From a virus: 27,122 bases of DNA. A program made the translations under genes and the position numbers. The DNA lies in IMG/VR virus record IMGVR_UViG_3300040814_000011, positions 1 to 27,122 of that record; one strand, given 5' to 3'. Positions 1 to 27,122 of this stretch are shown in pieces; within the stretch, counting starts at the first letter, position 1; each line of letters opens with the position of its first letter. The notes under the pieces were generated by a model. It was not told the origin of the DNA. It saw only the letters and a program-made list of their open reading frames with translations, and searched no databases.

Positions 1-5
1 AGAGT

Positions 6-13
6 CCTCCTTT
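6..13 (-). promoter_or_regulatory. Shine-Dalgarno of a leftward gene starting outside the window
   Basis: Read on the minus strand this is AAAGGAGG, the same ribosome-binding signal that precedes most leftward genes in the window (for example before 6887 and 8168). With normal spacing its start codon lies at or just beyond the left edge. A leftward gene therefore diverges here from the rightward cluster. Confidence 0.6.
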
Positions 14-41
14 CGTGGGACAGGGGAGTAGTGACCCCTAA

Positions 42-89
42 CCGTTACCGCGTCCACGGTCGCCAGCCCGTTCAAGTCGGGCGTAGCGG
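42..89 (+). other. Mini tRNA-like fold (acceptor plus T-arm)
   Basis: A 7-bp acceptor-like helix (CCGTTAC at 42-48 with GTAGCGG at 83-89, one G-U pair) directly abuts a perfect T-arm (GCCCG, loop TTCAAGT, CGGGC at 66-82). The loop fits the TTCRANY rule. Only 17 bases lie where D and anticodon arms should be; GCG/CGC at 50-52/61-63 could form a short third hairpin. This is not a functional tRNA by itself. It may be a degenerate tRNA, an attachment-site remnant or a small tRNA mimic. Confidence 0.35.
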
Positions 90-334
90 TTTTAGCCAAG
101 GATGGCACAGCGGGGCAAGGAGGCCCCATTTTGAGGCGAAATTGTGGCAACCATGTGGGAAATTCGAGGCTGTAAAACAGTGAGGGCGGTTCAGCTTCAT
201 CGCCTGTGTGCCTACATGGGTCTGTTACCCGACCGGAATCGCAAACCGGATGCTGGGGGCGTGAAAATCGAGGCAATGTCTGGCCGACATCCTCGGGGGA
301 CACAAGCTACAAACACGTAGCCAGCAGACAGACG

Positions 335-577
335 ATGTTACGATATGGGGGAATGGTAAGTGTCCCCGATAGGCCGCGATATATACCTATGGAGCCTTTG
401 CCCGATTGCCCCGACTGCGGGGTCGAACCTGTGATCAGAGAAAACTACATGGCCGTTTCTGGCCACCTGTTCAGCGGAGTGGAGTGCCCTGAGTGCAAGC
501 TCGTGGCCATGCACTTCAGCACGCAGGGCGGCATCGACCTATGGTTTGACATGTGCGAGGAGTGGCCGGATGAGTGA
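335..577 (+). CDS. Lar-like zinc-ribbon protein
   Basis: The C-terminal half has two CPxC knuckles (CPDCG and CPEC, about 30 residues apart) followed by an aromatic, acidic tail. This arrangement is typical of the small phage restriction-alleviation (Lar)-like zinc ribbons. The start is uncertain: ATG at 335, 353 or 389 are all in frame and none has a well-spaced Shine-Dalgarno. The frame is open back to a GTG at 206, but the upstream part looks non-coding. The zinc ribbon is seen directly; a role against host restriction is only inferred from the family. It is the first gene of the rightward cluster and its end overlaps the next start. Confidence 0.55.
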   Translation: MLRYGGMVSVPDRPRYIPMEPLPDCPDCGVEPVIRENYMAVSGHLFSGVECPECKLVAMHFSTQGGIDLWFDMCEEWPDE

Positions 578-650
578 TATAGTGCTGGTCGGGATGATCG
601 TGGTGATAGTGGGCGGCATCGACTTTTTGTGGGGGGAGTTGGCAGGATGA
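570..650 (+). CDS. 26-residue single-span membrane peptide
   Basis: A tiny frame of 26 codons begins at an ATG seven bases after a good GAGGAG ribosome-binding site. It overlaps the end of the preceding gene by 8 bases, and its TGA overlaps the next ATG. The peptide is almost entirely a hydrophobic helix of Val, Ile, Gly and Met, followed by an acidic and aromatic end, so it should insert in the membrane. It could be an accessory lysis or superinfection peptide, but no family is recognised. Translational coupling on both sides favours a real gene. Confidence 0.5.
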   Translation: MSDIVLVGMIVVIVGGIDFLWGELAG

Positions 651-922
651 GTGACCGTATTTTGCTCGCCAGCTTGGTCCTGTTCCACGGCTACATTGTC
701 GGGGCCAACGTGCTGGCCTTCTTTGTGGTCCCGTTCCTTGAGCCTTGGTACGTGGCCGTCCCTATCATGTCCCTGATTCTTCTGCTGGTCTTCTCAAAGG
801 TGCTGGACTGCCCCCTGACGAATCTGGAGAACCGGCTGCGGAAGAAGCTGGGGATGAAGAGGATCGGGGGGTTTGTGGGCCACTACTTTCTAAAGCCGAT
901 AAGGAAACGTCATGGGTCGTGA
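647..922 (+). CDS. DUF2784-like membrane protein
   Basis: A 91-residue protein with two hydrophobic helices (about residues 5-30 and 37-55), then the motif CPLTNLENRLRKKLG and later GGFVGHYFLKP. The CPLT.LEN...GGF..HY pattern is characteristic of DUF2784, an uncharacterised bacterial inner-membrane family. The ATG overlaps the stop of the membrane peptide (ATGA), with a GGGGGAG site 8 bases upstream. Family assignment is by recalled motif. Function is unknown, and a phage copy suggests acquisition from a bacterium. Confidence 0.6.
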   Translation: MSDRILLASLVLFHGYIVGANVLAFFVVPFLEPWYVAVPIMSLILLLVFSKVLDCPLTNLENRLRKKLGMKRIGGFVGHYFLKPIRKRHGS

Positions 923-1181
923 TTACAAGAAAGAGCGGAAGTATGATGGCAAGGCTTCAGTGAAGAAGAAGCGGGCCGCTCGCAACAGGGCAAGACGCAA
1001 GCTGAAGAATTCCGGCGTGAACGTCGAAGGGAAAGACGTACACCACAAGGACGGGAATGCGAACAACAACAGCCTGTCCAACCTCACTACAAAGTCTCCT
1101 TCCAAGAACAGGTCGGTCCCAAGGACAAAGACGGCGAGGAAGAAGAGGCCAAAAGCTGTCACTCACAAAAGGAGGAAGTGA
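912..1181 (+). CDS. Small basic HNH-like phage protein
   Basis: An 89-residue, very basic protein starting MGRDYKKE with a Lys/Arg-rich region through residue 32. It then has KDVHHKDGN (residues 41-49), and Asn residues at 51-53 and 57 in an NN..L.NL context. This is the minimal HNH-type ββα-metal core common in phage proteins of about 80-90 residues that begin RDYKxE. It may bind or nick DNA; whether it cleaves is unknown. The start lies inside the previous gene by 11 bases, after AAGGA. Confidence 0.6.
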   Translation: MGRDYKKERKYDGKASVKKKRAARNRARRKLKNSGVNVEGKDVHHKDGNANNNSLSNLTTKSPSKNRSVPRTKTARKKRPKAVTHKRRK

Positions 1182-1654
1182 TGAACATCGAAGAGCAAGC
1201 GGTAGCACTCTACAGGGCATACCCTCGGAAGGTGGCGAAAGGGGCTGCGATCAAGGCGATCAAACGTGCCTTGCGTAAAGAGGACTTTGAGGTCCTAATG
1301 GAGGCGGTGACTGCCTACGCCGAGGCTAGGGAGGGGCAGGACCGGCAGTACACGCCTTATCCAGCGACTTGGTTCAACCAAGAGAGGTGGGAGGATGACC
1401 GCGAAGAGTGGACGCCCTTCAAGCCCAGCGTGTCCGCAGAGGAGGCGTGGACCGAGGTGCGTGCCGCTGTCAGGAAGTACGGGGTCATGGGGATGCCCGA
1501 CGCGAGGGCAGCACTTCCCGAGAGCATCATGGAGTCACTGGAGAAGGTGGGGTGGAGGAATGTGTGCGACATGACGGAGTACAACAGCGGGAAGTTGTAT
1601 CACCAGTTCCGATCCGTGTACGAGAGGCTGGCGTCTTGCGAAGCAAAAAGCTGA
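1181..1654 (+). CDS. Replication-type phage protein
   Basis: A 157-residue protein with an N-terminal motif AYPRKVAKGAAIKAIKRAL (about residues 13-31) and PATWFNQERWEDD (about 61-73). This pairing is recurrent in phage replication or replisome-organiser proteins, generally as their C-terminal domain; here it stands at the N terminus. The rest is helical and charged, without a recognised domain. The ATG overlaps the previous TGA and follows AGGAGG. The resolvase and nuclease downstream fit a replication and recombination module. A role in replication is inferred from the motif only. Confidence 0.5.
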   Translation: MNIEEQAVALYRAYPRKVAKGAAIKAIKRALRKEDFEVLMEAVTAYAEAREGQDRQYTPYPATWFNQERWEDDREEWTPFKPSVSAEEAWTEVRAAVRKYGVMGMPDARAALPESIMESLEKVGWRNVCDMTEYNSGKLYHQFRSVYERLASCEAKS

Positions 1655-1821
1655 GAAAGAAGACGGCTGAGCAGATCGTGGAAGCGGCATGGGAGCGGTA
1701 CTTCCGCAGCGTGCCGGGGACACCGGAGGCGATAGAATACCTGAGGAGGGCCGTGTCAATGCCCCTTGTCCCAGAGTATTTCAAGCATGCCCAGACGACC
1801 AGTGTACGAGAGCCAGAGTGA
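1636..1821 (+). CDS. Small basic helical protein, TTG start
   Basis: A 61-residue frame beginning at a TTG eight bases after GAGAGG, overlapping the previous gene's end by 19 bases and the next gene's start by about 35. The sequence is Lys/Arg-rich at the N terminus (RSKKLRKK), then a predicted helix with EQIVEAAWERYF and a second helix around EAIEYLRRAVSM. No family is recognised. It fills the gap between two confident genes in a tightly overlapping operon, which is the main support. Confidence 0.45.
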   Translation: MRSKKLRKKTAEQIVEAAWERYFRSVPGTPEAIEYLRRAVSMPLVPEYFKHAQTTSVREPE

Positions 1822-2239
1822 TCGCGACAAAGAGAAGACGTTCGCGTCTAGGCTAGAGGAGCAGTGGGGCTGCGTCCTGAAGAAGACGAGGCCCTTCTAC
1901 CACGTAGACTTCATGGCACTCAGTCATGGCGGATCTGGTGCGGAGCTTCGGTTCTTCGTTGAGGTGAAGCACAGGAAGATAAAGAAGGACACATTCCCCA
2001 CGTACATGCTGGCACTCATGAAGTGGGTCAACATGAACACCATGCGAAGGTACAGCGGTCTGCCTGTGTATCTTGCCATCCGGTACTTGGATCAGGATGT
2101 CTACATCAAGGTGACTGACGAGACGTTCCCCGTGAGCTTCATGGGGAGGACGGACAGGGGCGACTCGGCTGACATGGAGCCGTGCGTGATGATCCCAATC
2201 GACAGGCTCATGCCAATCGAAAGGATGGGGGATGGATAG
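1787..2239 (+). CDS. PD-(D/E)XK-like nuclease
   Basis: A 150-residue protein with an early helix containing Glu (KTFASRLEEQWG). It then has an Asp in a strand (YHVDFMAL, D41) and a second strand ending FVEVKHRK (E59, K61). This D...ExK spacing is the signature of PD-(D/E)XK nucleases, which include phage exonucleases, resolvases and penetration-related VRR-Nuc proteins. No extra domain is seen. ATG at 1787 is preferred over the upstream TTG at 1766, although the ribosome site is weak. Just downstream is a RuvC-like resolvase, so a DNA-processing role is likely. Substrate is unknown. Confidence 0.55.
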   Translation: MPRRPVYESQSDRDKEKTFASRLEEQWGCVLKKTRPFYHVDFMALSHGGSGAELRFFVEVKHRKIKKDTFPTYMLALMKWVNMNTMRRYSGLPVYLAIRYLDQDVYIKVTDETFPVSFMGRTDRGDSADMEPCVMIPIDRLMPIERMGDG

Positions 2240-2780
2240 ACTAAGGATATACAGGCCACCCGGCGTGCTGGCCATAGACCCCGGCAATAAGCAGTCGGCA
2301 TTCGTGATGCTTGGGGAGGGCGAGATCCCGTGCGACATAGGTCTCGTGGGCAACGACATGGTTCTGAGCCAACTGGACTACCTCTTCCTGTGCCACCCCA
2401 ACACCCCTCTGGTCATCGAGATGATCGCTTGCTACGGGATGCCTGTTGGGTCAGAGGTATTCGACACGTGTGTGTGGATCGGTAGATTCAAGGAGAGGTG
2501 GCTGTTGCTGGGCGGTGAGGTGGAGTTCGTCTACAGAAAAGACGTGAAGATGAATCTGTGCCACAATATGAGGGCCAAGGACGCAAACATACGTCAGGCA
2601 CTGATAGACAGGTACGGCGGTAAGGATGCGGCGGTCGGGGTCAAGAAAAGCCCCGGCCCGCTGTATGGAATCAAGAAGGACATATGGTCGGCACTCGCGG
2701 TCGGACTGACTTATTTGGATACCAGAGATGGAAGAACTGGAGAGGCGAGTGATACTTCTGGAAGAGAAGTTGAAGTCTGA
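2232..2780 (+). CDS. RuvC-like Holliday junction resolvase
   Basis: A 182-residue RNase-H-fold protein. The first strand carries the catalytic Asp in LAIDPGNKQSAF (D16). A second acidic residue is in LVIEMIACYGM (E63), followed by the GxxVGxxVFxT-like helix. The C-terminal acidic helix is KKDIWSALAVGL (D150). This matches phage RuvC-like resolvases, which resolve branched DNA before packaging. It starts after GGGG and overlaps the previous gene by 8 bases. The next gene overlaps its end by about 50 bases. Confidence 0.7.
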   Translation: MDRLRIYRPPGVLAIDPGNKQSAFVMLGEGEIPCDIGLVGNDMVLSQLDYLFLCHPNTPLVIEMIACYGMPVGSEVFDTCVWIGRFKERWLLLGGEVEFVYRKDVKMNLCHNMRAKDANIRQALIDRYGGKDAAVGVKKSPGPLYGIKKDIWSALAVGLTYLDTRDGRTGEASDTSGREVEV

Positions 2781-3000
2781 GATTGGAGACGACGCCGACG
2801 ACGGCCAAGTGTGGCGAGTTATCAACTCACAGGCTGACAGGATCTCCAAGCTGGACGACGCCATCTGGAAGGGGAACGGGGACAGCATCACGTCGCAGAT
2901 AATAAAGCTGAGGACGGAGCTACGCACCATCGCGGTGTGCGTCAGTGTACTCGTCCCTGTCATCATGAAGGTTATCGACCTATGGCTAGAAAAGTCCTGA
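2728..3000 (+). CDS. Coiled-coil plus C-terminal TM protein (XhlA/holin-like)
   Basis: A 90-residue protein. Residues 1-65 are heptad-like and charged (MEELERRVILLEEKL, then ISKLDDAIWKG). A hydrophobic segment at about 66-86 (TIAVCVSVLVPVIMKVIDLW) ends two charged residues from the C terminus. This coiled coil plus tail-anchor layout recalls XhlA-type lysis accessory proteins. A secreted protease follows directly and a lysin candidate lies 1.7 kb on, so a lysis role is plausible but not shown. The start overlaps the resolvase gene. Confidence 0.5.
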   Translation: MEELERRVILLEEKLKSEIGDDADDGQVWRVINSQADRISKLDDAIWKGNGDSITSQIIKLRTELRTIAVCVSVLVPVIMKVIDLWLEKS

Positions 3001-3851
3001 CGGCACTCCTGCTCCTCTGCGCCACCGCCATAGCCGCCGAGAAGCCCTCGTACTACAACGCAGTAGTCAGGGTTGATGGGTGCAGCGGGGTCCTCATCAG
3101 GAAGGGCAAGGACATATCCGTTGGGGTTTCCGCCCAGCACTGCACCGGGGCTGTGGGCACTGTGGCAAGGTTCCTGAACCCCGACGGGACGGGGGGCTAC
3201 GCACGCTGGATAGCCGAGGATGCCGACAGCGACCTTTCCCTGTTCAGGGTGTGGACAAAGGATACCAAGGGAGTGACCGTAAGCGTCCAGTCCAACTTGG
3301 AGAAGCCCGACGAGAAATACGATGGGTGGGGATATCCCAAGGGGAAGGGGCCTGAGTGGAAGAGGCTTGAGTGGGAGGGCACGTACAACATCGACGGCCT
3401 CAAGAACCCCCGCCACCAGTTCAGGGTTCGTGACGGCATCTTCAACAACGGCGACTCTGGGGGCGGGGTCTTCAGTAGGGGCAAGCTGTTCGGCATAACA
3501 TCCCACGGGTCCAAGGGGCACAAATACCTGTTCTCATGTACCAAGGAACAACTGAATTCCTTCCTCAGGAAGGAGGCTGACAAGCTGGACACAAAGCTGG
3601 TACAGTGGGATGGCAACAAGGCACCTCCGCTGGGTTCCGACAGGGACAGGACGGTGGCACTGGCTGCGGTAATAAAGAAGCTGGCCGAGATGGAGGCGGA
3701 AAACAAGAAGCTGCGGGAGGAGGTTCGCAGGATTGTGAACACTCCAGTGAGGGTTCAGGTGCTGGACCCTCGTTCTGGTAAAGTGCTGGCAGAAGAGGCG
3801 TACCCGTTTGGCACGCCCATCAAGCTGGTCTTACCGGAGTTGAGAAAATGA
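2982..3851 (+). CDS. Secreted trypsin-like serine protease 1
   Basis: A 289-residue protein with a clear Sec signal peptide (MARK, then a Leu/Ala core, cleavage likely after AIA around residue 18). The chymotrypsin-fold triad is visible: His53 in SAQHCTG, Asp84 in ADSDLSLF, and Ser159 in NNGDSGGGVF. Residues about 220-255 form a charged coiled coil, followed by a short beta-rich tail. ATG at 2982 is chosen because the signal peptide begins there; an in-frame start at 2937 would add a non-hydrophobic leader. It may act in the periplasm or outside the cell, possibly in lysis or exclusion. A second such protease lies at 15777. Confidence 0.8.
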   Translation: MARKVLTALLLLCATAIAAEKPSYYNAVVRVDGCSGVLIRKGKDISVGVSAQHCTGAVGTVARFLNPDGTGGYARWIAEDADSDLSLFRVWTKDTKGVTVSVQSNLEKPDEKYDGWGYPKGKGPEWKRLEWEGTYNIDGLKNPRHQFRVRDGIFNNGDSGGGVFSRGKLFGITSHGSKGHKYLFSCTKEQLNSFLRKEADKLDTKLVQWDGNKAPPLGSDRDRTVALAAVIKKLAEMEAENKKLREEVRRIVNTPVRVQVLDPRSGKVLAEEAYPFGTPIKLVLPELRK

Positions 3852-3934
3852 ATTGCCCCTGCACAGGTGCGTGTAACCCCAACTGCAAATGTTCATGTCA
3901 CAGGAGAGATAAGGATGCCACAGGAATCAGTTGA
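3848..3934 (+). CDS. 28-residue Cys-rich metallothionein-like peptide
   Basis: An ATG overlapping the protease stop (ATGA) opens a 28-codon frame with six Cys in the first 17 residues: CxC, x3, C, x3, CxCxC, then His18 and a basic/acidic tail. The CxCxCH cluster is the type of ligand set found in metallothioneins and would bind Zn or Cu. No long-family match is recalled. Its TGA lies 20 bases inside the next gene. Translational coupling and the extreme Cys density (6 of 28) argue that it is real, but a frame this short could still be chance. Confidence 0.4.
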   Translation: MNCPCTGACNPNCKCSCHRRDKDATGIS

Positions 3935-4145
3935 ACTCGCTGCCAACGATTACGCCATGCTGAAGATGCACGCCATGAACGGCGCGCAGCACGCGGCCAA
4001 CGGGATCACGGCCCTGCTCGAAGTCATCCGCTACGAGCATCAGGAGTCGAAGGCCATGGTCTCACAGGCTGAGGCACTGGGTCACCGGATCGTTGAGGAA
4101 AGCGGTTCGGGCAAGTCACGCAGCACGGCCCCGTCGGGTACGTAG
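3915..4145 (+). CDS. Small hypothetical protein
   Basis: A 76-residue protein, mostly helical, rich in Ala, His and Met (MLKMHAMNGAQHAANGI), ending in a Ser/Gly/Thr-rich tail. ATG at 3915 follows AGGAGAGATAAGG, a good ribosome site; earlier in-frame codons run through the Cys-rich peptide and are not favoured. No family is recognised. The next feature is a terminator at 4215-4245, so it ends this transcription block. Confidence 0.6.
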   Translation: MPQESVELAANDYAMLKMHAMNGAQHAANGITALLEVIRYEHQESKAMVSQAEALGHRIVEESGSGKSRSTAPSGT

Positions 4146-4214
4146 CGTGTCCCCCCGCGACAAGGCTGGCCAGATGGCCGACATTCAGTCGGTACGCCTA
4201 AGTCGCATAAGGGT

Positions 4215-4245
4215 GGCCTCCCTTCGGGGGGGCCTCCCTTCTCTC
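4215..4245 (+). terminator. Terminator hairpin with UUCG loop
   Basis: An 8-bp stem GGCCTCCC (4215-4222) pairs with GGGGGGCC (4227-4234, one G-U) around a C(TTCG)G tetraloop, which is very stable as RNA. A pyrimidine tract TCCCTTCTCTC follows, though it has few consecutive T. It lies in the 128-base gap between the genes ending at 4145 and starting at 4274, so it separates two rightward blocks or attenuates read-through. Confidence 0.65.
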
Positions 4246-4273
4246 ATAAATGAGATGGCCGAAAGGGCTAGGA

Positions 4274-4711
4274 ATGAACTCCAAGAGCTTGAAGGAGAAG
4301 ATTCTGGGGAGGTGGGCGGGCCTGAGGACGGCTGAGGAAGCCGTGATGGTGGACGACCTCAGCGAGCTTCTCAGGATCAACAGGGAGACCGTGCGGGCAC
4401 ACAACAAGACTCATCTCGACAACTACGAGGATGAGGGGATGGGCAACATACATGTGGGGGATGTCGTGACAAACGAGGCGGGCAACGAGAGAGGTGGAAT
4501 GGGTAAGGGGCTGATTGCCACGCTCCTCCTCGGCGCATTGGCTGGAGGCAGCGGATTGGGGTTCTTCGCCCCACTCCTGCTTGGGGGTGGCGGTGCGTCT
4601 GCACCCGACCCTGACAGGGACACGAGGTATATCCTTGGGCTGGGAAAACCCGACAAGCAGGAGGCCGGAGATGAAATACAAAAACGCGAGGAAGAAGATA
4701 CGGGACGGTGA
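4274..4711 (+). CDS. Phage membrane protein with glycine-rich TM segment
   Basis: A 145-residue protein. The N-terminal two thirds are soluble and charged (helix through SKSLKEKILGRW, then DDLSELLRINRETVRAH and MGNIHVGDVV). A Gly/Leu/Ala-rich hydrophobic stretch follows at about residues 78-107 (GKGLIATLLLGALAGGSG, then FFAPLLLGGG), ending in an acidic and basic tail. It could be a holin or another membrane-associated phage protein. It sits just before the lysin candidate and overlaps it by 41 bases, which supports a lysis role without proving it. Confidence 0.55.
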   Translation: MNSKSLKEKILGRWAGLRTAEEAVMVDDLSELLRINRETVRAHNKTHLDNYEDEGMGNIHVGDVVTNEAGNERGGMGKGLIATLLLGALAGGSGLGFFAPLLLGGGGASAPDPDRDTRYILGLGKPDKQEAGDEIQKREEEDTGR

Positions 4712-5228
4712 CGTTCTGGCGTTCAGGGGAACGAGGTGGTGGTCGTGGCTCATCAGGTACTTCACCCAGTCCCGCACCTCGCACGTTGGCTTTGCCCTGT
4801 GGATGCACGGGCGTCTCTGCGTCATGGAGGCACTGGAGGGGCGGGGGATCAGGGTCTTCCCAGTGTCCAAGTGCCTAGAGGACGGCGAGTGGATCGACTG
4901 GTACGAACTCCACAAGCCTGAGGACAACAAGATCGACAGGGATGTCCTCGTGGCCACAGCCCTGTCGCACTGGGGGAAGCAGTACGCGCCGTGGTGGCAG
5001 TTCCTGAGGACGTGGTGCAGGTGGCTGCGGCGTTACATGGACATGAGGGGGAAGCCAATGGATGTGGACCCAGAGCGGTTCTTCTGCTCAGAGTTTGTCC
5101 TCACCTGCCTCCGTATGTCTGGATATCTGGGCGAGGGGTTCGCCTCCAACCTCAGCCCAGCGGCGGCGTCGCCGGGGGACATTATTGAGCTTCCTTGTCT
5201 TCACCGCATGGGTAAACTGGAGTTGTGA
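4671..5228 (+). CDS. Permuted NlpC/P60 (YiiX-like) papain-fold hydrolase, lysin candidate
   Basis: A 185-residue protein opening with GDVLAF and, after a Trp-rich helix, TSHVGFAL (His38). The C-terminal part has ERFFCSEFVLTCLR (Cys139) and then SPGDIIEL. The order His-then-Cys with the CSEFV signature is that of circularly permuted NlpC/P60 enzymes (YiiX/YebB type), which act as peptidases or amidases. An endolysin role is inferred from context. AGGAGG precedes the ATG by 6 bases. Beyond the TGA the same frame stays open for 24 more codons (5229-5303). Confidence 0.65.
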   Translation: MKYKNARKKIRDGDVLAFRGTRWWSWLIRYFTQSRTSHVGFALWMHGRLCVMEALEGRGIRVFPVSKCLEDGEWIDWYELHKPEDNKIDRDVLVATALSHWGKQYAPWWQFLRTWCRWLRRYMDMRGKPMDVDPERFFCSEFVLTCLRMSGYLGEGFASNLSPAAASPGDIIELPCLHRMGKLEL

Positions 5229-5303
5229 GAGGACTACTACCCAGAGTGGCTGCTCAGGTCTGAGTGGCTTGACTATCAGGAGGTCGACACGGATGGAGTT
5301 TAG
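5229..5303 (+). other. In-frame extension after the lysin stop codon
   Basis: After the lysin TGA the same reading frame continues 24 codons to a TAG, giving a peptide rich in Asp, Glu, Trp and Tyr (starting EDYYPEWLLRSEWL). It contains no ATG, GTG or TTG start in frame. It also contains the ribosome site and start of the next gene. Either TGA is a recent nonsense change or it is sometimes read through. Confidence 0.3.
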
Positions 5304-5658
5304 GGACCAGTACGTCAGGGAGGCCAAAGTCCTCCGCGTCGTGGATGGGGACACCATTGACTTGATGGTCGATTGCGGATTTGGCATCCACCACAAAATT
5401 CGCACAAGACTCAAGGGCGTGAACTGCCCAGAGCTAAGGGGCGAGGAAAGGGAGGCTGGCGTTGCTGCCAGAGAGTTTGTATTCTCCCTGTCCCTGAATG
5501 CGTTGGATCGGGTCCTCGTGAAGACCACCAAGTACCGCAAGGGGAAGTACGGAAGATATCTGGCCGAGGTCTGGAACAGGTTTGAGTCGGATGGCGAGAG
5601 CCTGAAAAGCTGGGCCGAACTAATCGTGGAGAATGGACATGGCGAGGAAACGGAATAA
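5293..5658 (+). CDS. Thermonuclease-like (SNase) protein
   Basis: A 121-residue protein with the staphylococcal-nuclease core: VLRVVDGDTIDLMVD (Asp18/Asp20), TRLKGVNCPELRGEE (Arg39 and acidic residues) and KYGRYLAEV (Arg88), spaced as in the family. These correspond to the calcium-binding Asp and the catalytic Arg/Glu set. No signal peptide is present, so it would act inside the cell, perhaps on host nucleic acid. ATG at 5293 follows AGGAGG by 8 bases. Its end overlaps the next gene by 20 bases. Confidence 0.75.
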   Translation: MEFRDQYVREAKVLRVVDGDTIDLMVDCGFGIHHKIRTRLKGVNCPELRGEEREAGVAAREFVFSLSLNALDRVLVKTTKYRKGKYGRYLAEVWNRFESDGESLKSWAELIVENGHGEETE

Positions 5659-6004
5659 GTCCACTCAGGGGTTGAGGGACTTCATGAGGGATGTCGCACC
5701 AGTGTGGAACAAGCAATGCACCAGATGCGGGGTGGTGTACATCAAGTTCCACCGCCTGTGCCCCGACTGTGACTACGGGGATTGGCTGCTTGAGGGTGAG
5801 GTGGACGACACGGAGACCCCGCCAAGGAAGTCTGGGCAGAAGCCGCACTACCGGCCCAGAGAGGAGACGATCCGCAACGAGTGCCTGAAGATACAGGAGC
5901 AGTGGAAGAAGAACGGGGACGTGCGGGCCACGCTGGGACCCGTCAGGTGGAAGCCGCCGGGGTCCAACCTGAAGCAGCGAGATGATGATCACGACCGATT
6001 TTGA
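5639..6004 (+). CDS. Zinc-ribbon protein
   Basis: A 121-residue protein with a basic start and two Cys pairs: CTRCG (C27, C30) and CPDC (C41, C44), a zinc ribbon. The C-terminal half is a charged helix (REETIRNECLKIQEQW) and a Pro/Gly-rich basic tail. ATG at 5639, seven bases after GGAG, is preferred to 5633. It is the last gene of the left rightward block and faces the leftward cluster. A DNA- or RNA-binding role is possible; no family is recalled. Confidence 0.6.
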   Translation: MARKRNKSTQGLRDFMRDVAPVWNKQCTRCGVVYIKFHRLCPDCDYGDWLLEGEVDDTETPPRKSGQKPHYRPREETIRNECLKIQEQWKKNGDVRATLGPVRWKPPGSNLKQRDDDHDRF

Positions 6005-6081
6005 CGTGACCCATACCTCACGGAAGGCCATCCAAAGCCCTTAGAGGGCAAATACGGAGGCCAAATCGTGACCGTAACCAC

Positions 6082-6119
6082 AAAAAAAAGCCCCTGCAAG
6101 GGGAATTCCTTGCAGGGGC
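6082..6119 (-). terminator. Strong rho-independent terminator of the leftward cluster
   Basis: A perfect 12-bp stem pairs 6090-6101 with 6108-6119 (GCCCCTGCAAGG) around a 6-base loop. On the minus strand it is followed by eight U (complement of A at 6082-6089). It lies 10 bases beyond the stop of the last leftward gene. It may also stop rightward transcription weakly, as the plus side has only CCTTTGTG. Confidence 0.9.
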
Positions 6120-6128
6120 CTTTGTGTG

Positions 6129-6887
6129 TCACCCTCGTCTTTGAAGATACTCTTCGTATCGAGTGCGGAATGGTTCGTAGCCTTCCGGCAACATATCCTT
6201 CCTCACTCGGAATCCCGTCATGTCTTTCCTTGCTTTGCCCTTGGCAAGCAGTCCGACAATGCGGGGCCGTTCGTCTAGGAACCGAAGGTCGTGTTCGTCA
6301 CCGTCGATGACTTCAAACGTGCCGTACGTCTTCGGTAACTCCTCGAACACGACCGCGACGTTGCCGCCGAGATCGAGTACGTCCACGCACTCCATCCAGT
6401 TGTCCTCGCTACGCGAGAAGGTTAGGTAGTAGTTCTCAGGAAGCTCTCCGCTCAAAAAGCGGATCATCCTGCTGAGGTGCTTGGTGTAGTCAAGAAACTG
6501 GGTGTCTTTACACTGCTCGAATATGTCAGGAGTTTCCTCCTCCCAAGCAATGTCAGATGTCCCGTTCAGCCGAACAACAGGGGTCATCCCCACGTTTTCA
6601 GAATCGTACTGGTGCATGGAACACTCTCCTTGCAGCGCGGCTCTGAAGGTGAAGTTGTCCTTGAAGAACCACTCCGTCTTGTAGTCGTGAGCCGCTCGCA
6701 CGTTCTTGTGGAGGAAATGCCCGCTGTTCCTGAAGCAGGAACTGGCACACCCTTCGCTCTCTTTCCCACAGGTGTTCCCGAAGCCGGACGAGTCGGCGGG
6801 CGAGAGGTGCATGATTTTCATGCTGTATCCCGTCTGCCTCCTGTTCGTCTTCAGGACCTTCGTGTTGCCTTTAGACAACAGATCCAT
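6129..6887 (-). CDS. GP88-like Cys-rich phage protein
   Basis: A 252-residue protein. The N-terminal region reads GNTKVLKTN, then LSPADSSGFGNTCGKESEGCASSCFRNSG, with Cys residues clustered in C..C...C spacing. This resembles the mycobacteriophage gene product 88 family (PF17338 and relatives), whose function is unknown. The remainder is mixed alpha/beta with DNWMECVDVLDLGGNVAVVFEELP. AAAGGAGAG lies 5-6 bases before the ATG. It is the last gene before the terminator and so the most promoter-distal in the leftward cluster. Confidence 0.6.
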   Translation of the reverse strand: MDLLSKGNTKVLKTNRRQTGYSMKIMHLSPADSSGFGNTCGKESEGCASSCFRNSGHFLHKNVRAAHDYKTEWFFKDNFTFRAALQGECSMHQYDSENVGMTPVVRLNGTSDIAWEEETPDIFEQCKDTQFLDYTKHLSRMIRFLSGELPENYYLTFSRSEDNWMECVDVLDLGGNVAVVFEELPKTYGTFEVIDGDEHDLRFLDERPRIVGLLAKGKARKDMTGFRVRKDMLPEGYEPFRTRYEEYLQRRG

Positions 6888-6922
6888 AGTTCTCTCCTTT
6901 CGTTGAGGTAGTGACAGAGTGA

Positions 6923-6949
6923 GCCGGTGCGGGTGTCCCCAACACCGGC
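6923..6949 (-). other. Spacer hairpin with GACA loop
   Basis: A 7-bp outer stem (6923-6929 with 6943-6949) encloses GGG-GACA-CCC on the minus strand. It lies between the stop at 6957 and the ribosome site of the next leftward gene. The same GACA loop caps hairpins at 8679-8699 and in seven of the pseudoknot elements. Confidence 0.55.
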
Positions 6950-6956
6950 CCCAAGG

Positions 6957-7655
6957 TTAGATGGTTTCAGTTACGTTCGTGAATTCTTCGATCTCGGAGA
7001 TGATGCTCCCGACAACGGGGACGGTGATACAGGGACGCCGCAGCGTCTCCCTGTCGTCCGTCTCCCCGATCATGCAGGAAAGCTCCACCGCCTCGACAGT
7101 CTCGACAGACCACACGCCCTTGTTTGTGAAGGTCGTGAAGAAGGCCGGTCCAGCCCAAGGGCTGTAGTGGACAGAGTACGTCCCCGGCTCCGAGTCTGAG
7201 AGACCCATCGCTCCGGTTTGTCTCCAGATCCCTGAGGCTCCGAGAGATGGATGGGTTTGTCTCCAGATCCCTGAGGCTCCGAGAGATGGATGTTCATCCA
7301 CCTTCGCACGAGCAGACATGAGGTCCATCGGACCAAAGATGTCGATCTTGCAGTAGGTGGACATGTCGGCAATGTTGTAGTCGCTCTTGGTTGAGAGCGG
7401 GAAGTGCCAGTTTCCACCGACCGCGATCACATCTCCAAGCACACGGGCGTGGACGTTCTTGCGTCCCTCGTCCTGTGCCCTCTCTCTGCCAGCCTCGCTG
7501 ATCTGGAATGAAGATTGACCCATCCAGACATGCTGGGCGTGGGCAATCACCCTACCGTAGTGGTAGTCGGGGAGTTCCTGCGTAGTCAGGTCCTCGTTCC
7601 GAATCGAAAACAACCGCTTGTGGTTGTTCCAATAGACTCCACATCGTAATCCCAT
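6957..7655 (-). CDS. Hypothetical protein with perfect internal duplication
   Basis: A 232-residue protein of no recognised family. It starts MGLRCGVYWNNHKRLF at 7655, after a CGAAAGGAAG ribosome site; in-frame codons further upstream run through a structured spacer and are rejected. A 13-residue unit (HPSLGASGIWRQT) is repeated twice in tandem near residues 123-148, encoded by two identical 39-base copies. The C-terminal part is beta-rich (YSVHYSPWAGPAFFTTFTN). Identical copies imply a very recent duplication or a sequence assembly effect. Confidence 0.6.
   Translation of the reverse strand: MGLRCGVYWNNHKRLFSIRNEDLTTQELPDYHYGRVIAHAQHVWMGQSSFQISEAGRERAQDEGRKNVHARVLGDVIAVGGNWHFPLSTKSDYNIADMSTYCKIDIFGPMDLMSARAKVDEHPSLGASGIWRQTHPSLGASGIWRQTGAMGLSDSEPGTYSVHYSPWAGPAFFTTFTNKGVWSVETVEAVELSCMIGETDDRETLRRPCITVPVVGSIISEIEEFTNVTETI
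7215..7292 (-). repeat. Perfect 39-bp tandem repeat, two copies
   Basis: 7215-7253 and 7254-7292 are identical over 39 bases, an exact multiple of three, so the reading frame of the surrounding gene is kept. No other copy is seen in the window. Confidence 0.95.
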
Positions 7656-7716
7656 AACATCTTCCTTTCGTGTGCCTGACAGGCTCAGGCTGGCCTTGGC
7701 CCGTAGTGGGCCAGAG

Positions 7717-7808
7717 TGGCGGACAGGGGTGTCGAACCCCCGTTCGTGAGACCTCCCCACTGGTTAGGAGTCGAGCGCATGACACTCGGCGGGGTACTCA
7801 CGCCGCCA
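7717..7808 (-). ncRNA. tRNA-like structured RNA in a spacer
   Basis: On the minus strand, a T-arm with loop TTCGACA (stem 7725-7729/7737-7741) sits inside an acceptor-like helix (7717-7722/7803-7808). A 6-bp helix (7745-7750/7797-7802) stacks on that acceptor, followed by 4-bp (7755-7758/7791-7794) and 6-bp (7772-7777/7783-7788, with a G-U possible only on the minus strand) helices. No canonical D-arm or anticodon loop can be assigned. It lies between the stop at 7815 and the start at 7655. It may be a tRNA mimic or a degenerate class II tRNA. Confidence 0.5.
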
Positions 7809-7814
7809 GCCTTC

Positions 7815-8168
7815 TCAGTTCATGGACACGGGAATGTTGTCGAGCGTTCTCGTCGACTTGGGGTCGTTCATAGCACGCTCGCAAGACTCCGCATCAAGTA
7901 AGTCACCTACTCGGGTGAGGAATTCACCAACCGTGACCGCCTCGCCTGAGATTTCTTCGCGTTTCAGGATCTGGACAAACATCTCGGCTAACGCCTCGTA
8001 GTCGTCCTCAGCAAAGCACTTACCGCCGGTAAGCGACTCCGCTCTCCCCATGAAACCCTTCAGGCACGATGGCTGGTAAGCAACCGTCCTGATCAAACCT
8101 CCAAACAGGGACACCGCCATGGTGTGGTTTATCTTCCTGTCGTCCTTGTAGTGGTCCTTGTAGTCCAT
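7815..8168 (-). CDS. Hypothetical protein
   Basis: A 117-residue protein with a charged start (MDYKDHYKDDRK), a short hydrophobic patch (MAVSLFGGLI) and two acidic helices (EDDYEALAEMFVQILKREE and VGEFLTRVGDLLDAE). No family is recognised. The ribosome site is AAAGGAGAG, six bases before ATG. It is one gene of the leftward series of small phage genes. Confidence 0.6.
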   Translation of the reverse strand: MDYKDHYKDDRKINHTMAVSLFGGLIRTVAYQPSCLKGFMGRAESLTGGKCFAEDDYEALAEMFVQILKREEISGEAVTVGEFLTRVGDLLDAESCERAMNDPKSTRTLDNIPVSMN

Positions 8169-8204
8169 AAGTCTCTCCTTTCGTAAGAGTGAGAAGTGAA
8201 GTGG

Positions 8205-8239
8205 ACGCCGCAGCCTTTCGGCGTACGACGCCCTTCGGC
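8205..8239 (-). other. Spacer hairpins
   Basis: Between two leftward genes, ACGCCG at 8205-8210 pairs with CGGCGT at 8219-8224; alternatively GCC-GAAA-GGC can form within it on the minus strand. A second short hairpin (GCC at 8230-8232 with GGC at 8237-8239) follows. Both are near the stop at 8240. Confidence 0.4.
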
Positions 8240-8629
8240 CTATTTGAGGCCGTCCCCGAAATGGGAAGTGTTGTTGTCAATGCACAAGGCCACTCGTGGC
8301 CGGTCGGCAGACTCCGCGAACACCTCCTCCGCTTCATCCTCAGCCGCCGGAACCTCGACCACTGGTTCAGTGGCGAGTTCCTCAACAGCAGGATTGTAGA
8401 AGCGGAACCGCAGCTTGCCCATTCGCGTTAGCGACTGGACTTGCAGCTTCAGTCCGCTCCTCTTTGCGTAGGAGTACAGGATGCCACGGAAGGAGACGGG
8501 CTTGCAATCGAAGTCCACTCCTGCCGTTACCTCCCAGATGTTCCCGTCAGCCCACCTGTCCCACGGGTACTTTGCGTTCCCGTGTCCGTTGGTTGACCCA
8601 TCAAAGAAAGACAACACTTTTTTCGCCAT
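8240..8629 (-). CDS. YPW..W phage protein, paralogue A
   Basis: A 129-residue protein. Residues about 20-75 (KYPWDRWADGNIWEVTAG, then SFRGILYSYAKRSG and MGKLRFRFYNP) align with the neighbour at 8710-8991, and together they define a YPWxxWxDGxxWE...GxDF motif. The C-terminal third is acidic and unique to this copy (VEVPAAEDEAEEVFAESAD). Similar small proteins occur in other phages, but their function is not known. The fold suggests a compact nucleic-acid-binding domain, which is speculative. Start by ATG after AAAGGAGAT. Confidence 0.6.
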   Translation of the reverse strand: MAKKVLSFFDGSTNGHGNAKYPWDRWADGNIWEVTAGVDFDCKPVSFRGILYSYAKRSGLKLQVQSLTRMGKLRFRFYNPAVEELATEPVVEVPAAEDEAEEVFAESADRPRVALCIDNNTSHFGDGLK

Positions 8630-8678
8630 TTGTGTATCTCCTTTCATAGAGAGTGAAGTGAAAAGGCGAAGTGAGCAA

Positions 8679-8699
8679 GGGGGGCCTGTCGGCTCCCCC
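8679..8699 (-). terminator. GC-rich hairpin with GACA loop
   Basis: Stem 8679-8686 with 8691-8699 (one unpaired base), loop GACA on the minus strand, just beyond the stop of the gene at 8710. No U tract follows, so it may protect the 3' end or weakly attenuate, not terminate fully. Confidence 0.45.
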
Positions 8700-8709
8700 T
8701 CGCCCCGAC

Positions 8710-8991
8710 TCACATGGAGTCCTCGTCGGCATCGTCCTCGTCGACATCACCGTCGATGTCCACGAAGCGAAATCTAATGACACCCTCGTCTGGTATGGTC
8801 ATGCTTGTGACCTTCATGGCCAACGTCTTGGCAATGGAGTACAGGCCGTTGCGGAAGCTGTTGAGCGTACACTCGAAGTCTTCGCCCTTCGCAACTTCCC
8901 ACGTCCTGCCATCCGTCCACTCTGCCCAAGGGTATTGGTGAGTTCGTCCACGGTTGGCAACCAGTAGGCTGTCACTGACTGTCTTTGCCAT
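8710..8991 (-). CDS. YPW..W phage protein, paralogue B
   Basis: A 93-residue protein, paralogous to the next downstream gene (8240-8629). Shared features are the QYPWAEWTDGRTWE motif, GxDFxC, SFRNGLYSIAK and a strand ending IRFRF. The tail is highly acidic (DIDGDVDEDDADEDSM), so both copies end in acidic sequence of different length. The start follows AAAGGAGAA, which lies inside the upstream gene's end (20-base overlap). Tandem duplication with divergence is the simplest explanation. Confidence 0.6.
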   Translation of the reverse strand: MAKTVSDSLLVANRGRTHQYPWAEWTDGRTWEVAKGEDFECTLNSFRNGLYSIAKTLAMKVTSMTIPDEGVIRFRFVDIDGDVDEDDADEDSM

Positions 8992-9172
8992 CTCGGTTCT
9001 CCTTTCTAAGGCGAAGCAGTTCCGCTACGTCTGATTCGTAGATCGCAACTGCCTCTAGATCAGTGAGTCCGAGGGAGCGGTATCTGTCCTTGTACCCCTC
9101 CCAGTTCCAACCACGATAGAGCATGAACTCCTCGTGGTCATGTAGAGCTTTGACTCCTTCAAAGCTGTCCAC
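8972..9172 (-). CDS. Small acidic hypothetical protein, GTG start
   Basis: A 66-residue protein beginning VDSFEGVKALHDHEEFMLYRGWNWEGYKDRY and ending in a charged helix (DVAELLRLRKENRDG). GTG at 9172 is chosen because AAAGGAGG lies just upstream; the TTG at 9187 would place the ribosome site inside the gene. It has a strongly helical second half (LTDLEAVAIYESDVAELL). No family is recognised. Confidence 0.55.
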   Translation of the reverse strand: MDSFEGVKALHDHEEFMLYRGWNWEGYKDRYRSLGLTDLEAVAIYESDVAELLRLRKENRDGKDSQ

Positions 9173-9211
9173 ATCACCTCCTTTCAATCGTGACCGTAAG
9201 CTGATGTGAAT

Positions 9212-9282
9212 GGAGCATTGGTCGACTTACGCCTTTCGGCTGCGAGTGCCAGCATCGCCACGTGGCGGCTGCTCCGTGATGC
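9212..9282 (-). promoter_or_regulatory. Spacer pseudoknot RNA, copy 1
   Basis: P1 pairs 9212-9217 (GGAGCA) with 9270-9275. P2 pairs 9252-9256 (GCATC) with 9278-9282. The P1 partner lies inside the P2 loop, so the two make an H-type pseudoknot. P4 is GCC-GAAA-GGC on the minus strand (9231-9240), a GNRA hairpin; P3 is GCCA/TGGC at 9257-9266. It lies upstream of the GTG at 9172. Confidence 0.7.
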
Positions 9283-9284
9283 CT

Positions 9285-9298
9285 CCCCCTTGCGGGGG
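9285..9298 (-). other. GNRA stem-loop after DUF932 gene
   Basis: CCCCC-GCAA-GGGGG on the minus strand, a GNRA tetraloop hairpin, 10 bases beyond the stop at 9309 and directly before pseudoknot copy 1. There is no U tract. Confidence 0.55.
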
Positions 9299-9308
9299 CG
9301 TGAAGTGG

Positions 9309-10376
9309 TTACGCAGCCATGGCGATCTTCCGCCATTCGCTGGGAGTCGAGTCGATCAGCCGACCACCGAACTGTTCAAGCTCAGTGGCTCTGTCGTAAG
9401 ACTTCCGATTCTCAGCAGCACGGGTGATGGCGTTGGCCATACCCCACTGGCTGAGGTCGCTGCCAGCAATCAGGTTGGCCATCACGTCGTCGGTTTCGTC
9501 CTCGGACAATCCGAAGCGACGTTGCACAACCTCAATCGCCTTCTGGGGTTTCCCCTCAATGCGGCGGTCGGTAGTCTCACGAAGCTGGTCGAGCCTCTCC
9601 TCCCAGCTACTCTGGTCGAAGATAGCGTCGACTGCGTCCCTGATCTTTGCCCAGAAGGCTGCATCGTCGAGCTTCCGGGTCGAGTCCTTGTAGAACTCCT
9701 GAGCAGCATCGACCGCGCCGACGCCCGTACTACGTCCAAGGTGGGTCTTGCGAACCGCTGTCGCCTGAACCATCCCGTTCGTGCAGACGAGCCGATAAAG
9801 GAACTCGTCAATCCTCAGGGATCCCTGTCCGACCTCGGAGTTGGACACAACAATCCCGCCCTGAACCGTGTCACCAACGGCGACATCGCCAACCAACCTC
9901 GGGCTTGTAGCCTTGAGGTAGAGGCGAGACTCCGTAAGCTCACACGACTTCATTTCGAGATCGCTGTCCTCGAACGCTGGCATTATCGAGCCAAGCAGTT
10001 CGTAGTTGTCCAGAGGACGGTAGCGATCAGAGAGGAACGCACGAACCGTGTCGGTTCTGGCGTCGGTTCGGACAAGACGATTCTTCCCGTCACCATCATT
10101 CCACCAGTGGTTGATGTTGTCAGCGAGAAGACTCGGGCACTCGGCCCGCATCCTGTCGTAGTACGCCTTTGGAATCTTCGCAGCGGCAGCGATCTGCCCG
10201 TGGGCGAGATCAGTTGCCCTGTGGTACTGCATGTCCTCCGAGATGTCGAAGTACACGTCGGCAGTACCGACTGCGGCGGCTTCCATTGCTCTGGTGTTGA
10301 CCGTGAAATCTTTGCCGTTGTCTCGCAACGACTGGACCTCTTGGGCAATCTCAGAAATATTACGTCCCAACTTCAT
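9309..10376 (-). CDS. DUF932 family protein
   Basis: A 355-residue protein, the longest in the leftward cluster. It carries the DUF932 signatures VRAFLSDRYRPLDNYELL (about residues 110-127), a following region LYLKATSPRLVGDVAVGDTVQGGIVVSNSEVG, and RLVCTNGMV near residue 193. DUF932 proteins are widespread in phages and plasmids and of uncertain role. The length agrees with the family (about 300-380). Start follows AAAGGAGAG. Upstream is a 577-base gap containing structured RNA. Confidence 0.8.
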   Translation of the reverse strand: MKLGRNISEIAQEVQSLRDNGKDFTVNTRAMEAAAVGTADVYFDISEDMQYHRATDLAHGQIAAAAKIPKAYYDRMRAECPSLLADNINHWWNDGDGKNRLVRTDARTDTVRAFLSDRYRPLDNYELLGSIMPAFEDSDLEMKSCELTESRLYLKATSPRLVGDVAVGDTVQGGIVVSNSEVGQGSLRIDEFLYRLVCTNGMVQATAVRKTHLGRSTGVGAVDAAQEFYKDSTRKLDDAAFWAKIRDAVDAIFDQSSWEERLDQLRETTDRRIEGKPQKAIEVVQRRFGLSEDETDDVMANLIAGSDLSQWGMANAITRAAENRKSYDRATELEQFGGRLIDSTPSEWRKIAMAA

Positions 10377-10399
10377 AAGTCTCTCCTTTCGAGAGTGGT

Positions 10400-10427
10400 G
10401 GGGGAGATAACCTGCCCCCCCGACAGG
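10400..10427 (-). promoter_or_regulatory. Compact H-type pseudoknot before DUF932
   Basis: GGGGG (10400-10404) pairs with CCCCC (10415-10419) and CCTG (10411-10414) with CAGG (10424-10427). The two helices interleave, giving a small pseudoknot about 10 bases upstream of the DUF932 ribosome site. It differs in sequence and size from the ten-copy family. A hairpin GTCAGC/GCTGAC (10429-10444) adjoins it. Confidence 0.45.
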
Positions 10428-10428
10428 T

Positions 10429-10953
10429 GTCAGCGATTGCTGACGTGTACCTAGTGAAAGGTGATCGACACCCGACCTTGCAGATAACCCACGGCGATGA
10501 ATTCTCCCGTATCGGGATCACCGCTGCTAGCAGGGTCTCTACTGAGGGGATGAATCAAACAGCGGTGCTCGAGGGACTAGCAGGGACCTGTACGCAGAAG
10601 ACTGCGGTAGCTGAACTAGTGAGTAAGATCGTGTATCATCCGCGGTCACCTAGGCTCGCACGGCGAGGGAAACGTCTACTGCACTACCAGCCCTATCCGA
10701 GTACTACTGGAGGGAGGTATGTCTCGTGTCGAAGACTTGTTGTTCATCTCCTCGGTCGGGTGGCGATCACCGCTCACCCAAAGGTGAGAGGAGAGTGCAG
10801 GGGGGTGGAGGTAGGCATCGCAGAAAACCTGCCACCCCCCGTACCCCTGTGGCGTGTGAGGGCCGGTCGGGGCTGCACTCGTCTCTCGTCTCTACCCTAT
10901 GTATCGACACATCGGGCAAAGAACTTTACGTGTTTCTCCTCAGTTTCTCAGTT
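10429..10953 (-). ncRNA. Candidate long structured RNA region (no gene)
   Basis: This gap holds many helices and no convincing gene. Examples are 10494-10500/10518-10524, whose G-U pairs only on the minus strand, with inner TCCCG/CGGGA. A three-way junction is closed by 10748-10752/10789-10793, with hairpins at 10759-10771 and 10773-10788. GTGCAG/CTGCAC (10795-10800/10873-10878) encloses a 13-bp stem with one bulge (10800-10815/10828-10840). A weak copy of the hairpin seen at 12985-13018 lies near 10895-10916. It could be the leader of the DUF932 transcript or a separate RNA. Confidence 0.4.
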
Positions 10954-11160
10954 TTAGACCGGAACAAAGCTGTAGTAAAAGCGTGGGGTGTGCTGGAACT
11001 CCAAGGAACCAATCACTCCGTCGGACTTGCGTTTGACCACCACCAGCGGGGCAGCGAACTGCCTTACCGTGTAGTCGTCTTGCAACTCCTCCGTGTTCCA
11101 CACCTGTCCAAACTTCTGCTCAAGGGCAGTCCGTTCAGGGTCGTAGGCTGAGTCGTTCAT
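10954..11160 (-). CDS. Small conserved phage protein
   Basis: A 68-residue protein with the pattern WNTEELQDDYTVRQFAAPLVVVKRKSDGVIGSLEFQHTPRFYYSF. This beta-rich signature (TxELqxDfxV..F.AP.v.V.RK.DG..G.L.F...PR.Y) recurs in small phage proteins of unknown function. The start follows AAGGAGACTCAG. No larger gene is possible here. Confidence 0.6.
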   Translation of the reverse strand: MNDSAYDPERTALEQKFGQVWNTEELQDDYTVRQFAAPLVVVKRKSDGVIGSLEFQHTPRFYYSFVPV

Positions 11161-11190
11161 CTGAGTCTCCTTGTGAAGGGAAGTGAAACT

Positions 11191-11242
11191 GGAGCATTGG
11201 TTGGTTATCCAGCACTGCCTCGTGGCGGCTGCTCCGTAGTGC
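11191..11242 (-). promoter_or_regulatory. Spacer pseudoknot RNA, copy 2
   Basis: P1 pairs 11191-11196 (GGAGCA) with 11230-11235; P2 pairs 11212-11216 (GCACT) with 11238-11242 (AGTGC). P2 differs from copy 1 (GCATC/GATGC) by a compensatory change. P4 is TGG/CCA at 11202-11211 and P3 is GCC/GGC at 11217-11226. It lies upstream of the gene starting at 11160. Confidence 0.7.
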
Positions 11243-11246
11243 CTAC

Positions 11247-11271
11247 GCAGCGTGACCGTAAGCCACGCTGC
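11247..11271 (-). other. Spacer stem-loop, 8 bp
   Basis: GCAGCGTG (11247-11254) pairs with CACGCTGC (11264-11271). On the minus strand the loop side GCTTACGGT can extend the stem by G-U and C-G. The same loop sequence appears at 11703-11729 with a different stem. Confidence 0.6.
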
Positions 11272-11280
11272 GCCTTGTTG

Positions 11281-11601
11281 CTACTTACCGTCAATTCGAT
11301 TGATTTCGAGGGGCTTGCTGCTGGACTTATCCCAGATCAGCGCGCCGTCGATGTCCGAGACCCTCGTGTCACCGGACACCACCCACCAGATTTGAGCCTC
11401 CTTGACTTTCAAGGCTCGCCCCCTGATCTTCTTGAGTTCGGCCTTGGCCTCCTCAACCGTGTCGCCAATACCGAAGTAGTGAGCGACCATGATCAGGATC
11501 TTGGTCAGGTTGTGTCTCATGGGGACGCGGTCTTCCGCATCCACAAACTCGGGTTCAGGTTCATCACCCACGAAGGGCTTCGATCTCTTGACTGTGGTCA
11601 T
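11281..11601 (-). CDS. Hypothetical protein
   Basis: A 106-residue protein with an acidic N terminus (GDEPEPEFVDAEDR), a central helix (LTKILIMVAHYFGIGDTVEEAKAELKKI) and a beta-rich end (AQIWWVVSGDTRVSDIDGALIWD). No family is recognised. Start follows AAAAGGAGAT, and the conserved CACTTCC lies just before it. Confidence 0.6.
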   Translation of the reverse strand: MTTVKRSKPFVGDEPEPEFVDAEDRVPMRHNLTKILIMVAHYFGIGDTVEEAKAELKKIRGRALKVKEAQIWWVVSGDTRVSDIDGALIWDKSSSKPLEINRIDGK

Positions 11602-11629
11602 AGCAATATCTCCTTTTGGGGAAGTGATT

Positions 11630-11699
11630 GAGACTTAGTGGGCTTACGTCTTTCGACTGCCAGTGCCAGCATCGCCAACTAGGAGGCGTCTCTTGATGC
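11630..11699 (-). promoter_or_regulatory. Spacer pseudoknot RNA, copy 3
   Basis: P1 pairs 11630-11634 (GAGAC) with 11688-11692 (GTCTC), a compensatory change from copies 1 and 2. P2 pairs 11669-11673 (GCATC) with 11695-11699. P4 is GTC-GAAA-GAC on the minus strand (11648-11657), where copy 1 has GCC-GAAA-GGC: a compensated pair around the same GNRA loop. It lies upstream of the gene starting at 11601. Confidence 0.75.
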
Positions 11700-11702
11700 C
11701 AC

Positions 11703-11729
11703 GGCGGCGTGACCGTAAGCCACGCCGCC
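11703..11729 (-). other. Spacer stem-loop, 9 bp
   Basis: GGCGGCGTG (11703-11711) pairs with CACGCCGCC (11721-11729), loop ACCGTAAGC as in the hairpin at 11247-11271. It begins 7 bases beyond the stop at 11736. Confidence 0.6.
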
Positions 11730-11735
11730 TGTAAT

Positions 11736-12152
11736 TCAACTGACCGGCGGGTTGACCCCGCTCATGTGGATTACCACATCCCGTACCATTGTGAGGGCCG
11801 AAGCCCCGCCTGATGCCGGTGAGTAAGAGAAATCATCCAACGCATCATTGACCTTGTCGTGACGGGAGAAGTCCGCGTAGTGACGAACCCTTTTCAGGTT
11901 GTCACCAGCGTAGTCTCCAGTCCAGTGGGGGTCGCTCATGTCTCCCTTCATGGGAGGGTCATAGGCGTACACCCTGTACGGATGGATTGTGTTCGCCGTG
12001 TTGTTGGTTTTCTCGATCAGGCCAATCGACCACGTATGGTCGCCTTCCCGATAGATAATCAACCAACGGCGACCTCTCCCATTCGGGAAGTAGCCCACTC
12101 GCTTGACTTCGGTCGTCTGCATCATCTGATCAAGTTCACTCATTGCGCTCAT
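11736..12152 (-). CDS. Hypothetical protein
   Basis: A 138-residue protein. The centre is beta-rich (RWLIIYREGDHTWSIGLIEK) with a Tyr/His/Asp-rich stretch (DPHWTGDYAGDNLKRVRHYADFSRHD) and a C-terminal helix (ALTMVRDVVIHMSG). No family is recognised. ATG at 12152 follows AAGGAGATATTCAA; an in-frame ATG three codons later is an alternative. Confidence 0.6.
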   Translation of the reverse strand: MSAMSELDQMMQTTEVKRVGYFPNGRGRRWLIIYREGDHTWSIGLIEKTNNTANTIHPYRVYAYDPPMKGDMSDPHWTGDYAGDNLKRVRHYADFSRHDKVNDALDDFSYSPASGGASALTMVRDVVIHMSGVNPPVS

Positions 12153-12181
12153 TTGAATATCTCCTTCTTAGGGAAGTGAAT

Positions 12182-12256
12182 GACTCGTCAGCTTAGGCCG
12201 TCATCGTTGTCACTCAGGCCGTACAGCAGCACCACATGAAGGTGAGTCTTTGCTGC
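12182..12256 (-). promoter_or_regulatory. Spacer pseudoknot RNA, copy 4
   Basis: P1 GACTC (12182-12186) pairs with GAGTC (12244-12248). P2 GCAGCA (12226-12231) pairs with TGCTGC (12251-12256). P0 GGCC pairs 12196-12199 with 12217-12220. P4 is GT/AC around TGTC (GACA on the minus strand) at 12206-12213. It lies upstream of the gene starting at 12152. Confidence 0.75.
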
Positions 12257-12261
12257 CATTG

Positions 12262-12333
12262 AGGGGAGGGCGGGGACAGGGGGTGGCAGTGAGCAACAGA
12301 GCTTTGCCACCCCCCATCCTGCTACGCCTCCCC
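12262..12333 (-). other. Long spacer stem-loop
   Basis: An inner 10-bp stem GGGGGTGGCA (12279-12288) pairs with TGCCACCCCC (12305-12314). An outer stem GGGGAGG.CG pairs near 12262-12271 with 12325-12333. It lies between the stop of the SWIM-like gene and pseudoknot copy 4. The inner GGTGGCA stem resembles the one at 10800-10840. Confidence 0.55.
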
Positions 12334-12340
12334 AACAGAG

Positions 12341-12529
12341 CTACGCACTAATGTCAGTGCGGATCTGCTCCAGATGCTTGCAACAGGTAGCACCCTTGCG
12401 GAAGGTACGAAACCGCTGGCTCATGCACGAGCAGTCAAGCTGCCCGTTGGGCTTGCGGGTAATGTCGTAGTGCTTCTTTCCGCTCGATGAGCGGACGGTC
12501 GCAAGGATCTCTCGTTTCTTTGCACCCAT
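12341..12529 (-). CDS. SWIM-like zinc-finger protein
   Basis: A 62-residue protein with DCSCMSQRF (C33, C35) and, 14 residues on, CCKHLEQI (C50, H52). CxC...CxH is the SWIM zinc-finger pattern, which binds DNA or protein. The N terminus is basic (GAKKREILATVRSSSGKKHYDI). Start follows AAGGAGACAGAAC. A role in regulation or DNA binding is inferred from the fold only. Confidence 0.65.
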   Translation of the reverse strand: MGAKKREILATVRSSSGKKHYDITRKPNGQLDCSCMSQRFRTFRKGATCCKHLEQIRTDISA

Positions 12530-12558
12530 AGTTCTGTCTCCTTAGGGGGAAGTGAAGT

Positions 12559-12633
12559 GACCCGTCAGCTTAGGCCGTCTTAGCTGTCGCTCAGGCCGTA
12601 CAGCAGCACCGCATGAAGGTGGGTCGTTGCTGC
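12559..12633 (-). promoter_or_regulatory. Spacer pseudoknot RNA, copy 5
   Basis: P1 is GACCC (12559-12563) with GGGTC (12621-12625), a compensated change from copy 4. P2 is GCAGCA (12603-12608) with TGCTGC (12628-12633). P0 GGCC pairs 12573-12576 with 12594-12597. P4 AGC/GCT (12582-12591) replaces GT/AC. Upstream of the gene starting at 12529. Confidence 0.75.
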
Positions 12634-12638
12634 CTGAA

Positions 12639-12656
12639 GCGCGACCGTAGTCGCGC
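12639..12656 (-). other. Stem-loop with UNCG tetraloop
   Basis: GCGCGAC (12639-12645) pairs with GTCGCGC (12650-12656). On the minus strand the loop is C(UACG)G, a stable UNCG tetraloop, which supports transcription of this strand as RNA. Confidence 0.65.
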
Positions 12657-12670
12657 CTCTGTTGAGTTAG

Positions 12671-12871
12671 TTATCGAGGGAAACCGACCGCGCGATCAAC
12701 AAGGTACGAGTCAATCTTGCATACTGCGACCTCGCATGATCGGGACAACTCACTGAGTTGGTCGTTTGTCATGTTCTCGGGGTCGCGAACTCCGCTGAAG
12801 CCCTTGAGGGCTAGCTTGCAGACTTCTCGCAAGTTCTCGCGGACCTGTTCCGCAGTCACTGGATTTCGCAT
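12671..12871 (-). CDS. Small helical hypothetical protein
   Basis: A 66-residue, largely helical protein (TAEQVRENLREVCKLALKGF, then NDQLSELSRSCEVAVCKIDSYLV). No family is recognised. Start at 12871 follows AGAGGAGACAG. Helix-rich composition is typical of small phage regulatory proteins, without further support. Confidence 0.55.
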   Translation of the reverse strand: MRNPVTAEQVRENLREVCKLALKGFSGVRDPENMTNDQLSELSRSCEVAVCKIDSYLVDRAVGFPR

Positions 12872-12902
12872 AACTCTGTCTCCTCTTGTGGGGAAGTGAA
12901 AT

Positions 12903-12978
12903 GATTCGTCAGCTTAGGCCGTCGTAGCTGTCGCTCGGGCCGTACAGCAGCACCATCGTGAAGGTGAATCGTTGCTGC
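12903..12978 (-). promoter_or_regulatory. Spacer pseudoknot RNA, copy 6
   Basis: P1 is GATTC (12903-12907) with GAATC (12966-12970), again compensated. P2 is GCAGCA (12947-12952) with TGCTGC (12973-12978). P0 GGCC pairs 12917-12920 with 12938-12941. P4 AGC/GCT is at 12926-12935. Upstream of the gene starting at 12871. Confidence 0.75.
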
Positions 12979-12984
12979 CTCTCA

Positions 12985-13018
12985 CCGCTACCCCATGTAT
13001 CGGCACATGGGGTAGCGG
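12985..13018 (-). other. Perfect 14-bp stem-loop
   Basis: CCGCTACCCCATGT (12985-12998) pairs perfectly with 13005-13018 around a 6-base loop, 8 bases beyond the stop at 13027. A degenerate version lies near 10895-10916. No U tract, so RNA stabilisation or processing is more likely than termination. Confidence 0.7.
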
Positions 13019-13026
13019 ACTTGAGA

Positions 13027-13392
13027 TTATTCGCAGAGTTCGAGGTAGCTTGTTCCGTCCTCAACGACCACGTCGATGCCCTTGGCCTTGAGTGTCTTAC
13101 AGGCGAGCTTGCAAGCCCTCGCGAATGCGTAGTCGCATTCCTCGATGTACTCGCCTTCGCAACCATGCCCAGCCTCATAATCCTTCCGATGCTTTTCACA
13201 GCGTTGGTGGAGTGTGATGCCGATGGAGGTTCCGAAGTTCTCGTCACAGAACTCAACGATCTCAAGGTCACCAGTGGTCCCGCCCTGATGCTCAAGCCTT
13301 GGCCCAAGCACCGGCTCCTTCAGTCCACCACACCAACCGGCGAAGCGGACAGGATCAGGAAGGGTAATCCATCTCGTGATTCTGTCAAACAT
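13027..13392 (-). CDS. Cys-rich hypothetical protein
   Basis: A 121-residue protein with seven or more Cys, several spaced in helices (HQRCEKHRKDYEAGHGC, then EECDYAFARACKLACKTLK). Possible metal ligands are Cys/His in that stretch. The C terminus is a strand/helix mix (GIDVVVEDGTSYLELCE). No family is recognised. Start follows AGAGGAGACCAGAG. Confidence 0.6.
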   Translation of the reverse strand: MFDRITRWITLPDPVRFAGWCGGLKEPVLGPRLEHQGGTTGDLEIVEFCDENFGTSIGITLHQRCEKHRKDYEAGHGCEGEYIEECDYAFARACKLACKTLKAKGIDVVVEDGTSYLELCE

Positions 13393-13421
13393 ATCTCTGG
13401 TCTCCTCTTGGGGAAGTGAGT

Positions 13422-13497
13422 GACTCGTCAGCTTAGCCCGTCTTAGGTGTCCCTCGGGGCGAACAGCAGCACCACCGTGAAGGTGAGTCGTCGCTGC
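13422..13497 (-). promoter_or_regulatory. Spacer pseudoknot RNA, copy 7
   Basis: P1 is GACTC (13422-13426) with GAGTC (13485-13489). P2 is GCAGC (13466-13470) with GCTGC (13493-13497). P0 changes to GCCC (13436-13439) with GGGC (13457-13460), a compensated change from GGCC/GGCC. P4 is AGG/CCT around GACA (13445-13454). Upstream of the gene starting at 13392. Confidence 0.75.
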
Positions 13498-13501
13498 CTG
13501 A

Positions 13502-13521
13502 GGCGCGACCGGAGTCGCGCC
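13502..13521 (-). other. Stem-loop with UNCG tetraloop
   Basis: GGCGCGAC (13502-13509) pairs with GTCGCGCC (13514-13521). On the minus strand the loop is C(UCCG)G, a UNCG tetraloop, as at 12639-12656 but with a different middle base. Confidence 0.65.
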
Positions 13522-13526
13522 CCGTC

Positions 13527-13724
13527 CTAGTCTTCGTCAGGGAGTGAGGCAAGATGCAGCCGCTGCCGTTCGAGGTACTGGTAGAGCGGCACGCCGGGTA
13601 GGTTGTGTTCCACAGTCGGCACGAAAATCGCGAAGTCTGCGTATCTCTCCGTCGAACTGGACGGAAGTTTTCCCACCGCTTCGATTGCTGCATCGAGAAG
13701 TCTTGCATGTTCTTCTCTTGTCAT
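13527..13724 (-). CDS. Small hypothetical protein
   Basis: A 65-residue protein (MTREEHARLLDAAIEAVGKL, then a beta region ADFAIFVPTVEHNLPGV and a C-terminal helix). ATG at 13724 follows GGAGACGATGCG; upstream in-frame codons run through the pseudoknot and are rejected. No family is recognised. Confidence 0.55.
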   Translation of the reverse strand: MTREEHARLLDAAIEAVGKLPSSSTERYADFAIFVPTVEHNLPGVPLYQYLERQRLHLASLPDED

Positions 13725-13752
13725 CGCATCGTCTCCATTGAAGGAAGTGATT

Positions 13753-13831
13753 GAACCGCTCAGCTTAGCCCGTCGCAGGTGTCCCTCGGGGCGTACAACA
13801 GCCACCACATGAAGGCGGGTTCGTTGGCTGT
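13753..13831 (-). promoter_or_regulatory. Spacer pseudoknot RNA, copy 8
   Basis: P1 is GAACC (13753-13757) with GGTTC (13818-13822). P2 is ACAGCCA (13798-13804) with TGGCTGT (13825-13831), compensated relative to GCAGCA/TGCTGC. P0 GCCC (13768-13771) pairs with GGGC (13789-13792); P4 AGG/CCT is at 13777-13786. Upstream of the gene starting at 13724. Confidence 0.75.
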
Positions 13832-13838
13832 CTTGTGT

Positions 13839-13870
13839 GGGGAAGGCGTGACCGTAGCCTAGCCTTCCCC
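13839..13870 (-). other. Spacer stem-loop, 9 bp
   Basis: GGGGAAGGC (13839-13847) pairs with GCCTTCCCC (13862-13870); the loop again contains GTGACCGTA as in other spacers. It lies just beyond the stop at 13877. Confidence 0.6.
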
Positions 13871-13876
13871 ACCCTT

Positions 13877-14197
13877 TCAATTCCTGTTCTCAAGTAGGTC
13901 GTTGTACAAACCGGCATCAGCGTAGATGCGTTCGATTTCAGCGAGTTGGTTGATCTGAGCCTTCGTCAACTGGCGGGTTTCCCAACCTGAGCCTTCGAGG
14001 TTGTGCAGTACACCCTCGAAGATGGCGCAGGTAATGCTGGCCGAGAAGGTCACTGGTTTGCCTCGGGGGTAGTAAACCCTGTTCACGTGGATCCCGTAGT
14101 CGGAATGCTCGATCTCCCAATCTCCCCACTCCGTGACTGCGTTTTGCAACGCAAGCTTGAAGCTCTGGAACATCTGCTGTTTCAGGAGGTTTGTCAT
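13877..14197 (-). CDS. Hypothetical protein
   Basis: A 106-residue protein. N-terminal helix (LLKQQMFQSFKLALQNAVTEW), a beta-rich centre (IEHSDYGIHVNRVYYPRGKPVTFSASI), then helices (QLTKAQINQLAEIERIYADAG). Start at 14197 follows AAAGGACACGCC. No family is recognised; it is the second gene of the leftward cluster as transcribed. Confidence 0.6.
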   Translation of the reverse strand: MTNLLKQQMFQSFKLALQNAVTEWGDWEIEHSDYGIHVNRVYYPRGKPVTFSASITCAIFEGVLHNLEGSGWETRQLTKAQINQLAEIERIYADAGLYNDLLENRN

Positions 14198-14227
14198 GGC
14201 GTGTCCTTTCTTTAGGGGAAGTGAAAT

Positions 14228-14309
14228 CGAACCGCTTAGCTTAGCCCGTCGTCGGTGTCCCTCAGGGCGAACAGCAGCTACCGCGTGAAGGCGGGTTCGT
14301 TGAAGCTGC
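14228..14309 (-). promoter_or_regulatory. Spacer pseudoknot RNA, copy 9
   Basis: P1 is CGAACC (14228-14233) with GGTTCG (14294-14299). P2 is GCAGCT (14274-14279) with AGCTGC (14304-14309), compensated at the last pair. P0 GCCC (14244-14247) pairs with GGGC (14265-14268); P4 is GG/CC around GACA. Upstream of the gene starting at 14197. Confidence 0.75.
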
Positions 14310-14312
14310 CTA

Positions 14313-14326
14313 GGGGCTTTCGCCCC
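14313..14326 (-). other. GNRA stem-loop
   Basis: GGGGC-GAAA-GCCCC on the minus strand, a GNRA hairpin directly between the stop at 14332 and pseudoknot copy 9. Confidence 0.6.
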
Positions 14327-14331
14327 GTTTG

Positions 14332-14673
14332 TCACTGTGCCATCGCAGTCACGACGAGTGTCGGGTCTAGCGTGTTGCACGTGATGAGAATGTTTTTGTT
14401 GACCGTCTGCTGCTGCTTGGTCGTGGCGGCCTTGCGGCGGCTACGGCGTCTGCGTTTCCGACTCGGCTTCGGAGTGTCGGTCTTCGGCGTCGGCTTCGGA
14501 GTACTCGCCTTCGGCTTTGCGACCGTGGCTTTTTTCTTTCGCTTTTTCTTTTTGACCACAACGACCGGCTCGTGATGATGCGGTTGAACCGCAGACCTGA
14601 ACCATTCGTCGGTTTCCTGCTCCGTTGCTGGGTTGGAAACACCAAACAGCACGCTCTTGATCTTTTGAAACAT
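14332..14673 (-). CDS. Histone-H1-like basic protein
   Basis: A 113-residue protein. Residues 1-35 look globular (MFQKIKSVLFGVSNPATEQE). Residues about 40-85 are extremely Lys/Arg/Pro/Thr-rich, with KKKKRKKK, TPKPTPKTDTPKP repeats and RKRRRRSRRK. The end is neutral. Such tails resemble eukaryotic H1 and bacterial Hc1/HctB-type DNA compactors, so it may bind the phage or host chromosome. It is the first gene of the leftward cluster, so it is probably made early. A shorter frame in another phase starts at 14680 but lacks this domain logic. Confidence 0.55.
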   Translation of the reverse strand: MFQKIKSVLFGVSNPATEQETDEWFRSAVQPHHHEPVVVVKKKKRKKKATVAKPKASTPKPTPKTDTPKPSRKRRRRSRRKAATTKQQQTVNKNILITCNTLDPTLVVTAMAQ

Positions 14674-14705
14674 TGTCCATCGTCTCCGTTTGAAGGAAGT
14701 GAAAA

Positions 14706-14782
14706 GGTCAGTCGGCTTAGCCCGTCAAAGATGTCTCTCGGGGCGAACAGCAGCACCAACTAGAAGGTCTGACCCGTGCTGC
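14706..14782 (-). promoter_or_regulatory. Spacer pseudoknot RNA, copy 10
   Basis: P1 is GGTCAG (14706-14711) with CTGACC (14769-14774), distinct from all others but fully paired. P2 is GCAGCA (14750-14755) with TGCTGC (14777-14782). P0 is GCCC (14720-14723) with GGGC (14741-14744); P4 is AGA/TCT (14729-14738). Upstream of the H1-like gene at 14673. Confidence 0.75.
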
Positions 14783-14786
14783 CGGA

Positions 14787-14987
14787 CCATCGGTTTGGTA
14801 CAATGAAGTACCGCACCGATGGCCTCACTTCAAAAGGTGAGACGATGGGAAGCCCGTACCTGCGGCACATTGCCTGTGGCATTGCGGTCCCCATCGTCTC
14901 GTAGAGATGAGACACGACCAGCGGTTACTATCCCGTAGGCTCTACTGCCCAGCCATACGCATTGGCTTCTTGCCATGGCTCTGGTCG
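14787..14987. ncRNA. Structured region, strand unknown
   Basis: Four helices can be drawn: 14787-14794/14815-14822 (8 bp) enclosing 14797-14801/14808-14812; 14839-14849/14890-14900 (11 bp, perfect); 14915-14921/14981-14987 (7 bp) enclosing 14951-14955/14963-14967. It begins right after pseudoknot copy 10. It could be the long leader of the leftward transcript, an RNA gene or an origin. No gene is seen here. Confidence 0.4.
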
Positions 14988-15021
14988 CTGTGACTGCCCG
15001 TCCGTTTGGATCACTGTCCAT

Positions 15022-15130
15022 TGTGGTAGCGACATCCCCCAGCCGGGTGCTGGTATTTAGTTAGGGGGCTTTCCACAGGATCGTAGAGCAGCCAATGTGG
15101 TAGCGACATCCCATCGTGGGGGCTTTCCAC
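15022..15130. repeat. Two direct repeats, each a stem-loop
   Basis: A 17-base sequence at 15022-15038 (starting TGTGGTAGCGACATC) is repeated at 15096-15112. Each copy is followed by GGGGGCTTTCCAC (15064-15076 and 15118-15130). Within each unit GTGG pairs with CCAC and C with G tracts, giving stem-loops of different length. They lie ahead of the terminase genes, so a packaging or origin site is possible but unproven. Confidence 0.55.
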
Positions 15131-15326
15131 CGCTTCGCGATCCGTCGCTACAAAGAGTATCGGCATCCCATGCCCAGCACTTGAGTAGTTAGTGAGAATA
15201 AATAGAAATATTCTAGGGGCATGGGGCGGGGGGTGTGGTGCTTATCTAAAGCAGCCTGAGCCACCACCCGCGCGCGCGTACCACACCGCATCACGCCACG
15301 CAATGCCCACACCCACGCATATACGG

Positions 15327-15436
15327 TCACAATCGTTACAATCGGCACAACCTGACCACTAAAATAACGTCCGATAACATCAGTTATGTAGAGGTCGCGT
15401 CGAATACGGTCACAATCGACACAATCGCTACAGATG
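15327..15436 (+). repeat. Two blocks of 9-bp iteron-like repeats
   Basis: Block 1 (15327-15353) is three tandem 9-mers, TCACAATCG, TTACAATCG, GCACAACCT. Block 2 (15410-15436) is TCACAATCG, ACACAATCG, CTACAGATG. Both are preceded by the same bases, making 15 identical bases at 15321-15335 and 15404-15418, 83 apart. Such spacing suggests protein-binding sites for replication initiation or regulation. Confidence 0.5.
15374..15387. promoter_or_regulatory. Operator-like inverted repeat
   Basis: ATAAC-ATCA-GTTAT is a perfect inverted repeat lying between the two iteron blocks, upstream of the rightward structural genes. Confidence 0.35.
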
Positions 15437-15541
15437 GGACCCGTTGCCGGGGTTCGATCCCTTGGAAAACCGAACCGACCCCCCCTCCGACGCATGGCAG
15501 CGTTGGGACTTATCTAGCCCAAACGGACACGGAGATTTCAA

Positions 15542-15808
15542 ATGTGGCGATGGTTTTTGATTACACTACTGGGGATGGCGGTCCTGATGGCCGCTGTCGT
15601 GCTTCAGCTAGTCGCTGTGGTCGTTTGTTCGGAGGGGGACCCAACCCTGATCCTGTGTTCTATCGTCATCGGCAACAGTGTTGCCACGACGTTACTGGTG
15701 TTTTGGTGTCACTACACGGAGCGTGTGTGGCGTGATCGTGTGTGGCGAGAAAAGCTGCTTAGTATGGAGAGAGACGATGCGAAGGGACCCTCGAAGGTAC
15801 GTCGTTGA
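15542..15808 (+). CDS. Small two-span membrane protein
   Basis: An 88-residue protein with two hydrophobic helices (about residues 3-28 and 36-55) joined by an acidic loop. A Trp/Arg-rich cytoplasmic-type tail follows (TERVWRDRVWREKLLSMERDD). ATG follows GGAG by 8 bases. It starts the rightward structural block and overlaps the next gene by 32 bases. No family is recognised; it could be a membrane partner of the secreted protease. Confidence 0.6.
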   Translation: MWRWFLITLLGMAVLMAAVVLQLVAVVVCSEGDPTLILCSIVIGNSVATTLLVFWCHYTERVWRDRVWREKLLSMERDDAKGPSKVRR

Positions 15809-16622
15809 GTTGTTGGTGGCCTTGTCGGCCCTGTCCGTGTGCGGTGCTTACGCCGTAGCACACGAGCAGACGTTGCCGAAGGACGTACCTGCTTACATGC
15901 AGGCTATCAGTGTCACGATCAAGGCGGGGTTCTCAGAGGGCAGTGGCGTAGCCATCGACCGAAACGGCACGACGTTCGTATGGACGGCGGGTCACGTGGT
16001 GGACGGTTTGCGGAGCATGCGTAAGGTGACGGACCCGAAGACGGGGACCCCCCGCACGATTATCGAGTTCGAGGATGCGAAGATCGTCAAGACGCTTGTG
16101 GAGGACGGTCGCACGGTTGGCTACCTGCACTTGGATGCGGAGGTTATCCGCTACAGCGATGCGGACCACGGCCACGACCTTGCGATCCTGAAGGTCCGCA
16201 AGAAGGGGGCCATCAAGACGAGTGCCGTCTTCTATGACGAAGCGAAGCCCCCAAAGCTGGGGACCCAGTTGTTTCACGTGGGCAGTCTGCTGGGGGTCGT
16301 AGGCTCGAATAGCCTGACGACAGGCATCGTGAGTGCCCATGGGAGACTTATCGGGAAGACTGTTTACGACCAGACTACGGTCACGGCGTTCCCCGGCAGT
16401 TCGGGTGGCGGTGTTTACTTGACGGATGGTCGGTATGTCGGGATGCTTGTACGTGGAGCGGGTGAAGGCTTCAACCTGATCGTCCCTGTACGTCGTATGC
16501 GTCGTTGGGCGAAGAAGGCCAAGGTGGAGTGGGCGTTGGACCCGAGGGTCAAGCTTCCCACCGAGGAAGAACGCAAGAAGATCCCGATTGAAGACATTGG
16601 GGCCAATTTTGGCGGGAAGTAA
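15777..16622 (+). CDS. Secreted trypsin-like serine protease 2
   Basis: A 281-residue protein with a basic N terminus then a hydrophobic signal core (YVVELLVALSALSVCGAYA). The S1-type triad is visible: His73 in WTAGHVVDG, Asp134 in HGHDLAILKV, Ser209 in FPGSSGGGVY. It follows the DegP/HtrA-like core without a visible PDZ domain; the C terminus is charged and short. ATG at 15777 is chosen since it precedes the signal peptide and follows GGAG by 7 bases. A TAATG links it to the next gene. Confidence 0.8.
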   Translation: MRRDPRRYVVELLVALSALSVCGAYAVAHEQTLPKDVPAYMQAISVTIKAGFSEGSGVAIDRNGTTFVWTAGHVVDGLRSMRKVTDPKTGTPRTIIEFEDAKIVKTLVEDGRTVGYLHLDAEVIRYSDADHGHDLAILKVRKKGAIKTSAVFYDEAKPPKLGTQLFHVGSLLGVVGSNSLTTGIVSAHGRLIGKTVYDQTTVTAFPGSSGGGVYLTDGRYVGMLVRGAGEGFNLIVPVRRMRRWAKKAKVEWALDPRVKLPTEEERKKIPIEDIGANFGGK

Positions 16623-17224
16623 TGCCTGAGATCAGTTCAGCGGAGTTGGCTGCCCTCCTGAAGAAGGATGGCAGATGGGATGAATTCAAGGCTTTTCGTC
16701 AGGCCGCAGAGTCTCGTGGGAACTCGAAGAAGCAGTCCTACACGATGGCGGCCAAGCAGTTCGGTTATGACTTGGGGACCTCCTCGCCGCCCACCTCCAA
16801 CCCCCCTCCGGCTGAGGGGGTCCCCGAGTTGCCGAGCCGTTACGCGAAGAAGGAGGAGTTCGGTGGGGAAGGCTCCTCCCTCAAGCAGGACTACCAGTGG
16901 GTGTATGACAACCTCGCCGTTGAGGACGTAACCCCCGCAGAGGCTCCCAGCAGCGGGGCGTGGGGCCTTTTGCAGTTTGCCCGCACGGACCCCAAGAGCT
17001 TCTACGTCGAGTGGATGCGAATGGTGTCCCGTCAGGAGAGTTCAGACGAGGTAATGGAGGGGTTTGTACAAGATGCCACGCGCTCCACAGATGAAATCGC
17101 CGCGATGGTCCGACTCCTCAGGGACGCTGCTGGTCTCGGAAGTCCCGAAGACTCTGGAGGAGAACCTGCTGTTCCGGCAGACGATCCTCCAAAGAAGCGG
17201 GAGCGACAGGGGTCTACAGCGTGA
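16622..17224 (+). CDS. Putative terminase small subunit
   Basis: A 200-residue protein immediately upstream of the large terminase. The N-terminal helix region (SAELAALLKKDGRWDEFKAFRQAAESRG, then KQSYTMAAKQFG) could be a DNA-binding helix-turn-helix. A Pro-rich linker follows, and a charged helical C terminus (DEIAAMVRLLRDAAG) ends in a basic stretch. Identification is by position and helical pattern, not by a firm motif. The start overlaps the protease stop (TAATG). Confidence 0.5.
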   Translation: MPEISSAELAALLKKDGRWDEFKAFRQAAESRGNSKKQSYTMAAKQFGYDLGTSSPPTSNPPPAEGVPELPSRYAKKEEFGGEGSSLKQDYQWVYDNLAVEDVTPAEAPSSGAWGLLQFARTDPKSFYVEWMRMVSRQESSDEVMEGFVQDATRSTDEIAAMVRLLRDAAGLGSPEDSGGEPAVPADDPPKKRERQGSTA

Positions 17225-18935
17225 CCTGTGGGATGCCTGTAGCAGGGACATCCTGTTTTGGATCAATGCCTTCGCGTGGACGTACGACCCCCGTGTGATC
17301 AAGGATGGTCGCAGCCCCAAGCTGCCGTTCATCACGTGGGAGTTCCAAGACAACGCATTCCTTTGTCTTGACGAGTCCATCGGCACGACGGACGTAATCG
17401 TCGAGAAGTCCCGCGACATGGGGGCATCGTGGATCTGCCTGACCACGTTCGCCTATCACTGGCTGTTCCGGCCCATGGAGAGCTTCTTGATGGTTAGCCG
17501 GAAGGAGGCGTTGGTGGATGGTGCGGGGGACTCGTTGTTCTCGCACATTGACTTCATCCTCAAGGGTCTTCCTGCGTGGATGCGTCCCCAGAGGAAGCGG
17601 AACAAGCTGAAGCTGATCAACGAGGAGAATGGCTCGAAGATCGAGGGCGAGTCGACGACGGATAACATCGGTCGTGGCGGTCGTCGGACGGCGATGCTCA
17701 TCGACGAGTTCGCCGCATTCGATCAGGGAGGGTGGGACGTGTTGAGCGCGACGGCAGACAACACGAACACCCGCCTGTTCAACTCGACCCCCAACGGGAC
17801 GGGCAATGCGTTCTTCGCCCAGTTGGAGGGAGGGACTCCAAGGATCAGGATGCACTGGTCTGCTCATCCCGAGAAGGGTGCTGGTCTCTACCGGCCTTCT
17901 CGTCTTGGCGGGGTGGAGATCATCGACAAGGACTACATCTACGACAAGGACTTCAAGTTCATAGGAGAGGTCCCCAGCGGAGAAGAGGGGTTTCGGTCAC
18001 CTTGGTACGACCGCGAGTGCGTCCGTCGAAGTCACGCGGTTGAGATCGCGACGCAGCTTGACATCGACTACCAAGGGTCGGCCTACCCGTTCTTCGACCC
18101 CATGACGATGAGGGAACTCAAGTTGGAGTTTTGCAGGGAGCCGCAACATATAGGACAATTACGGGTACTCGATGGTTACGAGCCTGAATTTGTCGAGGAC
18201 AAAAAGGGCGACCTTGTAATATGGTGCGAACTCGATGAAAACGGCAATCCTCCGAACGACCGCGATTATGTTGTTGGCTGCGATGTGTCTCAGGGTACTG
18301 GGGCGAGCGATTCTGCTCTGTCAGTGGGGGATCGTTTATCGGGGGAAAAGGTCGCAGAGCTTTGTTCTAATCAAATCAGCGCGAATCGTTTTGCGGAGCT
18401 TGCTGTTGCGTTATGCCGGATGTTCAGCGGCTCTGGCGGCAGAGGTGCTTACCTTATCTGGGAAGCCACTGGGCCGGGGCGAACCTTCGGACGCACCGTC
18501 GTAGACGACTGCCGGTACTCGAACATATACTACAAGACAGACGAGACTAGCTTGCGAAGGAAACAGTCGGATAGGCCGGGGTGGTTCAGCAACGCAGAGG
18601 CCAAAAAGGATTTACTAACGGGCTACAGGGACTCTCTTGTTGCAAAGACTTTTATAAATCCATCATCCAAGGCAGTAGGGCAGGCTTTGGAGTTCATCTA
18701 CACAACGAACGGACGAATCGAACACGGCGGCGCGATGAACTCGCCCGACCCCTCAGATTCGGGAGACAACCACGGTGACATCGTCATTGCTGACGCACTG
18801 TGCTGCAAGGTTGTCAGGGAACGCCAACAGAAACATCAGAAGAGGCACACAGCACCGCCTCACGTGATGTCGTTCCAGTGGCGTCGCAACGCTAGGCTCA
18901 GGGAAGAATCAATGTTGCGGGATGGATGGGACTAA
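17073..18935 (+). CDS. terL: Terminase large subunit
   Basis: A 620-residue packaging motor. The ATPase has a Walker A-like EKSRDMGASW (111-120), Walker B MLIDEF (D211, E212) and a coupling motif FNSTPNGTGN (236-245). The nuclease domain has D404 in VVGCDVSQG and D569/D574 in NHGDIVIADAL. The start is uncertain: ATG at 17073, ten bases after GGAGGGG, is preferred to TTG 17064 or ATG 17091, so it overlaps the small subunit. From about 18120 to 18780 codons turn clearly more AT-rich than before, roughly at the start of the nuclease part. Confidence 0.9.
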   Translation: MPRAPQMKSPRWSDSSGTLLVSEVPKTLEENLLFRQTILQRSGSDRGLQRDLWDACSRDILFWINAFAWTYDPRVIKDGRSPKLPFITWEFQDNAFLCLDESIGTTDVIVEKSRDMGASWICLTTFAYHWLFRPMESFLMVSRKEALVDGAGDSLFSHIDFILKGLPAWMRPQRKRNKLKLINEENGSKIEGESTTDNIGRGGRRTAMLIDEFAAFDQGGWDVLSATADNTNTRLFNSTPNGTGNAFFAQLEGGTPRIRMHWSAHPEKGAGLYRPSRLGGVEIIDKDYIYDKDFKFIGEVPSGEEGFRSPWYDRECVRRSHAVEIATQLDIDYQGSAYPFFDPMTMRELKLEFCREPQHIGQLRVLDGYEPEFVEDKKGDLVIWCELDENGNPPNDRDYVVGCDVSQGTGASDSALSVGDRLSGEKVAELCSNQISANRFAELAVALCRMFSGSGGRGAYLIWEATGPGRTFGRTVVDDCRYSNIYYKTDETSLRRKQSDRPGWFSNAEAKKDLLTGYRDSLVAKTFINPSSKAVGQALEFIYTTNGRIEHGGAMNSPDPSDSGDNHGDIVIADALCCKVVRERQQKHQKRHTAPPHVMSFQWRRNARLREESMLRDGWD

Positions 18936-20725
18936 TGAATCCAAAAGACTCGAAGGACATGAACCGGCTCCACACTGCCATGGAGTCGTCCCGTCGTAAG
19001 CTGGAGCCTTTCCGGCGAAGGCATCGAGAGTCTATCGAGCAATACGTGGGCGTCTATTATTCGGACGACGCCGCAAACAAGCCGGTCCACGTCAACCTGA
19101 TGGAACTGGCCACCAACATCTACATGCAGAACCTCGCGTCACGACCCCCGCGAGTTTCTTGCTATTGCAGCAACCCGCGATTCCGGTCTCAGGCCAAGAA
19201 GCTTGAGGTCGTCATGAATCAGAAGCTGACCGACTACAAGCTGCACGAGGCTTTGCAGCGGGCGGTCAGGTCGGCGTTGTTCAGCATGGGCATCGTCAAG
19301 GTCGGCCTCCAGTCCGCAGGAGAGTTCTCCGTGGACGGTTTCGAGTTCAGCCGCACGGCCCCGTTCGTCGAGTCCGTCCTCTTGGACGACTGGGTGCATG
19401 ATATGACTGCTAGGGTCCCCGAGGAGGTCTCCTTCGAGGGTCACCGATTCCGAATGCTCCGCAGCGAGGCTCTTGAGGACAAGTCGTTCAGGAAGAACGT
19501 CAGGGAGAAACTGCGAAGCTACGAGCCGTCGAACCACAACGAGTCCGGCGACGAGCGTCTTCACACCCTGTCGCAGGGATACTCTGCTGCTGACGAGGAG
19601 ATGGACCCTCGCATCGAGTTGTGGGAGATTTACCTGCCCAAGGAGAAGAAGCTCCTTACGATCATCCCCAACGATGACGGCCCGCCGCTGCGGGTGATCG
19701 ACTGGGAAGGCCCCGACGGCGGCCCGTTCCACAAGCTGTTCTTCAACGAGGTCGATGGGCAGTCGATGCCGCTGGCTCCGGCCATGCTCTGGCAGGGACT
19801 GCACAGGATCGTCAACGGCCTGTACCGGAAGCTGGACCGTCAGGCACAGAGAGTGAAGCACATCGGGGTGACCCGTGGCGAGGATAGCGAGGATGCTGAG
19901 CGTATCCGCATGGCCAGCGACGGGGAAGTGGTGGCGGTGGACAACCCCGACGCCATTCAGGCCAAGAGCTTTGGCGGCGTCGACCAGAGCAACTTCGCAT
20001 TCATGCTCCAGTCCAAGGAAATGTTCTCTTGGCTCAACGGCAACTTGGACGCCCTCGGCGGCCTCGGCCCTCAGGCAGAGACTCTGGGTCAGGACCAGTT
20101 GCTGTACGCATCCGCCAACCAGCGGGTGTCGGGGATGCAGGACAGGGTCTACCTGTTCACCAAGCAGGTCCTCCACGACTTTGGTTTCTACCTCTGGGAA
20201 AACCCGACCGACACATACGAGGCCGAGGTGGACATTGGTGGCGGGTTCGCCCCCATTGAGTCGCCCCTCACGCCGAGTGACCGTAGTGGCGTCGACTACT
20301 ACAACTACGAGATCAACGTCGAGCCGCACTCGATGCAGTACCGATCACCTGCCCAGCGGTTGCAGCAGTTGAACCAGCTTGTGACAGGCGTGTTCATGCC
20401 AGCCCTGCCGATGATGATGCAGCAGGGAGTCAGCGTGAACTTCGCGGAGTTGGCCAAGACCTACAGCAAGTACGCCGACCTTCCCGAGCTTCTTGATATC
20501 ATTAAGACTGGTTCAGGCCCTGCCGGACTGGCGGCCGGTTCGGACGGCGGCGAGGGCGGCGAGGCCAACACACCAACACAGACGCACAGGGTCAACGAGA
20601 GGATCTCCAGACCGGGGGCCACTCCACAGGGCGCACAGCAGACACTGGTCAACACCCTGATGGGTGGAAACAACCAGCCCAGCGAAAACCAAGCGGCAAC
20701 TAGACAACTAACAGGAATGGGATAA
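18935..20725 (+). CDS. Portal protein
   Basis: A 596-residue protein directly following the terminase. Its N-terminal helical region (LEPFRRRHRESIEQYVG) is followed by VNLMELATNIYMQNLASRPPRV, a beta-rich centre and QTLGQDQLL...QRVSGMQDRVY, typical of portal crown and clip helices. The C terminus is Gly/Gln-rich. ATG at 18935 overlaps the terminase TAA (TAATG); ATG at 18926 is an alternative. It forms the ring through which DNA enters the capsid. Confidence 0.85.
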   Translation: MNPKDSKDMNRLHTAMESSRRKLEPFRRRHRESIEQYVGVYYSDDAANKPVHVNLMELATNIYMQNLASRPPRVSCYCSNPRFRSQAKKLEVVMNQKLTDYKLHEALQRAVRSALFSMGIVKVGLQSAGEFSVDGFEFSRTAPFVESVLLDDWVHDMTARVPEEVSFEGHRFRMLRSEALEDKSFRKNVREKLRSYEPSNHNESGDERLHTLSQGYSAADEEMDPRIELWEIYLPKEKKLLTIIPNDDGPPLRVIDWEGPDGGPFHKLFFNEVDGQSMPLAPAMLWQGLHRIVNGLYRKLDRQAQRVKHIGVTRGEDSEDAERIRMASDGEVVAVDNPDAIQAKSFGGVDQSNFAFMLQSKEMFSWLNGNLDALGGLGPQAETLGQDQLLYASANQRVSGMQDRVYLFTKQVLHDFGFYLWENPTDTYEAEVDIGGGFAPIESPLTPSDRSGVDYYNYEINVEPHSMQYRSPAQRLQQLNQLVTGVFMPALPMMMQQGVSVNFAELAKTYSKYADLPELLDIIKTGSGPAGLAAGSDGGEGGEANTPTQTHRVNERISRPGATPQGAQQTLVNTLMGGNNQPSENQAATRQLTGMG

Positions 20726-21543
20726 TGGCTTACCCCCACAGATCAATGATTCCGTCAGACAGGGCTGTGCAGTCGTTTGGCGATAGCTGGGCGAATATGG
20801 GCTGGGGGCGAAACCGCCCTGACCCCTACGCCCCGCCCGGCGCGCCGCCGCCGCCCCCCGCCCCCGGTCAGGGGTTGGATTTTATGGGTCCACTGAATCC
20901 GACGCTCCCGCCCCCACCCCGCCTACACGCCATGCGGCACATCGAGCTTCCCGAACACATGAGAATGAACCCCCCGCCGCGACGAGGCTCGCCAAGATAC
21001 AGGGGAGAGACACCGGAGTGGAAAAAGGATTTGGACAAGAGAGACAAGGAGTGGGCAAAGAAAGAGAAGAAGTTGAGGAAGGCTCAGCGTGCCGCCCAGA
21101 AGGAGCTAAGAGAGGCGCAAAAGGAAATGCGGACCCTCATGGAGGACCTTGAGAGCGACCTGCAAGGAGAGCCTCGCAGGTTCCGTGGCCCTGCTGGGGA
21201 GCAGATGTATGCCCCGCCCCCGCCGCCGCCGATGCCTCGTCTTCTCCCAGAGGGGCACTACCCGCCGCCGCCACCCCCGATGCCGAGGAACCTGCCCGAG
21301 GAGCGTCTCGTTCCGCCCGGCTACCAGTTCAGGGTTGGGCATGGTGGGGCACTCCCCGAGGGCGTCCATCAGCCTCCCGCTCCTCCAGCCTCGCAGCTTC
21401 ACCCCCCCCGTCTTAATACGCACCGGGCCGGTGATCCGCAGTGGCGATACTCCCCGCATACAATACGTAGGGGTGGCCGGATCAATCCATGGGAGGGTCG
21501 GCGTCCCGTCCTGCCCTACCCCCAGTCATACTACGGACAGTAG
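20725..21543 (+). CDS. Proline-rich protein with central coiled coil, A
   Basis: A 272-residue protein between portal and scaffold. Residues 30-70 and about 160-210 carry several runs of four to seven prolines (PPPPPAP, PPPPPPMPR). Residues about 92-140 are a charged coiled coil (KKDLDKRDKEWAKKEKKLRK, then AQKELREAQKEM). The C terminus is Pro/Arg/Tyr-rich. No family is recognised. Such polyproline arms are rare in phages. It overlaps the portal stop (TAATG), so it is translationally coupled to it. A minor capsid or internal role is inferred. Confidence 0.6.
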   Translation: MAYPHRSMIPSDRAVQSFGDSWANMGWGRNRPDPYAPPGAPPPPPAPGQGLDFMGPLNPTLPPPPRLHAMRHIELPEHMRMNPPPRRGSPRYRGETPEWKKDLDKRDKEWAKKEKKLRKAQRAAQKELREAQKEMRTLMEDLESDLQGEPRRFRGPAGEQMYAPPPPPPMPRLLPEGHYPPPPPPMPRNLPEERLVPPGYQFRVGHGGALPEGVHQPPAPPASQLHPPRLNTHRAGDPQWRYSPHTIRRGGRINPWEGRRPVLPYPQSYYGQ

Positions 21544-21552
21544 GATATAGAA

Positions 21553-22197
21553 ATGGCAGAACAATTTTTTAGACACCGTCCCCAAGGGGATCACCTCCCA
21601 TGGCGGCCGTCTCCGGCCCATCAGGCCGAACTCGACAGGCACTGGGCTGAGATGCGTCGCGTGGAGGCCTTATCTCGCGCCCCCGCCCGACAGCCTGCGG
21701 CATCTGGAAGATGGATGCGGGGAGCCGAGAAGAAGGCAAAACGCGCTGTGCTGCAAAACAAGATCCGCAATGCAGAGCGGAAGCTCAATCATGTCACGGA
21801 CGAGTTGAGGCATGGCATGTTGCAATTCGGCGGGGGGATCGATGAGGCACAGCGAATGGCAACTGATTTCGCAGGCTCTCTGGTCCCTCCCCGCAGCTAT
21901 ACGCCGCCACAGCAAGGGCCAATCTTCGAGCCGGAAGCAAGGGGGGCTGCCAATCGACCAGTCGCTGACCCCTATTCCCCCAGCCCCAACAACCCACAGT
22001 ATTCCCCCAGACAAAGTCGACCGTCTCGCCCGGTTCCGAATGCGTTGACCTCGCCTCGGGAATTCTGGAGGTCGCGGGGAAGGGCCATGCCACTCCCTCA
22101 GTCGCACACCAGCCCGAGGACACCGTACGACCCTCAACCCGCCCCTTACATCCCACCCGGCGGCGGGTACAGCATCCCCGTGCCTTGGCAGAGGTGA
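21553..22197 (+). CDS. Proline-rich protein with central coiled coil, B
   Basis: A 214-residue protein with the same layout as its upstream neighbour: a Pro/His-containing start, a basic coiled coil (AEKKAKRAVLQNKIRNAERKL, residues about 57-80), then a long Pro/Ser/Arg-rich low-complexity tail ending PVPWQR. The shared design suggests ancient duplication or joint function, though sequence similarity by eye is mainly composition. Start follows TAGGATAT. No family is recognised. Confidence 0.6.
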   Translation: MAEQFFRHRPQGDHLPWRPSPAHQAELDRHWAEMRRVEALSRAPARQPAASGRWMRGAEKKAKRAVLQNKIRNAERKLNHVTDELRHGMLQFGGGIDEAQRMATDFAGSLVPPRSYTPPQQGPIFEPEARGAANRPVADPYSPSPNNPQYSPRQSRPSRPVPNALTSPREFWRSRGRAMPLPQSHTSPRTPYDPQPAPYIPPGGGYSIPVPWQR

Positions 22198-22200
22198 TCC

Positions 22201-22488
22201 GTGGGAGTAGTGTACAGAGTCAACGGAAAAGAGGTCCCCCGCAAGGAGTTCGTCAAGGACTCCAAGGGGGCAGGGAACATCAAGCGTTCGTGGGAGTCTG
22301 GGAAGGTCATCAAGTCTGAGGGGGCTGCTGTCCATCCCGTTGACAGGGAGGCGGCAATGGAGCATGCGAAGAAGCATGGCGTCCCCACGCACTTCGACGG
22401 GATGGGGAGACCGCACTTCACCAGCCTGAGACACCAGACTGATTTCTTGCGGAAGATAAAGATGCACAATAAAGATGGCATCCACTGA
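22201..22488 (+). CDS. Small basic phage protein, GTG start
   Basis: A 95-residue protein starting VYRVNGKEVPRKEFVKD, with a His/Arg-rich C-terminal half (EHAKKHGVPTHFDGMGRPHF). Similar short proteins with a YRVNGK..(P/S)R.EF start occur near structural genes in other phages, function unknown. The GTG follows GAGGTGATC, which matches the 16S anti-Shine-Dalgarno tail, three bases after the previous stop. Confidence 0.6.
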   Translation: MGVVYRVNGKEVPRKEFVKDSKGAGNIKRSWESGKVIKSEGAAVHPVDREAAMEHAKKHGVPTHFDGMGRPHFTSLRHQTDFLRKIKMHNKDGIH

Positions 22489-22501
22489 CAGGAGAGTAGA
22501 G

Positions 22502-23455
22502 ATGGCTGAAGAAAAGGCTGAACAGGTAGAGCAGGAAGAACCTCAGATCGAGACGGACGACTTCGTTACAGACGAGGAGGTTCAGAATCACATCGACGAG
22601 GGCGATGAGTACATGGACGAGGAGCCTTCGTTCGATCCTATGGGAGACGACGAGGAGGCTGGGGAAGAGGCCGAGGCGGAAGAAGAGGTAGAAGAAGTTG
22701 ACTCCGTCCAACACGACGGAGGGGAAGGTGGAGGGCCAACTCAACCTGTTCCTCCTCAGGCCACCCAGCCTCCTTTCAACGAGAGCCACTTTGAGTGGGG
22801 TCGATACCTGAACCTGAGCAGGGACGAGGTGGCGAACTTCGCGGGTGGACCCATGGCGTTTGAGAGGATGGTCAGCAGTGTGAGCAGTGCCGTGGACGAC
22901 GGTTACTCTTACAGTGAACCAGAGGGTTTCACCTTGGAGGAGATTGAGCAGGACGAGACCCTCTCCAAGATGAACGACCATTACTCAAGTGAGATAGAAC
23001 AACTCAAAGGTCAGGTTGCCCAGCTTTCTGGCATGAACAACGCCATGCTTGAGAAGGAAAACAAAAGAATCGCAAAGGCAAGTGCTGACCAGTTTGACGG
23101 AATCTGTAACAATATGGACGAAGGTTTGTTTGGCCGTGGAACCATCAACGAGGTGGGACCGGAAGCGGGCAGCAACCGGAAGGCTCTGGCGAATGTGGTT
23201 TCTCGCCTTGGCCACGGATACGCGGCAAGGGGTGAGACCGTTCCCCCGATGCAGCAACTTGTGAAGGAAGCCTATGGGGCGGCCTTCGGAGGAACTATCG
23301 AAAACCAAACTCTTAGAAAGGCGTCGGAGAAATCCAAAAAGATGAGTTCGCAGACGACGGCCAAGCCGACGCACACGGACTCACAACCTGCTAACGCTGA
23401 GCAGGCTGCCATAAAGGCCGCCTACCAGTGGCAGAAGGAAAAAGGCTGGATCTGA
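22502..23455 (+). CDS. Scaffold-like protein
   Basis: A 317-residue protein directly upstream of the major capsid gene. Residues 1-65 are strongly acidic (many Glu/Asp runs), then Pro/Gln, and a helical coiled-coil region (ISSEIEQLKGQVAQLS-like, about 155-195). The end is basic and Gln/Lys-rich. An acidic, helical protein before the capsid gene is typical of phage scaffolds, which guide capsid assembly and are lost later. ATG at 22502 after AGGAGAGTAGAG is preferred to 22475. Confidence 0.7.
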   Translation: MAEEKAEQVEQEEPQIETDDFVTDEEVQNHIDEGDEYMDEEPSFDPMGDDEEAGEEAEAEEEVEEVDSVQHDGGEGGGPTQPVPPQATQPPFNESHFEWGRYLNLSRDEVANFAGGPMAFERMVSSVSSAVDDGYSYSEPEGFTLEEIEQDETLSKMNDHYSSEIEQLKGQVAQLSGMNNAMLEKENKRIAKASADQFDGICNNMDEGLFGRGTINEVGPEAGSNRKALANVVSRLGHGYAARGETVPPMQQLVKEAYGAAFGGTIENQTLRKASEKSKKMSSQTTAKPTHTDSQPANAEQAAIKAAYQWQKEKGWI

Positions 23456-23465
23456 CGTATAAAAA

Positions 23466-24620
23466 ATGGCTTATCAAATCGCATCGGGTTTGCATAACGC
23501 TGCGTCCACCAGAGACAGCAGTGACTATCTCGACCTGATCATTGCGACGATGAAGAACTTCGAGAAGCTGACATGGACGGACCTCGTGCCGTCCCTTCAG
23601 AAGCACACTGCGATGCCCGAGCTTCTTCGGAAGAAGCGGGTCGAGTTCGGCAGCGGATACGGGCATCAGTTCAACGTCCGCCTGTACAGCAATAATGCAG
23701 CCCGCAATGTAAAACTGAACGAGGAAGACAACCCGACGACCGCCGACGTGCTTGACACGGGGCAGGTTGGGTGGCGTCACAGTGAGACGCACTGGGCCAT
23801 CGAAGAGCGGATCATTGCGATGAACCGTGAACCGGCCCGTCTTGTTGACCTGCTGAAGGTTTCGCGTATCGACGCGATGACCTCGTTGGCAGAGTTGATG
23901 GAAGACAACTTCTGGGGCGAGCCTCCGTCAAACTCTGACGAGGTCGTTCCCCTTGGACTCAAGTATTGGATCTCCAAGGACAGTGGGGAAACCGGCGTCA
24001 CCGGCCCCCCGGCCACGGCTGGCTTCAAGGGCCACTTGCCTGTTTCCGACGCCAACGTGAACGCTGGTCACACCAAGGTCGGCGGTCTTGCTCCTGATGT
24101 TGGCGAAGATGATGTCAACGTGAAGAGCAAGTGGCGCAACTGGGTCGGCAAGTACACGAATGTCTCAAAGAGCGACCTCATCCGCAAGATGCGGGAAGCT
24201 TCCGTGAAGACGTTCTTCAAGCCGCCCGTCGATGGACCTTTCTCCAACAAGAGTGTTGATCATGCGTACTACACCACGTACGCCGTGATCTCCAAGATGG
24301 AAGAAATTCTGGAGTCGCAAAACGATAATCTGGGTAACGATGTTGCGAGCAAGGACGGCCTTGTGCAGTTCCGTCGCAACCCTGTTATCTGGGTTCCGAA
24401 AATTGACGATGACATCTACTCTGCTGGCAACAATGTTGATGCCGTGTACGGCGTGAACTGGAACAACTTCAAGCCAGTGTTCCTCCGTGGCGAGTACATG
24501 AAGGAATCTAGAGTTTCTCCTCACCCGTTGCATCACCGTACTATTACCCAGTACGTGGACTGCACCTATAACTTCTTCTGTAACGACCGCCGTAGCCAGT
24601 TTGTGTTGGCCAAGGGCTAG
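23466..24620 (+). CDS. Major capsid protein
   Basis: A 384-residue protein, the size and position of an HK97-fold coat. Features are an early helix (YLDLIIATMKNFEKLTWTDL), a central DNFWGEPPSNSDEVVPLGL, an extended C-terminal region with DAVYGVNWNNFKPVFLRGEY and, near the end, QYVDCTYNFFCNDRRSQFVL, typical of this coat family. No Shine-Dalgarno is visible; the start follows an A-rich TATAAAAA. A terminator-like hairpin follows the stop. Confidence 0.85.
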   Translation: MAYQIASGLHNAASTRDSSDYLDLIIATMKNFEKLTWTDLVPSLQKHTAMPELLRKKRVEFGSGYGHQFNVRLYSNNAARNVKLNEEDNPTTADVLDTGQVGWRHSETHWAIEERIIAMNREPARLVDLLKVSRIDAMTSLAELMEDNFWGEPPSNSDEVVPLGLKYWISKDSGETGVTGPPATAGFKGHLPVSDANVNAGHTKVGGLAPDVGEDDVNVKSKWRNWVGKYTNVSKSDLIRKMREASVKTFFKPPVDGPFSNKSVDHAYYTTYAVISKMEEILESQNDNLGNDVASKDGLVQFRRNPVIWVPKIDDDIYSAGNNVDAVYGVNWNNFKPVFLRGEYMKESRVSPHPLHHRTITQYVDCTYNFFCNDRRSQFVLAKG

Positions 24621-24639
24621 GAGAAGTACCGTTTCTACG

Positions 24640-24685
24640 ACCCCCCGCTCAAGCCATCGCTGCCATGCGGGGCGGGGGGTCTTTG
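24640..24685 (+). terminator. Terminator-like hairpin after the capsid gene
   Basis: GACCCCCCGC (24640-24649) pairs with GCGGGGGGTC (24673-24682), loop 23 bases, followed by TTTGAG. The T run is short, so it may attenuate read-through and leave the capsid mRNA dominant. Confidence 0.6.
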
Positions 24686-24714
24686 AGACTGGCAGCATCG
24701 AAAGGTTCTGAATT

Positions 24715-25497
24715 ATGGTTATGCCGCACAAGGGACTCACACCTGTAGCAGGACGGCTTTCTCCGGCTGTCTGGGGAAACTTCCCAGTCAAAAGCTGCTT
24801 GGCACGTCAGGGTGGCTCGTTCTTCAACTACCACATTGACGACCTAGGGGCCGACGCCTCGCGGACCCCGGCAGAAGACCTCCGCTTCGTGGGCGACGCC
24901 TCATCGACGCTGGTGGTCACCGCCGATGGCGGTATGGCTATTACTGCTGCAAGCGGTACCCCAGCCGAGAACGACGGGGCTGGAATTGCCGGTCTGACGA
25001 AGATCGACTCCTCCAAGAGGTTCGCCATCGAGGGTTCGTTGAACATCGACAGTATTGCGGACAACGACAACGCCCTGTTCTTGGGTCTTGTCGCAAACCG
25101 TACTGCTGATTTCTTGATTGATACGCAGGACGGTGCTGGAGCTATCGCGGCCAGTTCGGTCGGTGCGTACGTCCAGCGTGACAAGAACGGAGACGAAACC
25201 GACTCTGACGGCGGCGTGATTGCTGCTGCGGAAATCCTGTTGGCGACCCGTGGTTCTTCTGGGGCCGCCAGAATCAAGAAGTCGGGAAATGTCCTCGTAG
25301 CAGGCACGGCAACGAAGATCGGCCTGTTGCACAAGGGCGACGGGTTAGTTCGCCTGTTCGTGAACGACACCTTGGTCCTCAAGGAAGCCCTCCCCACCGA
25401 CACGGTAGACGGCTACCCGATGGTCGGGGTCAAGGCTCAGGCGACTTCGCCGGTCCTGTCACTCGGCCTGTTCTTCGCAGCAGGAGTTGTTGACTAA
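24715..25497 (+). CDS. Structural protein (decoration-like)
   Basis: A 260-residue protein after the major capsid gene. It is Gly/Ala/Asp-rich and beta-rich (FAIEGSLNIDSIADNDNALFLGLVANRT, then VRLFVNDTLVLKEALP), resembling a concanavalin/lectin-like sandwich. No catalytic motif is seen. Position suggests a capsid decoration or head-associated protein. Start at ATG 24715 follows AAAGG; ATG two codons later is possible. Confidence 0.55.
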   Translation: MVMPHKGLTPVAGRLSPAVWGNFPVKSCLARQGGSFFNYHIDDLGADASRTPAEDLRFVGDASSTLVVTADGGMAITAASGTPAENDGAGIAGLTKIDSSKRFAIEGSLNIDSIADNDNALFLGLVANRTADFLIDTQDGAGAIAASSVGAYVQRDKNGDETDSDGGVIAAAEILLATRGSSGAARIKKSGNVLVAGTATKIGLLHKGDGLVRLFVNDTLVLKEALPTDTVDGYPMVGVKAQATSPVLSLGLFFAAGVVD

Positions 25498-25526
25498 AGC
25501 CCAAGGGATTCGCCTCCCTTTCAGCC

Positions 25527-25571
25527 CGTACGGGGTTGGGGTTTCCCGCAACCCCAGCCCCGTACGTTTTT
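25527..25571 (+). terminator. Strong rho-independent terminator
   Basis: CGTACGGGG (25527-25535) pairs with CCCCGTACG (25558-25566), extended by GGGGTT (25538-25543) with AACCCC (25550-25555). Five T follow at 25567-25571. It separates the capsid block from the adaptor gene. Confidence 0.85.
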
Positions 25572-25586
25572 ATATAGGGGTCGCAG

Positions 25587-26636
25587 ATGGCAGAGCCTAC
25601 ACTCTCGATGAACTTCGATGAACTGAAGGCTCAGGTGGCATTCCACCTGTACGGGGGGACACTGGACATTGCCGGGAGCGACTCGTCGTTCCATGCGTTG
25701 GACCTTGGCGAGAAAGAGGTGGTCAAGTCGGTCGTGCGGTCTGGCCTTCGCCAGTTCTACAACCCGCCGCCGATCCGCCAGCGTAAAGCCCACAAGTGGT
25801 CCTTCTTGGACAAGACGGACAACCTTGTCCTGAGTGCGCAGGTCACGGCAGGTACGGTCACGTATCCAGCGATGACCAGCAACCGGAGGGTCTTGTTCTC
25901 CACACCACACGGTATCGCCGAAGCCGACGCCCCCAACTACCACATCGAGATAAACGGCATCAGCTATGGAGTTGACTCATACCACGACCCCAGCAACTTG
26001 GTTCTGGACGTGGGTGACAACCCCGGCGAGAACAGTTCAACCGCCACAACCTACCGCCTCCACCAAGACAACTACACGCTCCCCGACGACTTCGGTCGCC
26101 TGATTGCCCCGCTGACCTACGTCGAGAAGGAGAACGCTTGGTACTCCGTCGGGATCGTGGGCGAGGGCCGGATCAGGGAGCTTCGCCAGCGGGACTACAT
26201 CGGGACCAACGGATCGAAGCCTCAGGTGGCCGCCATCCGCACGAAGAACAGTGGGATCGAGTCAGGGACCCGCAAGGAGATCATGTTCTGGCCCGCCGTT
26301 TCTGGGGCCTACGTCCTGAAGATGCAGTACAGGCAGAGGCCGCAGGACGATCTGGGAGATTCGGACATCCCCTATGGCGGCACTGACCACGCTGAGACTA
26401 TACTGTACTCCTGCCTAGCAGAGGCAGAGAGGCGGTTGGACGAAACCTCTGGCGTTTACTACCAAAGGTTCATCGAGTCCCTCGCATCCTCAATAGACTT
26501 GGACAGCAGGATGAGCGGGGCACAGACACTCGGTTACAATTCTGATAGATCCGATGTAGGATCTGCCATGGGGCGGGAGTACCTGTTTGGGTCCCGTATC
26601 CGCCACAAGGACATGGACGGGGCATTCACTGATTAG
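25587..26636 (+). CDS. Head-tail adaptor (tail tubular A-like)
   Basis: A 349-residue protein with N-terminal helix (LKAQVAFHLYGG, then EKEVVKSVVRSGLRQFYNPP), a beta-rich centre (DNYTLPDDFGRLIAPLTYVE) and a C-terminal part with ETILYSCLAEAERRLDETSG. The YTLPxDFxRL motif and helical ends match phage connector/adaptor proteins, often called tail tubular protein A in short-tailed phages. It would sit below the portal ring. Start follows AGGGGTCGCAG. Confidence 0.65.
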   Translation: MAEPTLSMNFDELKAQVAFHLYGGTLDIAGSDSSFHALDLGEKEVVKSVVRSGLRQFYNPPPIRQRKAHKWSFLDKTDNLVLSAQVTAGTVTYPAMTSNRRVLFSTPHGIAEADAPNYHIEINGISYGVDSYHDPSNLVLDVGDNPGENSSTATTYRLHQDNYTLPDDFGRLIAPLTYVEKENAWYSVGIVGEGRIRELRQRDYIGTNGSKPQVAAIRTKNSGIESGTRKEIMFWPAVSGAYVLKMQYRQRPQDDLGDSDIPYGGTDHAETILYSCLAEAERRLDETSGVYYQRFIESLASSIDLDSRMSGAQTLGYNSDRSDVGSAMGREYLFGSRIRHKDMDGAFTD

Positions 26637-26646
26637 GGAGATACTG

Positions 26647-26880
26647 ATGGCCGTTACACAAAGATTGCAGGATGCGAGCGGAGTTATTGCGACGGACGAG
26701 CTTGGGAACACCCAACTCGCCATTGTCTCCTCGACCCCAGCGGCTGAGGACGGTGCTGGATATGCCAAGGGCTGCATCCTGATCAACTCGGGTGCTTCCG
26801 CTCATGGCGACCTGCTGTTTGCAAACATCGGGACGGCTTTGGAAGCAAACTTCAACGTCATTACAGTTGTAGGCGACTAA
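26647..26880 (+). CDS. Small conserved structural-region protein
   Basis: A 77-residue protein with a pattern seen in many phage head-tail regions: a disordered start, then AGYAKGCILINSGASAHGDLLFANIGTALEANFNVIT. The GAGYAKGC...N.GT...NFN sequence recurs in small phage proteins of unknown function. ATG at 26647 follows GGAGATACTG. Confidence 0.6.
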   Translation: MAVTQRLQDASGVIATDELGNTQLAIVSSTPAAEDGAGYAKGCILINSGASAHGDLLFANIGTALEANFNVITVVGD

Positions 26881-26898
26881 CCGCAAAGGAGCCTAACG

Positions 26899-27122
26899 AT
26901 GACGGCTATCCTTAGAGATTCCAGTACGGTCACGGCGGCTGTGAGCAGCGTGCTTGCTGACGCGGAGTCCGTTGACCTGACGGACTTCTCCAGTGCTATC
27001 GTTATCTTTCCCGCATCGCCCGCTGTCGGAACAAACGTCAACTTTTACGTGTCCGCAGACAATGTGAACTTCTTCCTCCTCGTGGACAGTGCCGGTGACG
27101 CCGTGTTGCTGACTGACCCTAA
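26899..27122 (+). CDS. Structural-region protein, cut by right edge
   Basis: An open frame of 74 codons with no stop before the end. It follows AAAGGAG by 7 bases and begins MTAILRDSSTVTAAVSSVLAD. The sequence is beta-rich (SAIVIFPASPAVGTNVNFYVSADNVNFFLLVDSAG), consistent with a tail or capsid structural protein. Length and family are unknown because it is truncated. Confidence 0.6.
   Translation, partial: MTAILRDSSTVTAAVSSVLADAESVDLTDFSSAIVIFPASPAVGTNVNFYVSADNVNFFLLVDSAGDAVLLTDP

Follow-up and report, generated by a model that had tools for sequence, protein, structure and literature searches.

The window is the whole of a 27,122-nt stretch of viral DNA (IMG/VR virus record IMGVR_UViG_3300040814_000011, positions 1 to 27,122), and its minus strand carries ten predicted HDV-like ribozymes in front of leftward genes, most of them with a stem-loop on the 5' side (Table 1). 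A sequence-only reading had reported ten copies ahead of leftward genes, and all of these were located on that strand.

Table 1. Predicted ribozymes, genes and stem-loops of the array, in the order of leftward transcription.
Feature	Position	Strand	Remarks
Stem-loop before cut site 1	14785..14824	-	End of ~400-nt conserved noncoding leader
HDV-like ribozyme 1	14705..14783	-	GU after P1, kink-turn P4; predicted cut 5' of 14783; R1 E 5.5e-20
Gene behind ribozyme 1	14332..14673	-	113 aa, basic
Stem-loop before cut site 2	14313..14326	-	GGGGC-GAAA-GCCCC
HDV-like ribozyme 2	14228..14310	-	Kink-turn P4
Gene behind ribozyme 2	13877..14197	-	106 aa
Stem-loop before cut site 3	13837..13872	-	
HDV-like ribozyme 3	13753..13832	-	Kink-turn P4
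Gene behind ribozyme 3	13527..13724	-	65 aa
Stem-loop before cut site 4	13500..13523	-	
HDV-like ribozyme 4	13422..13498	-	Kink-turn P4
Gene behind ribozyme 4	13027..13392	-	121 aa, 'MFD' family
Stem-loop before cut site 5	12980..13026	-	Begins directly after upstream stop codon
HDV-like ribozyme 5	12903..12979	-	Kink-turn P4; R1 E 4.7e-23
Gene behind ribozyme 5	12671..12871	-	66 aa
Stem-loop before cut site 6	12636..12659	-	
HDV-like ribozyme 6	12559..12634	-	Kink-turn P4
Gene behind ribozyme 6	12341..12529	-	62 aa; L005 counterpart preceded by type II hammerhead
Long stem-loop before cut site 7	12263..12333	-	
HDV-like ribozyme 7	12182..12257	-	Kink-turn P4
Gene behind ribozyme 7	11736..12152	-	138 aa
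Stem-loop before cut site 8	11703..11729	-	
HDV-like ribozyme 8	11630..11700	-	GG/CC P1.1, P4 capped by GAAA
Gene behind ribozyme 8	11281..11601	-	106 aa
Stem-loop before cut site 9	11245..11273	-	
HDV-like ribozyme 9	11191..11243	-	Minimal, without real P4, 53 nt
Gene behind ribozyme 9	10954..11160	-	68 aa
Stem-loop before cut site 10	9285..9298	-	CCCCC-GCAA-GGGGG
HDV-like ribozyme 10	9212..9283	-	GG/CC P1.1, P4 capped by GAAA; R2 E 1.8e-18
Gene behind ribozyme 10	8972..9172	-	66 aa

An HDV-type descriptor, which at the first base demanded only a paired G and not its U partner, confirmed all ten copies: it matched the minus strand exactly ten times, at these copies, and the plus strand once, within an ORF. 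When the catalytic C of the descriptor was changed to A, G or T, minus-strand matches numbered 1, 0 and 1, respectively, and a stricter version gave 8 real matches versus 0–1 in each of 20 order-1 Markov sequences. The helix variants and complements quoted in the sequence-only reading are correct, and the analysis fully supports its central claim that leftward phage genes carry a repeated, covarying pseudoknot RNA in their leaders.

All ten copies show the strand order P1, P2, P3 hairpin, P1', P4, J4/2, P2' of a nested pseudoknot, in HDV nomenclature, where the helices originally called P2 and P1 become P1 and P2, respectively. The H-type pseudoknot first proposed was right as to the pseudoknot but incomplete, as the fold is the nested double pseudoknot of the HDV family, with conserved catalytic and cleavage-site residues. 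It is double because L3 pairs with the bases directly after P1 (P1.1), an interaction that had been missed, and the C ending the helix then named P0, likewise overlooked, is the invariant first base of J4/2. RNA processing stood among the roles originally listed, although neither the ribozyme family nor its mechanism was named.

Homologues, which the first reading had named as support, were found in related phages, and invariants were counted on 37 distinct copies from seven contigs. The first P1 pair is G.U in 37/37 copies; the third L3 base is C and the base after P1 is G in 37/37, giving a C-G first P1.1 pair throughout, while the second P1.1 position is strictly coupled (C-G in 13, U.U in 24). 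The sixth L3 base is G in all 37, and J4/2 conforms to C-N-R-A, with C first and A fourth in every copy. HDV ribozymes have a G at the cleavage site, held in a G.U pair, and a base other than G at -1; here, the base at -1 of the predicted cut is A in 23 copies, U in 8, C in 6 and never G. Pairs of P1, P2 and P4 vary on both sides in a MAFFT alignment (A1), but since this alignment misplaces part of P2 and P3, covariation was assessed on a structural alignment. In the tree-based test, the nine top-scoring pairs are all part of the fold, with P1, P2 and P1.1 leading, and six of them had values that no simulation out of 60 attained; the P1.1 pair comes eighth. Covariation in P1 and P2, the support sought by the sequence-only reading, is present.

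Some observations count against an HDV-type assignment. Copies with a kink-turn or short P4 have a longer J4/2 (CUAAGCUGAC and similar) and a U.U, not C-G, second P1.1 position, and no Rfam HDV-type model matched at its gathering cut-off. RF00094 gave no match; RF02682 (HDV-F-prausnitzii) gave, below its cut-off, none in the window and 18 weak matches in relatives, 17 of which coincide with predicted ribozymes, starting no more than 1 nt from the expected cut, and two weak matches of the CPEB3-ribozyme model overlap predicted copies. Otherwise nothing relevant appeared at the Rfam gathering threshold; an IRE_II match at 15663, inside a plus-strand ORF, was taken as chance.

The elements fall into three subtypes. 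P4, the P0/P4 module of the sequence-only reading, takes a kink-turn form in seven window copies, which that reading had overlooked, and copy 9 is the only P4-less minimal form among the ten; in relatives, the kink-turn P4 is exchanged for a tetraloop or absent. By sequence, 19 copies carry a predicted kink-turn (two helices separated by a three-base bulge with G.A and A.G pairs after it). Their capped helix has just 2 bp, and position 3b is C in 18/19. A 25-base kink-turn pattern had no match in 84,980 bacterial and archaeal genomes.

Most predicted cut sites have a stem-loop 0–6 nt upstream, after the stop codon of the upstream gene, another feature absent from the first reading. By folding z-score, 25/37 stem-loops had z<=-2 and ended <=6 nt from the cut, versus 40/400 control positions; the remaining spacer hairpins failed this test, which counts against the self-cleavage model set out below, and the region 3' of the ribozyme is unstructured. 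A count of contiguous stems separated the hairpins only weakly (26/37 versus 23% of positions), since hairpins with bulges or 5-bp stems do not pass, and the z-score was used instead. Intrinsic terminators were considered for these hairpins and dropped, as the ribozyme lies 0–5 nt downstream and there is no U run. Downstream of the cut, the ribozyme-to-start-codon distance is nearly constant at ~28 nt, and most genes of the cluster are bounded on both sides by predicted cuts.

Across six phages, the 'MFD' gene family has three ribozyme subtypes in front, and in the relative L005 a type II hammerhead (8878-8811) occupies the slot orthologous to that of ribozyme 6; in the window cluster, no hammerhead (three stems around CUGANGA and GAAA) was found, whether at the ten copies or outside them. 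Subtype swapping before the same gene, together with the hammerhead in one slot, argues for selection on cutting itself. The DUF932 gene of the window lacks a ribozyme whereas three relatives have one, which counts against the self-cleavage model, and the array is absent from distant DUF932 or capsid relatives (37–64% identity). The window had no match to phages by megablast and blastn. Hits of the minimal-type pattern in most viral contigs are chance; among the new contigs, only L027 holds a full ribozyme.

The fold, the covariation, the conserved catalytic and cleavage-site residues, the intergenic position, the hairpins, the subtype swaps and the hammerhead slot suggest that the ten elements are very probably HDV-like self-cleaving ribozymes that cut one leftward transcript up into messages for single genes. 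During leftward transcription, each ribozyme would fold and cut immediately 5' of P1, leaving the upstream message with a 3' end made of the stem-loop plus 0–5 nt carrying a 2',3'-cyclic phosphate, and the downstream message with a compact 5'-OH pseudoknot. Such cuts would split a polycistronic transcript into single-gene mRNAs whose ends are defined and structured, probably giving each message its own stability and translation.

Cleavage might instead be set by a protein or metabolite bound to the kink-turn P4, as in aptazymes. The P4 module GAGXGACAX'CNNNGAC shows high conservation, and its X.X' pair covaries through four pair types, as such a sensor would predict, but in front of orthologous genes some copies have a four-base loop instead, or lack a kink-turn P4, and therefore no fixed sensor is kept; moreover, the 3b=C rule predicts folding in metal ions alone (PMC4382518). 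We consider this regulated variant unlikely. Non-catalytic pseudoknots serving as 5' caps or translational control, with any cutting left to host RNases, would suit leaders placed so regularly before start codons, and compact 5' structures slow decay. This account would leave unexplained the constancy of the G.U first pair, of the J4/2 cytosine and of the P1.1 partners, the exclusion of G from -1, the hairpin abutting the first base and the hammerhead in an orthologous slot, and we regard it as quite improbable. Release of noncoding RNAs, with mRNA cutting as a side effect, would fit both the leader that ends at ribozyme 1 and the DUF932 genes of three relatives, where the ribozyme directly follows a structured leader RNA; most copies, however, lie between ordinary small genes with a hairpin alone in front, and we give this explanation little credence. 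Although HDV-type and hammerhead cleavage both leave the 5'-OH and 2',3'-cyclic phosphate ends that an RtcB-type ligase could use to circularise genes flanked by two predicted cuts, these contigs, which are incomplete, yielded no RtcB or RNA ligase, and informal inspection revealed no base pairing between the two termini of a unit; circularisation appears highly improbable.

The elements resemble the HDV, CPEB3 and drz-Fpra-1 ribozymes in the nested double pseudoknot, the G.U first pair, the L3-G38 P1.1 pair, the C-N-R-A J4/2 and the absence of G at -1, and differ from them in the many copies per phage gene cluster, the kink-turn form of P4, one subtype with a longer J4/2 and a one-pair P1.1, and scores below Rfam cut-offs. 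Phage HDV-like ribozymes are already known: theta ribozymes of gut dsDNA phages are HDV-like, their non-tRNA cases are mostly sense and non-coding, and the minimal copies, represented in the window by copy 9 alone, share their P4-less layout (PMC10879173). Unlike theta ribozymes with their cleavage site at a tRNA 3' end, the present elements lie between protein genes, the window and related loci having yielded no tRNA, mostly have P4, and form arrays of 5–10 with hairpins in front. Hammerheads between prophage genes are also known; in clusters, several surround individual genes, a layout for which processing into mRNAs of one gene each was proposed, and tandem cleavage was demonstrated in vitro, with one set also cleaving in E. 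coli (PMC3088659). In contrast, the fold here is HDV-like, except in the L005 slot, and copies number up to ten per cluster. What appears to be new is the ten-copy HDV-type array for splitting mRNA, the kink-turn subtype, the hairpin-ribozyme module and the exchange of ribozyme class. Most bacterial and phage HDV-like ribozymes are without a settled role, and the context described here points to single-gene mRNA production, which is testable. More speculatively, and with considerable doubt on our part, self-dicing operons may be a general phage strategy in which any self-cleaving class fills the slot, the hairpin protects the 3' end of the upstream message and a protein acting through the kink-turn P4 sets when, in the course of infection, the cuts are made. 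Synthetic-biology insulators such as RiboJ place a self-cleaving ribozyme before the RBS and so yield a uniform 5' leader; the array would be a natural counterpart of these gene-circuit parts, differing in being HDV-type and in supplying the preceding gene with a 3' hairpin.

The element occupies ten spacers, one copy in each, in a small-gene cluster on the minus strand that extends from ~14.7 kb down to 6.1 kb of this 27,122-base virus record; head and packaging genes lie in its right part. All ten copies listed by a sequence-only reading were recovered on the minus strand using an HDV-fold descriptor. That reading had proposed an H-type pseudoknot: the pseudoknot was retained, but the 5'-to-3' strand order (P1 5', P2 5', P3 hairpin, P1 3', P4, J4/2, P2 3') is that of the HDV-family nested double pseudoknot, in which the helices it had called P2 and P1 are P1 and P2, respectively. 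On the window, the descriptor gave exactly ten minus-strand copies and one plus-strand match, inside an ORF, while controls with the catalytic C changed to A, G or T gave 1, 0 and 1 minus-strand matches. A stricter, earlier descriptor yielded 8 matches, whereas none of 20 Markov sequences gave more than one. Two trypsin-like peptidase genes are also present, the left one scoring just under the Pfam cut-off and the other well over it.

Coordinates of the features in the window and in related viral contigs (L-numbers)
Record	Feature	Position	Strand
Window	Trypsin-like peptidase gene	2937-3851	+
Window	Ten spacers with element copies	14783-9212	-
Window	Ribozyme before DUF932, absent	~10447	-
Window	Structured noncoding RNA before DUF932	10772-10458	-
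Window	Conserved leader before ribozyme 1	15200-14784	-
Window	Trypsin-like peptidase gene	15678-16622	+
Window	Terminase large subunit	17064-18935	+
Window	Major head protein	23466-24620	+
L001	Ribozyme between structured RNA and DUF932	1419-1354	
L003	HDV-like copy with enlarged L3	1578-1497	-
L005	Ribozyme between structured RNA and DUF932	5823-5746	
L005	Type II hammerhead	8878-8811	-
L009	manA RNA match	1588-1757	+
L009	Ribozyme between structured RNA and DUF932	1786-1850	

Some sequence marks are partly present by construction: the descriptor required paired helices, G as first base, CNAA and a G following P1, and a C at the third L3 position was sought when the structures were parsed. 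Among such marks, the third L3 C, the post-P1 G and the C at the first J4/2 base were invariant in 37 distinct copies. Four further features were not demanded in the search: in all 37 distinct copies the first G was paired with U (a G.U first P1 pair) and the sixth L3 base was G; the base preceding the predicted cut was A in 23, U in 8, C in 6 and never G; and the second P1.1 position was strictly coupled, as either C-G (13 copies) or U.U (24).

The P4 module GNNC-Y-GAG-X-GACA-X'-C-NNN-GA-C-NNNC was present in 19 copies, with all four Watson-Crick types at X.X', a pairing not asked for by the descriptor. As RNA this motif is a kink-turn, with a three-base bulge followed by tandem G.A pairs and a 2-bp capped helix, and P4 may, judging from its sequence, actually kink in three dimensions. 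Its 3b base was C in 18/19 copies; since 3b = C permits folding in metal ions alone, by the published rule (PMC4382518), P4 may fold in this way. In the remaining copies P4 had a short loop (CGCCUUCGGGC, GGCCAUACGGCC), was capped by GNRA or was nearly absent. In one copy from a related contig (L003), an extra hairpin enlarges the L3 loop.

Homologues in related phages, which the sequence-only reading had named as a result that would support it, were found. The P4-module DNA pattern led to five further viral contigs and protein searches to one more; covariance models built from the copies and run on whole records raised the count to ~48, spread over seven contigs that belong to a single phage group (10, 7, 7, 5, 6, 8 and 5 per contig, two of the seven contigs carrying near-identical sequences), and recovered copies that the descriptor had missed. 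One minimal copy was located in a 115-kb, otherwise different contig (L027), between two genes and with a hairpin directly in front. No copies were found in more distant capsid or DUF932 relatives, and a scan of 84,980 genomes of bacteria and archaea gave no match to the kink-turn pattern.

Covariation was assessed in R-scape style, by a G-test with average-product correction against 60 simulations along a FastTree tree. The nine top-ranked pairs all lay in P1, P2 or P1.1, six of them unequalled in the simulations; the seventh pair (P1) had E ~0.05 and the P1.1 pair E ~0.07. Per-helix pairing rates are not independent evidence, because P1 and P2 pairing was demanded by the descriptor; independent evidence comes from the range of pair types seen, from the ten copies recognized by eye and from those found with covariance models. 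When the kink-turn copies were aligned with MAFFT, the structure outscored 500/500 shuffles in pairing and covariation, and every slid version of itself. The Rfam HDV-F-prausnitzii model stayed below cut-off, with no match anywhere in the window; 17 of its 18 weak matches in related records coincided with predicted copies, starting at most one base from the predicted cut. Two weak matches to a further HDV-like family, the CPEB3 ribozyme, likewise overlapped predicted copies.

Different ribozymes stand in front of orthologous genes, suggesting selection on cutting. Homologues of the gene that follows ribozyme 4 are present in six contigs, window included; the copy in front is of kink-turn form in two phages and of short-P4 form in two, and in two it has a GNRA-capped P4 together with a two-pair P1.1. 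In L005, the gene corresponding to the one that follows ribozyme 6 has a type II hammerhead in front of it, in a slot where other phages carry an HDV-like ribozyme. This hammerhead scored below the Rfam cut-off (E 4.2e-05 in a 201-base search, 1.3e-6 in its own record) but has all three stems as well as CUGAUGA and GAAA. The hammerhead and HDV-like folds are unrelated and have only self-cleavage in common; their presence in one slot is the strongest argument for cleavage as the function.

Most predicted cuts are preceded by a stem-loop that ends 0-6 nt before the cut, past the upstream stop codon. Upon folding of the 45 nt upstream, z<=-2 with a hairpin within 6 nt was obtained at 25/37 sites versus 40/400 control positions. 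These hairpins are not ordinary terminators, since no U-run follows them. The 45 nt following the ribozyme were unstructured (median z 0.58), and the start codon lay 24-39 nt, mostly 27-31, downstream of the ribozyme in nearly all copies.

We propose that the cluster would be transcribed leftward as a single RNA that dices itself during transcription, so that each upstream product would end 3' in a hairpin with a 2',3'-cyclic phosphate and each downstream product would have the ribozyme pseudoknot at its 5'-OH end, leading into an open stretch rich in pyrimidines and then the ribosome site; these two kinds of end would probably slow exonucleases. Circularisation of the products by an RNA ligase is possible, but no RNA ligase gene was found here. 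Perreault et al. (PMC3088659) described clustered hammerhead ribozymes in prophages, several of them flanking single genes, and suggested that they release single-gene mRNAs; cleavage of tandem ribozymes was demonstrated in vitro and, for one set, in E. coli. HDV-like theta ribozymes in phages lie mostly at tRNA 3' ends, with non-tRNA cases left open (Kienbeck et al., PMC10879173), whereas the self-dicing array proposed here lies between protein genes in a window where no tRNA was found. No published account of HDV-type arrays between phage protein genes was found, within incomplete literature coverage.

The DUF932 gene is preceded by a conserved, highly structured noncoding RNA of little over 300 nt, with no Rfam match; its long closing helix (GGTGATCG.CCACCCGACC / GGTCGGGTG.TCGATCACC) is preserved in relatives through paired changes. 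In L009, the equivalent place between the closing-helix arms matches manA RNA (RF01745, E 1.1e-10; 51.2 bits, below the cut-off at 55.2), which has been reported in cyanophages and in metagenomes of marine origin. In three relatives a ribozyme stands between the structured RNA and DUF932; it is cleanly absent from the window, reflecting either loss there or gain in the relatives. Ribozyme 1 is itself preceded by a conserved leader of ~400 nt, in which GTGGAAAGCCCC...GATGTCGCTACCAC recurs as a unit and CCTTTTGAAGTGAGGCC is conserved.
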